Source of the DNA: Jiangella asiatica
GTDB lineage: Bacteria > Actinomycetota > Actinomycetes > Jiangellales > Jiangellaceae
Reading direction: 5' to 3'
DNA: 63,419 nucleotides
Assembly: GCF_004349065.1 (NCBI RefSeq)
Contig: NZ_SMKZ01000039.1
Span: 1-63,419, forward strand
The notes below the pieces were generated by a model. That model was given only the letters and a program-made list of their open reading frames with translations, was not told the origin of the DNA and searched no databases. Shown here one piece after another: positions 1 to 63,419 of this stretch. A program made the position numbers and the translations under genes. Within the stretch, counting starts at the first letter, position 1, and every line of letters begins with the position of its first letter.

Positions 1-1172
1 GCGGCGGTGTAGACCTTCTCGGTCTCGCGGGCGACGGCGGTCCACACGAACTCGCGCGAGATGCGCTGGTGGGCGGCCCGGACCAGGCGCTGTGACAGGC
101 CGGGCTCGTCGAGGATGCGCATGGCCGCCGCCGCGAGGTCGCCGGGGTCGCGGGGCGGCACCAGCAGGCCGGTGACGTCGTGCTCGATGACTTCGCGCAG
201 GCCGCCGCTGTCGCCGGCGATGACGGGGGTGCCTGCGGCGCACGCCTCCAGCGCGACGATGCCGAACGGCTCGTAGGAGCTGGGTACCAGGGCGATGTCG
301 GCGGTGCCGAACAGCGACGCGAGCTCGGACTGGTCGAGGCGGCCGGCGAACTGCACGACGTGGTCGATCTGCAGGCGCTGGGCCAACCGTCGCAGGTTGA
401 CCTCCTGGCTGCCGGCGCCGGCGAGGACCAGGCGGGCGTCGTGGTGGCGCTGCCGTACCAGCGCGAGCGCCTCGATGCAGACGTCGACGCCCTTCTCCCA
501 CTCCAGGCGCCCGCCGAAGACAAGGAGGGGCGTCTTGGGCGGGATGCCGAACCGCTCGCGGGTGGCCCGGCGGGCCTCGGCGGTGGTGCGCCAGGCCGGC
601 TGGTCGACAGCGTTGAGGATGACCGTGAGGTCCTCCGGCGGCACGTCGAAGGCGGCGGCGGCCTCGACCCGCATAGCCTCGGAGCAGACGATGGTGCGGG
701 TCGCCTCGGCGACCAGCCAGGCCTCGATGTCGTGGCGGGCGCGCGACAGCGGCGTCGACAGCCAGCCGTCCCACAGGCCGGCCTCGGTGGCGTGCACGGT
801 GGCCACCAGCGGTGCGTCGATGGCTCTGGCGACGTTGATGCCGGCGTGCGCGTCGACCCAGTCGTGCGCGTGCACGACGTCGGGCGCCCATGCGCGGGTG
901 AGCCGGTGCGCGGCACGCATCATGCTGGTGTTGAGCGACAGCACCCACGGCACGAGGTCCTCACCCCGTTCGCCGGCGGGCGGATCGGGCTGTGCGCGCA
1001 GCACCGTGACGCCCTTGTCGTCGTGCTCCTCGGGCATGTCGGGATGCGACTGGGTGACGACGGCGACGTCGTGGCCATCGGCCACCAGACCCTCGGTCAG
1101 ACGGTGGACGTGACGCCCCAAACCGCCGTAGATCACTGGCGGGTACTCCCACGACACCACAAGTATCCGCAT
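1..1172 (-). CDS. GT4-family glycosyltransferase, glycogen/MGLP type, C-terminus cut by window edge
   Basis: The first 390 residues are visible, starting MRILVVSWEYPP. The N-terminal GGLGRH loop and the distal EPFGIVALEA block (the E-x7-E motif of GT-B retaining enzymes) place it with bacterial glycogen synthase-like GT4 enzymes, which transfer glucose from a nucleotide sugar to an alpha-1,4-glucan. The reading frame is open to base 1, so only the last few residues are missing. It is divergent from etfBA. In mycobacteria the same neighbourhood holds Rv3032, the alpha-1,4-glucosyltransferase involved in methylglucose lipopolysaccharide and glycogen, so a related alpha-glucan role is inferred. 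The start codon is ATG at 1172-1170; a purine-rich AAGGGGG lies about 20 bases upstream, further than usual. The donor sugar and acceptor cannot be read from sequence. Confidence 0.85.
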   Translation of the reverse strand, partial: MRILVVSWEYPPVIYGGLGRHVHRLTEGLVADGHDVAVVTQSHPDMPEEHDDKGVTVLRAQPDPPAGERGEDLVPWVLSLNTSMMRAAHRLTRAWAPDVVHAHDWVDAHAGINVARAIDAPLVATVHATEAGLWDGWLSTPLSRARHDIEAWLVAEATRTIVCSEAMRVEAAAAFDVPPEDLTVILNAVDQPAWRTTAEARRATRERFGIPPKTPLLVFGGRLEWEKGVDVCIEALALVRQRHHDARLVLAGAGSQEVNLRRLAQRLQIDHVVQFAGRLDQSELASLFGTADIALVPSSYEPFGIVALEACAAGTPVIAGDSGGLREVIEHDVTGLLVPPRDPGDLAAAAMRILDEPGLSQRLVRAAHQRISREFVWTAVARETEKVYTA

Positions 1173-1291
1173 CGCGTGATGATCTCACAGGAGCCCCCTT
1201 GATCGGGACCGCGTGAAGAACCGGGAACGGGGTACGTCCCGCGGTTCGGCGCTGTGACGTGTCGCACTCCCGGGCCCCCTTGGCGAGGCCG

Positions 1292-1307
1292 GTTACCAGT
1301 GGGTAAC
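1292..1307. promoter_or_regulatory. Perfect inverted repeat in the GT4/etfB divergent promoter region
   Basis: GTTACC-AGTG-GGTAAC is a perfect 6-bp-arm palindrome lying 106 bases before etfB and 120 bases before the divergent glycosyltransferase. A possible -10 element TAGCCT lies downstream near 1344-1349. The site looks like a dimeric repressor operator; a regulator of fatty-acid or acyl-CoA oxidation would make sense because ETF serves acyl-CoA dehydrogenases, but the regulator is not identified. Confidence 0.45.
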
Positions 1308-1412
1308 ATCAGCGGCAACGAGGGGCGGCACCCTGGTGTCGGCTAGCCTCGCGACGGGTGCCACGCTGTCACCGTCGATCCGTGCCCCGCAGGAGGAGGT
1401 CGTGACCCGACC

Positions 1413-2207
1413 ATGAAGATCGTCGTTCTGGTGAAGCACGTCCCGGATGCTACCGCGGACCGGACGTTCGACCCGTCGGACAACACCACTGACCGGACCG
1501 GTGTGGACGGACTGCTGTCGGAGTTGGACGAGTACGCCGTGGAGGAAGCTCTCAAAATTGTCGACGCGGGCCATGATTCCGGTGGCGTGGAGGTGATCGC
1601 CATGACGATGGGCCCGGACGGTGCCTCGGACGCGGTGAAGAAAGCGTTGCAGATGGGGGCCGATTCCGGCGTCCACGTCCTCGACGATGCACTGCACGGC
1701 TCGGACGCGCTGGCCACGGCGCGGGTGCTGGCGGCCGCGGTGGGCACGGTCGGCGAGGTCGACCTGGTGCTGACCGGGATGGCCTCCACCGACGGCAGCA
1801 TGAGTGTGGTGCCGGCGATGCTGGCGGAGTACCTCGACCTGCCCCACGTCGGCTTCGTCGGCGAGCTGACGGTGTCGGAGTCGTCGGTGACCTGCCGGCG
1901 CGACGGTGACGTCGCGAGCCAGACCGTGGAGGCGGCGCTGCCGGCCATCGTGTCGGTGACCGACCAGATCAACGAGCCGCGGTACCCGTCGTTCAAGGGG
2001 ATCATGGCGGCGAAGAAGAAGCCTGTCCAAACGTGGTCGCTGGCCGACCTCGGTGTCGACGCCGGCGCCGTCGGGCTCGATGCCGCCCTGTCGGTGGTGC
2101 GTGAGGTGGTCAAGCGCCCCGAGCGCAGCCAGGGTGAGGTCGTCACCGACGAAGGTGACGGCGGCGTGCGGCTCGCCGAGTTCCTGGCCGCGCGGAAGTT
2201 CGTCTGA
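1413..2207 (+). CDS. etfB: Electron transfer flavoprotein beta subunit
   Basis: This 264-residue protein begins MKIVVLVKHVPD, the hallmark of EtfB/FixA, and contains the AMTMGP nucleotide-loop region and the late FKGIMAAKKKP block typical of the subunit. Together with EtfA it forms a soluble cytoplasmic FAD/AMP heterodimer that carries electrons from acyl-CoA dehydrogenases to ETF:quinone oxidoreductase or, in some systems, FixCX. The ATG at 1413 follows an excellent AGGAGGAGG ribosome binding site at 1391-1399. The stop is 13 bases before etfA, so the pair is clearly one operon. Length is normal for the family. No ETF dehydrogenase partner is visible in the window. Confidence 0.95.
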   Translation: MKIVVLVKHVPDATADRTFDPSDNTTDRTGVDGLLSELDEYAVEEALKIVDAGHDSGGVEVIAMTMGPDGASDAVKKALQMGADSGVHVLDDALHGSDALATARVLAAAVGTVGEVDLVLTGMASTDGSMSVVPAMLAEYLDLPHVGFVGELTVSESSVTCRRDGDVASQTVEAALPAIVSVTDQINEPRYPSFKGIMAAKKKPVQTWSLADLGVDAGAVGLDAALSVVREVVKRPERSQGEVVTDEGDGGVRLAEFLAARKFV

Positions 2208-2220
2208 AGGGGCGTTGACC

Positions 2221-3171
2221 ATGGGTGAGATTCTCGTTCTCGTCGACCATGTCGACGGTGTGGTGCGCAAGACGACCACCGAACTGCTGACCATCGCGCG
2301 GCGGGCCGGCGACCCGGTCGCGGTGTTCCTCGGGTCCGGTTACGACGACGCCGCCCGTCAGGTGCTGGCGTCCTACGGCGCGACGAAGGTGTACGTGGCC
2401 GACGCGCCGGAGCTGGAGGAGTTCCTGGTGGCGCCGAAGGCCGAGGCGCTGGCCCAGGCCGCGACGGCCTGCGGTGCGGTCGCCGTCCTGGTCACGGCCA
2501 GCGCTGAGGGCAAGGAGATCGCGGCCCGGCTGGCGGTCAAGCTCGGCTCCGGGGTGATCACCGACGCCACTGATGTGGCAGCCGACCTGACCACCACCCA
2601 GTCGGTGTTCGCCGGCGGGTACACGGTCGCCGCGCAGGTGCCCTCGGGCGTCGCGGTCATCGCGGTCAAGCCCAACGCCGCCACGCCCGAGCCGTCGCCG
2701 TCGTCGCCGGCGGAGGAGAAGCTGGCGGTCACCATCTCCGACTCCGCGCGCCGTGCGCGCATCGTCGCGCGGGCCCCGCGCGCGGCCACCGGCCGGCCGG
2801 AGCTCACCGAGGCCGCCATCGTGGTGTCCGGCGGGCGCGGCACCGGCGGCGACTTCGGCCCAGTCGAGGAGCTGGCCGATGCCCTGGGCGGTGCCGTGGG
2901 CGCGTCCCGGGCGGCCGTCGACTCCGGCTGGTACCCCCACGCCTACCAGGTCGGGCAGACCGGTAAGACGGTGTCGCCGCAGCTCTACCTGGCCGCGGGC
3001 ATCTCCGGGGCCATCCAGCACCGCGCCGGCATGCAAACCTCCAAGACCATCGTCGCGGTCAACAAGGACCCGGAGGCGCCCATCTTCGCCATGGCCGACT
3101 TCGGCGTCGTCGGCGACCTGCACACCATCCTGCCGCAGGTCACCGCCGAGGTGCGCAAGCGCAAAGCCTGA
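2221..3171 (+). CDS. etfA: Electron transfer flavoprotein alpha subunit
   Basis: The 316-residue product begins [13 protein letters not shown] and ends with the conserved FAD-binding domain: [16 protein letters not shown], then the [15 protein letters not shown] and [12 protein letters not shown] segments, and a final NKDPEAPIF block. These are the residues that hold FAD in EtfA. The frame is open well upstream, but ATG 2221 is chosen because it starts the family N-terminus and has AAGGGG just before it, 13 bases after etfB. EtfA pairs with EtfB for electron transfer from fatty-acid oxidation. The gene is followed by a large inverted repeat rather than a simple terminator. Confidence 0.95.
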
Positions 3172-3188
3172 GCCCGCACCGTCCTTCC

Positions 3189-3262
3189 CGTTGATCTTGG
3201 AGTTGCTCGGCTATTGCCGGCCGGAATATCCGGTTGATTCCCGAACAGCTCCAAGATCAACG
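3189..3262. repeat. Long imperfect inverted repeat between etfA and the cysteine desulfurase
   Basis: A 22-base left arm (3189-3210, beginning CGTTGATCTTGGAG) pairs with the right arm (3241-3262, ending CTCCAAGATCAACG) with only two mismatches; the 30-base loop holds a second small hairpin around CCGGAATATCCGG. There is no T-run, so it could act as a bidirectional or factor-assisted terminator after etfA. The size and symmetry also fit an interspersed palindromic repeat; no second copy was seen in this window. Confidence 0.6.
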
Positions 3263-3291
3263 CGGATGGGGTGGGTCGTGTGGGTTCGACG

Positions 3292-3297
3292 TAGACT
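3292..3297 (+). promoter_or_regulatory. Probable -10 element for a leaderless cysteine desulfurase transcript
   Basis: TAGACT ends nine bases before the ATG at 3307, with no Shine-Dalgarno sequence between them. This spacing is typical of actinobacterial leaderless promoters, where transcription begins at or next to the start codon. Confidence 0.4.
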
Positions 3298-3306
3298 GGT
3301 GCGGTC

Positions 3307-4503
3307 ATGTCCGAGCGCCGGGTCTACCTCGACCACGCGGCGACGACCCCCGTCCTTCCAAAAGTGATCGACGTCGTCGCCGCGACCATGGCAACCCTCG
3401 GCAACCCGTCGTCGCTGCACGCGTCCGGGCGGCGGGCCCGCAAGCTGGTCGAGGAGGCGCGCGAGTCCGTCGCCGCCAGCCTCGGTGCCCGGCCCAGCGA
3501 GGTCGTCTTCACCTCCGGCGGCACCGAGGCCGACAACCTCGCGGTCAAGGGCATCTACTGGGCCCGTCGCGCCGCCGACCCGCGCCGCACCCGCATCCTC
3601 GCCTCCGCCGTCGAGCACCACGCGGTCATGGACCCCGTCCACTGGCTCGCCGCCGAGCAGGGCGCCAAGGTCGAGTGGCTCCCCGTCGACCACAGCGGCC
3701 GCCTCGACACCGCGGCACTGCGCCGCGTCCTCGACCACGACCCGGATTCCGTCGCGCTCGTCACCGTCATGTGGGCCAACAACGAGGTCGGCACGGTGCA
3801 GCCCGTCGGTGAGGTCGTCGGCATCGCGCGCCAGCACGGCATCCCGGTGCACTCCGACGCCGTGCAGGCGGTCGGGCAGGTGCCGGTCCACTTCGGCGAC
3901 TCCGGCCTGGACGCGATGACGGTGTCCGGCCACAAGGCCGGCGGGCCGGTCGGCGTCGGTGCGCTGCTGGCCAGGCGCGAGCTCGACCTCGTCCCGGTGA
4001 CGCACGGCGGCGGCCAGGAGCGCGACGTACGGTCCGGCACGCTCGACGCGCCCGCGGTCGCCGGGCTTGCCGCGGCACTGCGCGCTGCCGTCGCCGACGT
4101 GTCCGGCCACGCCGCCGCACTGGCCGGGCTGCGCGACCGCCTTGTCGACGGCGTCACCCGTGAGGTCCCGGACGCCATCCGCAACGGCGACCCCGCGCAC
4201 GTCCTGCCTGGCCACGCCCACTTCTCCTTCCTCGGGTGCGAGGGCGACTCCCTGCTGCTCCTGCTCGACGCGGCCGGCATCGACTGCTCGACCGGCAGCG
4301 CGTGCACCGCCGGCGTCCCGGAGCCCTCGCACGTCCTGCTCGCGATGGGTGCGGACCCGGCGCTGGCTCGCGGCTCGCTGCGGTTCACCCTCGGCGGCAC
4401 CACCACGGCCGACGACGTCGACGTGCTCGTGCGGGCCATCGGCCCGGTGGTGGAGCGGGCCCGCGCCGCCGGCGTCGTCAACGTCTCCAATGGGGGGAAG
4501 TAG
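3307..4503 (+). CDS. iscS: Cysteine desulfurase, IscS/NifS family
   Basis: This PLP enzyme takes sulfur from cysteine and passes it as a persulfide to acceptors. The 398-residue product shows YLDHAATTP at the N-terminus, the EHHAVMDP histidine region, the PLP lysine in SGHKAGGP (about K210) and the persulfide cysteine in STGSACTAG (about C333), in the usual order. Its direct neighbour five bases downstream is mnmA, the tRNA 2-thiouridylase, so its most immediate job is probably to supply sulfur for tRNA thiolation; Fe-S cluster and general sulfur transfer are also likely. The same iscS-trmU pair occurs in mycobacteria. The ATG at 3307 is favoured by the family N-terminus; a -10-like TAGACT just upstream suggests leaderless expression. 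Confidence 0.93.
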
Positions 4504-4507
4504 AACC

Positions 4508-5635
4508 ATGCGTGTGCTCGCGGCGATGTCCGGGGGAGTGGACTCCGCGGTGGCGGCCGCTCGCCTGGTCGAGGCCGGCCACGACGTCACCGGGGTGCAC
4601 CTGGCGCTGTCGTCGAACCCGCAGTCGTTCCGCAGCGGCGCCCGCGGCTGCTGCACCATCGAGGACTCCCGCGACGCCCGCCGCGCCGCCGACGTGCTCG
4701 GCATCCCGTTCTACGTCTGGGACCTCGCGGAGCGGTTCCGCGCCGACGTCGTCGAGGACTTCGTCGCCGAGTACGCCGCCGGCCGCACGCCGAACCCGTG
4801 CCTGCGCTGCAACGAGAAGATCAAGTTCGCCGCGGTGCTCGACCGAGCGCTGGCGCTGGGCTTCGACGCGGTCGGCACCGGCCACTACGCGCGCGTCGTC
4901 GACGGGCCGGGCGGCCGCGAGCTCCACCGTGCAATCGACCCCGCCAAGGACCAGTCCTACGTGCTCGGCGTGCTCACCGAGCGGCAGCTCGCGCACGCGA
5001 TCTTCCCGCTCGGCGACACCGTCAAGACCGGGGTCCGCGACGAGGCGGCGCGCCGCGGCCTCGCCGTCGCGCGCAAGCCCGACAGTCACGACATCTGCTT
5101 CATCGCCGACGGCGACACCGCCGGCTTCCTGCGCGGCCAGCTCGGCGACGCCCCGGGCGAGGTCGTGGACGTCGACGGCGCCGTCGTCGGGTCGCACGAG
5201 GGCACCTACGGCTACACCATCGGGCAGCGCAAGGGGCTGCGCATCGGGCACCCGGCGCCGGACGGCAAGCCGCGCTACGTCCTCGACATATCCCCGGTCG
5301 ACCGCCGCGTCACCGTCGGACCGCGGGAGGCGCTCGCCGTCGGCGCGCTGACCGGGGTGTCGCCGCGCTGGTGCGGCCCGGCCCCGGCCGGCGAGCTGCG
5401 CTGCGAGGCGCAGTTCCGGGCGCATGGAGAGCCGGTCGCCGCGACGGTGACGGTGTCCGGCGACAGCAGCGCCCTAAAGGTGAGGTTCAACCGGCCTCAG
5501 GAGGGCGTCGCGCCTGGTCAGGCCGTCGTGCTCTACGACGACACCCGGGTCGTCGGCTCGGCCACCATCGACGCCACGCGGCCGGCGGTTGCCAGCCCGG
5601 CCGGAGATCGGCTCGTCGGTCAGCGCGTGACGTAG
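4508..5635 (+). CDS. mnmA: tRNA-specific 2-thiouridylase
   Basis: MnmA activates U34 of Lys, Glu and Gln tRNAs with ATP and replaces O2 with sulfur. The 375-residue protein has the PP-loop SGGVDS at residues 8-13, the [12 protein letters not shown] block (C101 matches the resolving/catalytic cysteine) and the DSHDICFI block (C197), matching Cys102 and Cys199 of the E. coli enzyme. Later [12 protein letters not shown] and the C-terminal beta-barrel are normal. The GGGGGGAAG in the end of the upstream desulfurase gene is its ribosome binding site, so the two are translationally close. The 3' end overlaps the convergent hydrolase gene by 16 bases. The modification is made in the cytoplasm on tRNA and supports decoding fidelity. 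Confidence 0.95.
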
Positions 5636-6522
5636 GTGACGACGGTTGCCACCACGTCCGGATCACGCAGGATCCGCTGGTGGCCGAGGCCCTCGGTGGT
5701 GGCGAGCTCCGCCTCGGGCCAGGTGGCCGCGAGCTGCGCGCCGTCGTCGTACGGGACCTCCTTGTCGGCACGATCGTGGACGACGAGGGTGGGCGGCAGC
5801 TCGGTGCGCCGGCCCAGCCCGAGGATGTCGAAGTCGGCGACCGGCCGCCGAGCCAGCCGCCGCAGCCCGGTCATCATCACCGAGCGGGTGCGCTCGCCGA
5901 AGCCCAGCGTCCGGCTCAGCCCTGCGATCGCGCCGGTCAGGTCGGTGCTGGGGGCGATCATGGCGATCCGCCTGACCGGCACCCCGTCCAGGACGGCGAC
6001 CGCCGCCGCGGCACTGCCGAAGGAATGGGCGATGACGGCGTCGGGCTTGCCGTGCTTGCCCACCGCGGCGGTGAGTGCCTCGACGAACTCGGCGCCCGTG
6101 GCGCGCTTCGGCCCGAGCAGGCCGGGTCCGGAGTCGCCGTGGCTGGGTGCGTCGACGGCGATGACCCGCCGGCCCGCGGCGGTGAGCGGCGCGACGAACG
6201 CGCCGAGCTGGCCGCGCCAGCCGCCCCATCCGTGCATGAGGTACACCGGCGGGCCGAAGCCCCAGGTCTCGACCGCGATCCGGCGGCCGTCGTCCAGCGT
6301 CACCGTCGACCGCTCGCCCGGCTCCGGCCGCTCGTCCCGTCGCCGGCCGGCGCCCTGGGGGAGCGTGCACCAGATCCGTGCCGCCCAGCGTGCGCCGACG
6401 CGAGGCGCGACCCGGTCCAGCGCCCGGAACGACGTGCGGACGAGCGTGCGGCGGGCGGCCTGCTTCCGGCTGAGCTTACTAGCACGAACGGTCGTGCGAT
6501 TCTGCGGCGAGGTCGTGGCCAT
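5620..6522 (-). CDS. Alpha/beta-fold hydrolase, TetR-controlled
   Basis: A 300-residue alpha/beta hydrolase. The oxyanion HGWGGWRGQ region, the nucleophile elbow AHSFGSAAA (first Gly of GxSxG replaced by Ala), the acid in [11 protein letters not shown] and the histidine in GLGHQRIL form a complete Ser-Asp-His triad. No signal peptide is obvious, so it should be cytoplasmic. The substrate is unknown. The start at 6522 is supported by GGAGG eight bases upstream (6531-6535). It lies 35 bases after a TetR gene on the same strand, and a TetR-type palindrome sits inside its first 15 codons (6480-6499). Co-transcription with, and repression by, the neighbouring TetR is therefore likely. Confidence 0.85.
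6480..6499. promoter_or_regulatory. TetR-type operator inside the hydrolase coding start (site 2)
   Basis: TAGCACGAACGGTCGTGCGA contains perfect arms GCACGA (6482-6487) and TCGTGC (6492-6497). It matches the site before the tetR gene at 18 of 20 positions in the same orientation. It lies about 23 bases inside the hydrolase coding sequence, so binding would act as a roadblock or cover a promoter whose start overlaps the gene. Confidence 0.6.
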
Positions 6523-6557
6523 GGTGGTGTCCTCCGTGATGGCTGGCCTGGGTGTAC

Positions 6558-7199
6558 TCAGGGGTGCGCCGGAATGGCGCTGATGCGGTCGGGGGCAGCT
6601 GGGGTGTCGTCGTCGGCTCGGGCGGCGTCGATGAGCGCCTCGAACGCCCGCCTCGCGCGGGTCTCGGCCAACTCGTCCTCGAGCAGCCGGTGCGCGTGGT
6701 AGTACGCGAGCATGACGCCGTCGAGGTCCGCAGCGAACTGGACCGGATCCGCGTCGGCGCGGAAGTGCCCCTCCGCGATGCCGGTGCCGAACATCCGGGC
6801 GATGGAGTCGTAGAGGTCGCGGTGGTCGCGAACCAACTGGTCGCGGACGGGACCGTCCTGCTCGTCCAGCTCCGTCGCTGCCTTGACGAACAGACAGCCT
6901 CCAGGCTGGCGGGTCTTGCCGCAGACGACCCACCGCTCGAACAGCTCACGCACCCGCGGCTCACCGCGCGGCGCGGCGACGGCCGGGCGGATGACGCTGT
7001 CGATGAAGTCGGCCCGCGCCTGCCGCAGCACCTCCACCTGCAGCAACTCCTTGGACCGGAAGTGGGCGAACAGTCCGCTCTTGGACATGCCGGTGGCCGC
7101 GGCCAGATGGCCGATGGTCAGCCCACCCAGGCCGAGCCGGTAGGCCGCCTCCACCCCGTGGCGGAGGATGGCCTGCCTCGTCTCGGCCCCCTTGGTCAT
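6558..7199 (-). CDS. TetR/AcrR-family transcriptional regulator
   Basis: The 213-residue product starts MTKGAETRQAILRHG and has the standard N-terminal helix-turn-helix (LTIGHLAAATGMSKSGLFAHFRSKELL), followed by an all-helical ligand domain with several cysteines and a WVVCGKTRQPGGCLF stretch typical of TetR_C domains. An upstream in-frame start exists but would run through the operator, so ATG 7199 is chosen. A perfect palindrome 12-31 bases before this start and a near-identical one at the start of the downstream hydrolase suggest autoregulation and control of the hydrolase. The inducer is unknown. It is followed immediately by the hydrolase on the same strand. Confidence 0.9.
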   Translation of the reverse strand: MTKGAETRQAILRHGVEAAYRLGLGGLTIGHLAAATGMSKSGLFAHFRSKELLQVEVLRQARADFIDSVIRPAVAAPRGEPRVRELFERWVVCGKTRQPGGCLFVKAATELDEQDGPVRDQLVRDHRDLYDSIARMFGTGIAEGHFRADADPVQFAADLDGVMLAYYHAHRLLEDELAETRARRAFEALIDAARADDDTPAAPDRISAIPAHP

Positions 7200-7210
7200 G
7201 CCGGCAAAAA

Positions 7211-7230
7211 TAGCACGACCGTTCGTGCGA
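7211..7230. promoter_or_regulatory. TetR operator upstream of tetR (site 1)
   Basis: TAGCACGACCGTTCGTGCGA has arms GCACGA (7213-7218) and TCGTGC (7223-7228) around CCGT. It ends 12 bases before the tetR ATG, where an operator would overlap the promoter, and it matches site 2 almost exactly. Confidence 0.65.
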
Positions 7231-7343
7231 CCGCAAGGATGGCCGGGTCCGTGTCGAAGCACGCTCGCGTTGCAGGTTCCGATCTGGTGGTCCTAATGTG
7301 CTCCGGCATGGTTGAGATGATCTGAGGTGGGGAACGCACTTCG

Positions 7344-8002
7344 GTGGCAGAGATCCATATGTACGCCGACGAGACCGGCAATCTGGACTACGACTCGACG
7401 AGCGGCAAGCAGGGCGCATCAAGGTACTTCGGCTTCGGAACCGCTGTCTTCGACCGCGCGCACGGTGAAGAACTTCGGGAGGGCTGGCTCTGCGGACACG
7501 GCTGGAGAGTCGTGGGGTAAACCTCCCGCGGGGCTTTCATGCGAAGAATGACACCCCGGCGACCAAGACGGAGATGTTCGATCTCATCAAGACGCAGCAG
7601 CCACGTTTCGACTTGACGTTCCTGTTGAAGGAGCACGCCTACCCAGCAGTGCGTGCTCGAGGCGAGATGGAGTTGTACAGGATGGCCTGGTACCTCCACT
7701 TCAAGGAGATCGCCAAGCAGGTTGCAGAAGCGGAGGACACGCTCTACGCGATCGTGAGCTCCTTCGGCACGCGCGCACGAGCAACAGCAGCGCGCGATGC
7801 GGTGCGCGAGGTCTGCGGTCTAGTCAACCGCCGGATCGTGCTCTGCGTGTGGGACTGTGCGACGTCGTGGGGACTGCAGGTGGCTGACTACGGACTCTGG
7901 GCTGCGCAGCGTGTGCTCGAAGGCAAACGATGCAGCTGGTGGGACCCAAGCGTGAGGCCAACTGTGCAGTCGTTCTTCCTGCCGTGGGGCAAGGCAGAGT
8001 AA
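7344..8002 (+). pseudogene. DUF3800-family gene with a single frameshift
   Basis: The first part (GTG 7344) reads VAEIHMYADETGNLDY, the acidic D-E start motif of DUF3800 proteins. The frame closes at a TAA near 7518-7520. A -1 change near 7485-7500 restores a continuous protein through LRTRLESRGVNLPRG, FHAKNDTPATKTEMF and the family C-terminal motif GLQVADYGLWAAQRVLEG, ending at 8002. DUF3800 proteins are RNase H-like, often in defence or mobile contexts; function is not proven. The whole gene is present apart from one missing base, so this is either a recent inactivation or a sequencing error. Base use is less GC-biased than in its neighbours, which fits horizontal acquisition. GAGGTGGGG before the GTG may be the ribosome binding site. 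Confidence 0.65.
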
Positions 8003-8003
8003 G

Positions 8004-8057
8004 AGACCGGCTATCCCTCCTGGGGAAGAGGCCCCCTGGGCCTCTTTTCACCGGTCT
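8004..8057 (+). terminator. Nested hairpin terminator after the DUF3800 gene
   Basis: An outer stem AGACCGG (8004-8010) / CCGGTCT (8051-8057) encloses a stronger inner hairpin GAGGCCC-CCT-GGGCCTC at 8028-8044, followed by TTTT. It begins just after the stop codon. This is one of the few intrinsic-type terminators in the window. The remaining bases up to the next gene (8058-8255) show no supported feature. Confidence 0.75.
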
Positions 8058-8255
8058 CCGATACAACGAGCGTAGCGACCTATGGGGGCAGCGTCCAGCA
8101 AGTGCACCAGCGCCGCGGCGCTCACGTGGGATCTGCGGGTTGTCCCGGTCTGCTGCTGGATGGAGCGCGATCGACCCTTCTCGTCCAGGTGCAGCGGCCG
8201 TGAGCAGCAGCGCCGCCGGCGAGCGAGGGGCGGGCGACGGTGTGGGGTGACGAGG

Positions 8256-8984
8256 TCAGAACACGCTTACGCCGAGGGCGGAGCCGACGCCGTAGGTGAC
8301 GGCCATGGTGAGCAGCCCGACGACGACGGCGCGGGCGGCGGCGCGGGTGCGGTGGGCGCCGCCGAGCCGGGCGCCGACGTAACCGGTCAGGGCCAGCGCT
8401 ACCACGACGGTGACCATGGTGACAGGCACCCGCGCCGTGGGCGGCGGCAGGACGATGGCCAGCAGCGGCAGTGCGGCACCGAGCGCGAACGACACGAACG
8501 ACGACACGGCGGCCTGCCATGGGTTGGTCTGTTCGTCCGCGTCGATGCCGAGCTCGACCTCGGCGTGCGCGGCCAGCGCGTCCTCGCGGGTCAGCTGGTC
8601 GGCGACCTGGGCGGCCAGGTCGGGCGACAGGCCCTTCTCCACGTAGAAGTGGGTGAGCTCGGCGAGCTCCTGGGACGGCAGGTGCTCCAGCTCCCAGCGC
8701 TCCTTGGCCAGCGCCGCCTGCTCGGTGTCGCGCTGGGCGCTGACCGACGTGTACTCGCCGCCGGCCATGGAGAACGCGCCCGCGACCATGCCGGCCAGGC
8801 CGGTGACGAGCAGCCAGTTGCGGTCGGTCGTGGCGCCGGCGACGCCGACCACGAGGCCGGCGGTGGAGATGATGCCGTCGTTGGCGCCGAGGATGCCCGC
8901 GCGCAGCCAGTTGAGCTTGTTGGCCAGCCGCTGGTCGTGCTGCTCACCGGCGTGCGGGGTGTCGGTCTCCGGCGCGTCGCTCAT
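8256..8984 (-). CDS. VIT1/CCC1-family Fe/Mn transporter
   Basis: The 242-residue membrane protein has the family start: cytoplasmic HDQRLANKLNWLRAGILGANDGIIS, then TAGLVVGVAGA and GAFSMAGGEYTSVSAQRDTE, with conserved acidic and Met residues of the VIT family. A charged cytoplasmic helix region (residues about 90-150) rich in Glu resembles the metal-binding domain, and three further membrane segments follow (around 157-180, 183-205, 217-240). Members move ferrous iron or manganese across membranes, usually out of the cytoplasm in bacteria. The start ATG at 8984 begins the family N-terminus. It is monocistronic and convergent with the upstream DUF3800 gene. Metal preference is not determinable here. 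Confidence 0.88.
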   Translation of the reverse strand: MSDAPETDTPHAGEQHDQRLANKLNWLRAGILGANDGIISTAGLVVGVAGATTDRNWLLVTGLAGMVAGAFSMAGGEYTSVSAQRDTEQAALAKERWELEHLPSQELAELTHFYVEKGLSPDLAAQVADQLTREDALAAHAEVELGIDADEQTNPWQAAVSSFVSFALGAALPLLAIVLPPPTARVPVTMVTVVVALALTGYVGARLGGAHRTRAAARAVVVGLLTMAVTYGVGSALGVSVF

Positions 8985-9135
8985 GACGGCAGCGTAGTGT
9001 GCGCCGCCGACAAGAGTTGCCCGTCGGCCAGCCGTGCCTTCACCGCGACGTCGCCAGGCGGCAACCTGGTGGAGCAACGGTCGTCCAGCAGCGCCGGCGC
9101 ACCAGCCGGCCACGTCCTGAGCCGAGGAGATTCCC

Positions 9136-10146
9136 ATGCCCCTGGTGACACCGATCCGGAGTCGAGGCGCCCGGCGTGCCGCCGTCGCCGTCTCCGCCGT
9201 CGCCTTGGCCGCCGGTCCGGCCTGGCTGGCGGCCGGGCCGTCCGCGCCCGGTACGAAATCCGAGATCGCGGCCGTCTCCGACGACGGCGACACGGCGAGC
9301 CCGGTGCTGGAGGCGGTGGAGAACCTCGACCGGTCCGCCGCGTGGGCCGTCGTCGACCAGCTGCCGCTGGCGTTTGAGACCTACCACCCGCAGGGCCTGG
9401 CCCGCGTCGGCGACAAGCTGTACCTTTCCAGCGTCGAGGTCATCGAGCCGCCGGTGCGCTATCCCGAGCCCATCGACGGCTACGATCGCAGCCCCGGCCG
9501 CGGTGTGGGGCACCTGTTCGAGCTCGACCTGACCGGGCGGCTGCTGCGCCACATCACGCTCGGCGAGGGCACCATGTACCACCCGGGCGGCATCGACTTC
9601 GACGGCCGCGACCTGTGGGTCCCGGTCGCGGAGTACCGGCCGGACTCGCAGTCCCTCGTCTACAAGATCGACCCCCGCACGCTGACCGCACGCAAGGCGT
9701 TCCATGTCGACGACCACGTCGGCGGCGTCGTGCGCGACACCGACTCCGGTCTCGTGCACGGCGTGTCCTGGGGCTCGCGCACGTTCTACACCTGGACCGC
9801 CCGCGGCGTGCTTCGTGACGGTGTCGCCAACGAGAGCCACTACGTCGACTACCAGGACTGTGCCGCCGTCGGCACCGGCAGCGCCGTCTGCACCGGGCTG
9901 GTGGAGTACCGCAATCCCGACGGAGCCCGCTTCGACCTCGGCGGCATCGCCGTGGTCGACCTCGACGAAGGCACCGTCGGCCACGAGGTCCCGGTGACGC
10001 CGGTGTCGCCGAACCAGCACGTGGTCACCCGCAACCCCGTCCACCTCGAGGTCGACGGCGACGTCCTGCGCATGTGGGCCGCGCCCGACGACGGTGAGGA
10101 GCCCGGCGGGACGACGCTCATCGTGCTCGAGACCGCGGCGAGCTGA
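9136..10146 (+). CDS. Secreted propeller-like protein, probably DUF6454 family
   Basis: The 336-residue product has an N-terminal basic-hydrophobic signal peptide (RRAAVAVSAVALAAGPAWLAAG, cleavage likely after about residue 35). The mature part has repeated short blade-like motifs: HPQGLARVGDKLYLSSVE, GHLFELDLTGRLLRHI, HPGGIDFDGRDLWVPVAEY, YKIDPRTLTARKAF. This pattern suits a six-bladed propeller and resembles proteins annotated DUF6454; the family call is from memory and tentative. Two cysteines (DYQDCAAVG, AVCTG) may form a disulfide after export. GAGGAG upstream of ATG 9136 is a good ribosome binding site. No enzymatic residues can be assigned. It sits alone between the VIT transporter and the MetE-like gene. 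Confidence 0.7.
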   Translation: MPLVTPIRSRGARRAAVAVSAVALAAGPAWLAAGPSAPGTKSEIAAVSDDGDTASPVLEAVENLDRSAAWAVVDQLPLAFETYHPQGLARVGDKLYLSSVEVIEPPVRYPEPIDGYDRSPGRGVGHLFELDLTGRLLRHITLGEGTMYHPGGIDFDGRDLWVPVAEYRPDSQSLVYKIDPRTLTARKAFHVDDHVGGVVRDTDSGLVHGVSWGSRTFYTWTARGVLRDGVANESHYVDYQDCAAVGTGSAVCTGLVEYRNPDGARFDLGGIAVVDLDEGTVGHEVPVTPVSPNQHVVTRNPVHLEVDGDVLRMWAAPDDGEEPGGTTLIVLETAAS

Positions 10147-10161
10147 GCGTAGTCGATCCCC

Positions 10162-10167
10162 TAGAGT
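10162..10167 (+). promoter_or_regulatory. Probable -10 element of a leaderless promoter before the MetE-like gene
   Basis: TAGAGT ends seven bases before the GTG at 10175, leaving no room for a leader. This matches the leaderless arrangement seen also before the cysteine desulfurase and recQ. Confidence 0.4.
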
Positions 10168-10174
10168 CGGCGGC

Positions 10175-11185
10175 GTGGCATTTCCTTGGGCACCGGCGAC
10201 GGCGACGGGTGTCGGCTCACTGCCGTACGAGGACCGCGACGAGGCCGCCCGCGTGGTCGTCGGCGAGCTGCCGGACCTTCCGCACCTGCCGGAGCTGCCG
10301 GCCCGCGGCGCCGGCGCCGACCTCGTCGGCCGGGCCGCGACGCTGCTGGTCGACCTGCACGTCGACCTGCAGCCGTCCGGCTGGCGGCTGGTCGACCGGC
10401 CCGGCGGTGACGAGCGCCGGGCCCGGTCCGTGCTCGGCGCCGACCTCGACGCCCTCGAGGTCGCCGCGTACGGATACGAGGGACCGCTGAAGGTGCAGGT
10501 GACGGGGCCGCTGACGCTGGCGGCCACGGTGCAGCTGAACCGCGGCGACCGCGCCGTCGCCGACCACGGTGCCCGCCGCGACTTGGCGTCGTCGCTGGCC
10601 GAAGGGGTGCGCGCGCACGTCGCGGACGTGGCGAGGCGGGTGCCGGGCGCCACCGTCGTCCTCCAGCTCGACGAGCCGGGGCTGCCGGCCGTGCTGGCCG
10701 GATCGATCCCGACCATCAGCGGCATCGGCCGGCTGCGCTCGGTGGATGCCAGCGAGACCGAGGGGTTGCTGGCGACGGTGATCGCCGCGGCCGAGGTGCC
10801 CGTCGTCGTGCACAGCTGTGCCGCCGACGTCCCCGTGGAGCTGCTGCGCCGCGCCGGCGCCGTCGCCGCCTCCCTCGACGTGTCTCAGCTGGAGGGTGCC
10901 GTCCTCGACGAGCTCGCCGCGGCCGTGGACGCCGGGCTGGCGCTGTGGCCCGGGGTGGTTCCGGCACTGCGCCCGTCCACGCCGCCGTCGGACCGCGAGC
11001 TCGCCCAACGCATCGTCGGCCTGTGGCGGCGTCTGGACCAGGACCCGTCCGCCATGGCGCCGCGCACCGTCGTCACGCCGTCCTGCGGCCTCGCCGGCAC
11101 CGACCCGGACTGGGCTCGGCGCGCGTACGCCCTGGCCCGCGCCACCGCGCACGCCTTCGCCGACGTCACCGCCGAGTCCGGCTGA
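10175..11185 (+). CDS. MetE-like (cobalamin-independent methionine synthase fold) protein
   Basis: This 336-residue TIM-barrel protein starts VAFPWAPATATGVGSLPYED. It has the UROD/MetE signatures: VQVTGPLTLA, the QLDEPGLP loop, and the zinc-site-like HSCAADVP plus late TPSCGLAG. It is far shorter than MetE and lacks the N-terminal half, like the short homologue Rv3015c that also lies next to ligA in mycobacteria. It may transfer methyl groups to a thiol, but the real substrate is not known. The GTG start is supported by the family N-terminus (SLPY) and a -10-like TAGAGT seven bases upstream. It is followed by the toxin-antitoxin insertion. Confidence 0.8.
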   Translation: MAFPWAPATATGVGSLPYEDRDEAARVVVGELPDLPHLPELPARGAGADLVGRAATLLVDLHVDLQPSGWRLVDRPGGDERRARSVLGADLDALEVAAYGYEGPLKVQVTGPLTLAATVQLNRGDRAVADHGARRDLASSLAEGVRAHVADVARRVPGATVVLQLDEPGLPAVLAGSIPTISGIGRLRSVDASETEGLLATVIAAAEVPVVVHSCAADVPVELLRRAGAVAASLDVSQLEGAVLDELAAAVDAGLALWPGVVPALRPSTPPSDRELAQRIVGLWRRLDQDPSAMAPRTVVTPSCGLAGTDPDWARRAYALARATAHAFADVTAESG

Positions 11186-11245
11186 AGCACTGGCATGACG
11201 CAGTGAGCGACGGAGAAGACGTCACGGTCGCTGGACCGCATGTGT

Positions 11246-11265
11246 GTGTGCCATCCGTGGCACAC
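11246..11265. promoter_or_regulatory. Perfect palindrome in front of the DUF433/DUF5615 pair, likely autoregulatory operator
   Basis: GTGTGCCA-TCCG-TGGCACAC has 8-bp perfect arms (11246-11253 and 11258-11265) and ends seven bases before the antitoxin GTG. Position over the promoter and next to a toxin-antitoxin operon is the classical place for antitoxin binding. Confidence 0.6.
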
Positions 11266-11272
11266 TGAAGGT

Positions 11273-11506
11273 GTGAACGGCTTCGATCGAATCACCATCG
11301 AGCCAGGCAAGATGGGTGGCCAGCCCTGCATCCGCGGGCATCGCCTCACCGTCGAGCACCTGCTTCGGCTGATTGGCGCGGGCTGGTCGCTGGAGCAGGT
11401 CCAAGAGGAATTCCCGTTCATCGAGGCGGCCGACCTCCAGCAAGCCATCGCCTACGCCTCGTTCTCCGTGCGTGAGTTCCACTTGCCGGTGAAACAGTCT
11501 GCATGA
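11273..11506 (+). CDS. DUF433-family antitoxin
   Basis: The 77-residue product has the family core RITIEPGKMGGQPCIRGHRLTVEHLLRL and ends with PFIEAADLQQAIAYA. DUF433 proteins carry a helix-turn-helix-like fold and act as antitoxins beside PIN-like nucleases. It overlaps the DUF5615 gene by four bases (ATGA), which couples their translation. GTG 11273 is chosen because it begins the family N-terminus; the nearby AAGG is closer than usual. The strong palindrome immediately upstream suggests the protein represses its own promoter. The pair interrupts the conserved metE-like/ligA neighbourhood, so it is probably a horizontally acquired module. Confidence 0.85.
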   Translation: MNGFDRITIEPGKMGGQPCIRGHRLTVEHLLRLIGAGWSLEQVQEEFPFIEAADLQQAIAYASFSVREFHLPVKQSA

Positions 11507-11898
11507 AGTTCCTGCTGGACGAGAACATCTCGCATCGGCTCTGCCCCTCCTTGAAAGCCGCGGGCCATGACGCCGTTCACGTCAGCGAGATCGGGCTGGC
11601 CAGCACGGACGACAGCGTCATCGTCGCTCGTGCATTGGCAGATGGCAGTGTCGTCGTGTCATGTGATCATGACTTCGTCCAGTTGCTTTATGCGTCCGGG
11701 GCAAGCATGCCGTCACTTCTGTTGACGCGCGAGGTGGACACCTTGACCTCGACGGAGCTCGCCGAGCTCATCTGTCCGCGTTGTCGCGCGAGCTCACGGA
11801 ATTCCTGGATGCCGGGGCCGATCGCGACGCTCACTCCGGACCGCGTTCGAGTTCGTCCACTTCCGCTCAGACCGATCACGAGCGGAACGACACGGTGA
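11503..11898 (+). CDS. DUF5615 PIN-like toxin with an internal out-of-frame patch
   Basis: The product begins MKFLLDENISHRL, with the acidic D-E of the PIN-like nuclease domain, and has SCDHDFVQL as the second acidic cluster. The C-terminus IATLTPDRVRVRPLP is the usual family end. Between them, residues about 90-105 read CPRCRASSRNSWMPGP, unlike the family, whereas the 0-frame of the same bases (11772-11819) reads LSALSRELTEFLDAGA, which fits perfectly. This implies a one-base loss near 11771 and a compensating one-base gain near 11815-11817. The protein stays 131 residues, but an interior helix is replaced. Toxicity may therefore be lost or altered. Confidence 0.75.
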   Translation: MKFLLDENISHRLCPSLKAAGHDAVHVSEIGLASTDDSVIVARALADGSVVVSCDHDFVQLLYASGASMPSLLLTREVDTLTSTELAELICPRCRASSRNSWMPGPIATLTPDRVRVRPLPLRPITSGTTR

Positions 11899-14199
<2,301 letters not shown>

Positions 14200-14327
14200 A
14201 CCCCCAGTCGACCGGCCGGTGGCCGGGGTACGGTCCCGCCACATCACCAGGCGTTCCCGCCGTCCACCAGGCCTGCAACCATGGTGAAGCGCACACGATC
14301 CTCGTGATGAGCGTGTGCTGACATGCG

Positions 14328-14358
14328 CGAAGGGTCCGGCATGATGCCGAACCCTTCG
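14328..14358 (+). terminator. Hairpin after ligA
   Basis: CGAAGGGT (14328-14335) pairs with ACCCTTCG (14351-14358), and an inner CGGCAT/ATGCCG stem continues the helix, leaving a tiny loop. There is no T-run; it is the only strong structure in the 250 bases after ligA and could end either strand. Confidence 0.55.
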
Positions 14359-14449
14359 TGTCCAGAAGACTCGTCGCCGCCCGGTGGGCGGCTGGCGAGC
14401 TGCTTGCTGGAAACCGGAGACCGGAGGCGCCAGCGGACCGCCGCGGGCT

Positions 14450-14566
14450 TCAGGCCCGGGGCGAGAACCGACCGGCGATGGCCGCGTGCGCCTGGACTCG
14501 CAGCCTTGCGAGGTACCAGCCGGCGCGCAGCCGATTGAGGTATCTCCGACCGTGATCACGACTCAT
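14450..14566 (-). CDS. Possible small basic protein, 38 residues
   Basis: The frame starts MSRDHGRRYLNRLRAGWYL and ends FSPRA. It has many Arg residues (net strongly positive), one Trp and a possible amphipathic helix. A GAGGA sequence sits a few bases before the ATG at 14566. No homologue is recognised and the region could equally be non-coding; it is listed because start, ribosome binding site and length look deliberate. Confidence 0.25.
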   Translation of the reverse strand: MSRDHGRRYLNRLRAGWYLARLRVQAHAAIAGRFSPRA

Positions 14567-14891
14567 GAGGGTCCTCTTTCGCTACTTCGAGGTTCCGACG
14601 AGCCGTCTCACGACCACTCGGGAACCAGACGACGTGCCGGTGCCCCGAGTGGGACTCCAGTGTTGAGTTGTCCTTCCATGATCGTTCCGCTCGCGGAGGT
14701 GGTCAAGCGCTTCGTCCGTATGCGTGGTATAACCGGTTTGAGCTGCTGGTTCACCGGCCCGAAAAGGCGGTCGGGAGGGTCTGGCGCAGCGGCGCGCCTG
14801 GTGGATGTGCCGGTGGCGGCGACGACGGAGCTCATGGACCCGGCCGTCGCGGCGGCGCTGGTGTCGCCGGACTCCGAGGTGGCCTGAGCCG
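14567..14891. other. Stretch without a supported gene
   Basis: Both strands are open over much of this stretch with high third-position GC. A minus-strand frame would start at GTG 14895 with a 4-base overlap with the LuxR-type gene stop, and a plus-strand frame ends ELMDPAVAAALVSPDSEVA near 14887. Neither has a recognised domain, and they contradict each other, so neither is called. Confidence 0.4.
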
Positions 14892-17804
14892 TCACCCGGC
14901 AGCGAGCCGGGGCGCGAGCTCTGCTCGTGAGCTGCAGCCGAGCTTGCGCAGAACGCTGGAGACGTGGCTCTCGACGGTGCGCGGCGACAGGAACAGGTCG
15001 GCGGCGATCTCACGGTTGGTGCGTCCCGCCGCGGCCAGGACGGCGACCTGCCGTTCGCGGGAGGAGAGGCCGTCGCCGAGCGCCCGGCGCCCGCCCCGCC
15101 ACGGGTAGGGCACCGGGACGCCGTAGCGCCGCATGGTGCGGCTGACGCGGGCGATGTCGCGGGCGGCCCGCAGCTCGCCGTAGTCGCGCAGAGCCTGCTC
15201 CAGCAGCGCGGGGCCGTCGGCTCGGCCGTGGTCACACCGCCAGGCGCCGAGCCGTTCGCTGGCCTGGGCCGCCTCGTACCGCAGGCCCGCCTCGTCGAGG
15301 ATGCCGCGGGCCGACGACAGCAACGTGTGCGCCCGTGGCTCGTCACCGGCGGCCCGGGCGATGATCGCCTCGCACCCGCGCAACGCCGCCCGCGCGCGCG
15401 GCGCGTCGACCTGCCCGAGGTGCGCGGCCAGCTCCCCGACGAGCGGGGCGGCCGCGGCGACGTCGCCGAGCCTGGCCCGCGCCTCGGTCAGGCACAGCAC
15501 GGCATCGGCCGCCCACACCCAGATTCCCTTGTCGCGCGCGTGCCCGACGGCGGCCGCGGCCTGCTCCGCGGCGCCGGTCGCGTCGTCGAGCTCGAGCAGC
15601 AGCTGGGCCAGTGCGGTCCGGGCGGGCAGGAGGGGCAGGATGGCGCCGACCTGCTCGCTGGCGTCGGCGACCCCGCGCAACCGCTCCAACGCCTCCGTCG
15701 TGTTGCCGGCCGAGGCGAGCATGGTGCCGTGGAGCAACTGGCCGTCCAGCGACGCCGCGCCGTACGACGACGGCTCCAGCGCCAGGTCGCTGGCTCGCTC
15801 GGCCAGCCCGGACCAGCGGCCGGCCGCGTGGTCGACCCGCGCCGCCACCAGGTCGATGATCTCGGTGACTCGCAGGTACTCGGCACGATCCGCGACCTGC
15901 CGCCCCTCGGCCAGCAGGACCTCGGCGCGCCGGACGTGGCCGACGAGCAGCGCGCCCTGCGCCCAGTTGACGCAGGCGCGCGCGTGCTCGCGCGGGTTGG
16001 CGAGCAGCGCGTCGTCCTGGCGCATCTGGTCGACGAGCCGCCAGCCGGCCGGGTCGCCCTGCTCCAGCAGCAGTGATGCCCGGGCGATCCGGGCGGCGAG
16101 CTCGACGACGGGGGATGCGCTGCGGCGCGCGGCCCGCTCGGCCTCGTCGCAGCGCTCCGCGTGCTCGCCGACGGTGCGGCCGACCACGGTGGCCGGCGCC
16201 GCCAGCACCGCCAGCGCCCGGGCGAGCAGCGCGGGCTGCTCCTCGAGGTCGGCGACGGCGCGCTCGATCTCGCCGTACCCGTCGCGGGCGAGGCCCTGCT
16301 GGCGCAGCAGCCTCCCCAGCGCGAAGCGCAGCTCGCCACGGACCGACGGCGCCAGCCCGGTGGTCGCCAGCACGCGCTCGAGGACGGGTACCGCCTCGGA
16401 CTGGGCCAGCCCGTCGACGGCGGCCCGGCCCAGCTTTGCGGCCAGCCGCAGCCGGACGTCGAGCGGTACGTGGGCCGGAGCCGTCGCTTGGAGCAGGAAC
16501 CGCGCGGCGGCGGCGTCGTCGCCGTGCCGTGTGGCGTGGTCGGCCGCCAGCTCGGCGTAGCGCACGAAGTCGGGCGTGCTGCCGGCGCGGTGGTAGTGGT
16601 GGGCGAGGCGGGCCAGGGGACGGGGCCCACCGCGTCCCTCGATGGTCTCGGCGATCGAGCGGTGCAGCCAGCGCCGCGTCGGCGCCGGCACCGCCTCGTA
16701 GACGATCTGCCGGGCGAGGTCGTGACGGAAGCGGCACTCCCCGTCCTGGTCGTGCAGCAACCCGGCAGCCTGCGCGGCGCCCAGCGCGGCCGCGACCCGC
16801 GCGGCGGTGACCTGCTCGGTGCCGCGGCAGACCACCTCGGCGACCAGGGCGGCGTCGACGGTGTGTCCGGCGACGGCCGCCACGGCCAGGACCTCGCGCG
16901 CCACCGGGTCGAGCCCGGCCTGCCGCTCCAGGACGACGTCGCGCAGCGCGGTCGGCACGTCGAGGTCGTCCAGGACGTCCGCCCGGCGCGGGATGTCGGT
17001 CGACGGGAATCGCTCGAGCAGAGTCCGCAGAACCTCTTCGACGACGAACGGGATGCCGCCGGACTTGTCGAACAGGACCGCGGCGATCGGCTCCGGGACG
17101 TCGGCATCCAGGATCCGGCCGGCCAGCTCGCGCACCTCGTCGGCGGCGAGCGGCGTGAGGTGGACGGTCCGCGCCGGGCCGCCCGGGGCGCGGGCGAACG
17201 CCTCGCGGATCGGGAGCGGGCCGGACTCGCTGCGCGCCGTGAGCAGGACGGAGAGGTCCGGCGGCTGGTGGGCGGCCAGGAACGTCAGGTAGTCGAAGGT
17301 GCCGAGGTCAGCCCAGTGCGCGTCTTCGATGACCAGGACGGCCGGGCCCAGGTGCGCCAGCAGTTCGGTGGCGGCGCGGAAGACCCGGTGCCGCGCCGCG
17401 CGCTGGTCGGCCAGCGCCGGCGGGGCGGGCGGCAGCTGCTCGGCGATCTCGGGCAGCAGCGGCGCCAGCGCCCCCGCGACCGCGTTGAGCCCGGCCGGGT
17501 CGAACCGGCCGGCATGGTGCCGGATCGCGTCGAGCACCGGGCCGAGGGGGAACGGCTCGCGCAGGTTCTCACAGTGGCCGACGAGGACCTGCCGGCCGTC
17601 GATGGCGCCCTCGGCGCCGACGAGCTCACCCACCAGGCGGCTCTTGCCGATGCCCGCCTCACCGACGATCACGACCCGCGACGGCGGTGACGTGGCGGCC
17701 GCGCGGACGAGGGCGAGCTCGTGGTCGCGGCCCACCAGCACCGGCGACACGCAGCTCGGCGTCTCCGCTGGGGCCGGATCGTCGAGTATGGCGCCTTCTC
17801 CCAT
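14892..17804 (-). CDS. Large AAA-type LuxR-family regulator (LAL/MalT-like)
   Basis: A 970-residue ATP-binding regulator. Residues about 20-200 form an AAA/STAND ATPase: Walker A GEAGIGKS and Walker B AVLVIEDAHWAD. The middle 500 residues are alpha-helical TPR-like repeats that usually bind a partner or ligand. The C-terminus is a LuxR helix-turn-helix, GLSSRERQVAVLAAAGRTNREIA followed by FLSPRTVESHVSSVLRKL. It is divergent from the secreted subtilase at 17986, with 181 bases between the starts, so control of that gene is a reasonable inference. No dominant operator palindrome was seen there. Start is at 17804; earlier residues lack homology support. Confidence 0.88.
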   Translation of the reverse strand: MGEGAILDDPAPAETPSCVSPVLVGRDHELALVRAAATSPPSRVVIVGEAGIGKSRLVGELVGAEGAIDGRQVLVGHCENLREPFPLGPVLDAIRHHAGRFDPAGLNAVAGALAPLLPEIAEQLPPAPPALADQRAARHRVFRAATELLAHLGPAVLVIEDAHWADLGTFDYLTFLAAHQPPDLSVLLTARSESGPLPIREAFARAPGGPARTVHLTPLAADEVRELAGRILDADVPEPIAAVLFDKSGGIPFVVEEVLRTLLERFPSTDIPRRADVLDDLDVPTALRDVVLERQAGLDPVAREVLAVAAVAGHTVDAALVAEVVCRGTEQVTAARVAAALGAAQAAGLLHDQDGECRFRHDLARQIVYEAVPAPTRRWLHRSIAETIEGRGGPRPLARLAHHYHRAGSTPDFVRYAELAADHATRHGDDAAAARFLLQATAPAHVPLDVRLRLAAKLGRAAVDGLAQSEAVPVLERVLATTGLAPSVRGELRFALGRLLRQQGLARDGYGEIERAVADLEEQPALLARALAVLAAPATVVGRTVGEHAERCDEAERAARRSASPVVELAARIARASLLLEQGDPAGWRLVDQMRQDDALLANPREHARACVNWAQGALLVGHVRRAEVLLAEGRQVADRAEYLRVTEIIDLVAARVDHAAGRWSGLAERASDLALEPSSYGAASLDGQLLHGTMLASAGNTTEALERLRGVADASEQVGAILPLLPARTALAQLLLELDDATGAAEQAAAAVGHARDKGIWVWAADAVLCLTEARARLGDVAAAAPLVGELAAHLGQVDAPRARAALRGCEAIIARAAGDEPRAHTLLSSARGILDEAGLRYEAAQASERLGAWRCDHGRADGPALLEQALRDYGELRAARDIARVSRTMRRYGVPVPYPWRGGRRALGDGLSSRERQVAVLAAAGRTNREIAADLFLSPRTVESHVSSVLRKLGCSSRAELAPRLAAG

Positions 17805-17985
17805 CCGCCGGCGGCGCCGTCAGGTACCGGTCCCGGGCTCCGATGCGGCAAAAGTCAGTGTAGGTCACGGATGTGCCGGTCGGATTCGCGTCGCTACGGT
17901 GCCAGCCATTCGCGGGGGCAGGCGCCAGATCGGGCGTCATCGCGCGCCGGACCAGGCGTGCGCGGCGCGACGAAAGGGAGACCCG

Positions 17986-20900
17986 ATGCACCGACCGGCA
18001 GAATCGACGCGACGACGAAGGTCCGGACGGCTGGCGGCTGCCATGGTGGCCGCCACCAGCGTCACCGCGACCGGCGTCGCGGTCCTCGTGCCGAGCGGCA
18101 GCGCCGCCGCGCCTGACGATGAGACCACCAGCACGTACATCGTCCAGATGACCCTGGACCCGGTCGCGACCTACGACGGCGACGTCGACGACCTGGCCGC
18201 CACCCGCGTCGGGCCGGACGAGACGATCGACCCCGAGGCGCCCGAGGTGCTCGAGTACACCGATCACCTGCAGGAACAGCACCGTGACGCCTTGGCGGAC
18301 GTCGACGGCGGCGAGCCGCTGTACGACTACGTGTACGCGTTCGACGGTTTCGCCGCCGAGCTCACCGAGGCCCAGGCCGCCGACCTGGCCGCCCGGCCGG
18401 ACGTGGTCGCCGTCACCGAGGACGAGAAGGTCGAGGTCGACACGTCGTCCACACCGTCGTTCCTGGGGCTGGACGAGCCGGGCGGGCTGTGGGAGCAGTT
18501 GGGCGGCGCGGCGGGCTCGCTGCGTGAGCCCGGCGCCGGCGAGGACATCGTCATCGGCGTCATCGACTCCGGCATCTGGCCGGAGAGCCGCAGCTTCTCC
18601 GACCGTGACGAGCGTGGCCGGCGCACCTACGCGGGCCGGCCGTTCGGCTTCCGCGGCGACTGCGACGCCGCGGCTGCCGCCGTCGACGACTCGTGGAAGG
18701 CGAGCCTGTGCACGCCGAAGCTGATCGCGGCCCAGCATTTCAACGCCGGCTGGGGCGGCGATGAGGCCATCGCCGAGCAGCTGCCGTGGGAGTTCCTGTC
18801 GCCGCGCGACTACAACGGGCACGGCACCCACACCGCGTCGACGGCAGGCGGCAACCACGGAGTCGCCGCCACCGGCGCCGCTGCCGCCTTCGGCACGATC
18901 AGCGGGATCGCGCCGCGTGCCAGCATCGCCGCCTACAAGGCGCTCTGGTCGACCGAGGACGCATCGACGGCGCAGGGCTATCCCTCGGACCTGGTGGCCG
19001 CGGTGGACCAGGCGGTCGCCGACGGCGTCGACGTCATCAACTACTCGGTGTCGGGCACGACCGGCAACCTCCTCGACCCGGTCGAGATCGCGTTCATGAA
19101 CGCCGCCGACGCCGGGATCTTCGTCGCCGCGTCCGCCGGCAACAGCGGACCGGCTGCCGGCACCGTCGCGCACCCCAGTCCGTGGATCACCACTGTCGCC
19201 GCCGGCACGCACGACCGGGATCCGGTTGGCTCGGCGACCCTGGGTGACGGCTCGCGGTACAGCGGAGCCTCGCTCGCGGCCACGGCGGCCGGCCCCGCAC
19301 CACTGGTCGACTCCGCCACCGTCGGCCTTCCCGACGCCGACCCGACGCTCGTGGCCCAGTGCTATGCCGCGGTGGACAACGGCGGCGTTCCGGTGCTCGA
19401 CCCGGCCTCGGTCGCCGGCAAGATCGTGCTGTGCGACCGAGGCGTCACCCCGCGCGTCAACAAGAGCCGGGCGGTGGCCGAGGCGGGGGGCATCGGCATG
19501 ATCCTCGTCAACACCGACGAGAACTCGCTCAACGCCGACTTCCACTCGGTCCCGACCGTGCACCTCGCCGAGACCGACCGAGCGGCGCTCAAGGCCTACG
19601 CCGCCACCGAGGGCGCGACAGCGACCGTGAACGTCGCGACCGTCGGCGACGACGCGCCGGCGCCGTACACCGCGGCGTTCTCCTCCCGCGGCCCGACGCA
19701 GGCCGGCGGGGGCAACCTGCTCAAGCCCGATCTCATGGCGCCGGGCCAGGACATCCTGGCGGCGGTCGCACCGCCCGGGTTCAACGGCGCCGGCTTCGGC
19801 CTCGCCAGCGGCACGTCGATGTCCGCACCGCACGTGGCCGGGCTGGCTGCTCTGCTCGCCGACCAGCACCCGGACTGGTCGCCGATGATGATCAAGTCGG
19901 CCCTGATGACCACCGGCTCCGACGTCCTCGACGGGGACGCCACCGACCCGGCGGTGATCTTCAGCCAGGGCGCCGGGCACGTCCAGCCGACCGGCGCCGC
20001 CGATCCCGGGCTGGTCTACGACAACGACGTGAACGACTGGCTGGCCTTCCTGTGCGGCACCACCCAGGGCGTGGAGGAGGCCGCCTGCGACGCGCTGGTG
20101 GAGGACGGCCATTCACTCGACCCGAGCGACCTCAACACCCCCTCGATCGCGGTCGACCGGGTGTCCAGGAGTCAGACCGTCACCCGCGAAGTCACCAACG
20201 TCGGCGACACCGCGGCCACCTACACGGCGTCGACAACCGGCCTGGACGGCATCGACGTCACCGTCAGCCCGAGCACGCTCACCCTCGCGCCGGGTGAGAC
20301 CGCGTCGTTCACCGTGACCTTCGAGTACGCCGGAGCGTCGGTCAACGCCACCCTCGGCGGGTACCTGACCTGGACCGACGGCAGTCACGACGTCCGCTCG
20401 CCGATCGTGCTGCGGGCCGGCGACGAGGACTGGGAGGCCAGGTACGACGGGCCGAGCAACTTCTTCGGATTCGCCGCCGACTCCGGCCAGGAAACGCTGC
20501 TCAGCCCGGACGGCGACCGGCTGTTCGTCGCGGGCAACAGCCAGCCGCCCATCCCCGGGACGCTGCGGCCGGACTACGTGACCGCCGCGTACGACCCGGT
20601 CACCGGCGAGCAGCTGTGGGCCGTCCGCTACGACGGGCCCGCCCAGGGCTCCGACGAGCTGGCCGCGATGGCGCTCAGCCCCGACGGCGCCACCGTCTAC
20701 GTCACCGGCAGCAGCGCCGGCGTCGAGACCGGCTGGGACTTCACCACCATCGCCTATGACGCCGCCACCGGCGAGCAGCTGTGGCTGGCCCGCCACGACG
20801 GCCCGGGCAGCGAGACCGACTCCGCGGCCGACCTGGTCGTGAGCCCGGACGGGGCGACGGTCTACATCACCGGCAGCAGCAACATGGCACCTCAGGAGTC

Positions 20901-21777
20901 CGACTTCGCCGTCGTCGCCTACGACGCCGCCACCGGCGCCGAGCTATGGGTCAGCCACTACAACGATCCGGTCGACGGCACAGACGACCCCCGGGCCATG
21001 GCGATCGGCCCGGACGGATCGACGATCGTGGTCACCGGGCAGAGCCGCAGCGCCGACGGCGGGCTCACCGACATCGGCACCGTGGCCTTCGCCGCCGACA
21101 CCGGTGAGCGGCTGTGGGAGGTCCTGCACGACGGATCGGCTCACGGCATCGACGTTCCCAACGCTGTGATGGTGACCGCGGACGGTGCGGCGATCGTCGC
21201 AGGCTCCACCCGCGACACAGAGACCAAGACGGACTGGGCCGTCCTCGCCTACTCCATGGAGAGCGGCGAACAGCTGTGGTCCACCGGCTACGACGGTGCT
21301 GGCGGCACCGACGTGCCGCGGGCCGGCGCACTCAGCCCGGACGGCTCGACCGTGGTGGTCACCGGCAACGCCCAGGGCACCGACGACGGCGACTACGCCA
21401 CCGTCGCCTTCGACGTCGCGACGGGAGAGCGTCTCTGGGCGGCCGGTCACGGCGGCTCGGCCGGCGCCCTGGACATCGCGTCGGACCTCGCGTTCACCGC
21501 CGACGGCGGTCAGGTGGTCGTGACCGGGCAGAGCAACGAGACCGGCACCTCCAACGACTACGTCACCATCGCCTACGACGCCGGCACCGGTGAGGACGTC
21601 TGGACCGGCCGGTACGACGGATTCGTGTCGGGCGACTCCGGGCAGGCGGTGGCGGTCGACTCCACGCCAGAGGCGGGTCACCGGGTCTTCGTCACCGGCC
21701 ATAGCTCCATCCCGTTGGGCTTGGCCACCAGCAATGCCGACATGACGACGGTGGCGTACTTCGCCCGATGGGAGTGA
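17986..21777 (+). CDS. Secreted S8 subtilase with C-terminal beta-propeller
   Basis: This 1263-residue protein has a signal peptide (RRRRSGRLAAAMVAATSVT, cleavage near residue 43), an I9-type propeptide, and a subtilase domain with D194 (VIDSGIWPE), H279 (GHGTHTAS) and S611 (GTSMSAPH). A PA insert (VAGKIVLCDRGVTPR through VPTVHL) lies between H and S. An Fn3-like domain (SRSQTVTREVTNVGD) follows. From about residue 820, about eight repeated blades with W-x3-Y/H-D-G starts and LSPDG-x3-V-x-V-x-G-S cores make a PQQ-like propeller. Exported protein degradation or processing is likely. AAGGGAG gives the ribosome binding site. The propeller fusion is unusual and may anchor or target the protease. 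Confidence 0.92.
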   Translation: MHRPAESTRRRRSGRLAAAMVAATSVTATGVAVLVPSGSAAAPDDETTSTYIVQMTLDPVATYDGDVDDLAATRVGPDETIDPEAPEVLEYTDHLQEQHRDALADVDGGEPLYDYVYAFDGFAAELTEAQAADLAARPDVVAVTEDEKVEVDTSSTPSFLGLDEPGGLWEQLGGAAGSLREPGAGEDIVIGVIDSGIWPESRSFSDRDERGRRTYAGRPFGFRGDCDAAAAAVDDSWKASLCTPKLIAAQHFNAGWGGDEAIAEQLPWEFLSPRDYNGHGTHTASTAGGNHGVAATGAAAAFGTISGIAPRASIAAYKALWSTEDASTAQGYPSDLVAAVDQAVADGVDVINYSVSGTTGNLLDPVEIAFMNAADAGIFVAASAGNSGPAAGTVAHPSPWITTVAAGTHDRDPVGSATLGDGSRYSGASLAATAAGPAPLVDSATVGLPDADPTLVAQCYAAVDNGGVPVLDPASVAGKIVLCDRGVTPRVNKSRAVAEAGGIGMILVNTDENSLNADFHSVPTVHLAETDRAALKAYAATEGATATVNVATVGDDAPAPYTAAFSSRGPTQAGGGNLLKPDLMAPGQDILAAVAPPGFNGAGFGLASGTSMSAPHVAGLAALLADQHPDWSPMMIKSALMTTGSDVLDGDATDPAVIFSQGAGHVQPTGAADPGLVYDNDVNDWLAFLCGTTQGVEEAACDALVEDGHSLDPSDLNTPSIAVDRVSRSQTVTREVTNVGDTAATYTASTTGLDGIDVTVSPSTLTLAPGETASFTVTFEYAGASVNATLGGYLTWTDGSHDVRSPIVLRAGDEDWEARYDGPSNFFGFAADSGQETLLSPDGDRLFVAGNSQPPIPGTLRPDYVTAAYDPVTGEQLWAVRYDGPAQGSDELAAMALSPDGATVYVTGSSAGVETGWDFTTIAYDAATGEQLWLARHDGPGSETDSAADLVVSPDGATVYITGSSNMAPQESDFAVVAYDAATGAELWVSHYNDPVDGTDDPRAMAIGPDGSTIVVTGQSRSADGGLTDIGTVAFAADTGERLWEVLHDGSAHGIDVPNAVMVTADGAAIVAGSTRDTETKTDWAVLAYSMESGEQLWSTGYDGAGGTDVPRAGALSPDGSTVVVTGNAQGTDDGDYATVAFDVATGERLWAAGHGGSAGALDIASDLAFTADGGQVVVTGQSNETGTSNDYVTIAYDAGTGEDVWTGRYDGFVSGDSGQAVAVDSTPEAGHRVFVTGHSSIPLGLATSNADMTTVAYFARWE

Positions 21778-21869
21778 TGCCGGCGCGGGTTCGTCCACAG
21801 GGTGGGGTCGGGGCGGCGAGTCGTCCACAATAGGGCCGAGCGCGGTGGCGGGCTGTCGGCGCCGGCGGC

Positions 21870-21875
21870 TACGGT
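21870..21875 (+). promoter_or_regulatory. Probable -10 element of a leaderless recQ promoter
   Basis: TACGGT ends seven bases before the ATG at 21883, and no ribosome binding site lies between. The spacing fits leaderless transcription. Confidence 0.35.
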
Positions 21876-21882
21876 CGCGGAC

Positions 21883-23994
21883 ATGGACCTACGGGACGAA
21901 GCAGAGGCGCTGCTGCGGCGGCTGGTCGGCGACGACGCGGCCGAGTTCCGCGACGGGCAGTGGGACGCGGTGCGCGACCTCGTCGAGCGCCGCCGCCGGG
22001 TGCTGGTCGTGCAGCGCACCGGGTGGGGCAAGTCGGCGGTGTACTTCGTCGCCACCGGGTTGCAGCGCGCCCGCGGTGCCGGTCCCACGGTCATCGTCTC
22101 CCCGCTGCTGGCGTTGATGCGCGACCAGGTCGCCGCGGCGGGGCGCGCCGGCGTCCGCGCGGTCACCATCAACTCCGCCAACGCCGAGGAGTGGGGCGAG
22201 GTCGCCAAGTCGCTGGCCGACGACGCGGTCGACGTCCTGCTGGTCAGCCCGGAGCGGCTCAACAACCCGCGGTTCCGCGAGGAGCAGCTGCCGGCGCTGG
22301 CCGCCAGCGCCGGGCTCGTGGTGGTCGACGAAGCGCACTGCATCTCCGACTGGGGCCACGACTTCCGGCCCGACTACCGGCGCATCCGCGACCTGCTGGC
22401 GACGCTGCCGCCCGGCACTCCCGTCCTGGCGACGACGGCCACGGCCAACGCCCGGGTGGTGGCCGACGTCGCCGAGCAGCTCGGCAGTGGCGGAGCCGAG
22501 GTCACCACCATTCGCGGCTCGCTGGCCCGCGAGAGCCTCCGCCTGGGCGTCCTCACCTTGGACGACGCCGAACATCGGCTGGCGTGGCTGTCCGCCCACC
22601 TCGGCGAGCTGCCTGGCAGCGGCATCGTCTACACCCTGACCGTGTCCGCGGCCGAGGACACCGCGGCGCTGCTGCGCGAGGCCGGCCACGAGGTGCGCCC
22701 CTACACCGGCCGCACCGACCCGGCCGAGCGGGTCGAGGCCGAGCGCGCCCTGCTGGACAACGAGGTCAAGGCGCTGGTCGCCACCAGCGCGCTCGGCATG
22801 GGGTTCGACAAGCCCGACCTCGGCTTCGTCGTCCACCTCGGTGCGCCGTCGTCGCCGGTGGCCTACTACCAGCAGGTGGGCCGGGCCGGCCGGGCCACCG
22901 AGCGGGCCGACGTCCTGCTGCTCCCGGCGGCGGAGGACCAAGCCATCTGGCAGTACTTCGCCACCGTCTCGATGCCGCGGCAGGAGCAGGCCTCGGCGGT
23001 GATCCGCGCGCTCTCCGCGGCCGGCGCCGCCATGTCCACGGCGGCGCTGGAGACTGTCGTCGACGTCCGGCGCACCCGGCTGGAGCTGCTGCTGAAGGTG
23101 CTCGACGTCGACGGCGCGGTGCAGCGGGTCCGCGGCGGTTGGCAAGCCACCGGGCAGGAGTGGAACTACGACGCCGAGCGCTACCAGCGGGTGGCGGCCG
23201 CCCGCGACACCGAGGCCCGGTCCATGCTGGCCTACCAGCGCGGCGAGCAGTGCCGCATGTCCTTCCTCCAGGCCGCGCTCGACGACCCCAGCGCCGCGCC
23301 GTGCGGGCGCTGCGACGTCTGCGCCGGGCCCTGGTACACCGACGAGGTCCCGGCCCGGGCGCGGGCGGCGGCGCGCACCACCCTGGCGCGGGCCGGCGTG
23401 CTCCTGGAGCCGCGGGTGCAGTGGCCCTCCGGCATGGGCCGGCTGGGCGTGGACGTGAAGGGCAAGATCGGCCCGGCCGAGAAGCTCGAGCCCGGCCGGG
23501 TGGTGGCCCGCCTCACCGACCTCGGCTGGGGCCAGCGGCTGCGCACGCTGCTGGACGCCCCGGACGCACCGGCACCCGATGCGTTGCTGGCAGCCTGCGT
23601 CGACGTGCTGCGCGAGTGGCGCTGGGACCGCCGGCCCGACGCCGTCGTCTCCATGCCGTCGCGGCGGCACCCACAGTTGATCGGCTCGGTCGGGCGGCAC
23701 CTGGCCAGCCTCGGGCGGCTGGCCGACCTGGGTGAGCTGGAGCCGGCCGGCGCGGCGCTTGCAGAGGGGAGCGAGCCGGGCGGCAACAGCGCGTTCCGGC
23801 TGGCGTCTGTCTGGGGCGGCTGGCGGGTCGGCCCGGCCGCGCGCGAGCAGCTTGCGGCGCTCGGCCCGGAGCCGGTCGTGCTGCTCGTCGACGACGTCGC
23901 GGACTCCCGGTGGACCCTCACCGTCGCCGGTCGCGAGGTGCGGCTGGCCGGTGCGGCCCAGGTGCTGCCCTTCGCGCTGGCCTCAGTCGGCTGA
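21883..23994 (+). CDS. recQ: RecQ-family ATP-dependent DNA helicase with a phosphoribosyltransferase-like tail
   Basis: The 703-residue helicase has the motor motifs QRTGWGKSAVYF (Walker A), VVVDEAHCISDWGHDFR (DEAH box), ATTATAN (motif III) and QQVGRAGRA (motif VI), followed by the zinc-binding QCRMSFLQAALDD with CGRCDVC. RecQ unwinds DNA 3' to 5' in repair and recombination. The C-terminus (about residues 580-703) is not HRDC. It ends PEPVVLLVDDVADSRWTLT, like the PRPP loop of type I phosphoribosyltransferases, an arrangement seen in actinobacterial RecQ relatives. Residues here retain the double Asp, but whether it binds PRPP is unknown. ATG 21883 begins the family N-terminus. Confidence 0.9.
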   Translation: MDLRDEAEALLRRLVGDDAAEFRDGQWDAVRDLVERRRRVLVVQRTGWGKSAVYFVATGLQRARGAGPTVIVSPLLALMRDQVAAAGRAGVRAVTINSANAEEWGEVAKSLADDAVDVLLVSPERLNNPRFREEQLPALAASAGLVVVDEAHCISDWGHDFRPDYRRIRDLLATLPPGTPVLATTATANARVVADVAEQLGSGGAEVTTIRGSLARESLRLGVLTLDDAEHRLAWLSAHLGELPGSGIVYTLTVSAAEDTAALLREAGHEVRPYTGRTDPAERVEAERALLDNEVKALVATSALGMGFDKPDLGFVVHLGAPSSPVAYYQQVGRAGRATERADVLLLPAAEDQAIWQYFATVSMPRQEQASAVIRALSAAGAAMSTAALETVVDVRRTRLELLLKVLDVDGAVQRVRGGWQATGQEWNYDAERYQRVAAARDTEARSMLAYQRGEQCRMSFLQAALDDPSAAPCGRCDVCAGPWYTDEVPARARAAARTTLARAGVLLEPRVQWPSGMGRLGVDVKGKIGPAEKLEPGRVVARLTDLGWGQRLRTLLDAPDAPAPDALLAACVDVLREWRWDRRPDAVVSMPSRRHPQLIGSVGRHLASLGRLADLGELEPAGAALAEGSEPGGNSAFRLASVWGGWRVGPAAREQLAALGPEPVVLLVDDVADSRWTLTVAGREVRLAGAAQVLPFALASVG

Positions 23995-24004
23995 CGGGCA
24001 GGCG

Positions 24005-24667
24005 TCAGCCAGTGGCGAGCCCGCCGCGGCGGATGACCTGGGCGAGCGCCACCAGGTGCACCAGCCGGGCCAGCTCGGAGTCGAGGATGCGTGGACCACC
24101 GTCGCGGCCGAACACGATCAGCTGACCGGTGTCGTCAACCGGCACGCCGACGGCCAACACGTCCTGCCAGGCCTGCGGTGCGTCGTCGCCGGTGACGATC
24201 CTGCCCGGCGCCGGCATGGGCAGCCACGGCGCCTCGTAGCCATCCTCCTCCGGGGCACCGCCGCTGGCGCGCAGCACCTTCAGCGTCGACCCGTTCTGGG
24301 GTAGCAGCAGCGCCCAGCCGGACCGGAAGATGCCCGGAACCAGGTCGACCAGAATCTCCTCGGCCCGCTCCGGCTCGTCGGTCATGGCCTCGACCGCCTC
24401 GAGGTCGCGGTGCAGGCTTGCGCCCGGGCTGTAATGCCCGATGAACTCCACGCTGACGTCCGGCACCGTCCGGCACGCCGTCACCAGCGAGTCGGGCAAC
24501 CGGCCGCCGGGCAGGTCGACCAGGAAGTCGTCGACGACGAAACCGTCGAGCCGGTGCTCGACGACGTCGACGCCGACGATGTCACCCCCGGCCGCGCCGA
24601 CCGCAGACGCGACCGCGCCGAGCGAACCGGGACGGTCCGGGACGACCACACGCATGAGAAACGACAC
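24005..24667 (-). CDS. ACT-domain protein (Rv3013-like)
   Basis: This 220-residue protein begins with an ACT domain (MRVVVPDRPGSLGAVASAVGAAGGDIVGVDVVEHR), a fold that binds amino acids as an allosteric sensor. A second, less familiar domain follows with WLPMPAPGR and ILDSELARLVHLVALAQV. In mycobacteria the homologous gene lies next to ligA; here the two are separated by about 10 kb of accessory genes. Start is uncertain: GTG 24667 (VSFLMRVV) is chosen since homologues have several residues before the RVVVPDRPG; ATG 24655 is the alternative. Its regulatory partner is unknown. The gene is convergent with recQ, which ends 10 bases away. Confidence 0.8.
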   Translation of the reverse strand: MSFLMRVVVPDRPGSLGAVASAVGAAGGDIVGVDVVEHRLDGFVVDDFLVDLPGGRLPDSLVTACRTVPDVSVEFIGHYSPGASLHRDLEAVEAMTDEPERAEEILVDLVPGIFRSGWALLLPQNGSTLKVLRASGGAPEEDGYEAPWLPMPAPGRIVTGDDAPQAWQDVLAVGVPVDDTGQLIVFGRDGGPRILDSELARLVHLVALAQVIRRGGLATG

Positions 24668-24722
24668 CAGCACAGAGTGGCACAGAACTGTCACACCCGT
24701 ATTGCGACTCGTGAGGGCCGGG

Positions 24723-25376
24723 TCAGTGTTCGGTGCGCAGCCAGGCGAGCACGGCGAGGACGCGGCGGTGGTCGTCGTCGGACGGGGGGAGGTCGAGCTT
24801 GGTGAGGATCGAGGAGATGTGCTTCTCGACCGCGCCCTGGGTGACGACGAGGACCCGCGCGATCGCGACATTGGTGCGGCCCTCGGCCATCAGCCCCAGG
24901 ACTTCGCGCTCGCGGGCGGTGAGCGTCTCGAGCGGGTCGCGGCGACGCCGGGCGAACAGCTGCGCCACCACCTCCGGATCGAGTACGGTGCCGCCGGAGG
25001 CAACCCGCTCCAGGGCGTCGGACAGGTCGGCCAGCGCGGAGACACGGTCCTTCAGCAGGTAGCCGACGCCGCCGGCACCGTCGGCGAGCAGGTCGCCAGC
25101 GTAGGACTCCTCGACGTACTGCGAGAGCACGAGGACCCCGGTCCCGGGCACCGCGGAGCGCGCGGCCAGGGCTGCGCGCAGACCCTCGTCCGTGAACGTG
25201 GGCGGCATCCGGACGTCGACGATCGCCACGTCGGGGCGGTGCTCGGCGACCGACCGCACCAGCGCGTCGCCGTCGCCGACCGCGTCCACGACCTCCGCAC
25301 CCGCCTCACCCAGCAGGCGGACCAGGCCTTCTCTCAGCAGCAGGGAATCCTCAGCCAATACGACGCGCACGCGCAT
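24723..25376 (-). CDS. NarL/FixJ-type response regulator
   Basis: The 217-residue protein has a receiver domain with acidic pocket E9/D10, phosphoacceptor D54 (VAIVDVRMPP) and the late Lys in LLKDR, followed by a LuxR helix-turn-helix: LTAREREVLGLMAEGRTNVAIARVL and VEKHISSILTKL. No histidine kinase is adjacent. This makes it an orphan here, although two kinases of the matching HisKA_3 type lie 37 kb away. GTG and ATG choices at the 5' end leave ATG 25376 (MRVRVVLAED) as the natural start. It lies just before the peptide-binding lipoprotein gene on the same strand (14 bases apart), but target genes cannot be inferred safely. Confidence 0.9.
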   Translation of the reverse strand: MRVRVVLAEDSLLLREGLVRLLGEAGAEVVDAVGDGDALVRSVAEHRPDVAIVDVRMPPTFTDEGLRAALAARSAVPGTGVLVLSQYVEESYAGDLLADGAGGVGYLLKDRVSALADLSDALERVASGGTVLDPEVVAQLFARRRRDPLETLTAREREVLGLMAEGRTNVAIARVLVVTQGAVEKHISSILTKLDLPPSDDDHRRVLAVLAWLRTEH

Positions 25377-25389
25377 AGCTTGCCAGGTC

Positions 25390-27090
25390 TCACTCCTCCG
25401 GCCGGACCCAGAGGGCCGCATGCGCCACCGAGCCGTACGGTGCCCAGCCGCGCGCGCCGCCGACCAGCGAACCCACCAGACGCTGGTGCCGGTCGAACCG
25501 GATCGGAACGACCGCGGCGTCGGCGACGGCTCGGGCGCCGATGGCGGCCCATTGCTCGGCCCGCTCCGCGGGGTCGAGCTCGGCGGCGGCCGCCTCGGCA
25601 GCGGCGGTGACCGCGGCGACGTCGTAGCGGGACAGGTTGGCCGGCCCGCCGGCAGGGGTCAGCAGGTCGGTGACGACGGTGGAGCCGTCGGCCCAGGCCG
25701 GCGCCCAGCTGCCGAGCATGAGCGCGTGCGGGCTGGCCGGGTCGCGGATCGCCGGGTAGTACTCCGCGGGCCCCAAGGGAACCGGCTCCAGCGCGATGCC
25801 GGCGGCCCGGAGTACGGTCGTCAGCACCTCGGCGACCTCCCGGTTGGCCGGCGTGTCCTCGTAGGCGAAGGTCAGCGCGGGCATCGGTGCGCCGGCGGCG
25901 GCGATCAGGTCCCGTGCCCGGTCGGGGTCGCCGGAGGCGGGCTCTGATGACGGCGGCGGGTCGTCGTTGCCGGCGAGTAGTGGCGTCAGCAGGCTGTCGG
26001 CCAGTGTTCCGGTCGGGTCGCCGCCGAGAGCATCGTGGAGCGCGGACCGGTCGACGGCGGCGGCGATCGCCTGGCGGTGCTCGAGCACCGGCACCAGCTC
26101 GGTGTTGATGGCGAGGTAGCGCACACCTGGTGCGGGTCCGCCGACGGTACGGCCGGCGAGGTCGTCGTCGGCGGCGATGCGCTCGGCGGTGCGTGTATCC
26201 AGCTCGGCGGCGGCGACCGCGGTGCGGTCGTCGCCCTCGTCGGTCAGCAACCGCGCCTCGACGACGTCGGGCTCGAGTCCGAGAGCGACCTCGACGCGGT
26301 CGGGATGGGCCGGGCGCAGGGGATCGGCGTCGCGATCCCAGTGCTCATTGCGCGCGAGCGTCAGGCCGGTGCCGGGGGTGTAGGTCTCGATCCGATAGGG
26401 CCCGGACGAGACCGGCGCGGTGTCATAGGCGTCTCCGGCCGGTGTACCCACCGGGACCGGTGCGAACGCGAGCGAGCTGACCGCGTGGTTGAAGTCTCCG
26501 GCCGGCTCGGCCAGTCGGAACGTGATGGTGCGGTCGTCGGCCGAGCAGCTCACTGCCCGGTCGAACGCGGCGACGTCGCCGGGGTCGGCAGCGTACGGCC
26601 CAGAGTAGACGGGCACGCCGTCCACGGTCGCGACGTCGAGCATCCGGACCGCCCGCGACATCCCGCTCTGCATGACGAACTGCGGGTCGAACGCCCTGGA
26701 CACCCCGAACTTGACGGCGGCGCAGCCGATCGGCGATCCGTCTTCGAACACGGCACCCTCGCGCAGGGTGAAGGACCACTCGGTGGCATGGTTCCGGGCG
26801 GTCCCGGTGTCGGTGGCGAGATCGGCGGCCAGCTCCACGGCGGCTGGTTCCTCGGGCGAGGTGTAGGCGGTCAGCGTGCGGTGCAGGTACGCCGCGGCGA
26901 ACGCGACGTCCTCCGGCAGGTACATCCGCTGCGGGTCCAGATGGGAGAACGCGGGCTCGCTGCTCAGGTAGTGCAGGGTGCCGCCGGAGACCGGCGGCTG
27001 GGCCTCGGTGGTAGCCGTGCACGCGGTCAAGACGACGCAGGCGAGCCCGGCGGCCAGGCCGCCGCCCCGGCGGGAACAATCTCTCAACAC
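25390..27090 (-). CDS. Orphan ABC transporter substrate-binding lipoprotein, family 5
   Basis: A 566-residue lipoprotein: LACVVLTACTA has a lipobox with Cys at about residue 24. The mature domain shows the DppA/OppA pattern (GGTLHYLSSEP start, LAPRLATD-like LAADLATDTG, WSFTLREGAVFEDGSP block, SSGPYRIE, and a late AWAPAWADGSTVVTDLL). It binds peptides or similar solutes outside the membrane. No permease or ATPase of the Dpp/Opp type is adjacent, so it must share another transporter or have a sensing role. The start is GTG at 27090. It lies between a response regulator gene and a PadR gene on the same strand. Confidence 0.88.
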   Translation of the reverse strand: MLRDCSRRGGGLAAGLACVVLTACTATTEAQPPVSGGTLHYLSSEPAFSHLDPQRMYLPEDVAFAAAYLHRTLTAYTSPEEPAAVELAADLATDTGTARNHATEWSFTLREGAVFEDGSPIGCAAVKFGVSRAFDPQFVMQSGMSRAVRMLDVATVDGVPVYSGPYAADPGDVAAFDRAVSCSADDRTITFRLAEPAGDFNHAVSSLAFAPVPVGTPAGDAYDTAPVSSGPYRIETYTPGTGLTLARNEHWDRDADPLRPAHPDRVEVALGLEPDVVEARLLTDEGDDRTAVAAAELDTRTAERIAADDDLAGRTVGGPAPGVRYLAINTELVPVLEHRQAIAAAVDRSALHDALGGDPTGTLADSLLTPLLAGNDDPPPSSEPASGDPDRARDLIAAAGAPMPALTFAYEDTPANREVAEVLTTVLRAAGIALEPVPLGPAEYYPAIRDPASPHALMLGSWAPAWADGSTVVTDLLTPAGGPANLSRYDVAAVTAAAEAAAAELDPAERAEQWAAIGARAVADAAVVPIRFDRHQRLVGSLVGGARGWAPYGSVAHAALWVRPEE

Positions 27091-27195
27091 GTCACGTCCA
27101 CCCCTGCACGTCGCGGCGAGCGACCCGGCTCAGCCTGCGCGGTGCAGGTGACCGCCTGGAGGACGGCAGGCGAACGGCGGGTTGCGTGGGCGCAA

Positions 27196-27804
27196 CTAGG
27201 ACGCGTGCCGGGTGGCGTCGCCGGTCTCCGCCGTGTCGGACGCCGCCGTGTCGGACTCGCCGGTCGCCGAGAACGGGAACGTGGAATCGCCGGCGCGGGC
27301 TTCGACGGTGTCGACCAGCTTCAGATCGGCCTGGGTGTGCAGGACGGCCGCCTCGATGGTCAACGCGGCCAGGGCGTCGTGGTGGTGCGTGCGCCGGCTC
27401 GCCCGCAGCGTCTGCAGCTCAGCCAGCCGCGCTTCGCGCTGGATGCGGCAGACTTCGCGCACGGCGTCCGGCCCGCGGCGCCCGGCGGCGAGGATCTTGA
27501 GGATGAAGTCGTCGCGGTAGCCGGAGGTGCGCGTGGTCGGCGCGGAGAGCCACTCGTCGAGGTCGCTCTGCCCGGCTGAGGTGATCAGGTAGACCGTGCG
27601 GTCCGGTCGCGACTCCTGCGGCACCGTGTGCGAACTGACCATGCCGTCGCGATGCAGACGATCGAGGATCTGGTAGACGTGCCCGATGTTCAGCCCGCCC
27701 CACTGCGGCCCGACGGCTTTCTCGAAGTTCGCCTTGAGCTCGTACCCGTAGCTGGGACCGTCGGCCAGCAGGGCGAGAACAGCATGCTGAAGCGGCACTC
27801 TCAC
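27196..27804 (-). CDS. PadR-family transcriptional regulator
   Basis: The 202-residue product begins VPLQHAVLALLADGPSYGYELKANFE, the PadR winged helix-turn-helix, continuing GHVYQILDRLHRDGMV as recognition helix and YLITSAGQ as the wing. The C-terminal half is a helical dimerisation domain, then an acidic Thr/Ser-rich tail. PadR proteins usually repress nearby transport or stress genes; the obvious neighbours are the orphan substrate-binding lipoprotein on the same strand and the divergent TrmB-like regulator. The start is GTG 27804. No clear operator palindrome lies in the 107 bases upstream. Confidence 0.9.
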   Translation of the reverse strand: MRVPLQHAVLALLADGPSYGYELKANFEKAVGPQWGGLNIGHVYQILDRLHRDGMVSSHTVPQESRPDRTVYLITSAGQSDLDEWLSAPTTRTSGYRDDFILKILAAGRRGPDAVREVCRIQREARLAELQTLRASRRTHHHDALAALTIEAAVLHTQADLKLVDTVEARAGDSTFPFSATGESDTAASDTAETGDATRHAS

Positions 27805-27911
27805 ACTGTACGGGCGAACCGGAGATAATCACGACATTCGCGCGGCGTGATCCCTGGTCGAGCCACCTGTCACGGCGGCGTCTGCGGGCCCTGGACCAAG
27901 GGAGGTATCCG

Positions 27912-28928
27912 ATGTTGGAGGAGCTCGGGCTGTCGCCGACGGCCGCCGCGGTCTACGGCTTCCTCGTCACGACGCCGTCCGTGAGCGGCTCCGACGTCAC
28001 GCGTGCGCTGGAACTCGACGACGAGGCCGTAGCCGCCGCCCTGGCGGAACTGGCCGGGAGCGCGCTGGTCAGCCCGGCCGACATCGGCCAGGAACGCCGG
28101 TGGACCGCGGTCCCGCCGCTGCTGACCGGCCAGCGGCTCCTGGTCGACCGCGCCCGGCGGCTCTTCGCGGCCCAGCAGGAGTTGCTGGCGCTGGCCGAGG
28201 TGCACGAGCGGAGCGCCCGCGCCGGCGGGTCGGAGCACCTGGTCGAGGTGCTCCTCGGCGAGCAGGCGCTCCGTGCCCAGGTCAGGCGGCTGCAGGAAAG
28301 TGCGTCCGAGGAGATCCTGGCCCTGGTGAAGCCGCCGTTCGTGGCCGTGCCGCCGGCCGAGGCGGCCGCAGGTGTCACACCGCGACACAGCCGGGTGGTG
28401 TACGACCGCGCCGTCTTCGACGACGTGCCTGACCTGCCAGCGGTGCTCGAACGCACCGGCCGGCCCGGCGACCACTACCGCGTGCACCGTCGTGTGCCCA
28501 TGCGCCTGCAGGTTTACGACCGCCGGGTGGCCACGCTGCCGCTGATGCGCCACGACGCGCAGCCGGCGGCCCTGGTGGTGCATGCCAGCGGCCTGCTGGC
28601 GGTCGTCATCGAGCTGTTCGAGGCGGTCTGGGACCAGGCAGCACCCCTGCCGGCCGGCCAGGAACCCGTCGACGGCGACGTTCTCGCGACCGGCGGCGCG
28701 CTCGGGTTCGAGGACCGCCGGCTGCTCGGCCTGCTGCTCTGCGGCCTCACCGACGCCGCGATCGCCCACCAGCTCGGCCGCAGCACGCGTTGGGTGCAGC
28801 GAAGGGTTCGGGTCATGTCCGACGCCGCCGGCGTGCGAACCCGGCTGCAGCTGGGGTGGGAGGCGCGTCGGCGCTGGTGGCTGGACGGTACCGGGGTCAC
28901 GGCTGGGCAACCCGCCAGGCCCGAGTGA
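27912..28928 (+). CDS. TrmB-like regulator with degenerate LuxR-type C-terminus
   Basis: The 338-residue protein starts MLEELGLSPTAAAVYGFLVTTPSVSGSDVTRAL, a TrmB-like winged helix-turn-helix. The middle domain is of unknown ligand. The end (FEDRRLLGLLLCGLTDAAIAHQLGRSTRWVQRRVRVMSDAAG) is a LuxR-type helix-turn-helix. Such two-headed regulators are common in actinomycetes and often sit by secreted proteases. Here its 3' end overlaps the convergent subtilase gene by 32 bases. AGGGAGGT upstream of ATG 27912 is a perfect ribosome binding site. The palindrome at 32834-32863, in the subtilase promoter, is a candidate target. Confidence 0.78.
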   Translation: MLEELGLSPTAAAVYGFLVTTPSVSGSDVTRALELDDEAVAAALAELAGSALVSPADIGQERRWTAVPPLLTGQRLLVDRARRLFAAQQELLALAEVHERSARAGGSEHLVEVLLGEQALRAQVRRLQESASEEILALVKPPFVAVPPAEAAAGVTPRHSRVVYDRAVFDDVPDLPAVLERTGRPGDHYRVHRRVPMRLQVYDRRVATLPLMRHDAQPAALVVHASGLLAVVIELFEAVWDQAAPLPAGQEPVDGDVLATGGALGFEDRRLLGLLLCGLTDAAIAHQLGRSTRWVQRRVRVMSDAAGVRTRLQLGWEARRRWWLDGTGVTAGQPARPE

Positions 28929-31900
28929 TCGTCTGGTCGACGGAGTTCCCGTCGCCGTCGGTGGCCAGGACCCGGACGGTGGTGAACTCGGCGCCCTCAC
29001 GCGGCGGACGTACCAGGAACGTCGCGTCGCCATCCCGCCCGGCTGGCCGAGTGCCCAGCTCGGTCCAGGTGGCCCCGTCGTCGTGGCTGACCCAGGCCTG
29101 GACGGTGAAGTCACCGATCTCGGTGTGCTCGGGCTGGTAGCCGGCGGTCACGGTGAGCCGGTAGGGCGTGCCGGCCCGGACCGCGTTGGTGCCGTCCAGC
29201 GGCACGTCGTAGTCGAGTGCGATGGCCGGCAGCGGCTCGTCCGGCCGGTCGAAGGCCGCTGCGACGTCCCAGACGGTCCTGGTCGCGGTGGAAATCGGCC
29301 GCCTGGACTGCTGCGTCTCGACCTCCAGCTGGTACCGGCCCGGCACCGGGTCGACGTAGCACCCGGAGTTGAACTGGCTCTCGCACAGTGGTTCGCCGTC
29401 GCGGCGGTACCGGACGTCCACCGCGCCGAAGGACTGCTGCAACGTGAACCACGGCGAGGTGACGAACGGGAACCCGGACATCGACAGATAGCTGGTGCCG
29501 CTGAGCCGGTGTGCGCTCAACGCGTCGATCCGGGGCGCGAGCGGCGCGGCCAGGTGCTGCTCCGTGACGTGCTCGCCCGCCTCGTAGACGGTCCGCCTGT
29601 CGGCCTCCACGCCGTAGTAGTGCTCCGCTGAGAACGTGGTGGTGCGCCACCAGTGACCGGGCGTGATGTACTCGGTCCGGGTGTGCGGCGCCTCGAACGC
29701 CGTGGAGCGGGCGGAATGACCGAGCGGGCACCCGGTCGCGCCCAGGCCGACGCGCGACTCGCGGTAGACCGTGCCCGGTGCGTCGGCGGCGTACTCGGCC
29801 GTGATCGTGGCCAGGTCGTCATGGTCGAACGTGTAGGCCGGCTCCGACGGCAGCCGTCCCGTGTCCGTCACACACAGGTCGTACACGTACGGGCTGACGA
29901 TCTCGCCGCCGGTCCTGATGGTGGTCGCGCCGCCGGCGATCGCCGCCGCCAGCTGGTCGCCTTCGGCCGCGGTGATGACCGCCGCCGGCACCTCGACTCG
30001 GTCTCGGATCCAGCGCTGCGGCGGGCCAGGGTCGGCAACGGCGTACAGGATTCCCGCCACTCCGGCGTCTGCCGCGGCGGCCAGGAACTCCCCCATCGCG
30101 ACGCTGTCCCGCGGCGTCGCCTCATGCACCAGCGCCAGCCGGCCGGCCGCCGCGGCGAGCTGCGCCGGCGACCCGGAACCGGCGTCGACCAGCTGGTAGC
30201 TGCCCGGCGAGTCGAAGGCGGGCACACACATGATGTGACCCGCGACGTTGCAGCCGCTGACGTCGCTCGTACCGGAACGGAGATACTGCGGATCCAGTGC
30301 CGGTGAACCGGAGCCGGGAACGGTCATCGTCAGGTCCTCGGCGGCCAGCCTGGTGCCGACCGTGAGCGAGAACTCGCCGATGGTCGCCTCGCCGGTGGGG
30401 ATGACGTAAACCGTCGGCACCCTGGAGAACGTCTCCTGAACGCGCAGATCCTCGTACCCGGGCTCGCCCAGCACCCGGCGCCAGGTCGCGTCCATCCCCG
30501 GCTGGACCGGCTCGGCATCGGACCGCGGTCCCTCGATCGTGACCGGAATGCCGTCCCGGGCATCGATGAGGAGGTCGGTGTCCCGGTCGAGCAGCAACTC
30601 GGGATCGCCGCCGAGGGTCTCCGACACCAGCGCCCACGGCTCGCCCGCGGTCCAGTCGGAGATGTTGCTGAGCACCGCGTAGCGCCCCTCCGGCAGCAGG
30701 GTGTTGTATCCGAACCCGGCGAAGTAGGCGCGTCCCTCGTCGTACCAGCCCAGGTGCGCCGTCGCGGTGTCGAGGTTGATCAGGGTCAGCCAGGAGCAGC
30801 ACGTCGTGTGCGCCGGCGCGCCGGTGCGGTCGATGCCGCTGACCGTGAGCTGATGCCGCTGCGGGCTCCTCGTCCAGCTGAGCGTGGTGCTGGCCAGGAG
30901 GTCGCCGCCGGCGCGGGCCTCCAGCCGGCCGAAGTAGGAGGCGAGCTCGAAGGCGGTGGTGTCGACCGTCACCTCGACGGCAGCGGTGCCGCCGGCCGGG
31001 ATCTGCACGCTCGACGGCGTGACGGTGACGGCCCCGTCGGGTGGGGTGAGCGGGGTGACGTCGCGGCTGGTCGGGTCGGTCCGGATCAGGCCGGCGAGGG
31101 CGAGGTCGACGGGTAGCGGCGCGCCGCTCGTGTTGCGCAGCGTGACGATGCCCGTGGTCGCGGTGTGCGGCGGCTCGATCGCGCCGAGGTTCAGCGTGCC
31201 GGTCGCCACGAGGGGTCCGGCAGTGGCGCGGGTGACGTCGAGCATGCCGGCGCCCTGTGCGGTGACCGGTGCTTCCGCGTGCGGGTTCGCGGTGCTGACC
31301 AGGGCGTCCTTCAGCTGTCCTGCCGTCCAGTCCGGGTGCTGCTCAGCCACCAACGCGGCGGCGCCCACGACGTGCGGGGTGGCCATGGAGGTGCCGGACA
31401 GGCTGGTGTAGTGGTCGTCGACGGGCGCGCCGATGACCCCGTCGGTCGCGCGCGCGGCGACGATGGCCTCACCGGGGGCGGTGATCTCGGGTTTGACCGC
31501 GTAGTCGCTCAGCCGCGGCCCCACACTCGAGGAGTCCGACAGCTCGTGCGGGGCGGTCTTGGCGGTGTTGCCGACCGCGAGCGCACTGTCCGCTGTCGCC
31601 GGCGTGCCCACCTGCATGGTGCCGCCGGTCCGGCCGCTGTTCCCGGCGGCGACGACGAACAGCGCGCCGGTGGCCGCGGTCAGCTCGTTCACCGCCCGGG
31701 ACATCGGGTCCGCGCCGTCGGTCGGGGCGCCGTTGAGGCTCAGGTTGACGACGTCAGCGTCCTGCTCGACGGCTGCCCACTCCATCCCGGCGATGATCGC
31801 CGACGTCGGGCAGGTGCCATCGGCGGCGCAGACCTTGCCGATGGCCAGGTCCGCGCCGGGGGCGACTCCGATGTAGGTGTCGCCGGCGCCGGCAGCGATG

Positions 31901-32760
31901 GACGCGACATGCGTACCGTGCCCGTTGAGATCGTTGGTCGGCTCGCCGGTGACGAAGCTCCGGCTGGCCGTGATGCGGCCGGCGAAGTCCGGGTGGTCCG
32001 CGTCGATGCCGGTGTCCAGGACCGCGATGGTGGTACCGGTGCCGTCGTAGCCGCTCTCCCAGGCCGTCGGCGCGCCGATCGCCGGGACGCTGACGTCGAG
32101 CGCGGTCCGGACCTTCGCGTCGAGCCACAACGTGACCGGCGCCGCGGTGTCGCCGGTCCGGGTGGCGGTGCCGGTGGCGGCCTCGAGGTTCCCTGTCAAG
32201 TCGGCCCAGACCTCCTCGACGCGGTCCTTGTCGATCGTGAGAGCCGTGGCGCCGATGCTGTCCAGGGGCTGGACGACCGCCGCGCCGTCGACGGCGAGAG
32301 CGGAGGTGGCCGGTCCGGACCGGGAGCCGGCCGGGGCGGTGGCGATGACCGGCAGCGCGTCGACGCCCGCGTCGTCGTAGCCGTACTCGGCCAGCGCGGT
32401 CAAGTTGAACAGCTCCCGGTCCAACCATCCGGTTCCGATGAGCCGCACGGCCTCTCCGGTGAGCGCGTAGAGGTCGTCGTCGACCTGCTGGAACACGACG
32501 TCGTCCGGTCGGCCGGCATCGTGGATCACCTCGCCGTGCGGCGTGCCGTCCGGGAGGCTCCGCAGGCGGACCACGTCGCCGGTGAGCAGCGTGAAGTCGA
32601 GGGCCGGGCCAGCGTCGGCGGTTGGCACGGCTGCCGGCGGCGCCGCGCCGGTGGGAGAGACGACGCCGAGAGCGGCGGTGCTGGCGGCGGTGCTGGCGGC
32701 GAGTCCAGCGGCCATCAGGCGGCGTCGACGTCCGGTGCGGGTCGAGGATCGTGGCGACAC
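28897..32760 (-). CDS. Large secreted S8 subtilase
   Basis: This 1287-residue protease has a signal peptide (RRRRLMAAGLAASTAASTAALG), a propeptide of about 200 residues, and the triad D249 (VLDTGIDADHPDF), H281 (GHGTHVAS) and S458 (LSGTSMATPH). A long C-terminus of 800 residues has PA-like and immunoglobulin-like segments. The GTG at 32760 is chosen because GGAGG lies five bases before it; a longer frame has no support. It is divergent from the peptide cassette (start 32958), with a strong palindrome between. A role in maturing exported peptides is possible by analogy with leader-cleaving subtilases, but general extracellular proteolysis is as likely. Its 3' end overlaps the TrmB-like gene by 32 bases. 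Confidence 0.9.
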   Translation of the reverse strand: MSPRSSTRTGRRRRLMAAGLAASTAASTAALGVVSPTGAAPPAAVPTADAGPALDFTLLTGDVVRLRSLPDGTPHGEVIHDAGRPDDVVFQQVDDDLYALTGEAVRLIGTGWLDRELFNLTALAEYGYDDAGVDALPVIATAPAGSRSGPATSALAVDGAAVVQPLDSIGATALTIDKDRVEEVWADLTGNLEAATGTATRTGDTAAPVTLWLDAKVRTALDVSVPAIGAPTAWESGYDGTGTTIAVLDTGIDADHPDFAGRITASRSFVTGEPTNDLNGHGTHVASIAAGAGDTYIGVAPGADLAIGKVCAADGTCPTSAIIAGMEWAAVEQDADVVNLSLNGAPTDGADPMSRAVNELTAATGALFVVAAGNSGRTGGTMQVGTPATADSALAVGNTAKTAPHELSDSSSVGPRLSDYAVKPEITAPGEAIVAARATDGVIGAPVDDHYTSLSGTSMATPHVVGAAALVAEQHPDWTAGQLKDALVSTANPHAEAPVTAQGAGMLDVTRATAGPLVATGTLNLGAIEPPHTATTGIVTLRNTSGAPLPVDLALAGLIRTDPTSRDVTPLTPPDGAVTVTPSSVQIPAGGTAAVEVTVDTTAFELASYFGRLEARAGGDLLASTTLSWTRSPQRHQLTVSGIDRTGAPAHTTCCSWLTLINLDTATAHLGWYDEGRAYFAGFGYNTLLPEGRYAVLSNISDWTAGEPWALVSETLGGDPELLLDRDTDLLIDARDGIPVTIEGPRSDAEPVQPGMDATWRRVLGEPGYEDLRVQETFSRVPTVYVIPTGEATIGEFSLTVGTRLAAEDLTMTVPGSGSPALDPQYLRSGTSDVSGCNVAGHIMCVPAFDSPGSYQLVDAGSGSPAQLAAAAGRLALVHEATPRDSVAMGEFLAAAADAGVAGILYAVADPGPPQRWIRDRVEVPAAVITAAEGDQLAAAIAGGATTIRTGGEIVSPYVYDLCVTDTGRLPSEPAYTFDHDDLATITAEYAADAPGTVYRESRVGLGATGCPLGHSARSTAFEAPHTRTEYITPGHWWRTTTFSAEHYYGVEADRRTVYEAGEHVTEQHLAAPLAPRIDALSAHRLSGTSYLSMSGFPFVTSPWFTLQQSFGAVDVRYRRDGEPLCESQFNSGCYVDPVPGRYQLEVETQQSRRPISTATRTVWDVAAAFDRPDEPLPAIALDYDVPLDGTNAVRAGTPYRLTVTAGYQPEHTEIGDFTVQAWVSHDDGATWTELGTRPAGRDGDATFLVRPPREGAEFTTVRVLATDGDGNSVDQTITRAWRVAQP

Positions 32761-32833
32761 GTCGTCCTCCAAGGTTGCCAGGGGATAGCTGGAGTCTGGG
32801 CAGCACGCCACCGCGGGCGGAAGGGCGGCGCGG

Positions 32834-32863
32834 GTCGCAAACGCGACGATTCGCTTTTGCGAC
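32834..32863. promoter_or_regulatory. Thirty-base palindrome between divergent subtilase and peptide-cassette genes
   Basis: GTCGCAAACGCGA (32834-32846) and TCGCTTTTGCGAC (32851-32863) pair with 12 of 13 matches around CGAT. It is 74 bases upstream of the subtilase start and 95 bases upstream of the ABC ATPase start, so one factor could govern both. The TrmB-like regulator next to the subtilase is a candidate binder. Confidence 0.6.
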
Positions 32864-32957
32864 ATCGCCGTGCAACGCCCGGAAGGCGGGAGAGACCGAA
32901 AGATGAGAAACTGCACCCGCTCGTTTGTTCCGGCGAGCCGAAGGTCATGATGATCAC

Positions 32958-33746
32958 ATGAGACGCCGCAGTCACGGCGATGCTGTGGACGGACGGTCGG
33001 GGGGCCACGACCGGTTCGCGGGTGCACCCGTTTCGCTACGCAACGTGTCGCGCCTGCACCGGCAGGGCGCCGCGAAGGTGCCGGCGCTGGTCGATGTCAC
33101 CCTGGACATCGAGGCCGGCGAGTCGGTGGCGGTGATCGGGCCGTCCGGGTCGGGCAAGTCCACGCTGCTGCACGTCATCGGCGCGATGGACCGGCCGGAC
33201 ACGGGCAGTGTGGTGGTCGGCGGGACCAGGGTCGAGCAGTTGTCCCGGCGTGCCGCCGCGGTGTTCCGGCGTGGTGTCGGCTTCGTCTTCCAGCACTATC
33301 ACCTGCTCCCGCAGCTGAGCGCGCTCGACAACGTCGTCGTGCCGTTGATGCCCGTGCAGGTCGACTTCGACCGCGTGCGGCGGGCCCGCGAGACCCTCGA
33401 CGCCGTCGGGCTCGGCGCGCGGCACGAGGCCCGCGTGGCCGATCTGTCCGGCGGGGAGCAGCAGCGGGTGGCCATCGCCCGCGCACTCGTCGTGCGGCCG
33501 CGGCTGCTGCTGGCCGACGAGCCGACCGGTGCCCTCGACTCGCGCACCGGTGACGAGGTGCTCGACCTGCTGGCGGAGGTCCAGGCCGACCAGGGCATGA
33601 CGATGATCCTGGCGACGCATGAGGCTGCCGTCGCGGCGCAGTGCTCCCGCGTGGTGAGCCTGCGCGACGGCGGCGTCGTCGGCGACCACCCGCTCTGGGA
33701 CCCGCGGCCCGACGAGACCCTGCGCCGCGCGACCGGTCTCGGCTGA
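32958..33746 (+). CDS. ABC transporter ATP-binding protein, LolD/MacB type
   Basis: The 262-residue ATPase has GPSGSGKST (Walker A), the Q-loop FQHYHLLPQLSALDNV, signature LSGGEQQRVA and Walker B LLLADEPTGALD. FQHYHLLPQLSALDNVVVPL is typical of the LolD/MacB/FtsE-type group, which works with FtsX-like permeases. A permease of that kind is encoded at the end of the cassette (36769), so the two likely form one transporter even though three other genes lie between. Start ATG 32958 is supported by the following MRRRSHGD stretch; the family fold begins near residue 20. A perfect 16-bp palindrome follows the stop codon. Confidence 0.9.
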   Translation: MRRRSHGDAVDGRSGGHDRFAGAPVSLRNVSRLHRQGAAKVPALVDVTLDIEAGESVAVIGPSGSGKSTLLHVIGAMDRPDTGSVVVGGTRVEQLSRRAAAVFRRGVGFVFQHYHLLPQLSALDNVVVPLMPVQVDFDRVRRARETLDAVGLGARHEARVADLSGGEQQRVAIARALVVRPRLLLADEPTGALDSRTGDEVLDLLAEVQADQGMTMILATHEAAVAAQCSRVVSLRDGGVVGDHPLWDPRPDETLRRATGLG

Positions 33747-33754
33747 TACGAGGT

Positions 33755-33770
33755 GAGCGGCGCGCCGCTC
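33755..33770. repeat. Perfect 16-bp palindrome after the ATPase gene
   Basis: GAGCGGCGCGCCGCTC is exactly self-complementary and starts nine bases after the ATPase stop codon. With no loop it cannot form a stable intrastrand hairpin end, but longer-range pairing or protein binding is possible. Confidence 0.4.
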
Positions 33771-33814
33771 GCAGGCGAACAGTCCGTGACAGTCGGTGCG
33801 GGCCCGGTGATTCT

Positions 33815-33831
33815 TACCTAGGCGCAAGGTA
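33815..33831. promoter_or_regulatory. Small inverted repeat upstream of the cysteine-rich peptide gene
   Basis: TACCT and AGGTA are spaced by seven bases, about 45 bases before the peptide start. A regulatory site is possible. With only 5-bp arms this is weak. Confidence 0.25.
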
Positions 33832-33876
33832 GAAAGGGGACATAGCGCCAGAAGTTCGACTCTCGGGGAGCATCGC

Positions 33877-34065
33877 ATGACCAGGACCCTCAGCGCGGCC
33901 GTGAAGTCCGTGTTCGCACCTACCATCGCCCTGCGGGACTGCCCGCCCGACTGCCGGTACGAGTACATGTGCGACGCCAACGGCCGGTACTACCGGCGCC
34001 AGTGCTGCTTCCGCCCGGACTGCGTGTACGTCTGTGAGTCCTGGACCCTGATCGGCAGTTGCTGA
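33877..34065 (+). CDS. Eight-cysteine small peptide, candidate exported disulfide-rich product
   Basis: A 62-residue peptide: a leader-like region (residues 1-21, MTRTLSAAVKSVFAPTIALR) without a classical Sec hydrophobic core, then a core with cysteines at 22, 26, 32, 43, 44, 49, 53 and 62. The even number allows four disulfides; the core is rich in Tyr, Arg and Pro. GGGGAG lies six bases before the ATG at 33877, an excellent ribosome binding site. The next genes encode a MauE-thioredoxin fusion and an ABC exporter. I infer a ribosomally made peptide that is oxidised and exported. I do not recognise its family; toxin, signal or small-subunit-like roles are all open. No radical-SAM or lanthionine enzyme is nearby. 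Confidence 0.75.
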   Translation: MTRTLSAAVKSVFAPTIALRDCPPDCRYEYMCDANGRYYRRQCCFRPDCVYVCESWTLIGSC

Positions 34066-34092
34066 CCGGCGGCGTGGCGAGACGGTGACGAC

Positions 34093-34980
34093 GTGATCGG
34101 TTTCGTTGCCGAGGTGGCGCGCTGGGCGCTGGTTCTCGTGTTCGCGGTGGCCGTGATCGGCAAGGTGGCCCGGCCGGGCGGTGTGGCGGGCCTCGCCACG
34201 ACCCTGCGGGTCGGCTTGCGTCTGCCCCAGGCCCGCGCCGGGGCGTGGGCGCTGGTGGCTGCCGAGGCGGTCGTGGTGGTCCTGCTGGCCGTACCAGCGA
34301 CGGCGTCCGCCGGCCTGCTGGGGGCGGGCGCACTGGCAGCGGCGCTGACGGCCGGCGCCGCCGTGCTGGCGCGGCGGACGCAGGCGCTGCCGTGCCGCTG
34401 CTTCGGCTCGGCGTCGTCGACGGTGACCTGGGCCAGTGTGGTCCGCAACGCGGTCCTGACCGGGCTCGCACTCGGCGCGCTGGCGGTGCCCGAGATCGGC
34501 GACTCCGGACGGACGCCGGCCGCGCTGGCGACCGCCGCGGTCGTCCTGCTCGTCCTGCGCTGGCTGGCCCTTCGACCCCCGGCCAACGCGCCCGCCGGTG
34601 GCGAACCGGTGACGCTGCCGCCGAGTGGGCCGGACATCGGCGCCCCCGCACCGCGTGCCGCCGGCGGTGTCCGGCTCGTGGCGTTCGCCTCCGCGAGCTG
34701 CCGTGGCTGCCGGCTGGCGCTGCCCCGCCTGGTGGCGTACGCGACGGTGCTCGGCGGCCGGGGCACGGCGGTCGTGACCGTCGTCGGCGACCCCGCCGAG
34801 GCGGCGGACATCGTCGCGGCCGTGTCGGACGTCGCGAGCGTCGTGAGCGGGGCGCGTGCCGACGACCTGGCCGCCGTCTACGGCGTGGTGCTCTTCCCGA
34901 CGTACGTCCTCGTGTCCGGCGACGGGCTCGTCGAGGCGGTCACGCACTCCGTCGACGAGCTGCCGCGTCCGGTGCGGTGA
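34093..34980 (+). CDS. MauE-type membrane protein fused to a thioredoxin-like domain
   Basis: The N-terminal 160 residues have about five membrane segments (around 9-28, 51-70, 72-92, 113-133, 143-160) and the CRCFG motif (C101, C103), typical of MauE/DoxX-like redox proteins. The C-terminal part (about residues 185-295) is thioredoxin-like: C203-R-G-C206 and VLFPTYVLV with a cis-Pro candidate. In methylamine dehydrogenase biogenesis, separate MauE and MauD are required for the disulfide-rich small subunit; here both functions are in one chain. Its likely job is oxidising or proof-reading disulfides in the neighbouring eight-cysteine peptide. GTG 34093 is 28 bases after the peptide gene; its stop overlaps the next gene by four bases. 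Confidence 0.82.
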   Translation: MIGFVAEVARWALVLVFAVAVIGKVARPGGVAGLATTLRVGLRLPQARAGAWALVAAEAVVVVLLAVPATASAGLLGAGALAAALTAGAAVLARRTQALPCRCFGSASSTVTWASVVRNAVLTGLALGALAVPEIGDSGRTPAALATAAVVLLVLRWLALRPPANAPAGGEPVTLPPSGPDIGAPAPRAAGGVRLVAFASASCRGCRLALPRLVAYATVLGGRGTAVVTVVGDPAEAADIVAAVSDVASVVSGARADDLAAVYGVVLFPTYVLVSGDGLVEAVTHSVDELPRPVR

Positions 34981-36785
34981 CGAGTACGACCGCGGCCGCG
35001 GTCCGGGCGCTGGCCCTGATGTGGCGGGCGGCGCCTGGCTGGTCGGCCGGCTTCGCGGTGTTGTCGCTGGTGGCGGGCGTGGTGGTGCCGGTCAACGCGT
35101 GGTTGCTCGCCCGGGTGCTCGACGCCGTGACGACGCGGGGCGATGGCGTGGCCGCGATGCTCCTGCTGGGCGCCGTGACGGCGGGCGGCGCGGTCGTCGG
35201 GCCGGCGACCAGGTACGCCGAGGGCGAGCTGGCCCGACGGGTGGGGCTGCGAGCCAAGTCCACCCTGATGCGCGCCGTCACCGGCGTGACCGGCCTGGAA
35301 CTGTTGGAGCGGCCCGCCTTCCTCGACCGGCTGCGGCTGGCCGAGCAGGCCGGGGCGGGCGCGCCCCAGGTGCTCGCGCACGCGCTGTTCGCCGCTGTAC
35401 AAGCGATCGTCACGGCCGCCGGGCTGGCGCTCGTGCTCGCCGCGGTGGGCCCTTGGCTGGTCCTGGTGACGGCGGCCGGCTGCGTCCCCGCCGTCGTCGC
35501 TGCCGTAGCCGAGAGCCGCGACCGGGCCCGGATGATGTGGCAGACCACTCCGGGCACCCGGCGCGAGATGTTCTACGCGACTCTGCTGACCGACGCCCGG
35601 GCGGCCACCGAGATCCGGGTCTTCGGCCTGGGCGGCCTGCTGAACGACCGGATGACGGCCGAGCTGCGGCAGCTCGCCCGGGCACAGCGCGCCGTGGACC
35701 GGCGCACCGCGGTGGTCCAGGCCGGGCTCGCGGTGTCCGGTGCCGGGCTGTCCGCGGCCGCCATGCTCTGGGGCGCCGGACAGGCAGCGGCCGGCCGGAT
35801 CACCGTCGGGGAACTGAGCATGCTGGTCGTCGGCGTCGCCGGGCTGCAGGTGGCCGCGGCCGGTGTCGTCCGGGCCTTCGGCGACGGCCACCACGGCGCG
35901 CTGATCTTCGCCCACCTGGACGCGGTACTGGCGAGCACCGCCGCGGAGAGTGTCCGGTCCCTGCGGCGGTCACTGCCGGCCGCCTCCCGGTCCGCCGGCG
36001 TCGAGCTGCGTGACGTGACCTTCCGCTACGCTGCCGGCCATGCGCCGGTCCTGCGTGGCGTCTCCTTCGCGATCCCGCCCGGTGCCATGGTCGCGCTGGT
36101 GGGAACCAACGGGGCCGGCAAGTCCACCGTCGTCAAGCTGCTGTGCCGGCTCTACGAGGCCACCAGCGGCACCATCCTCTGGAACGGCGACGACATCGTC
36201 GGACTGGACGCTCGGGCCGTGCGCCGGCGCATCGGCGTGCTGTTCCAGGACTTCGTGCGCTACGACCTTCCGGTGGCCGACAACATCGGCTTCGGCGACC
36301 TCGACCGGCTGGACGACGAGCCGGCGATCCGGCGGGCGGCGCGCCTGGCCGGCGTCGACGCCGTCGCGGAACGGCTGCCGCAGGGCTACGGCACCATGCT
36401 CAGCCGCGCGTTCGGCGGCACCGACGACGCCGACGGAGTGCAGCTGTCGGGCGGGCAGTGGCAGCGCGTCGCGCTGGCCAGGTCGCTGATGCGCACCGAG
36501 GCCGAGCTGATGATCCTCGACGAGCCCAGCTCGGGGCTGGACGCCGACGCGGAGGCCGCGCTGTACCAGCACCTGCGGACGGCCCGGGGCGGCCGGTCGT
36601 GCCTGCTGGTCACGCACCGGCTCGGCGCGGTCCGGCACGCCGACGCCATCGTCGTGCTCGCCGGCGGACGGGTGGCCGAGCAGGGCACACACGACCAGCT
36701 GCTCGCCGCCGGCGGCGAGTACGCGCGGCTCTACCAGATGCAGGCGGGCGGGTACGGGAGGCGTGCCGATGTGGCCGCCGGCTGA
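34977..36785 (+). CDS. Type I ABC exporter (membrane and ATPase domains fused)
   Basis: A 602-residue half-transporter: about six membrane helices in residues 20-320, then an ATPase with GTNGAGKST (near residue 375), LFQDFVRYDLPVADNI, signature LSGGQWQRVA (near 490) and Walker B LMILDEPSSGLD (near 512). The GTG at 34977 overlaps the MauE-thioredoxin stop by four bases. It lacks an N-terminal C39 peptidase, so any leader removal must be done by something else; the divergent subtilase is one candidate. The expected substrate is the eight-cysteine peptide, but lipid or drug export cannot be excluded. Confidence 0.9.
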   Translation: MTSTTAAAVRALALMWRAAPGWSAGFAVLSLVAGVVVPVNAWLLARVLDAVTTRGDGVAAMLLLGAVTAGGAVVGPATRYAEGELARRVGLRAKSTLMRAVTGVTGLELLERPAFLDRLRLAEQAGAGAPQVLAHALFAAVQAIVTAAGLALVLAAVGPWLVLVTAAGCVPAVVAAVAESRDRARMMWQTTPGTRREMFYATLLTDARAATEIRVFGLGGLLNDRMTAELRQLARAQRAVDRRTAVVQAGLAVSGAGLSAAAMLWGAGQAAAGRITVGELSMLVVGVAGLQVAAAGVVRAFGDGHHGALIFAHLDAVLASTAAESVRSLRRSLPAASRSAGVELRDVTFRYAAGHAPVLRGVSFAIPPGAMVALVGTNGAGKSTVVKLLCRLYEATSGTILWNGDDIVGLDARAVRRRIGVLFQDFVRYDLPVADNIGFGDLDRLDDEPAIRRAARLAGVDAVAERLPQGYGTMLSRAFGGTDDADGVQLSGGQWQRVALARSLMRTEAELMILDEPSSGLDADAEAALYQHLRTARGGRSCLLVTHRLGAVRHADAIVVLAGGRVAEQGTHDQLLAAGGEYARLYQMQAGGYGRRADVAAG

Positions 36786-39543
36786 CCCTCGGCAGCCCCG
36801 GCGGGCGCGCACGCGCGCCGGCATGGGCCGGCTGGTGCGGGCCGAGCTGCGCGCGCACTGGGGCCGTGCCCTGGCGCTCGGCCTCGGCGTTGTCGCGGCG
36901 ACCACGGCCTTCACCGTGCTCACCGGCGCCTCTGAGGTGGAGCGGCTGGAGCTGCGCGGAGAGGTCGTGGCGGCCCAGGACGACTATCACATCCTGGTAC
37001 GCCCGCCCGGCAGTCGCAGCGAGCTCGAGGCCGTGGCGGGCCTCGTACGGCCGTACCAGCTGTCCGGGCAGTTCGGCGGCATCGCGCTGGACGACTACGA
37101 CGCGATCCGCGAGCTCTCCGGTGTCGAGGTCGCCGCTCCGGTGGCCATGGTCGGCTACGTCATGACCGCGACCCAGGTGGCCGTCGAGGCCGGCCCGCGC
37201 GACGAGACCGGCCGCGAGCTACTCGTGGCCGACGTCGTACACACCACCGACCGCGGCCTGACGGCCATCGAGCAGCCGGCGGCGTCGTATTCCTACGTCA
37301 CCCCGAACCCGATCACGTTCGTCGGGCCCGCGGGCGACGACGCGGCGCCGTACGGCCTGGTCGAGACGGCGCCGGACGGGTCTACGACGCTGGTGTGCCC
37401 GGCGTGGCAGGACCTCGCGTCGGCCCCCGACGTGCCGGCGACCGCCGCCCGCGAGCGCAGCCGCACCTGCGAGTCCACTCAGCCCGGTCACGACGCCGCC
37501 GCTCGCCAGTGGCAGGCACCGGACCAGCGCACTGTCGTGGTCGAATGGTCGTTCCCGATGCTCGTGGCCGCCGTCGACCCGGCCCAGGAGGCGGCACTGA
37601 ACCAGGGGAGCGGCCAGCCCGCGTCACTGCTCGCGCTGGGCGACGCGCCACCGGCGAGCGGCACCGGCAGCCGGCCGGTCCCCGTCGTCGTCGCCGCAGA
37701 GCCCCAGGTGGACGCGCAGGCCGAGGTCACGGTGCGGGAGCTGCCCGGCGAGGCGGCCGACCGGCTGGCCTCCGGCCTCACCCTGGAGCAGGTGGGCGAG
37801 CTCCTGACCACGCCTGGCGCCGTCGTCGCCACCGAGACCGTCACCGCCCAGCAGGCCTACGAGGTGCTGGTCGAGCAGGCGCGCACCAGCGGCACCAACA
37901 TCGTCGTCGACAGCTTCTGGACGACCCTGCCCACGACCTACGACGTGGGTGCCGACGGCGTGCTGGCGCCGCGGCCGGTGGAGAACCCGTGGGACGTCTG
38001 GCGCTCGCCGCTGCGGGCCGGCGGCTACGTCCCCGCACCGCCGCTCGTCGCCGACACCGGCTTCCGCGAGGTGCGCCCGCATCCAGGCACCGCCTCGGGC
38101 CAGAGCCAGCTGCCGCAGATGCAGATCGTCGGCGTGTTCGACGACGTCGAGGCCGCCGAGTTCGACGGGGCACACGGACTGCCGCCGGCCGACGCGCGCA
38201 GCAGCGAACTGCTGGGCGGGGTGCCGCTGCTGCCGTCCGGGAGTCCCGCGGCCTATCACCTGGGCCCGCCCACGGCATTTATCCGACTGTCCGACCTCGA
38301 AACGTTCACCCGCTCCGGCATCGAGCTGGCCGAGCCCGACGCGCCGATCAGCGCGGTCCGGGTCCGGGTCGCGGGCGTCAGCGGGGTGAGCGCGGTCGAG
38401 CGGGAGCGGGTGCGCCTGGTCGCCGACCAGATCCGCGCCGCCACCGGCCTCGACGTCGACGTCGTCCTCGGCAGCTCCGCGACCGAACAGACCGTGGCAC
38501 TCCCGGAGGGCGCGTTCGGCCGGCCCGAGCTGGCGTTGGTCGAGACCTGGCTGCGCCAGGGGGTCGTCGCGGCGGTCATGCGGGCCGTCGACCACAAGAG
38601 CGTCGCGCTGTTCGTGCTGGTCCTGGCGGTCAGTGCGCTGTTCGTCGCGAACGTCTCCGCCGCGTCGGCCCGCTCCCGGCGTGGTGAACTGGCGGTACTG
38701 AGCCGCGTCGGCTGGAGCCGCCGCCACATCCTGCGGTTGCTGCTGACCGAAGTCATGCTGGTGGGCGGCGCCGCCGGGGTGACCGGCGCCCTGGTGTCGG
38801 TCGCGGTCGGCCGGATCAGCGGCCTGGACGTGACGGCGGACCGCGCTGCGGTGGCGATCCCGGCGGCGGTCCTGGTCGCGCTCGGCGCTGCCGCCTTTCC
38901 GGCCTGGCGCGCGTCCCGGCCGGCCACCGCCGCCGTCCTGCAACCCGGCGGGGTCCGGGTGCGCCGGATGGCGGCACGGGCTCCGACGGTACGCGGCCTG
39001 TGGTCGCTCGCCGTCGCCAACGTGGTCCGCTCGCCCGGCCGCACGGGCCTCGGCGTGGTCGCGGTGGCACTGGGCTGTGCAGCACTCACCGTCCTGCTCG
39101 GCATTACGGTGGCCTTCCACGGCGCCGTCGTCGGCTCGGTGCTCGGCGACGCCGTCTCGCTGCGCGCCCGGGAGATCGACTACGTGGCCGCGCTGGTCAC
39201 CGTCGCCCTGTCGAGCGTGGCCGTCGCGGACGTTGTCTTCCTGAACGTCCGCGACCGGCGGGCGGAGATCGCGGTGCTCCAGGCCGTCGGCTGGGGTGAC
39301 GGGCGGGTCCGGCGGCTGGTGCTGACCGAGGCAGCGCTGATCGGGCTGGCCGGCGCGGTCCTCGGCACCGTCGCCGGCCTCGTGCTCGCGGCCGGCTTGG
39401 CCGGCGAGTTCCAGCCCGAGCTGGTGGTCGTGGCCGTCACGACGGTGGCGGGCGGGACCGCGGTGCCGGTGCTGGCCAGCCTGGTCCCGGCCGCCGCGCT
39501 GCGCAGGATGACCGTCGCGACCACCCTGACCCGCGACGCTTGA
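36769..39543 (+). CDS. FtsX-like permease of a MacB-type transporter
   Basis: This 924-residue permease has one membrane helix near residues 25-45 (ALALGLGVVAATTAF), a very large outside domain of more than 550 residues, then FtsX-type helices at about 605-630, 660-690 and 705-725, and three more in the C-terminal part (about 750-920). Motifs RGELAVLSRVGWSRRHILRLLL and RRAEIAVLQAVGWGDGRVRRLVL are typical of the FtsX fold. ATG 36769 is favoured by GGGAG eight bases before it; the gene overlaps the exporter by 17 bases. It probably pairs with the LolD-like ATPase at 32958. MacB-like pairs often give peptide resistance or extraction, so self-protection is an attractive but unproven role. Confidence 0.85.
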   Translation: MWPPADPRQPRRARTRAGMGRLVRAELRAHWGRALALGLGVVAATTAFTVLTGASEVERLELRGEVVAAQDDYHILVRPPGSRSELEAVAGLVRPYQLSGQFGGIALDDYDAIRELSGVEVAAPVAMVGYVMTATQVAVEAGPRDETGRELLVADVVHTTDRGLTAIEQPAASYSYVTPNPITFVGPAGDDAAPYGLVETAPDGSTTLVCPAWQDLASAPDVPATAARERSRTCESTQPGHDAAARQWQAPDQRTVVVEWSFPMLVAAVDPAQEAALNQGSGQPASLLALGDAPPASGTGSRPVPVVVAAEPQVDAQAEVTVRELPGEAADRLASGLTLEQVGELLTTPGAVVATETVTAQQAYEVLVEQARTSGTNIVVDSFWTTLPTTYDVGADGVLAPRPVENPWDVWRSPLRAGGYVPAPPLVADTGFREVRPHPGTASGQSQLPQMQIVGVFDDVEAAEFDGAHGLPPADARSSELLGGVPLLPSGSPAAYHLGPPTAFIRLSDLETFTRSGIELAEPDAPISAVRVRVAGVSGVSAVERERVRLVADQIRAATGLDVDVVLGSSATEQTVALPEGAFGRPELALVETWLRQGVVAAVMRAVDHKSVALFVLVLAVSALFVANVSAASARSRRGELAVLSRVGWSRRHILRLLLTEVMLVGGAAGVTGALVSVAVGRISGLDVTADRAAVAIPAAVLVALGAAAFPAWRASRPATAAVLQPGGVRVRRMAARAPTVRGLWSLAVANVVRSPGRTGLGVVAVALGCAALTVLLGITVAFHGAVVGSVLGDAVSLRAREIDYVAALVTVALSSVAVADVVFLNVRDRRAEIAVLQAVGWGDGRVRRLVLTEAALIGLAGAVLGTVAGLVLAAGLAGEFQPELVVVAVTTVAGGTAVPVLASLVPAAALRRMTVATTLTRDA

Positions 39544-39558
39544 CCCGTTGCGATCGGT

Positions 39559-39575
39559 CGGAGGTGCAGCCTCCG
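39559..39575 (+). terminator. Short hairpin after the peptide cassette
   Basis: CGGAGG-TGCAG-CCTCCG lies 16 bases after the permease stop codon. There is no T-run, as in many high-GC terminators. Confidence 0.35.
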
Positions 39576-39643
39576 CGAGGCGGCGGATCCGGCTCCTGTG
39601 GTGGGTCGGCCGATTCACCGTCGGTGATCGGGCCGACGGATCC

Positions 39644-39829
39644 GGGTGGTCTCAGGTAGCGGTGGCCGGTCGGACTCGTCCAGACGGTGGCGCCGGAGGG
39701 GGAGGCGCCCGACGTCCCAGCCGCCCGTGGTGCTCGATCGGTGCGCGGCCATCGCCACCCGCCGGCGGCTGCCAGGTGCCGAGCGACCTGGGCGGGGATG
39801 AAGCCGTACCCGCGACCGGCAGGGAGTTC
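39644..39829 (-). pseudogene. Relic of a DUF222/HNH endonuclease gene
   Basis: The minus strand reads ELPAGRGYGFIPAQVARHLAAAGG, close to the DUF222 end motif (GYGPIPA-x-AR), then jumps directly to WRWPRT...ATVWTSPTGHRYLRPP, which resembles the extreme C-terminus of DUF222-HNH proteins. The part between them, including the HNH motif, is missing. The rest of the gene has been lost. DUF222-HNH genes are abundant in actinomycete genomes and behave like selfish elements. This relic accounts for the 380-base gap before the metallophosphoesterase. Confidence 0.45.
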
Positions 39830-39923
39830 GTCCTGCGGATCGCAGGCCGTCACGCGCTCTCCGCCGGGCGGCCATGTCCGGTTGATCCGATGTGCCGGAT
39901 CAGAACTCTCACCGGAGGTCCGC

Positions 39924-41816
39924 ATGCCCGAACGTCCCACGGCCGGTGGTGTCGCCCGCCGTCGTCTCCTCCAGGGTGCGCTGGCCGCACCGGCGGCGAT
40001 CGCAGTCCCCGGCCTCGCCGCCGGCGTCGCTGCCAACCCCGTCGCGCACGCCGCGCCCGTCGTCCCGCCCTTCCCTGGCGCCTACGACCCGCAGAGCCCG
40101 CGCTTCTCGATCGCGGTTCTGCCGGACACTCAGTATCTGTTCGACGAGGACCGCTCCGACCCCGAGCCGCTCGCGGCGACGTTCCGCTACCTGGGCGAGC
40201 AGCGGGGCGTAGCCAACGTCGCGTTCATGACGCACCTCGGCGACGTCACCGAGCACGGCACCCAGGACGAGATCGACCTGGCCGACCGGACGTTCGAGGC
40301 GCTGGACGGGCTGGTGCCGTTCAGCGTGCTCGCCGGCAACCACGACGTGCCGGGCGCCACCGACGACCAGCGTGGCGACTCGCCGTATCTGGGCGCGTTC
40401 GGGCCGTCCCGGTTCGCCGGGAGCGAGACGTTCGGCGGTGCGTCGCCGGACGGCTACAACAGCTTCCACGTCGTGCCGGCGGCCGGCCGGGAATGGCTGG
40501 TGCTGGCGCTGGACTGGCGGATCTCCGACGCCGGGCTGGCCTGGGCTCAGGGCGTGTTCGACGCCCACCCGGAGCTGCCCGCCGTCGTGACGACGCACGA
40601 CCTGGCGGCGGCCGGCGACGACGGCGTCTCCGCGCTGTCCGGCAACGGGCAGCGGCTCTGGGACAGGCTGCTGCGCCGCAACGACCAGGTGTTCCTCGCG
40701 CTCGGCGGGCACTACTGGCCGCCCGGGCGCACTGTGCTGACCAACGACGCCGGCAACGACGTGCACGTGCACATCACCAACTACCAGGACCGCTACTACG
40801 GCGGCGCCGGGATGATCCGGCTCTACCAGTTCGACCTGGTCCGCGGCACGATCGACGTCGAGACGTTCGCGCCGTGGTTCCTCACCCGCCAGGCGGGGGA
40901 GCGGCCACCGCTGGGCGCGGATGTCATCGAGCTGACCGGCGACGTCGACCGGTTCAGCCTGCCGGTGGACTTCGCGGCCCGGTTCGAGGGGTTCGCGCCC
41001 GTGCCGAAGCCGCCCTCGCGCCCGCCGACGCGGGTGATCGGCCGCGACACCGTCGCCTACTGGCGCTTCGACACGCTCGGCCTGCGCGGACGGGTGACCG
41101 AGGGCGGTGTCGTCGCCGACGGCGCGGTCGCCCAGGACCTCACCCGCAACGGCAACGACCTGGTGGCCCGCCGTCTGCACTCCACCGTGCCCGAGCTGCT
41201 GACCCGTTCGCTGGACCACCATGACGGCGCGCCCGCTCACGCCAGCCTGCGGTTCGACGGCGGCCAGTCGCCCGACCGCGGCGCCGTGCTGGAGGCGGTC
41301 GCCGCGGCCCCGATCAACGCGGAGAAGTTCCTCGGCGGCTACACCATCGAGGTGTTCGTCAAGCTGCCCGAGCCGTTCGTCGGCAACCACGCCTGGATGG
41401 GCATCTTCAGCTGGCAGGGCCGGGCCGGCGACGCCGGGAAGACCGCCGGCTACTCGCCGCTCGAGCCGACCTGCAGCCTCAACGTCTCACCGGAGCGCTT
41501 CCTCCAGTACGTGCTCTACCCGCACGTGCAGGACGCGTCGCCGACGTCGTGGAGCCACGCGCTGCCGGTCGGTCGATGGTTCCACGTGGCGGTGGTCAAC
41601 GACGGCGAGCGGACGGTGGTGTGGGTGGAGGGTTCGCCGATCGCGCGCAACCCCAGCCAGCCGGCGCACGGCATCGCCACGCTCGGCCGGCCGTTCACGC
41701 TCGGCGCCACCGGCTGGAACCTCGGCTTCGGGCAGGGGTTCTACGGCTTCCTCGGCGACGTGCGGATCAGCGGCCGAGCCCTCGAGCCCAGCGAGTTCAT
41801 GACGCCGTTGGTGTGA
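39924..41816 (+). CDS. Tat-exported metallophosphoesterase with LamG-like domain
   Basis: The 630-residue protein begins MPERPTAGGVARRRLLQGALAAP, with a twin-arginine signal (RRRLLQG). The catalytic core has the calcineurin-like motifs VLPDTQYL, HLGDVTEHG, LAGNHDVPG and VTTHDLA, with HVHITNY late; these place two metals. A LamG/concanavalin-like domain (about residues 440-630, with TIEVFVKLPEPFV and WFHVAVVNDGERTVVWVEG) follows. It likely cleaves phosphate esters or nucleotides outside the cell, which suits the phosphate-uptake operon 1.7 kb downstream, although no PHO box was seen before it. GGAGGTC before ATG 39924 is a strong ribosome binding site. Confidence 0.87.
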   Translation: MPERPTAGGVARRRLLQGALAAPAAIAVPGLAAGVAANPVAHAAPVVPPFPGAYDPQSPRFSIAVLPDTQYLFDEDRSDPEPLAATFRYLGEQRGVANVAFMTHLGDVTEHGTQDEIDLADRTFEALDGLVPFSVLAGNHDVPGATDDQRGDSPYLGAFGPSRFAGSETFGGASPDGYNSFHVVPAAGREWLVLALDWRISDAGLAWAQGVFDAHPELPAVVTTHDLAAAGDDGVSALSGNGQRLWDRLLRRNDQVFLALGGHYWPPGRTVLTNDAGNDVHVHITNYQDRYYGGAGMIRLYQFDLVRGTIDVETFAPWFLTRQAGERPPLGADVIELTGDVDRFSLPVDFAARFEGFAPVPKPPSRPPTRVIGRDTVAYWRFDTLGLRGRVTEGGVVADGAVAQDLTRNGNDLVARRLHSTVPELLTRSLDHHDGAPAHASLRFDGGQSPDRGAVLEAVAAAPINAEKFLGGYTIEVFVKLPEPFVGNHAWMGIFSWQGRAGDAGKTAGYSPLEPTCSLNVSPERFLQYVLYPHVQDASPTSWSHALPVGRWFHVAVVNDGERTVVWVEGSPIARNPSQPAHGIATLGRPFTLGATGWNLGFGQGFYGFLGDVRISGRALEPSEFMTPLV

Positions 41817-41845
41817 TCCGGGCGTTGGGCGGCGGCGCCACCGGA

Positions 41846-42260
41846 TCAGTCGAAGAGTTCCTCGACGGTGTTGACGGTGGCGGCGCGGCGTGCCCAGGCG
41901 TCGAGCTGGTCAAGGTCGGTGGAGTCGGTGATGCGGGCTCTTGCGCGGTCGGGCACCTGCACGCCACGGGCGGTGAGGACGGCCGAGGTAGGCCGGTCAG
42001 CTCCACCGATTGTTGCGGTCGCGGCCCAGCTGTGCCTCGACGACGATCGCTAGGACGGGTGTGTCGCCGTTAGCGGTCAGTACGATGACGGCGTCGGCGC
42101 GGAATTCGGTGGGCACGAGGTCGTTGAGATCGGTCGGTGCGAGGGCGGCCCGCCGGTGGGTGGGCACGTCGATGTCGAGCGGATCGACCAACAGCTGCGC
42201 GACCAGGGCAGGCTCTTGGCGGAACAGCTCGATCAACACCTCGTGGAGGTTGGACGGCAC
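41846..42260 (-). pseudogene. Truncated actinobacterial Rpn/PD-(D/E)XK-like gene
   Basis: The N-terminal part (from GTG 42260, VPSNLHEVLIELFRQEPALVAQLL, then PTEFRADAVIVL, VLAIVVEAQLGRD) matches a common actinobacterial hypothetical family related to PD-(D/E)XK nucleases. A stop follows RNNRWS. Further on, a different frame gives SAVLTARGVQVPDRARARI and TDLDQLDAWARRAATVNTVEELFD, the normal C-terminus, ending at 41846. The middle is missing. So the gene has an internal deletion plus frame change and is not functional. Confidence 0.6.
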
Positions 42261-42316
42261 AAGCGGGACGTCAACCGGGCGCACCGACAAGACGGACAGA
42301 GACGCCAGGCCCTTGT

Positions 42317-42335
42317 GAATAGCGCCACTCTATTC
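42317..42335. promoter_or_regulatory. Inverted repeat upstream of the GDPD-like gene
   Basis: GAATAG and CTATTC are spaced by CGCCACT in an unusually AT-rich patch between the Rpn-like relic and the GDPD-like gene, about 90 bases before its start. It may be an operator for either; evidence is positional only. Confidence 0.3.
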
Positions 42336-42424
42336 TGTGACAATTCAGTACAAAGACACCTGATCGCCATTGTGGGTCGGGAGGCTCTGACCTATCAGAG
42401 CTCCTCGGCCCGAAAGGCACTGAC

Positions 42425-43282
42425 ATGCCAAGTTCCCTGCTCAAGCGCGCTCTCGTCACGTCCGCGGTCGTGGCCGTGGGCACCGCCGTCGTCGTCACGC
42501 CGGCCCAGGCGGGCGGCTACCACGAGCCGGACAACATCGCTCACCACGGCGCGTCCGGTGCGGCGCCGGAGAACACCCTCGCCGCCGTCGACCTCGCTCT
42601 CGACCAGGATGCGGACGTCGTCGAGGTCGAGGTTCAGCGCACCTCCGACGGCGAGCTCGTCGTGATCCAGGACCTCGGTCTGGCTCGCACGACGAACGTC
42701 GAAGAGGTGTTCCCCGACCGCTCGCCGTGGCTCGTCAGGGACTTCACCTTGGCTGAGATCCGGCAGCTCGACGCGGGTTCGTGGTTCGGGCCGGAGTTCG
42801 CGGGCGAGCCGGTCCCGACCCTCGACGAAGTGATCGACGAGGTGGGTTACCACCACGGGCTCGTCATCGACCTCGCGAACCCCCAACTCTACCCGGGGAT
42901 CGAGGCCGACCTCGCGGACCAGCTCAGGTCGAACTACCGGTACCTGATCCGTGCCCTCGCCTACGAGACCTTGGCCGTTCACTCGGTCAACGCGACCTCG
43001 GCGCAGACGTTCCACGATGCACTGCCGTACGTGCCGGTCGGCGTGGTGTACAACTCACGTCCGTCCGACGCTCAGCTCGTCGCGGTCAGCGAGTGGGCTG
43101 ACAGCGTCAGCGCGCAGTACCTGTCGACCGACCAGGCTCTGATCGACCGGGCCCACGAGCTGGACCTCGGCATCAGCGTGCACACCGTCAACACCGCGGA
43201 CCACATGGCCGACTATGCCGCATTCGACGTCGACGGCATCGTGACCGCATTCCCGGCGCTGCTGGACGACGTCCTCGACTGA
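42425..43282 (+). CDS. GDPD-family secreted protein with altered active site
   Basis: A 285-residue protein with signal peptide (LLKRALVTSAVVAVGTAVVV, cleaved after AQA, residue 29). The fold matches glycerophosphodiester phosphodiesterases: HHGASGAAPENT (residues 40-51), VEVEVQRTSDGELVVIQD and late GISVHTVNTADHM. Key residues differ: the HRG arginine is His, the E-x-D metal pair is E67-V-E69, and the catalytic His of the VVxHD motif is Gln82. So ordinary GDPD activity is doubtful; it may bind substrate or have a new specificity. It lies next to the pst locus, where phosphate-ester scavenging would fit. GAAAGG before ATG 42425 is the ribosome binding site. Confidence 0.8.
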   Translation: MPSSLLKRALVTSAVVAVGTAVVVTPAQAGGYHEPDNIAHHGASGAAPENTLAAVDLALDQDADVVEVEVQRTSDGELVVIQDLGLARTTNVEEVFPDRSPWLVRDFTLAEIRQLDAGSWFGPEFAGEPVPTLDEVIDEVGYHHGLVIDLANPQLYPGIEADLADQLRSNYRYLIRALAYETLAVHSVNATSAQTFHDALPYVPVGVVYNSRPSDAQLVAVSEWADSVSAQYLSTDQALIDRAHELDLGISVHTVNTADHMADYAAFDVDGIVTAFPALLDDVLD

Positions 43283-43359
43283 GCTGGCGAAACGATGCCG
43301 CGTGGGCCGTTGCCCCGAGTTGGGGCGACGGCTCACGTTTCGGACTGATCGCCGCGATG

Positions 43360-43377
43360 GTTCACCGAGCGTTCACT
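43360..43377. promoter_or_regulatory. PHO-box-like direct repeat before pstC
   Basis: GTTCACC-GAGC-GTTCACT forms two 7-base units spaced 11 bases start to start, the pattern of actinobacterial PhoP binding sites. It lies 133 bases before pstC, the expected location for control of phosphate-uptake genes by PhoRP under phosphate limitation. No phoP/phoR gene is in the window. Confidence 0.7.
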
Positions 43378-43509
43378 GCCTGCCCCGTTGGGCGGATCGC
43401 TACATCGTGGCAATGTGGACATGATGCATCAAGGCGATTCAAGTAATGACAATCTACTCGGCGAGGATGCGGCAGTGCAGGGTGCGCGAGCGACGGAGGC
43501 CAGTGGCTG

Positions 43510-44535
43510 ATGTCCACCACGACCACGACGCGTGTCGAGCCCGAGGGCCAGGTCGCCGAGGACGCGCCACGCACGTTGAAGGCGGCCATCGGTCCGACCG
43601 ACCGCGTGTTCCGGGGAATCTCCAGGGGTGGCGGCTTCGCCGTTCTCGCGGTCATGTCGCTGATCGGCGTGTTCCTCACCTTCCGTGCGCTGCAGGCTCT
43701 GCGGGAGGCCGGCTGGTCGTTCGTGACCACCGAGGCGTGGGAACCCGACGGCGGCGAGTTCGGCATCGCGGCGGTGCTGGTCGGTACGATCCTGATCGCC
43801 CTGGTGGCTATCGCCATCGCCGTCCCGCTGGCCGTAGGCACTGCCCTCTACATCTCCGAGTACGCGCCAGCCAGGATCAAGCGGACCCTGATCAGCATGG
43901 TCGACCTGATGGCGGCCGTGCCGAGTGTCGTCTACGGCTTGTGGGGCGCGTTCTTCCTGCAGTGGAACATCCTCGGACTCTCGCGGTGGATCTCCACGTG
44001 GTTCGGCTGGATCCCATTCCTCTCCGTCGAGGGCACCGACCCGCGCGACCCGCTGGCCACGGAGACCGTGTACACCGCGTCCACGCTGATCGCCGGCATC
44101 GTCGTCGCGATGATGGTCACGCCCATCACCTGCTCGGTGATGCGTGAGGTGTTCTCGCAGGCACCGGCTGGCGAACGCGAAGGCGCGTATGCGCTCGGCG
44201 CGACCAAGTGGGGGATGATCCGCTCGGTCGTGCTGCCCTACGGCAAGGGCGGCATGATCGGCGGCACGATGCTCGGCCTAGGCCGGGCACTCGGCGAGAC
44301 CATCGGCGTCTACCTGGTCATCTCGCCGGTGTTCGTGATCCAGCCACGCATCCTCGAGAGCGGCACCAGTTCGGTGTCGTCGTTGATCGCCCTGCGCTAT
44401 GGCGAGTCGTCGCAGTTCGAACTGTCCGCGCTGATGGCTGCTGGCCTCGCCCTGTTCCTGATGACGCTGGTGGTCAACTTCGCCGCCTCGTCGATCATCG
44501 CCCGATCGCGTTCCGGCGCCGTGAGCGACGCATAG
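43510..44535 (+). CDS. pstC: Phosphate ABC transporter permease PstC
   Basis: The 341-residue integral membrane protein has six transmembrane helices and PstC motifs: MVDLMAAVPSVVYGLWG, and the EAA-like loop EGAYALGATKWGMIRSVVLPYG followed by GLGRALGETIGVYLV. It forms the membrane channel with PstA. ATG 43510 follows GGAGG. First gene of a long cluster of Pst and surface genes, behind a PHO-box-like repeat. Unusual context is that pstB lies 10 kb away at 54824, separated by binding-protein and sortase-related genes. Confidence 0.93.
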   Translation: MSTTTTTRVEPEGQVAEDAPRTLKAAIGPTDRVFRGISRGGGFAVLAVMSLIGVFLTFRALQALREAGWSFVTTEAWEPDGGEFGIAAVLVGTILIALVAIAIAVPLAVGTALYISEYAPARIKRTLISMVDLMAAVPSVVYGLWGAFFLQWNILGLSRWISTWFGWIPFLSVEGTDPRDPLATETVYTASTLIAGIVVAMMVTPITCSVMREVFSQAPAGEREGAYALGATKWGMIRSVVLPYGKGGMIGGTMLGLGRALGETIGVYLVISPVFVIQPRILESGTSSVSSLIALRYGESSQFELSALMAAGLALFLMTLVVNFAASSIIARSRSGAVSDA

Positions 44536-44544
44536 GAGACGACG

Positions 44545-45798
44545 ATGACTGCCGTGGACCTCCGCACGCCGGGTGTCAGCACCGACGAACCGACCACCGG
44601 CGGCACGACGCTGCCGCCGCCGGTTCCGCCGGGGAGCCCGGAGGAGCCCCGTCGCAGCCTGGTGATGCTCCGGACATCGGACATCTTCGCCCTCGTCGGC
44701 GCGGCGGCCGCCGCGCTGGCGATCACCTTCCTGCTCTTCACCCAGTTGCTGCCGTTCGATGGCGCCATCGGATTCGTCGTCATCGTGTACATGCTGTTCC
44801 TCGCCATCTACGCGCTCCTCGTCTCGCTGGACGAGAACGGCCCCGCCGTTCGGGACAAGGTGGCGGCGGTGGCGATTCACGGGCTCGCGCTGCTGATGGG
44901 CGGCGGCCTGGTCTTCGTGGTGCTCTACGCCATCGGCCGCGGGCTCGAGGCACTGCCCTACCTGAACTTCTACGTCGAGGACCTGCGCGTCACCGGGCCG
45001 CTCGATCCTCTTGACCTGGGCGGCATCATCCACGGCATCGCGGGCACGCTGATCATGATCTCGATCGCGCTGGCCATCACCATCCCGCTGGGCATCGTCT
45101 GCGCGGTGTTCCTCAACGAGATTCCCGGGCGGTTCAGCCGGCTGGTCCGCACCGTTTCCGAGGCGATGACAGCGTTGCCGTCCATCATCGCCGGGCTCTT
45201 CATCTACGCCACCTGGATCATGGCGCTCGGGTTCGACCAGTCCGGCCTGGCGGCGGGCCTCGCCATCACCGTCATGATGTTGCCCATCGTCATCCGGGCC
45301 TCCGACGTGGTCCTGCGGCTGGTGCCCGGCACGCTGAAGGAGGCGTCGTACGCGGTCGGCGCCGGGCAGTGGCGCACGGTCTGGCACGTCACCTTGCCGA
45401 CCGCGCGCTCGGGGCTCATGACGTCGATCATCCTGGGCACCGCGCGTGGCATCGGTGAGACGTCGCCGGTGCTGCTGACCGCCGGCTACACGGCGGCGAT
45501 CAATCTCGACCCGCTGAGCGGCCCGATGGTATCGCTGCCGCTGCTTGTCTTCGAGCTGGTCAAGAACCCACAGCCGGACATGATCGCTCGCGGTTTCGGC
45601 ACCGCGGCGGTGCTCATGGTGCTGGTGCTGCTGCTCTTCGCGCTGGGCCGGGCGATCGGTGGCCGCGGGCCGGGCCAGCTCACCCGTCGTCAACAGCACC
45701 GCCGAGTCCTGGCGTCACGCCGCGACGCGGAACGGTTCCGATCCCGCGAGGCCGCGCGGCCACGGTTCGCGACGAACGAGGAAGGAAACACCCGATGA
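44545..45798 (+). CDS. pstA: Phosphate ABC transporter permease PstA, extended N-terminus
   Basis: The 417-residue protein has two extra membrane helices in an N-terminal extension (about residues 45-100), then the usual six. PstA motifs: ALPSIIAGLFIYATWIM, EASYAVGAGQWRTVWHVTLPTARSG, and GTARGIGETSPVLLTAG. It pairs with PstC. Its stop overlaps the next start (ATGA), so the PstS-like protein is translated in coupling. Typical PstA is near 290 residues, so the extension is a local feature. Start ATG 44545 follows AGGAG. Confidence 0.92.
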   Translation: MTAVDLRTPGVSTDEPTTGGTTLPPPVPPGSPEEPRRSLVMLRTSDIFALVGAAAAALAITFLLFTQLLPFDGAIGFVVIVYMLFLAIYALLVSLDENGPAVRDKVAAVAIHGLALLMGGGLVFVVLYAIGRGLEALPYLNFYVEDLRVTGPLDPLDLGGIIHGIAGTLIMISIALAITIPLGIVCAVFLNEIPGRFSRLVRTVSEAMTALPSIIAGLFIYATWIMALGFDQSGLAAGLAITVMMLPIVIRASDVVLRLVPGTLKEASYAVGAGQWRTVWHVTLPTARSGLMTSIILGTARGIGETSPVLLTAGYTAAINLDPLSGPMVSLPLLVFELVKNPQPDMIARGFGTAAVLMVLVLLLFALGRAIGGRGPGQLTRRQQHRRVLASRRDAERFRSREAARPRFATNEEGNTR

Positions 45799-47630
45799 CC
45801 CCGACATCTCCGCGCTGGACAGTACTGCGTTGGGTCGGCGGCCTCCTGGCTATCGCGCTGATCGCACAGGCCGTGATCACCGGCGCCGCGCGGGAGGCAT
45901 CGGCGGCGAGCTTCGTCCGGGTCTCGGGTTCCGGGTCCACCTGGAGTTCCAACGCCGTCGACGCCTGGCGAGCCAACGTCGAACAACAGGGCATGCGTAT
46001 CAACTTCTCGGCGAACGGCTCGTCCCAGGGCCGCACCCAGTTCAAGGAGGGCACGGTCGACTTCGCCGTGTCGGAGATCCCGTACGGTCTGCGCGACGGC
46101 AACGTGGTCGACGAGCCCCCGAGCCGTGGCTACGCGTACATGCCGATCGTGGCTGGTGGCACGGCGTTCATGTACAACCTGTCGATCGGCGGCCAGCGGG
46201 TGACCAACCTCCGGCTGTCAGGAGACGTCATCGCGAACATCTTCACCGGCCAGATCACGCACTGGAACGACCCGGCCATCGCCGCCGACAACCCGCAGCT
46301 GACGCTCCCGGCCATCCGGATCGTTCCCGTGGTCCGCTCCGACGGTTCCGGTACGTCGGCGCAGTTCACGGCGTGGATGCTCGACCAGCACCCGAACATC
46401 TGGGGCGCCTTCTGCGACCAGGCGGGCATGGACCCGTGCACGCAGACCTCCAGCTACCCGACCCTGCCCGGCTTGGGTTTCATCGGCCAGGCCACGTCCA
46501 ACGGCGTGGCCGGCTACGTGGCACGCGCGGAGGGTGCCATCACCTATGTGGAGTACTCCTACGCGCTGCAGTCGGGCTTCCCGGTGGCGAAGGTGCGCAA
46601 CGCCTCGGACTACTACATCGAACCGACGGATTATGCCGTCGCGGTGGGCCTGCTCGGAGCTCAGATCAACAACAATCCCGCCTCGGCTGACTACCTGACG
46701 CAGAACCTCGACAACGTCTACCGCAACCAGGACCCACGGGCGTATCCGCTGTCTTCCTACTCCTACATGATCCTGCCCACGGAGCTCGAGAGCGGGTTCT
46801 CCGAAGACAAGGGCCACACGCTGGGTTCGTTCGCCTACTACTTCCTGTGCGAGGGCCAACAACTGGCCGGGCCCCTGGGCTACTCACCGTTGCCGATCAA
46901 CCTGGTCCAGGCCGGCTTCGACCAGGTGCGCAAGATTCCCGGCGTCCAGGCGCAGAACATCGACATCGCCGGGTGCAACAACCCTACGTTCTGGCCGGAC
47001 GGCACCAACACGCTGGTCATCAATGCGCCGCAGCCGCCGGCCTGCGACGCGGTCGGCCCGACCCAATGCAGCACCGGCACCGGTGGTGACGACGACCCGA
47101 CGCCGCCGAACCCGCCCGGCGGCGGTGGCGGTGACGAAGGCGGCGGCGGAACCGACGGCGGCGGAACCGACGGCGGCGACGGTGGTGGTGGGACCGACGG
47201 CGGTGGTGGGACCGACGGCGGAACGGCCAGCGGCACGGATGGCGGCGGAACCGCGAGCGGCACGGACACCGGAACCGATACCGGCACCGCCAGCGGCACC
47301 GACGCCGGAACCGACACAGGAACCGACACAGGCACGGCGTCCGGAACCGACACCGGGACCGACACCGGCACGGACGCGGGAACCGACACCGGAGCACCGA
47401 TCATCGACCCGGAGACCGGCGAGATCGTCGGCGGCGACGGGACGGGCACGGACGGCGGCAGCCAGAACGTGGCGGCCGTACCGGTCTCGCTCCAGGCATC
47501 GTCGGGCTGGAGCTTCCAGCATTCCCTGATGGTGCTGGCCGGTGCACTGCTACTCGGCGTGGTGATCTGCCCGCCTGTCATATCCCGGGTCCTCGGGAAC
47601 CGTCACGAATCCTCTGGGAGGACGTCATGA
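45795..47630 (+). CDS. Membrane-anchored PstS-like phosphate-binding protein
   Basis: The 611-residue protein has a signal segment (VLRWVGGLLAIALIAQAVITGAA) and a PstS fold: SGSGSTWSSNAVDAW, SSQGRTQFKEGTVDFAVSEIPY, RSDGSGTSAQFTAW and ATSNGVAGYVAR. These fit phosphate binding. After residue 430 is a Gly/Thr/Asp/Ser-rich linker of about 100 residues, then a membrane helix (SLMVLAGALLLGVVICPPVI) and a short basic tail. Typical PstS is a lipoprotein, so the long flexible tether on a C-terminal membrane helix is a different way to fix it to the envelope. ATGA overlaps couple it to pstA and the next gene. Confidence 0.88.
   Translation: MTPTSPRWTVLRWVGGLLAIALIAQAVITGAAREASAASFVRVSGSGSTWSSNAVDAWRANVEQQGMRINFSANGSSQGRTQFKEGTVDFAVSEIPYGLRDGNVVDEPPSRGYAYMPIVAGGTAFMYNLSIGGQRVTNLRLSGDVIANIFTGQITHWNDPAIAADNPQLTLPAIRIVPVVRSDGSGTSAQFTAWMLDQHPNIWGAFCDQAGMDPCTQTSSYPTLPGLGFIGQATSNGVAGYVARAEGAITYVEYSYALQSGFPVAKVRNASDYYIEPTDYAVAVGLLGAQINNNPASADYLTQNLDNVYRNQDPRAYPLSSYSYMILPTELESGFSEDKGHTLGSFAYYFLCEGQQLAGPLGYSPLPINLVQAGFDQVRKIPGVQAQNIDIAGCNNPTFWPDGTNTLVINAPQPPACDAVGPTQCSTGTGGDDDPTPPNPPGGGGGDEGGGGTDGGGTDGGDGGGGTDGGGGTDGGTASGTDGGGTASGTDTGTDTGTASGTDAGTDTGTDTGTASGTDTGTDTGTDAGTDTGAPIIDPETGEIVGGDGTGTDGGSQNVAAVPVSLQASSGWSFQHSLMVLAGALLLGVVICPPVISRVLGNRHESSGRTS
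47110..47397 (+). repeat. Low-complexity Gly/Thr/Asp/Ser linker coding repeats
   Basis: Imperfect repeats coding GTDGG, then GTDTG and GTASGTD units run through the PstS-like linker. DNA units such as ACCGACACCGG recur. The repeated DNA makes the length likely to vary between strains. Confidence 0.7.
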
Positions 47631-50302
47631 TCATCTCGCCCGCCCTGCGGATCAGAGCGGTGTCGGCCGCGCTGGCGCTCATCGCCGGCGTGGGTCTACT
47701 GGCCTACGAACCGGCCGCCCAGCCGGCCGGCGCCGCCGAGAGTGACCTGACCGCCTCGGCGGTGACGCTGAGTTGGTCGGACGGCGTCACCGGCGCCGAC
47801 AACTCGACGGTGGTCGAGGAGCGCGATCCGGACCACTACCTGTACGACGACTTCGACGGCCTGGAGGTCACCGTCTCGCAGACCGAGGACATCCGGTCGC
47901 AAGGGCTGGATGTCACCTGGTCGGGCTGGGACCCGACACCGGGCTCCTCGTCGTTCTACGCCGGCAACTTCCTGCAGATGATGCAGTGCTGGGGCGACGA
48001 GGAGACCGGCCCCCTGCCGGAGAACTGCGTGTGGGGCGCGTTCGGACTGTCGGTCGGTGGACTCGAGTCGACGGTTGGTGACCGCAGGGTGCACAGCGAC
48101 GACCCACTGCGTGCGGAGGCGCCGGCGCACTACGACGACCCCGATCTCGCGGATCCGTCCGTGCCGTTCCGACCTGTCGACGAGGAGTTGATCTATTACA
48201 ACGACCTCGGCACCGTCTTCGACCGGTGGACCACCAACGAGGTGCGGGCCGCCCGGACGAACGACGCCGGTGGCGGTGAGGCCATCTTCGCCGTCCACGA
48301 CGCGTTCGACGCGCCCCATCTCGGATGCGGAAGCCCGGTGGAAGGCACGGACGGATCTGTCGACGGACGGGACTGCTGGCTGGTCATCGTGCCCCACGGC
48401 GTCCATCAGCTCGACGGGACTCCGGTCGTGGCGGGGACGCAGCCTCTGAACTGGGCCAACGGGGCGCCGCTGACCCCGACCCTGTGGAGCCAGCGGATGC
48501 AGGTCCGTCTCGATTTCGCGCCGGTGGACGGGACCTGCCCAGTGGGTGCCGCGCAGCGGGCGACCGTGGGGTCGGAGCTGATGGCCGAGGCCATCTCGTC
48601 ATGGCAACCGGGGCTGTGCGCCGACGACGGTGCGTCTTACTCGTACATTCCGACATCGGACGCCGAAGGTCGTCGGCAGGTGGCGCTGGACAGCCCGGTG
48701 GCGCCCGGGATGGCGTTCACGTACGCGCCGGTCGTGACGGGTGAGACGGGCCCGCCGGTGCTGCACGCGCCGGTGGCCGCGTCCGGTGTGGCCATCGCGT
48801 TCAACATCGAACAGCGCGACGGCACCGTCGTCCGCGATCTCAGGCTCACCCCGCGGCTGGTGGCGAAGCTGCTCACCCAGAGCTACCGGGTCGACGTGCC
48901 CGGCGGGTACGAAGCGTTCGACGGGCTCCCCGAGGCCGAACGGCCCGTATGGGCGATGGACAATCCTTCGGACATCAGTCGCGATCCCGAATTCCAGGAG
49001 CTCAACCCCGATGCGCCGGCCAAGTCGCTTGGGTTTCCAGGCGGCAACGTGCTGTGGGTGCCGGGTCCGAACCCGGCCGACGCGCTGCGCGAACTGTGGC
49101 GCTGGGTGCTGTCCGACGACGAGGCGGTCGCGTGGCTCTCCGGTGAGCCGGACGAGCACGGCATGGTGGTCAACCCGTACATCCAGGAACTCGGACTCGA
49201 CGAGTCGGCAGCTCCGGACACCGTCCCGCGTGATGTGCAGACGTGTTATCGCGACAACGAGACCGTCCCGGAACCCGGGTACTGCTCGCTGGACCTGCTT
49301 CCGTACGCGACCCGGTTCGCGGATGCCGCGGCACAGGCCAGGGCCGGGCGGAGCGGGTCCAAGACGGGCTGGGATCCCACTGCCTCCAACCCCACGGGTG
49401 GTACGGGTTGGTGGGCGGAGACCGAGCGGCAGCAGCCGGGTCAACGGTGGCAGCTGGCCGTCACCGACACCGCGTCGGCCGAGCGGTACGGCCTCCCGGT
49501 GGCTAGCCTGCGCAACGCCGCCGGCGAGTTCGTCGCGCCGACCGATGCCGGCCTGACCGCGGGTGTCGAGGCCATGGTGTCAACCGAGGTGGACGGCGTG
49601 ATGCAGATCGATCCCGAGACCGACGATCCCGAAGCCTATCCGCTCGCCATGGTGACGTATGCGGCCGTCCGCGAGGAGCAGGACGAGGAGGCGCTGGCCG
49701 ACTACTCGGCCTTCCTCACCTATGCGGCCGGTCCGGGCCAGACGCCGGGGCTGGCGGCGGGCCAGCTGCCGCTCGGCTATGTCCCGCTGAGCGAGGAGCT
49801 GCGCGCGCAGACGCTGGCCGTCGCCGAGGACCTGGTGACAGAGGGCGAGCGGAACGAACCACCCCGTCTGATCCCGCCCGGAGCGGGTGAGGACGAGGAC
49901 CCGGGTGACGAGGGTTCGACGGGTGGAGGCGACGAGGGCGGCGCGGACGACGGCGGCGACGACGGTGGTGACGAGTCCGGCGGCGGACCGGACGGAACGG
50001 CGGCCGAGGACGGCCTGCCTGGGGGTGGCTCCGAGGCACCGAACCCCGCCGCCATCTCGCCGGGCGGCGATGAGGCGGCCGACGATGACGCCGCTCTCCC
50101 GCCCGCTGACGGAGCGGCGGGCAGCGGCACCGACGACGGCGTGCCGCCCGCGGTCGAGGACGCCGGCAATCCGGTCGCCCAGAGCACGCCCGGGGAACCG
50201 GTCGGCCCAATGCAGTACGCCCTGCTCGTCGTCCTGATCGTCGGCCTGCTGGGGGCGACGGCCGGTCCTGCCCTGCTGAAGCTGGGGCCCCGCCACGCAT
50301 AG
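47627..50302 (+). CDS. Large second PstS-like binding protein with C-terminal membrane helix
   Basis: An 891-residue exported protein: signal segment RIRAVSAALALIAGVGLLAY, a long extracytoplasmic region with several Cys pairs, then a PBP-like part (GFPGGNVLWVPGPNPADALRELWRWV, YPLAMVTYAAVREEQD). An acidic Asp/Gly/Glu linker (about 750-860) and a terminal membrane helix (YALLVVLIVGLLGATAGPALL) anchor it. The arrangement copies the preceding PstS-like protein, but the N-terminal 250 residues are not recognised. ATGA overlap with the preceding gene shows coupling. It may be a co-receptor or a scaffold; phosphate binding is inferred from context. Confidence 0.75.
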   Translation: MIISPALRIRAVSAALALIAGVGLLAYEPAAQPAGAAESDLTASAVTLSWSDGVTGADNSTVVEERDPDHYLYDDFDGLEVTVSQTEDIRSQGLDVTWSGWDPTPGSSSFYAGNFLQMMQCWGDEETGPLPENCVWGAFGLSVGGLESTVGDRRVHSDDPLRAEAPAHYDDPDLADPSVPFRPVDEELIYYNDLGTVFDRWTTNEVRAARTNDAGGGEAIFAVHDAFDAPHLGCGSPVEGTDGSVDGRDCWLVIVPHGVHQLDGTPVVAGTQPLNWANGAPLTPTLWSQRMQVRLDFAPVDGTCPVGAAQRATVGSELMAEAISSWQPGLCADDGASYSYIPTSDAEGRRQVALDSPVAPGMAFTYAPVVTGETGPPVLHAPVAASGVAIAFNIEQRDGTVVRDLRLTPRLVAKLLTQSYRVDVPGGYEAFDGLPEAERPVWAMDNPSDISRDPEFQELNPDAPAKSLGFPGGNVLWVPGPNPADALRELWRWVLSDDEAVAWLSGEPDEHGMVVNPYIQELGLDESAAPDTVPRDVQTCYRDNETVPEPGYCSLDLLPYATRFADAAAQARAGRSGSKTGWDPTASNPTGGTGWWAETERQQPGQRWQLAVTDTASAERYGLPVASLRNAAGEFVAPTDAGLTAGVEAMVSTEVDGVMQIDPETDDPEAYPLAMVTYAAVREEQDEEALADYSAFLTYAAGPGQTPGLAAGQLPLGYVPLSEELRAQTLAVAEDLVTEGERNEPPRLIPPGAGEDEDPGDEGSTGGGDEGGADDGGDDGGDESGGGPDGTAAEDGLPGGGSEAPNPAAISPGGDEAADDDAALPPADGAAGSGTDDGVPPAVEDAGNPVAQSTPGEPVGPMQYALLVVLIVGLLGATAGPALLKLGPRHA

Positions 50303-50310
50303 TCAGCGCC

Positions 50311-50328
50311 CGTCACCGTGCGTTTACT
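50311..50328. promoter_or_regulatory. Second PHO-box-like direct repeat
   Basis: CGTCACC-GTGC-GTTTACT matches the spacing of the first box (units 11 bases apart) with two or three base changes. It lies 128 bases before the secreted binding protein gene, suggesting an internal promoter for the second half of the locus. Confidence 0.5.
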
Positions 50329-50455
50329 GAATGACGACAAGAAGACAGATGGATCTTTACTCCATATCTATAGATTGTCTCAATGTAGTCGTGAAGACTG
50401 AAGTCACCTCCAAACAGGAGGGTCCAAACTTCCCGAGTCCTGAAAGGGGACACAC

Positions 50456-51598
50456 ATGAAGGTCAATGCCTTCGGGAAGACCGCAGCTTTCGGGCTGGGA
50501 GCCGGTGTGCTGGCGCTCGGCGCGCTCAGCATGCCGGCTCAGGCCGACCCGCCGCCGGCCGGCAGCCTGCCGGGTGCCGGTTCGGACACGACGATGGACG
50601 TGATGCAGGGCATCGCGGTCGAGTCCGGCGGCCTGATGGAGTCGTGGCACGCCACCGTCGGCGGCGTCGTGCACGACGACATCACGGTCAAGGGCAACAC
50701 GGTGACCCGGCCGAACGGCTCCAGCGAGGGCCGCGACGCCCTGCGCCGATCCCTGGGCGAGAACGTGACCACGTCGTGGGCGACGAACCCGGTGCCGGTG
50801 GGTTCGGACACCTTCGACTGGGCCCGCTCGTCCAGCCCGCCGCCGGACGCCCAGATCAGCCCGGCCGGTGACCTGGCGTACGTGGCGTTCGCGCTGGACG
50901 CGGTGACCTACGCCACCGGTCCGAACAGCCCGCTGCCGCAGAGCTTCACGCTGGCGCAGCTGCAGACGATGTACCGCGATGGTGGCTCGGTCACCGTGGG
51001 CGGTGTCACCTACACGCCGGACGAGAACATCACCCTGCTCATCCCGCAGTCCGGTTCGGGTACCCGTGCGTTCTGGGCCAGCACCATGGAGATCGACGCG
51101 ATCAACCCGCCGGCGTGGGTGCACGACACCCTCGACGGTCAGCCGGTGCAGGAGCACGACGGCACGGTGCTCGAGACCAACCTCGACGCCATCGCGCCGT
51201 TCTCCATCGCCCAGTACATCGCGCAGTCCAACGGCGTGGCCCCGGACCGGCGGCACAACGCCGAGCTCATGTCCATCGACGGCGTCGACCCCACCGTCGC
51301 GCACCCGGTCTCCGGTGACCAGATCCTGAACGAGAACTTCCCGGTCACCCGCCAGGTCTACAACATCGTCGCCTCGGCCGACGTCGGCGCTGCGACCACG
51401 GACGTCAGCAACCCCGTCATCGGTGACGGCGCCGACGTCCTCGTCGAAGTGGCCTTCGAGGGCAACACGTCGGAGGTGTGCACCTCGCTGACCGACACCC
51501 CGGACGGCACGGTCAGCACGATCGAGCTGTACGGGTTCGCCCAGATCGACAACTGCGGCGACACCTCGCTGCGGGCCTACCCCAACGTCGTCGGCTGA
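50456..51598 (+). CDS. Secreted PstS-like binding protein with cysteine-containing tail
   Basis: The 380-residue protein has a Sec signal (AAFGLGAGVLALGALSMPAQA, cleaved about residue 30) and a PstS-like core: GAGSDTTMDVMQGIA, GSSEGRDALRRSLGE, GDLAYVAFALDAVTYAT and PQSGSGTRAFWAST. The last 40 residues (VCTSLTDTPDGTVSTIELYG and then FAQIDNCGDTSLRAYPN) form a separate tail with two cysteines. The same tail is repeated as a free small gene at 53449. GAAAGGGGA precedes ATG 50456. Unlike its two neighbours it lacks a membrane anchor, so it is secreted or held by other surface proteins. Confidence 0.85.
   Translation: MKVNAFGKTAAFGLGAGVLALGALSMPAQADPPPAGSLPGAGSDTTMDVMQGIAVESGGLMESWHATVGGVVHDDITVKGNTVTRPNGSSEGRDALRRSLGENVTTSWATNPVPVGSDTFDWARSSSPPPDAQISPAGDLAYVAFALDAVTYATGPNSPLPQSFTLAQLQTMYRDGGSVTVGGVTYTPDENITLLIPQSGSGTRAFWASTMEIDAINPPAWVHDTLDGQPVQEHDGTVLETNLDAIAPFSIAQYIAQSNGVAPDRRHNAELMSIDGVDPTVAHPVSGDQILNENFPVTRQVYNIVASADVGAATTDVSNPVIGDGADVLVEVAFEGNTSEVCTSLTDTPDGTVSTIELYGFAQIDNCGDTSLRAYPNVVG
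51490..51588 (+). repeat. Tail-coding direct repeat, copy 1
   Basis: These 99 bases, coding the tail of the secreted binding protein, recur at 53553-53651 with only a handful of differences. The high identity indicates a recent partial duplication. Confidence 0.8.
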
Positions 51599-51710
51599 CC
51601 ATCCCCGTCAGATGACGTCACCACCGCGTGGCCGGGCGCGTTCACAGCGCGCCCGGCCATCCGGCCGTACCCGATCCGCCATACACCCCGACCCCTCGAA
51701 GGAGCTTTCG

Positions 51711-53429
51711 ATGACGAGCAGGATGGCCACCCGGCTCAGTGCCTGGTGGGCGATAGCTGCGGCACTGGTGCTGGTGACGGCCATCGTCATCACCGGCGCG
51801 ACAGTGTCGGCGCAGGCGCAGCAGGACCCGCTGCCGACCATGACCGCCACTCCGGAAACCGACACGAGGCCTAGCACCAGCATCGGCAGTTGGGCGACGC
51901 TCATTCCGGACGGGCAGTGTCCGGCGGAGTCGCCGAACATGTCGGCATGGGTGATCCGGGATCCGGCCGACCGCACCATTGCCGGAAACGGCGGCTTAGG
52001 GGGCCAATTCGCGAGAAGTATCAATGGAAGCCCCTTCAACACGCTGGGCTGGACGCCGTCGACAGTGCCGACCGCTATCGGCGCCTACGAGATCCTCGCG
52101 TTCTGCTATTCGGGATTCTCGCCGTCGGACACGAACGCGATCCCGTCCTTCTCGGCCTGGCTGACGTTCAACGCCACGCATTGGTGGATCACTCCGGAGC
52201 CGCGGACCGCCGAGACGACGGCGATCGAGATCGAGGTCGCGGCCGACGGCGAGCCGGTCACCTCCGTCCCGGCCGGCGCCGACGTCGAGATCACGGCGAC
52301 CATGGAGCCGGCGGAGGCCGAGGGCTCGGTCGAGTTCTTCGACGCGAACCCCGACAACCAGGATGAGCCGCTGTCGCTGGGCGACGCCGACGTCGAGGAC
52401 GGCACCGCCACGCTCACCTGGAGCGACCTGGCGGCCGGAGATTACGTCCTGACGGCGGCGTTCACACCGGACGACCCGGACGCGTTCGAGCCGTCCGCCA
52501 CGACGGGCGTCGGTGTTCCGCTGACGGTGGTGGCACCCGAGGCGGAGTCCACGACGACCACCTTGACGGTGGCACCGGACAGCCCGGTGGACCCGGGCAC
52601 CGAGGTCACGCTGACAGCTGAGATCGATCCGTCCGCGGCCGTCGGTGACGTGCAGTTCCGCGTCGGTACCGACGCGATCGGGGAGCCCATCCCGGTCGAG
52701 GAGGGTGTCGCGGTGCTGACCACGACCGAGCTGCGCGAGGGCCAGCTCTCCCTGACCGCGTCATTCACCCCCGACGACCCCGAGGCGTTCACCTCGTCCA
52801 CGTCGACGCCGGTGATCTACACCGTAGGCGAGGCGGGTCCGCACGTGGTCGCTGTGGACGCCGACGGCAACGAGCTGGGTGAGAACCCGGAGCTGCAGGA
52901 CGGGCAGGTCGTGACCCTGACCGCACCCGGCTTCCAGGCCGAGGAAGAGGTCACCATCGCCCTCGACCCCACCAGCGAGGCGCCCCAGGAGCTCGGCACG
53001 GTGGCCGCTGACGACGAAGGGGCGGCCACGACCGAGTTCACCGCCAGCAACCTCGAACCGGGTCAGCACCAGCTGGACTTCGTCGGCGCCGACCAGACGC
53101 TCACCTGGGAGTTCCAGATGGCAGGCGAGGACGGCGAGGAGGACGGCACCGAGGACGGGACCGACGATGGCACCGAGGACGGGACCGAGGACGGCGGCGA
53201 CGAGACCGGCGCGGTCGACGGGTCCGCCGACGGAACCGCCGACGGTACGGCGAGCGGCGGCGCAGTCGGCGGTGCGAGCAACCCGTCCGGGAGCCTCGCG
53301 CAGACCGGTGTGTTCCTCATCGGCCCGGCCATCCTGCTCGGTCTGGCCGCCGTGAGCGCCGGCTACGGCTTCGTCCGCCGCAGCAAGCGCGACGAGCTGC
53401 TGACCTTCGACGACCAGTCGACGACCTGA
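51711..53429 (+). CDS. Surface protein with Ig-like domains and LAxTG sorting signal
   Basis: A 572-residue protein: signal segment (LSAWWAIAAALVLVTAIVIT), an N-terminal domain of unknown fold with two Cys, two or three Ig-like repeats (SVPAGADVEITATMEPAEAEG and DPGTEVTLTAEIDPSAAVGD motifs, each ending LTAAFTPDDPDAF-like), an acidic EDGT repeat linker and a sorting signal: LAQTG (residues 529-533), hydrophobic helix and RRSKR. LAxTG is the motif of class E sortases in actinomycetes, so the protein should be wall-linked. GAAGGAG before ATG 51711 gives the ribosome binding site. The sortase-fold gene that follows lacks catalytic residues, so another sortase must do the attachment. Confidence 0.85.
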   Translation: MTSRMATRLSAWWAIAAALVLVTAIVITGATVSAQAQQDPLPTMTATPETDTRPSTSIGSWATLIPDGQCPAESPNMSAWVIRDPADRTIAGNGGLGGQFARSINGSPFNTLGWTPSTVPTAIGAYEILAFCYSGFSPSDTNAIPSFSAWLTFNATHWWITPEPRTAETTAIEIEVAADGEPVTSVPAGADVEITATMEPAEAEGSVEFFDANPDNQDEPLSLGDADVEDGTATLTWSDLAAGDYVLTAAFTPDDPDAFEPSATTGVGVPLTVVAPEAESTTTTLTVAPDSPVDPGTEVTLTAEIDPSAAVGDVQFRVGTDAIGEPIPVEEGVAVLTTTELREGQLSLTASFTPDDPEAFTSSTSTPVIYTVGEAGPHVVAVDADGNELGENPELQDGQVVTLTAPGFQAEEEVTIALDPTSEAPQELGTVAADDEGAATTEFTASNLEPGQHQLDFVGADQTLTWEFQMAGEDGEEDGTEDGTDDGTEDGTEDGGDETGAVDGSADGTADGTASGGAVGGASNPSGSLAQTGVFLIGPAILLGLAAVSAGYGFVRRSKRDELLTFDDQSTT

Positions 53430-53448
53430 TCGGGCCGGGACGGCGGAG

Positions 53449-53655
53449 ATGAAGACCACGTCACTGAGGCGGGCCGCGGCCCTCGGGCTGGCCACCGCCG
53501 CGCTGCTGGCTGGCGGCCTGGGCTGTCCCGCCCAGGCCGAACCGCTCTCGGTGACCGACACCCCGGACGGCACGGTGAGCACGATCGAGCTGTTCGGCTT
53601 CGCCCAGATCGACGACTGCGGCGATACCTCGCTGCGGGCCTACCCCAACGGCTGA
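53449..53655 (+). CDS. Mini secreted protein: signal peptide joined to the tail of the upstream binding protein
   Basis: The 68-residue product has a signal peptide (RRAAALGLATAALLAGGLG, ending AQA near residue 30) and then VTDTPDGTVSTIELFGF and AQIDDCGDTSLRAYPN, nearly the same as the tail of the binding protein at 50456. The phosphate-binding core is absent. So it looks like a paralogous binding protein reduced by a precise in-frame deletion to secretion signal plus tail. The tail has one Cys here. It may compete for a partner or be an adaptor. It is 19 bases after the Ig-like gene; the ribosome binding site is poor (GGAG abuts the ATG). Confidence 0.75.
   Translation: MKTTSLRRAAALGLATAALLAGGLGCPAQAEPLSVTDTPDGTVSTIELFGFAQIDDCGDTSLRAYPNG
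53553..53651 (+). repeat. Tail-coding direct repeat, copy 2
   Basis: Partner of 51490-51588, about 90 percent or more identical by eye over 99 bases. Confidence 0.8.
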
Positions 53656-53684
53656 CCGTGACCGGCACGTCGAAAGAGCTGTGA

Positions 53685-54797
53685 ATGACCACACTGCTGC
53701 CGCCAGGCACCACCGACCGGACCGAGCCGGCCGACCCCGGATCGGTCCGCGGCGGCGCGCCGGAGCGCGAGCGCGTGCCGCCGGTCGCCGCGCCGCCGCC
53801 CTCCGTCCCCGGTGACCCGCCCGGGGGCGGAGAGAGCGGCGGGCGCGGTGGCACGCCGTCGCCGGCGAAGGGAGGCCAGCGCAAGCGCACCCGCATACCC
53901 GCCGCCAGTACCTACGTGCCGGCGGTGGCGCTGCAGATCCTGGCCGTCGTGCTGCTGGGCTTCATCGTGCACGTCGTGCTGCTGTCGCAGCTCCAGCACA
54001 CCCGCGACCAGCAGACGGCGTACGCGGACTTCCGGGCCGACCTCGCCAACGCGGTGGCGCCGGTGGGCCAGCTTGCGCCCCCGGAGCTGCCCGAGCCGGG
54101 CCCCGTCGGGGAGGAGCAGGACGAGGAGGAGCCGGACCGGCTGATGGCTCTCGGCACCCCAGTGGCGGTGCTGGAGATCCCCGCGCTCGGCCTCTCCGAG
54201 GTGGTCTTCGAGGGCACCACGTCCGACGTGATGCGTTCCGGGCCCGGACACCGGCGCGACACCGTGCTGCCCGGCCAGGAGGGCACCAGCGTGATCATGG
54301 GCCGGCAGACCACCTACGGCGGGCCGTTCGGCCGCATCCACACGCTGCAGCCCGGCGACCAGATCACCGTCGTCACCGGGCAGGGCGAGCACCTGTACCG
54401 GGTGATCGGCGTCCGCCGCGAAGGCGACCCGCTGCTGCCGCCGGCCGAGGACGGCGAGGGCCGGCTGACACTGGTGACCGCCGACGGGCGGCCGTTGATG
54501 CCGTCGGGCGTGCTCCGGGTCGACGCCGAGCTGGTCTCCGATCCGCATCCGGCGCCGCCCCGAGTGCTCGGCTCGGCCAGCCTGTCCGAGGCCGAGCAGA
54601 CCATGGCCGCCGACGACGGGGCCTGGTACCCGCTGGTGCTGCTCGGCGAGGCGCTGGTGCTGGCGGTGGCCGGGGTCGTCTGGACGCGCCTGCGGCTGGG
54701 CCGATGGCAGGCCTGGGTGGTCGGCATCCCGGTCCTGGCCGCGATAGGCCTGACCACCGCCGACCAGATAGCCCGGCTGCTCCCCAACCTGCTGTGA
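53685..54797 (+). CDS. Sortase-fold membrane protein lacking catalytic His and Cys
   Basis: A 370-residue protein: Pro/Gly-rich cytoplasmic N-terminus (about 80 residues), membrane helix (VALQILAVVLLGFIVHVVLL), then a class E-like sortase fold: IPALGLSEVVFEGTT, GHRRDTVLPGQEG, the loop IMGRQTTYGGPF and the strand RLTLVTADGRPLM. In active class E sortases these read AGHRTTYG and TLVTC. Here the catalytic His is R207 and the Cys is A266. Two more helices follow (YPLVLLGEALVLAVAGVV, WVVGIPVLAAIGL). It therefore cannot do normal transpeptidation. It may be a chaperone or scaffold for surface proteins in this locus. Start ATG 53685 is the first Met; ribosome binding site is weak. Confidence 0.82.
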   Translation: MTTLLPPGTTDRTEPADPGSVRGGAPERERVPPVAAPPPSVPGDPPGGGESGGRGGTPSPAKGGQRKRTRIPAASTYVPAVALQILAVVLLGFIVHVVLLSQLQHTRDQQTAYADFRADLANAVAPVGQLAPPELPEPGPVGEEQDEEEPDRLMALGTPVAVLEIPALGLSEVVFEGTTSDVMRSGPGHRRDTVLPGQEGTSVIMGRQTTYGGPFGRIHTLQPGDQITVVTGQGEHLYRVIGVRREGDPLLPPAEDGEGRLTLVTADGRPLMPSGVLRVDAELVSDPHPAPPRVLGSASLSEAEQTMAADDGAWYPLVLLGEALVLAVAGVVWTRLRLGRWQAWVVGIPVLAAIGLTTADQIARLLPNLL

Positions 54798-54823
54798 CAC
54801 ACCACGAGTGAGGGACACGATCC

Positions 54824-55681
54824 ATGAGCGCTGTGACCGACCACACCACCACCCTCCCGGCCGCGGGCCCGTCGACGAACGGCGCGTCGGCGAGCGACCG
54901 GTCGACCCTGGCCGGACTGGACGCGCGGTCGATCTCGGCCTGGTTCGGCACGCACAAGGTGCTCGACCGGGTGTCGCTGACCATGCACGCGGGTGAGGTG
55001 ACGGCGCTGATCGGCCCGTCCGGGTGCGGCAAGTCCACGTTCCTGCGGATCCTCAACCGCATGCACGAGCTGATCCCCTCGGCGTCGCTGGCCGGTGAGG
55101 TACTGCTGGACGGGCAGGACATCTACGCGGCGAACCGCCGCCTGACCGACGCCCGCCGCCAGATCGGGATGGTGTTCCAGAAGCCGAATCCGTTCCCGGC
55201 GATGTCGATCTACGACAACGTCGTGGCCGGGCTCAAGCTGACCGGCCTGCGGGCGTCGCGCCGGGAGAAGGACGACCTGGTGGAGTCCTGCCTGACCAAG
55301 GCGGGGCTGTGGAAGGAGGTCCGCGACCGCATCCGCCAGCCCGGCGGCGCCTTGTCCGGTGGGCAGCAGCAGCGCCTGTGCATCGCCCGGTCGCTCGCCA
55401 TCAAGCCGCGGGTGCTGCTCATGGACGAGCCGTGCTCCGCGCTGGACCCCACGTCGACGCGGCGCATCGAGGAGACCATCGCCGAGCTGGTGTCCGAGGT
55501 GACCATCGTCATCGTCACGCACAACATGCAGCAGGCCGCCCGCGTCTCCGACCGGTGCGCGTTCTTCCTCGCCTCGCACAGCACACCGGGTGTCATCGTC
55601 GAGCACGGTCCCACGTCGGTCATGTTCGAGAACCCGCAGGACGAGCGGACCAGCGACTACGTGCACGGGCGGTTCGGGTGA
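54824..55681 (+). CDS. pstB: Phosphate ABC transporter ATPase PstB
   Basis: The 285-residue ATPase powers PstCA. Motifs: GPSGCGKSTFLRILNRMHELIPSA-like Walker A region (GPSGCGKST), QIGMVFQKPNPFPAMSIYDNV, signature LSGGQQQRLCIARSLA and VLLMDEPCSALDPTSTRRIEE. Typical PstB length is about 260; there is a 30-residue N-terminal extension. GAGGGA lies before ATG 54824. The last bases overlap the lytic transglycosylase start (GTGA). Its position after sortase-like genes, not next to pstA, is unusual. Confidence 0.93.
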   Translation: MSAVTDHTTTLPAAGPSTNGASASDRSTLAGLDARSISAWFGTHKVLDRVSLTMHAGEVTALIGPSGCGKSTFLRILNRMHELIPSASLAGEVLLDGQDIYAANRRLTDARRQIGMVFQKPNPFPAMSIYDNVVAGLKLTGLRASRREKDDLVESCLTKAGLWKEVRDRIRQPGGALSGGQQQRLCIARSLAIKPRVLLMDEPCSALDPTSTRRIEETIAELVSEVTIVIVTHNMQQAARVSDRCAFFLASHSTPGVIVEHGPTSVMFENPQDERTSDYVHGRFG

Positions 55682-56391
55682 GCGGGCGCGCCCCGACCGC
55701 GCTCGCGATGCTGGCGGTGCTCGCCGTCGCCGGCGCGGTGGCCGTCATGTCCCGCGCCGTGCCCGGGCCGCAGCCAGCGGCGCCGCTGCCGCCGGCCCCG
55801 GTCGGGGATCGCCCGGACGACCCGACGACGGTCTCGCCGGTGTGGGCCGACGCCGTGGCCGAGCGCACCGGCATCCCCGGCCGCGCCCTCGTCGCCTACG
55901 CCGCCGCCACCCTGCGGCTGGACGCCGAGCAGCCCGGCTGCCGGCTGGGCTGGCCGACGCTGGCCGCCATCGGCGCCGTCGAGTCCGCGCACGGCACGTA
56001 CGGCGGCACCCACGTCGAGCCCGACGGGCGCACCGCCGAGCCGATCACCGGGATTCCACTCGACGGCAGCGAAGGCGTCGCGGCCATCGAGGACAGTGAC
56101 GACGGCGAGCTGGACGGCGACGACGCCTGGGACCGCGCCGTCGGCCCGATGCAGTTCATCCCGTCGACCTGGCGGCAGTGGTCCGCCGACGGCAACGGCG
56201 ACGGTCGCGCCGACGTGCACAACCTCGACGACGTGGCGCTGGCCGCGGGCCGGTACCTGTGTGCCAGCGGCGGCGACCTCAGCGATGGCACGAACTGGCG
56301 GCAGGCGGTGCTCTCGTACAACCGCTCTGCCGAGTACGCGACCACGGTCCTCGACACCGCGAACGACTACGCGCGGGCCAGCAAGGGGTGA
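55678..56391 (+). CDS. Lytic transglycosylase-like secreted protein (SLT_2 type)
   Basis: A 237-residue protein with an N-terminal membrane or signal segment (ALAMLAVLAVAGAVAVM). The catalytic domain has LAAIGAVESAHGTYGG (catalytic Glu), RAVGPMQFIPSTWRQW, DVHNLDDVALAAGRYLC and AVLSYNRSAEYATTVL, the order of MltB-like/SLT enzymes that cleave peptidoglycan to anhydromuropeptides. It overlaps pstB by four bases. In this locus it may open the wall for surface complexes. A calcium-like DGNGDGRAD segment is present. The stop lies within a few bases of the PASTA kinase start. Confidence 0.88.
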   Translation: MSGRAPTALAMLAVLAVAGAVAVMSRAVPGPQPAAPLPPAPVGDRPDDPTTVSPVWADAVAERTGIPGRALVAYAAATLRLDAEQPGCRLGWPTLAAIGAVESAHGTYGGTHVEPDGRTAEPITGIPLDGSEGVAAIEDSDDGELDGDDAWDRAVGPMQFIPSTWRQWSADGNGDGRADVHNLDDVALAAGRYLCASGGDLSDGTNWRQAVLSYNRSAEYATTVLDTANDYARASKG

Positions 56392-56396
56392 CACGC

Positions 56397-58337
56397 GTGA
56401 CCGTCGACGACCTCGCCCGCCGGCCGGCCGTACCGCGCGGCACCGTCCTCGGCGGCCGGTACGAGCTGGGCGAGCAGCTGGGCGCGGGTGGGTTCGCGAC
56501 GGTGTACGCCGGCCGCGACACGCGGCTGGGCCGGCCGGTCGCGATCAAGGTGCTGCGCCCGGACCTGGCCGCCGACGCCGGCGCACAGGCCGAGTTCCAG
56601 GTCGAGGCGGCGGCAGCGGCGATGCTCACCCACCCCGGCATCGTCGTCGTCCACGACGTGGGCGCTGACGACGTCGTGGGCGAGGCGGGCGCGGCGCCCC
56701 TCGCGTGGATCGCGATGGAGCGGGTGCGCGGCCGGACGCTGCGCGAGGTGATGGCCGACGGTCCGGCCGACCTGCGCACCGCCCTCCACGTGACCGGTGA
56801 GGTGCTGGCCGCGCTCGAGCATGCCCATCGGCACGGGATCGTGCACCGCGACATCAGCCCCGGCAACGTGATGATCACCGACGACGGCACGGTGAAGGTC
56901 CTCGACTTCGGCCTGGCCGTGGCGCCGGCGACCGCCCCGGACGATGCTCGCGCCGACGTCGTGCGCGGCAGCGTCGCCTACGTGTCGCCGGAACAGGCCC
57001 AGGGCTTGCCCGCCGATCACCGCAGCGACCTGTACTCCACCGGTTGCCTGCTGTTCGCGCTGGTCACTGGCGCGCCCCCCTACCTGGCGGCGACGGTGGG
57101 CGAGGTGGCGACGATGCACGTGACCGCGCCGGTGCCGGCGGCCTCGCAGCGCCGTCCGGAGGTCCCCGCCGCTGTCGATGCTCTGCTCGCGTCGGCGCTG
57201 GCCAAGGAGCCATCGGCGCGGCCCGCGTCGGCCGCGGCGATGCGTGCCGAGGTTCGCCAGGTCGCGGACGGCCTCGGCGCCGATGACGGCCGGACGACGG
57301 TGATCCCGCGGGTCTCGACGACGACGGCGTTCGTGCCGGTCCCCGAGGCGCGCCGGGTGGCCGAGCGCCGCCGGTACGAGCCGCCGCGCATCGTGCCCGC
57401 GCAGCCGCTGGTGGAGCCGTGGGCGCCGCCGCCGTCCGGTGCGGAGCGCTCGGGGGCATGGTCGGTGACGCTGGTCCTGACCGCGCTGGCCGGGGTCGTG
57501 GCCCTGGTGCTCTGGCTGCTGGCCGGCCGGGGGGAGGAACCGTTGGCGACGGTGACCGTTCCGGACGTGACCGGCCAGACCGCCCAGGCGGCCCGGCAGA
57601 CGCTCGACGCGGCCGGGATGCGCGACGGCAGCATCCGCACCGAGCCACACGACTCGGTCCCGGCCGGCCAGGTGATACGGACCGACCCGGCCGCCGGCCG
57701 GTCGGTGCCGGCCGACACCGCCGTGCTCCTGCTCGTCTCCGGCGGCCCCGAGGCGGCGCCGGTCGTCGCGGTGCCGCAGTTGGAGGGCGCCACCCTTGCC
57801 GAGGCCCGCGACCTGCTGGACCGGACCGGGCTGGTCCTCGGCGAACTGCGGCGCCGGGACTCGGCCCGGCCCGCCGACACCGTCCTGGTCAGCGGGCCCG
57901 CCGTGGGCGCGAGCGTGCAGCCGGGCGCCGTCGTGACCCTCACCCTGGCCAGCGGCAACCAGGTGGTCCCCGCCGTCGTCGGCCAGGACGTCGGCGTGGC
58001 CCGGGCCGGCATCCAGGACGCTGGGTTCCAGGTCGCCGAGACACCGGCCGAGAGCGACGAGCCCGCCGGAACCGTGCTGGCCGTCCAGCCCGCGGCCGGG
58101 GCGAGCCTGCGGCTGGGTTCGACCGTGACGCTTGTCGTGGCGACCGGCGCGTCGCCGACCGCTGACCCCGGCGGCGAGCCGGACCCGTCGCCGTCGACGC
58201 CGGAGCCGACCGGGCCCAGCCCGACACCCACGCCCACCGGTCCGTCGATCGCGCCGCCCGAGACCAACCCGTCCGAGCCGACCGACTGGTCCGATGTCGG
58301 CGACCCGTCCGCCCCGCCCGGAGGTGACCTCACATGA
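56397..58337 (+). CDS. Transmembrane PASTA Ser/Thr protein kinase
   Basis: The 646-residue protein has a PknB-like kinase domain (residues 20-290): Gly loop GAGGFATVYAG, K51 (VAIKVL), HRDISPGN with D152, and DFG with D170. The Lys that usually follows HRD (HRDxKP) is Ser154, a variant also known in other bacterial kinases. A membrane helix (about 354-377) leads to three PASTA repeats (VPDVTGQTAQAARQTLDAAG, VPQLEGATLAEARDLLDR, VPAVVGQDVGVARAGIQDAG) that bind peptidoglycan or muropeptides. A Pro/Ser/Thr-rich tail ends it. AAGGGG supports GTG 56397; GTG 56388, overlapping the previous stop, is an alternative. It may sense wall cleavage by the adjacent transglycosylase. Confidence 0.9.
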   Translation: MTVDDLARRPAVPRGTVLGGRYELGEQLGAGGFATVYAGRDTRLGRPVAIKVLRPDLAADAGAQAEFQVEAAAAAMLTHPGIVVVHDVGADDVVGEAGAAPLAWIAMERVRGRTLREVMADGPADLRTALHVTGEVLAALEHAHRHGIVHRDISPGNVMITDDGTVKVLDFGLAVAPATAPDDARADVVRGSVAYVSPEQAQGLPADHRSDLYSTGCLLFALVTGAPPYLAATVGEVATMHVTAPVPAASQRRPEVPAAVDALLASALAKEPSARPASAAAMRAEVRQVADGLGADDGRTTVIPRVSTTTAFVPVPEARRVAERRRYEPPRIVPAQPLVEPWAPPPSGAERSGAWSVTLVLTALAGVVALVLWLLAGRGEEPLATVTVPDVTGQTAQAARQTLDAAGMRDGSIRTEPHDSVPAGQVIRTDPAAGRSVPADTAVLLLVSGGPEAAPVVAVPQLEGATLAEARDLLDRTGLVLGELRRRDSARPADTVLVSGPAVGASVQPGAVVTLTLASGNQVVPAVVGQDVGVARAGIQDAGFQVAETPAESDEPAGTVLAVQPAAGASLRLGSTVTLVVATGASPTADPGGEPDPSPSTPEPTGPSPTPTPTGPSIAPPETNPSEPTDWSDVGDPSAPPGGDLT

Positions 58338-59605
58338 GCCGTGGACTCAGCGCCGTGCTGGTGCTCCTGGCGGCCGCCGCGGCCGTCGGCTTCTACCTCA
58401 CCGCTGGCCAGAACCCGGAGCCGCCTCCCGGTCCGGGCGCGGTCGAGCCGGTGGAGGTGCTGACGGCGGAGGCTCCGGCCGCGCCGGTGCCGGAGCCGTT
58501 GACGCAGCCACCAGCGGCGAGCGACGCGCCGGCGTCGTCGGACGCGGTGGACGGCGCGCCGGGTGAGCAGCGACCGTCGGCGGCACCGACCGCCGCACCA
58601 GCGCCGGCGGCAACGCCGGGCGAGCCGGCGGGTACGCCGTCGTCGCCGGCCCAGCCGCCGGCGCCGCGCACGTCGCAGCTCTACCTCACCGCGCCCGGGC
58701 TGACCGATCCGGGCACGACGGAAATGTTCACCGCGACCTGGGTCGACGCCGAGGGCTACGGCTTGGACGGCGTCGTCGAGCTGCAGCGCGCCGAGGGCGC
58801 CACCTGGGTGCCGGTGGCCGAGCTGACCACCGAGGTCGGCCGCGCCAGCACGAGCGTCACCGTGGCCGCGTCGGCCGTCTACCGGCTGGCGTTCCGCGGC
58901 AGCGACGAGCTCGACCCGCAGGTCTCCGCCGAGGTCGCCGTCATCGCGGAGACCCGGCTCGAGTCCGCCGTCACCGTCACCGCGACGCCGCAGAGCGTAC
59001 CGGCCGGCGACGCCGTCGACGTCGCGGTGACCTGGCGCAATGCCGACGACGTGCCGATCATCGGCGACCTGCAGGTCCAGGAGCTGCGGGACGGGTCGTG
59101 GGTGACGGTGACCACCGTGACGACCGGCTCCGACGGCGTCGCCGCAACCGCGGTGACGCCACCGGCGACGAGGGAGTACCGCGCGGTCTACCCCGGCGGG
59201 ACCCGGTACCTGCCGGTGACCAGCGACCCTGTCACGGTGACGGCCATCGCGGCGGCGACGATCCCGGTCAGCCGGTGCGCGACGCAGGCCGACGTCGACG
59301 CGCTGCTGCCCGGTGTCGGCTGCCACTACACGTCCGTGAGCGCGGGCGTCTTCGTCGTCGGCCACGACTACCACGGCAACGCCTGGTGGAACGAGTTGCC
59401 CATGGGCGCCTACGTCGAGCTCACCGGCGAGCAGGCCGGACTCTACGAAGTGGTCGACCGGGTCATCGCGCCCGGCCGGGCCGGCGAGCTCGGACCGGCG
59501 TCGCAGTGGACCTGCGGCGAGCGGTGCGACGTCATCCTGCAGACCTGCGTCGGCGACAACACCGGCTTCACCTGGCTGCGCCGCCTGGACGCCGCGGCCG
59601 CTTGA
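58334..59605 (+). CDS. Exported protein with Ig-like domains and a sortase-like C-terminal domain
   Basis: A 423-residue protein with signal anchor (AVLVLLAAAAAVGFYLT), a Pro/Ala linker (about 25-110), two Ig-like domains (YLTAPGLTDPGTTEMFTATW; TATPQSVPAGDAVDVAVTW) and a C-terminal domain: VGHDYHGNAWWNELPMGAYVEL, YEVVDRVIAPGRA and CDVILQTCVGDNTGFTWLRRL. The His near GHDYHG, the LQTC cysteine and the late Arg pair resemble the His-Cys-Arg triad of sortases, so it might supply activity that the sortase-fold protein at 53685 lacks. Homology is judged by eye and is not certain. The start overlaps the kinase stop by four bases (ATGA). A hairpin follows the stop immediately. Confidence 0.7.
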   Translation: MSRGLSAVLVLLAAAAAVGFYLTAGQNPEPPPGPGAVEPVEVLTAEAPAAPVPEPLTQPPAASDAPASSDAVDGAPGEQRPSAAPTAAPAPAATPGEPAGTPSSPAQPPAPRTSQLYLTAPGLTDPGTTEMFTATWVDAEGYGLDGVVELQRAEGATWVPVAELTTEVGRASTSVTVAASAVYRLAFRGSDELDPQVSAEVAVIAETRLESAVTVTATPQSVPAGDAVDVAVTWRNADDVPIIGDLQVQELRDGSWVTVTTVTTGSDGVAATAVTPPATREYRAVYPGGTRYLPVTSDPVTVTAIAAATIPVSRCATQADVDALLPGVGCHYTSVSAGVFVVGHDYHGNAWWNELPMGAYVELTGEQAGLYEVVDRVIAPGRAGELGPASQWTCGERCDVILQTCVGDNTGFTWLRRLDAAAA

Positions 59606-59661
59606 CGGTCGACATCGTCCGTTGGAGCGCCGATCGGGCCCGCCAGCGACGATGTGGACCG
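59606..59661 (+). terminator. Hairpin ending the phosphate/surface locus
   Basis: CGGTCGACATCGTC (59606-59619) pairs with GACGATGTGGACCG (59648-59661) with one mismatch. It begins right after the last stop codon. No T-run follows. Confidence 0.6.
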
Positions 59662-60032
59662 TCCGGCGCCGCCTGTTGTCCACAGATCGCGACCGGGGTT
59701 TTCGACGGCGTCGGGTGCGGGCGATAGTCGGGACGTGTCCTCCAGCCCGAGCACGATCCCGCGCGGTCGTGACAAGCTGGCCGGTTCGGCCGGGTGCTCG
59801 TGGCGAACCGGCCCCGGAGGGAGCCCGTCGCCTGGTGGCCAACGGACGACCCGTCCATCGGCCAGGACGGCCGGCTCATAGCGTGAATCCGCGCTCCACC
59901 GTCGAAATCGTCGTGCACGCCGCGGACCGGCACTCCGAGCGACGATTTCGGCCGTGCAGCCGGGCGATCGTCACCTTCTGTACGTCTCCACACAAGACAG
60001 AGGACGGGTCCATCAGTCACCATGGGGGCGTG
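59662..60032. other. Intergenic stretch, no supported gene
   Basis: Contains one DnaA-box-like TTGTCCACA (59676-59684), a long inverted repeat (listed separately) and a possible short frame starting GTG near 59734 that reads VSSSPSTIPRGRDKLAG. None of these is enough to call a gene. The GGGGG near 60024-60028 is the likely ribosome binding site for the next gene. Confidence 0.5.
59903..59950. repeat. Inverted repeat with perfect 11-bp arms
   Basis: CGAAATCGTCG (59903-59913) and CGACGATTTCG (59940-59950) flank a 26-base loop upstream of the YbhN-like gene. It may be a regulatory hairpin or a genomic palindromic repeat. Confidence 0.5.
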
Positions 60033-61151
60033 ATGGAACCCAAGCAGGAGCCGGCGGCCCGGCGGAGCGCACCTTTCAGCAGCGCCCGCCGGGTCGTTGC
60101 TCTGCTGGCCATCGTGGCCGGGTTGACCGCGGTCGGGCTGCTGGTCGTTCCGGTGGCGGTGCCCAATCTGACCGCCGCGATGGAGCGCAGCCCGCTCGTG
60201 CCCCTGATGGTCGCGATGTGCTGGGTCCTGGCGACGCTGTCGTCGGTGGCCGGCAAGCGGGTCATCTGCGCCGGCTACCTCGACTGGACCGGTACGGCGA
60301 CGGCGCACGTGGGCGGCACGGTGGCCAACCGCGTGGTGCCCGCCGGCGTCGGCGCGGCCGGCGTGTTCGTCGCCGCCCTGCACCGCGGCGGCGCGACGAC
60401 GACGGTGGCCGCGGGCGTGGTCGCGCTGTGGGCGGCCGCCGGCGGGCTGGCACACGGCGCTGGCCTGCTGCTCGGGCTCGCCTGGCTGCGTGAAGGCTGG
60501 TACGGCGTCCTCGCGGCCGTGGTGGCGCTGATCGTGCTGGCCATCGGGGTCCGGCTGATCGCCATCCGCATCGCCCGCGCCGTGCGCGAGGGACGCTGGA
60601 GCCCTCGGTGGCGCCTGCGCCGTCGGCCGCCGGAGTCCGACGCGGTAGGCGGCCGGATCGCGCGGCTGCGTTCGGCGGTGCGCGACATGGTCGCCGTCGT
60701 CCGGGCCCGGCCAGTGATGGCGTTGGCCGCCGTCGGCGCCCAGCTGGTGTCCACGCTGTGCCTGGCCGCGGGGTTCGCCGCCGCGGCGACCGGCCTCGGC
60801 GTGCCGGTGAACCTCGGCGTCGGCATGGCCGCATACCTCGCCGGCACCGCGCTGGCGGCCGCCATGCCCACCCCGGCCGGCATCGGCTCGGCCGAGACGG
60901 CGCTGGTGGGCGCGTTGATGCTGGCCGGCGCCGGGGTTGGCGAGGCGCTGCCGGCGGTGTTGCTGTTCCGGGCGGTGATCCTGCTGGCGCCCGTGGTGAC
61001 GGCGACGGCGATGGGCGCGGCCTGGTTGACCCGGCGGGCCGCGCGGTGTGTCGGGAACGTCGCGGCCGGGCCTGGCCCTGTCGTCGAGGCCGTGGCCGCG
61101 CCGGAGCCCGACCCCGTCATTCCGGCGCCCTCGCGACCCGACGGAAGCTGA
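60033..61151 (+). CDS. YbhN/LPG-synthase-TM-type integral membrane protein
   Basis: A 372-residue protein with about eight membrane helices and family motifs: NRVVPAGVGAAGVFVAALHRGG and late AAMPTPAGIGSAETALVGALMLAG. These occur in UPF0104/YbhN proteins and in the flippase half of MprF, which move lipids or lipid-linked sugars. Here the catalytic lysyltransferase half is absent. The first strong membrane segment begins at RRVVALLAIVAGLTAVGLLVV. ATG 60033 (or GTG 60030) follows GGGGG; a longer frame upstream has no support. The 3' end overlaps an MFS relic by 35 bases on the opposite strand. Confidence 0.82.
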   Translation: MEPKQEPAARRSAPFSSARRVVALLAIVAGLTAVGLLVVPVAVPNLTAAMERSPLVPLMVAMCWVLATLSSVAGKRVICAGYLDWTGTATAHVGGTVANRVVPAGVGAAGVFVAALHRGGATTTVAAGVVALWAAAGGLAHGAGLLLGLAWLREGWYGVLAAVVALIVLAIGVRLIAIRIARAVREGRWSPRWRLRRRPPESDAVGGRIARLRSAVRDMVAVVRARPVMALAAVGAQLVSTLCLAAGFAAAATGLGVPVNLGVGMAAYLAGTALAAAMPTPAGIGSAETALVGALMLAGAGVGEALPAVLLFRAVILLAPVVTATAMGAAWLTRRAARCVGNVAAGPGPVVEAVAAPEPDPVIPAPSRPDGS

Positions 61152-61505
61152 GCGCCACCGCGAACGCCAGCGCCGCGATCACCGCCGACGCCATGAACGC
61201 GTCGGTCATGGCGGCCATCACGACGTCGTGGCCGGCGGCGCCCGCGGCGGCCGCGTCCCGGCTGGCCGTACCGAACACCGTCACCAGGATCGCCAGCCCG
61301 AGCGTGCCGCCGGCCTGTTGCATCGTCTGCAGCACACCACCCGCGGCGCCGGTGTCGGCGGGCGGGACGCTGGTCGTGATCACGACGTTGAGCGGTGAGA
61401 ACGCCAGGCCCATGCCGAGCCCATGATCAGCATCGGGACGAGCAGGCCGGTCGCGTAGCCACTCTCGACGCTCAGCCGGGTGAGCAGCAGGCGGACGGTG
61501 GACAT
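61117..61505 (-). pseudogene. C-terminal fragment of a DHA2-type MFS transporter
   Basis: The frame from 61413 reads MGLAFSPLNVVITTSV, then GAAGGVLQTMQQAGGTLGLA and a last membrane helix, typical of EmrB/QacA C-termini. Upstream in another frame LLLTRLSVESGYATGLLVPM joins it after one missing base near 61420. The first two thirds of the transporter are absent. Confidence 0.65.
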
Positions 61506-61512
61506 CAGCGCG

Positions 61513-61578
61513 GTGCCGATGCTGGACCGCCTGTTCGACGTCATGCTCGAAGGTCTGCGCCCTACCCGCCCCGCGTGA
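61513..61578 (+). pseudogene. C-terminal scrap of a TetR-family regulator
   Basis: Twenty-one codons read VPMLDRLFDVMLEGLRPTRPA before the stop at 61576-61578, like the last helix of TetR proteins. The DNA-binding domain is absent. It abuts the MFS relic, suggesting deletion of a regulator-transporter pair. Confidence 0.4.
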
Positions 61579-62790
61579 TCAAAGGATCGGGAGTTCGGCG
61601 CTGATGGTGGTGCCGCTGCCGGGAGGGCTGGCGATGTCGAGGCGTCCGTCGACGCCGGCGAGGCGGTCGGCGAGTCCGGCCAGGCCGTGGCCCTTGCCGA
61701 GGTGGGCGCCGCCTCGTCCGTCGTCGGTCACCTGGACGTGCAGGGTGTCGCCGACCCGCAGGACGGAGACCGCGCACTGCGACGCGCCGCTGTGCTTGGC
61801 GACGTTGGTGAGCGACTCGGTCACGACGAAGTAGGCGGCGTTCTCGATCGACGCGGGGAGCCGGTCGGCGACGACGTCGAGGGTGGTTGGTACCGGGCAG
61901 CGGGCGCCGGCGGCGGCGAGCGCGGCGGCCAGGCCGCGGTCGGTGAGGATGGGCGGTGCGATGCCGCGGGACACCGCCCGCAGCTCCTCCAGCGCCTCCT
62001 TGGTCTGGGTGACGGCGCCCTCCAGCAGCGGGCGGGCGGCCTCGGGGTCGTCGTCGAAGCGGCGCTGCGCGGACTCGAGGTCCATGGTGAGGCGGACCAG
62101 CCGCTGCTGCGGGCCGTCGTGGATGTCGCGCTCGACCCGTCGCAGCGTGTCCGCCTCGGCCTGGACGACGGCCTCGCGGCTGCGGCTGAGCTCCTCCGCG
62201 CGGGCCCGCAGCGTCGCCGTCTCGTTCGTCAGCAGCCCTCTCGCCAGCGACGCCTCGAGCGTGGCCAGCCCGCGCAGCACATGTGCCAGGAGCAGCGGGA
62301 GGCCGCGGAAGCCACCGCCGCCGGCGATGACCCACGCGAGCACGATGAGCGGCGTCATCCCGATCGTGAAACCGAGCCAGACGATGGTCGCGGACCAGGT
62401 GAACACCCGGACCGGCAGGATGAGCACGCAGAATCCCCAGTCGCGCCACGACTGCCGGTCGCGCAGGTACTCCACGACGTGCGACAGGCCGCGCCGTCGC
62501 GTGGACGTGTAGTACACCGGGCCGATCGGGCGACGCTCCATCCAGCCGACCCGCTTTCGCTCGATGGCGGCGAACCGCCTGGCCAGCAGCAGGGTGCCGG
62601 CCAGGATGGCGAAGCCGACGAAGGCGAGGACCGCCAGCCCGATGCCCAGCACCAGGCCGGTGATCATCGCGACGAAACCGGCGATGGCGATCGGCAGGCC
62701 GGGCAGCAGGTAGCCGAGGTCGCGCATGGTCTGCCGCGGGCTGGCGCCCGGGCGGTCGGCGTCGGTGGCGAGGTCCTGCTCGGTGGTCAC
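61579..62790 (-). CDS. NarL-type sensor histidine kinase, downstream tandem copy
   Basis: The 403-residue kinase has about four membrane helices (around 28-50, 55-75 and two between 115 and 165), a helical linker with SRSREAVVQAEADTLRRVERDIHDGPQQRLV (phosphoacceptor His in ERDIHDGPQQR, HisKA_3 type), and an ATPase domain with the N-box SLTNVAKHSGA and the G-box DDGRGGAHLGKGHGLAGLADR. It phosphorylates a NarL-type response regulator; none is adjacent in view. GTG 62790 overlaps the stop of the upstream copy by four bases. Its last codons (PIL) differ from the upstream copy (PIPTLSTT) exactly where DNA identity ends. Confidence 0.88.
   Translation of the reverse strand: MTTEQDLATDADRPGASPRQTMRDLGYLLPGLPIAIAGFVAMITGLVLGIGLAVLAFVGFAILAGTLLLARRFAAIERKRVGWMERRPIGPVYYTSTRRRGLSHVVEYLRDRQSWRDWGFCVLILPVRVFTWSATIVWLGFTIGMTPLIVLAWVIAGGGGFRGLPLLLAHVLRGLATLEASLARGLLTNETATLRARAEELSRSREAVVQAEADTLRRVERDIHDGPQQRLVRLTMDLESAQRRFDDDPEAARPLLEGAVTQTKEALEELRAVSRGIAPPILTDRGLAAALAAAGARCPVPTTLDVVADRLPASIENAAYFVVTESLTNVAKHSGASQCAVSVLRVGDTLHVQVTDDGRGGAHLGKGHGLAGLADRLAGVDGRLDIASPPGSGTTISAELPIL
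61586..62196. repeat. Direct repeat copy A, kinase C-terminal half
   Basis: At least 611 bases are repeated 1223 bases away at 62809-63419, with no difference seen when the two stretches were compared by eye, third codon positions included. The left junction is sharp at 61585/61586. A very recent tandem duplication, gene conversion or assembly artefact could explain it. Confidence 0.85.
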
Positions 62791-63419
62791 GTCGTGCTCA
62801 GGGTCGGAATCGGGAGTTCGGCGCTGATGGTGGTGCCGCTGCCGGGAGGGCTGGCGATGTCGAGGCGTCCGTCGACGCCGGCGAGGCGGTCGGCGAGTCC
62901 GGCCAGGCCGTGGCCCTTGCCGAGGTGGGCGCCGCCTCGTCCGTCGTCGGTCACCTGGACGTGCAGGGTGTCGCCGACCCGCAGGACGGAGACCGCGCAC
63001 TGCGACGCGCCGCTGTGCTTGGCGACGTTGGTGAGCGACTCGGTCACGACGAAGTAGGCGGCGTTCTCGATCGACGCGGGGAGCCGGTCGGCGACGACGT
63101 CGAGGGTGGTTGGTACCGGGCAGCGGGCGCCGGCGGCGGCGAGCGCGGCGGCCAGGCCGCGGTCGGTGAGGATGGGCGGTGCGATGCCGCGGGACACCGC
63201 CCGCAGCTCCTCCAGCGCCTCCTTGGTCTGGGTGACGGCGCCCTCCAGCAGCGGGCGGGCGGCCTCGGGGTCGTCGTCGAAGCGGCGCTGCGCGGACTCG
63301 AGGTCCATGGTGAGGCGGACCAGCCGCTGCTGCGGGCCGTCGTGGATGTCGCGCTCGACCCGTCGCAGCGTGTCCGCCTCGGCCTGGACGACGGCCTCGC
63401 GGCTGCGGCTGAGCTCCTC
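62787..63419 (-). CDS. NarL-type sensor histidine kinase, upstream tandem copy, cut by window edge
   Basis: About 210 C-terminal residues are visible: ERDIHDGPQQRLV, SLTNVAKHSGA, DDGRGGAHLGKGHGLAGLADR and the end AELPIPTLSTT. Coding bases 62809-63419 match the downstream copy. Its N-terminus and sensor helices are outside the window, so I cannot tell whether the entire gene is duplicated. The 4-base overlap with the next gene means the pair is translated from one message. Confidence 0.85.
   Translation of the reverse strand, partial: EELSRSREAVVQAEADTLRRVERDIHDGPQQRLVRLTMDLESAQRRFDDDPEAARPLLEGAVTQTKEALEELRAVSRGIAPPILTDRGLAAALAAAGARCPVPTTLDVVADRLPASIENAAYFVVTESLTNVAKHSGASQCAVSVLRVGDTLHVQVTDDGRGGAHLGKGHGLAGLADRLAGVDGRLDIASPPGSGTTISAELPIPTLSTT
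62809..63419. repeat. Direct repeat copy B, kinase C-terminal half
   Basis: Partner of 61586-62196; continues beyond the right edge, so its full length is unknown. Confidence 0.85.

Follow-up and report, generated by a model that had tools for sequence, protein, structure and literature searches.

Disulfide-rich mini-proteins are well known in animals, plants and fungi, but few have been characterised from bacteria. In pediocin-type bacteriocins, the thiol-disulfide protein PedC and an ABC exporter are dedicated to a disulfide-bonded bacteriocin. The decRiPPter study (PLoS Biol 2020) describes three candidate RiPP families of Streptomyces in which MauE, in one case together with MauD, is encoded beside precursors with at least eight cysteines; it proposes that MauE modifies the precursor, and the families are presented as predictions (PMC7794033). 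Disulfide-bearing lasso peptides are described as having a DoxX-family membrane protein and a thioredoxin-domain protein (SviE/SviF, HumE/HumF) encoded beside the peptide and a transporter (PMC7168211, PMC9266682).

The locus analysed here lies in a window of 63,419 nucleotides from Jiangella asiatica, the window being the whole stretch of DNA that was analysed. It likewise has MauE beside a precursor with at least eight cysteines, and is likened to the decRiPPter families by their published description, not by precursor sequence.

Genes and sequence elements of the locus

A sequence-only reading of the window had described a run of five genes (a LolD-like ATPase, an eight-cysteine peptide, a MauE-thioredoxin fusion, an exporter and an FtsX-type permease), the last three overlapping or nearly so. 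All five ORFs were confirmed in position and strand. The features of the locus are as follows:

27196..27804, minus strand: PadR-family regulator (Pfam PadR, 5e-16), divergent partner of the LolD-FtsX locus
32958..33746, plus strand: LolD/MacB-type ABC ATPase (ABC_tran, 5.9e-34)
33815..33831, plus strand: 17-bp palindrome TACCT-N7-AGGTA upstream of the peptide gene
33877..34065, plus strand: 62-aa precursor with 8 Cys, a leader of ~20 aa followed by an 8-Cys core (~40 aa)
34093..34980, plus strand: MauE-thioredoxin fusion (Pfam MauE, 1e-18), with CRCFG in the MauE part and CRGC in the thioredoxin part
34977..36785, plus strand: type I ABC exporter with TMD and NBD on a single chain (ABC_tran; ABC_membrane just under cut-off)
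36763..39543, plus strand: FtsX-type (MacB/LolE-like) permease (Pfam FtsX, 8e-23), overlapping the exporter; LolD partner

The GTG start of the exporter overlaps the stop of the fusion by 4 bases, and the permease start at 36763 precedes the exporter end at 36785. The ATPase also gave LolD/MacB/FtsE-type NCBIfam matches below cut-off. The fusion is presumed to be the disulfide oxidase of the peptide. Its thioredoxin half falls under the Pfam cut-offs (AhpC-TSA, E 0.02), but the CxxC is kept in four Jiangella copies, and separate thioredoxin genes occupy the matching place at loci outside Jiangella. The leader of the window precursor ends in ALRD and has no AxA site; in the predicted structure the core reached pLDDT 78–94 by block and the leader about 50.

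In Jiangella asiatica PadR and LolD are 5 kb apart, through an insert. In the 10 other Jiangella loci examined, PadR is 79–89% identical and LolD 82–85% identical, and the gap between them is 148–235 bp in nine and 2857 bp in one (G006). The subtilase S8 (28897-33027) was considered as a maturation protease of the cassette and rejected, as the PadR-LolD gaps of G011 (235 bp) and G007 (148 bp) leave no room for it. Anti-phage defence was also rejected, PADLOC giving weak matches alone, to the ATPase and permease parts.

The palindrome is a candidate operator or promoter element. It was found in all four cassette-bearing Jiangella loci and in none of the seven others (11 loci read), with a degenerate copy in the cassette remnant of G015. 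At up to three mismatches it has one match in the 63-kb window, where 0.02 would be expected; none was seen in the G039 locus described below.

Conservation of the precursor and of the cassette in Jiangella

Four of the 207 ORFs of 40–100 aa in this GC-rich window have at least eight cysteines, so the cysteine count alone is no evidence for a gene. That the peptide gene is real rests instead on conservation. The peptide is present in 4 of 12 Jiangella genomes and in one metagenome protein, at 55–66% identity, and all eight cysteines are invariant in the five peptide sequences. Over six pairs dN/dS was 0.29–0.63, the third codon position was the most frequent difference in every pair, and within Jiangella the palindrome is restricted to cassette loci (11 loci read).

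The sequence-only reading had asked whether the peptide always accompanies the MauE-thioredoxin gene. Among 22 genomes of the order the two co-occur in 4/4 cases, all in Jiangella, and MauE and thioredoxin are fused in each of these four loci. The exporter reads in two frames in one of them (G011). FtsX is present in 11 of the 12 Jiangella genomes, the remaining one (G010) having neither FtsX nor peptide. Seven of the 11 loci hold PadR-LolD-FtsX without an intact cassette; LolD-FtsX was kept in all seven that lost it, with cassette remnants in five and at least three losses. The comparison thus shows that precursor, MauE-thioredoxin and ABC exporter are one unit gained and lost together, and that the Jiangella cassette is lodged in a PadR-LolD-FtsX locus.

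Cassettes in other actinomycetes

A profile of the peptide was searched against 393 genomes. Outside Jiangella 17 genomes matched, and among the 17 loci scanned only that of G039 adjoins MauE. The other 16 matches were taken as chance, three by ORF inspection and the rest solely by scanning the 3-kb locus with profiles. The weak matches rejected include that in G020 (E 0.03), which has an in-frame TGA and no other cassette gene within 20 kb, those in G156 and G363, which lie on the other strand of an apparent ATP synthase alpha gene, and that in G099, opposite a 699-aa frame.

A contig scan with the window fusion alone gave no matches, and MauE loci were retrieved with an alignment of other genera's MauE, giving a sample of 58 named actinomycete loci outside Jiangella. 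A leader with a Cys-rich precursor was found by profile in 50 of them, or in 47/54 when the four contigs behind the query alignment were left out; the same profile gave 0 matches on reversed and shuffled DNA. In a 51st locus, L075, the precursor lies beyond the ORF length limit of the count; the open frame of the L070/L075 precursor exceeds the small-ORF limit, so the filters passed it over. Homologues of the fusion or exporter that consistently lacked a nearby Cys-rich peptide would have spoken against the sequence-only reading, and the opposite was found. The exporter is present in 52, thioredoxin in 54 and an S26 signal-peptidase homologue in 48 of the 58 loci. An [AV]xA motif precedes the core in 54/54 precursors found, a count that the profile favours because its seeds carry [AV]xA too, and the core has an even number of cysteines in 51/54. 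Two or three peptide genes stand side by side in L065 and L067.

As a control, 28 generic MauE loci were taken from the 30 of a phylum-wide MauE search, once the window and G039 had been set aside. None of the 28 had a precursor within ±1.5 kb, against 38 of the 58 named loci, although thioredoxin adjoins nine of the generic genes. MauE and thioredoxin are separate genes in nine class loci and, where read, in the 58 named loci. The CRCFG motif is invariant in all 13 aligned MauE sequences, the window's included. In a tree rooted on one paralogue, all 67 cassette exporters (the window's and 66 others) form one clade with support 0.998, and eight own-genome paralogues fall outside it.

None of ten precursors tested reached a Pfam or NCBIfam cut-off, and among 53 database relatives those named by their source are called 'hypothetical' or 'uncharacterised', with one 'Bacteriocin' as the exception; annotation pipelines therefore miss the family. 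A Jiangella-based MauE profile found cassettes in 8 non-Jiangella genomes among the 296 covered. The cassette of G236 came to light through the FtsX search. Cassettes look rare, but this figure is a poor measure of rarity, since the MauE profile missed at least G236.

The general precursor profile does not match the window peptide (E 0.35 among four sequences). Profile-profile comparison with 14 diverse precursors gave a weak match (prob 3.9), reached by 5/150 and 7/150 decoys. The window peptide's profile match to the CC subfamily was reached by 0/150 and 1/150 decoys, that subfamily having been chosen after looking. The general profile and the comparison with the 14 precursors having failed, the homology of the window peptide to the other precursors rests on the bridge through G039, whose precursor, from another family, sits in a complete cassette. 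It is 33% identical to the window peptide over 58 residues (pairwise E 9e-8) and shares its leader and CPPDC...RxCC...Cx3CxSW. Neither the 63-kb window nor L007-L010 gave an S26 match. With no [AV]xA site and no S26 nearby, features of 54/54 precursors and 48/58 loci elsewhere, the Jiangella cassette is placed by sequence as a divergent branch of a widespread actinomycete family, not as a typical member; it is further set apart by its fused MauE-thioredoxin and its PadR-LolD-FtsX setting.

Proposed function and relation to described systems

We consider it likely that the cassette makes and exports a secreted, disulfide-rich, bacteriocin-like RiPP, with disulfides as its modification and LolD-FtsX serving in self-protection. 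The leader would take the precursor to the exporter, and the fusion would oxidise the core on the outer face. Outside Jiangella the S26 protease would cut after AxA; in Jiangella another protease would have to cut, or the leader would stay. The peptide would act on competing bacteria, with LolD-FtsX protecting the producer and the FtsX permease as a candidate self-protection transporter; antibacterial action and immunity are inferred. The idea first proposed from the window, that the Cys-rich peptide has an oxidative-folding and export route of its own, is strongly supported by the comparative sequence evidence. The fusion may be dispensable as an oxidase, since among class I lasso peptides disulfides are reported to have formed even after the thioredoxin gene sviF, or mslE/mslF, was deleted (PMC9266682).

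LolD-FtsX may instead be an old, unrelated PadR-controlled locus between whose genes the cassette inserted in a Jiangella ancestor, making the losses uninformative on immunity. This would fit the seven Jiangella loci without intact cassette and the palindrome that precedes the peptide gene but is lacking between PadR and LolD. It would also fit five of eight non-Jiangella FtsX loci, which have PadR and no cassette gene, indicating that this FtsX type has some other use too. However, the same FtsX type stands beside cassette genes in three of the eight (three genomes), LolD and FtsX homologues adjoin the precursor in L130, and cassettes look rare in the genomes searched; we regard an unrelated locus as possible but rather unlikely. 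The original view of all the transporters as an export route holds for the exporter. LolD and FtsX do not plainly belong to that route: both persist without the cassette in Jiangella, and FtsX occurs without it in other genera, yet FtsX also joins cassettes elsewhere.

The peptide could also be a developmental signal or an extracellular protein with a structural or metal-binding role. A small gene dedicated to immunity was not identified, and just one database relative is named as a bacteriocin by its source. Widely varying cores that share a leader type and machinery, adjacent peptide genes in some loci and repeated cassette loss with LolD-FtsX kept are nevertheless a bacteriocin-like pattern, and a non-antimicrobial role seems doubtful.

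LolD-FtsX as a second export or maturation step, a MacB-like extrusion of the oxidised peptide in place of immunity, would suit the position of LolD first and FtsX last in the run, the exporter/FtsX overlap and the sub-threshold MacB/LolD-type matches. An FtsX homologue lies within the examined flanks of only one of the 58 named loci, however, and LolD-FtsX outlasts the loss of exporter and peptide. It does not appear to be simply part of the export line, and we judge a second export step improbable. That the 62-aa ORF arose by chance, the fusion serving other exported proteins, is barely credible: eight-cysteine ORFs are not rare in the window, but the frame and its cysteines are conserved, dN/dS is below 1 in every pair, and the bridging homologue has the same place in another family.

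On the reading of a secreted bacteriocin-like RiPP, the loci may form a large unnamed actinomycete class in which an AxA leader, type I exporter, S26 protease and MauE-thioredoxin feed diverse, mostly 6- to 10-Cys cores, with recurrent LolD-FtsX self-protection, the Jiangella branch having fused the oxidase and dropped S26 and AxA; to us the case for this class is evenly balanced. If true, bacteria would have in these peptides their own equivalent of defensins and knottins, produced on an oxidative-folding line dedicated to them. A shared machine accepting dozens of Cys-rich cores would give antibacterial peptides and a tool for knotted-peptide production, and the cassettes, with dozens of apparently uncharacterised peptides, may be a source of defensin-like antibacterials. 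The Jiangella loci, with cassette lost and transporter kept, are a natural experiment through which the immunity idea can be put to a direct test.

Laterosporulin and actifensin are defensin-like bacteriocins with a small Cys-rich core like that of the Jiangella peptide. A Foldseek search with the window peptide model ranked laterosporulin3 and laterosporulin highest (E 0.21 and 0.22; prob 0.99), but the match was not distinctive by VIA and no PDB sequence matched; for a second family member laterosporulin was not among the best 50 of 113 rows. A laterosporulin-like fold is thus a hint from a predicted model that was not replicated. Laterosporulin, as described, has six cysteines (three disulfides) and is leaderless, whereas the Jiangella precursor has eight and a conserved N-terminal segment; actifensin is described with a leader and ABC genes, like the Jiangella cassette. 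Compared with pediocin-type systems, the Jiangella exporter has no C39 peptidase match (Pfam scan), and a MauE membrane partner is present.

The class I lasso clusters (sviceucin, humidimycin, MS-271) are described with a similar pair of membrane protein and thioredoxin beside peptide and transporter. The lasso product, however, is a 21-aa threaded ring, in contrast to the longer eight-cysteine Jiangella core, and a scan of ten proteins encoded from 25390 to 41816 gave no lasso cyclase, B protein/leader peptidase or other mau gene of a methylamine dehydrogenase cluster. The sequence-only reading knew of no system with this exact set, and no description of the set (MauE-thioredoxin fusion in a PadR-LolD-FtsX frame) was found in the literature searched; MauE/MauD beside precursors with at least eight cysteines, by contrast, had been predicted in Streptomyces (PMC7794033). 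Relative to the decRiPPter families as published, the present analysis adds the S26 protease, the AxA leader, the exporter clade and a recurrent LolD-FtsX link over many genera, and the Jiangella branch differs from them in its MauE-thioredoxin fusion and lack of S26.

Genes of the cassette in the window

The sequence-only reading had described five ORFs, and all five were present in the window at the coordinates it gave. In Pfam, LolD matched ABC_tran, the MauE-thioredoxin (MauE-Trx) fusion matched MauE on its N-terminal half, the permease matched FtsX, and the exporter matched ABC_tran, with ABC_membrane marginally below the cut-off and no C39 domain in the scan. The 62-aa peptide had no Pfam match, and among the matches listed no NCBIfam cut-off was reached. 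Database relatives of the fusion included proteins of Jiangella mangrovi and Jiangella anatolica. Elsewhere in the window, 45795-47630 encodes a probable phosphate-binding protein adjoining pst permease genes (named by reading), with a long Gly/Thr/Asp repeat ahead of a C-terminal membrane segment.

The eight cysteines are insufficient as proof of a gene, since 4 of the 207 window ORFs of 40-100 aa have as many. It is conservation that shows the 62-aa ORF to be a real gene. In the 22 genomes of the family that were searched, a whole peptide gene occurred in four of the 12 Jiangella (55-66% identity) and a remnant in a fifth; a word-based search across 5.8 billion proteins added one relative, from a metagenome. 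All eight cysteines were invariant across five peptide sequences, and dN/dS of the gene was 0.29 to 0.63. In the AlphaFold2 model the leader is disordered, at a pLDDT of about 50, and the core forms four strands, with block means of 78-94. The expected co-occurrence of peptide and MauE-Trx was borne out, the fusion being found in the same four of the 22 genomes.

Related cassettes in other actinomycetes

A MauE profile run on 296 genomes matched at nine loci, in eight genomes, outside Jiangella. Each locus has a homologue of the window exporter (42-48% identity) and an S26 signal peptidase-like protein. A small cysteine-rich ORF with a common leader was read in eight of them; the ninth, L070, is on the same contig as L075, and its precursor is intact, having been missed through a length filter. 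At two loci, L073 and L066, the peptide lies on the strand opposite to MauE.

A further search, a pattern scan across 84,980 species genomes, yielded 58 named loci, whose genera include Streptomyces, Nonomuraea, Microbispora, Planomonospora, Streptosporangium, Amycolatopsis, Actinomadura and Micromonospora. A precursor profile made from ten seeds matched at 50 of the 58, or at 47 of 54 when the four contigs supplying MauE query rows (three also seed sources) were removed, and gave no match at the same threshold in reversed and triplet-shuffled DNA. The exporter was present at 52/58 loci, a thioredoxin-like ORF at 54/58 (by a profile whose sequences came mostly from these loci) and an S26-like protein at 48/58 (by a profile from two seeds); Pfam Peptidase_S26 was confirmed for all four S26-like proteins submitted. 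Among the eight profile misses, L075 has an intact precursor and L128 a likely one (E 0.11). L106, L117 and L129 have the exporter, and no precursor was found there. The last three (L104, L119 and L120, all Nonomuraea) are of another locus type, with def/fmt/rpe/rib housekeeping genes (by reading) and a MauE of the same family, and gave no exporter, thioredoxin or peptide match.

The named loci were compared with a control set of 28 generic MauE loci from a phylum search, taken over about ±1.5 kb. Within that distance a precursor was found at 38/58 named loci and 0/28 controls, and an S26 gene at 7/58 and 0/28. The MauE-thioredoxin link is less specific, because a thioredoxin adjoined MauE at 9/28 generic loci as well as at 51/58 named ones.

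The leader has a median of about 24 residues and reads roughly M...L..L.DRLL.RLVP..A.A. An [AV]xA motif preceded the core in 54/54 precursors found, although the seeds carry the leader and so bias the profile toward such matches. Cysteine number was even in 51/54 cores, with six cysteines in 43 of them. As both an AxA site and an S26 enzyme occur, we infer that this enzyme cleaves the precursor. None of ten precursors tested reached a Pfam or NCBIfam cut-off, and one of 53 database relatives is named "Bacteriocin". Two Streptomyces loci (L102, L105) carry two different precursor genes of the family, separated by 5-6 kb. The second, at about 11.4-11.9 kb, adjoins the S26 gene; a single machine may thus serve several peptides.

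MauE and the exporter place the window in this family. Its precursor is divergent and is missed by the general profile (E 0.35). The Jiangella peptide profile did match the precursor of a genome outside Jiangella, G039 (E 0.0037), which lies immediately ahead of MauE; the cassette there is complete, its other parts being the exporter, S26 and two thioredoxins. This precursor has the family leader with AxA and a window-like core, CPPDC...RxCC...Cx3CxSW, with 33% identity over 58 residues including the leader. In profile comparisons, the score of the window against the CC subfamily, which was picked post hoc, was equalled by 1/300 decoys; against 14 diverse precursors it was no better than decoys (12/300 reached it). 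In the window branch the oxidase (MauE and Trx) is fused, AxA is absent and no S26 was found.

Cassette loss and the LolD-FtsX pair

FtsX was found in 11 of the 12 Jiangella, accompanied by PadR and LolD at all 11 loci, with no in-frame stops in any copy (that of G013 reaches the contig end). The PadR-LolD gap, 5153 bp in the window, measures 148-235 bp at nine of the other Jiangella loci and 2857 bp at the tenth, G006. In the window the gap holds a large S8 subtilase and a regulator resembling TrmB (Pfam below cut-off), at 27912-33027.

Seven of these loci have no working peptide, MauE-Trx or exporter gene between LolD and FtsX. Pieces of the exporter gene remain at five and two are clean; the remnant in G015 also includes the beginning of the peptide gene, with a frameshift, and its upstream region. 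On a tree of LolD, FtsX and PadR the window lineage is the first to branch, and loci with a cassette are spread over the tree. The most likely history is thus an ancestral cassette in Jiangella with three or more losses (G015; G008 and G013; G009, G005, G012 and G014, the last group with support 0.825). LolD and FtsX were retained at every inferred loss. The twelfth genome, G010, has no FtsX and may have lost everything jointly, which counts against this pattern of retention. So does the exporter of G011, which changes frame near residue 411 (about 7275-7283 of L008) through either an error in sequencing or incipient loss of the cassette; as it spans two frames, just three of the four Jiangella cassettes have an uninterrupted exporter.

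Outside Jiangella, FtsX of the window type occurred at eight loci (296 genomes). PadR adjoins FtsX at five, with no cassette gene, and the other three carry cassette genes but gave no match to PadR: L147 has all parts, L145 all except that no LolD was called, and L146 (G171) only precursor, S26, FtsX and LolD. No MauE, thioredoxin or exporter matched in 19 kb at L146, which is either a decaying locus or one served in trans. FtsX was observed at one of the 58 named loci; L130 (Streptomyces sp. Ru72) has MauE, Trx, exporter, S26, precursor, LolD and FtsX together. LolD-FtsX probably has a functional link to the cassette, because the pairing recurs with varied gene orders; as the transporter persists where the peptide is lost, self-protection would be its simplest reading.

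Separately, the FtsX homologue at L027 (G004:C3:71438-74155) contains five TGA codons in frame; its genome is small (2.3 Mb, 81% complete) and belongs to the same family as Jiangella. The candidate causes are gene decay, errors in the assembly, or a code in which TGA specifies an amino acid.

Proposed route and known systems

Gene content, conservation, co-occurrence and losses are direct observations. In the route proposed, the exporter would carry the leader peptide, MauE-Trx would oxidise the core outside the membrane and a protease would free the peptide, which might then inhibit other bacteria while LolD-FtsX protects the producer.

By title or abstract, in a search with subscription papers and preprints largely outside its scope, there was no other description of a MauE-Trx-ABC-S26 peptide family or of its Jiangella variant. 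A caution on the oxidation step comes from lasso peptides, for which disulfides are reported still to form after removal of the Trx or DoxX partner, and loss of sviF to affect export (PMC9266682). In Streptomyces, decRiPPter put forward three families with MauE as candidate RiPPs; every family has a precursor containing 8 or more cysteines, and one also has MauD (PMC7794033).
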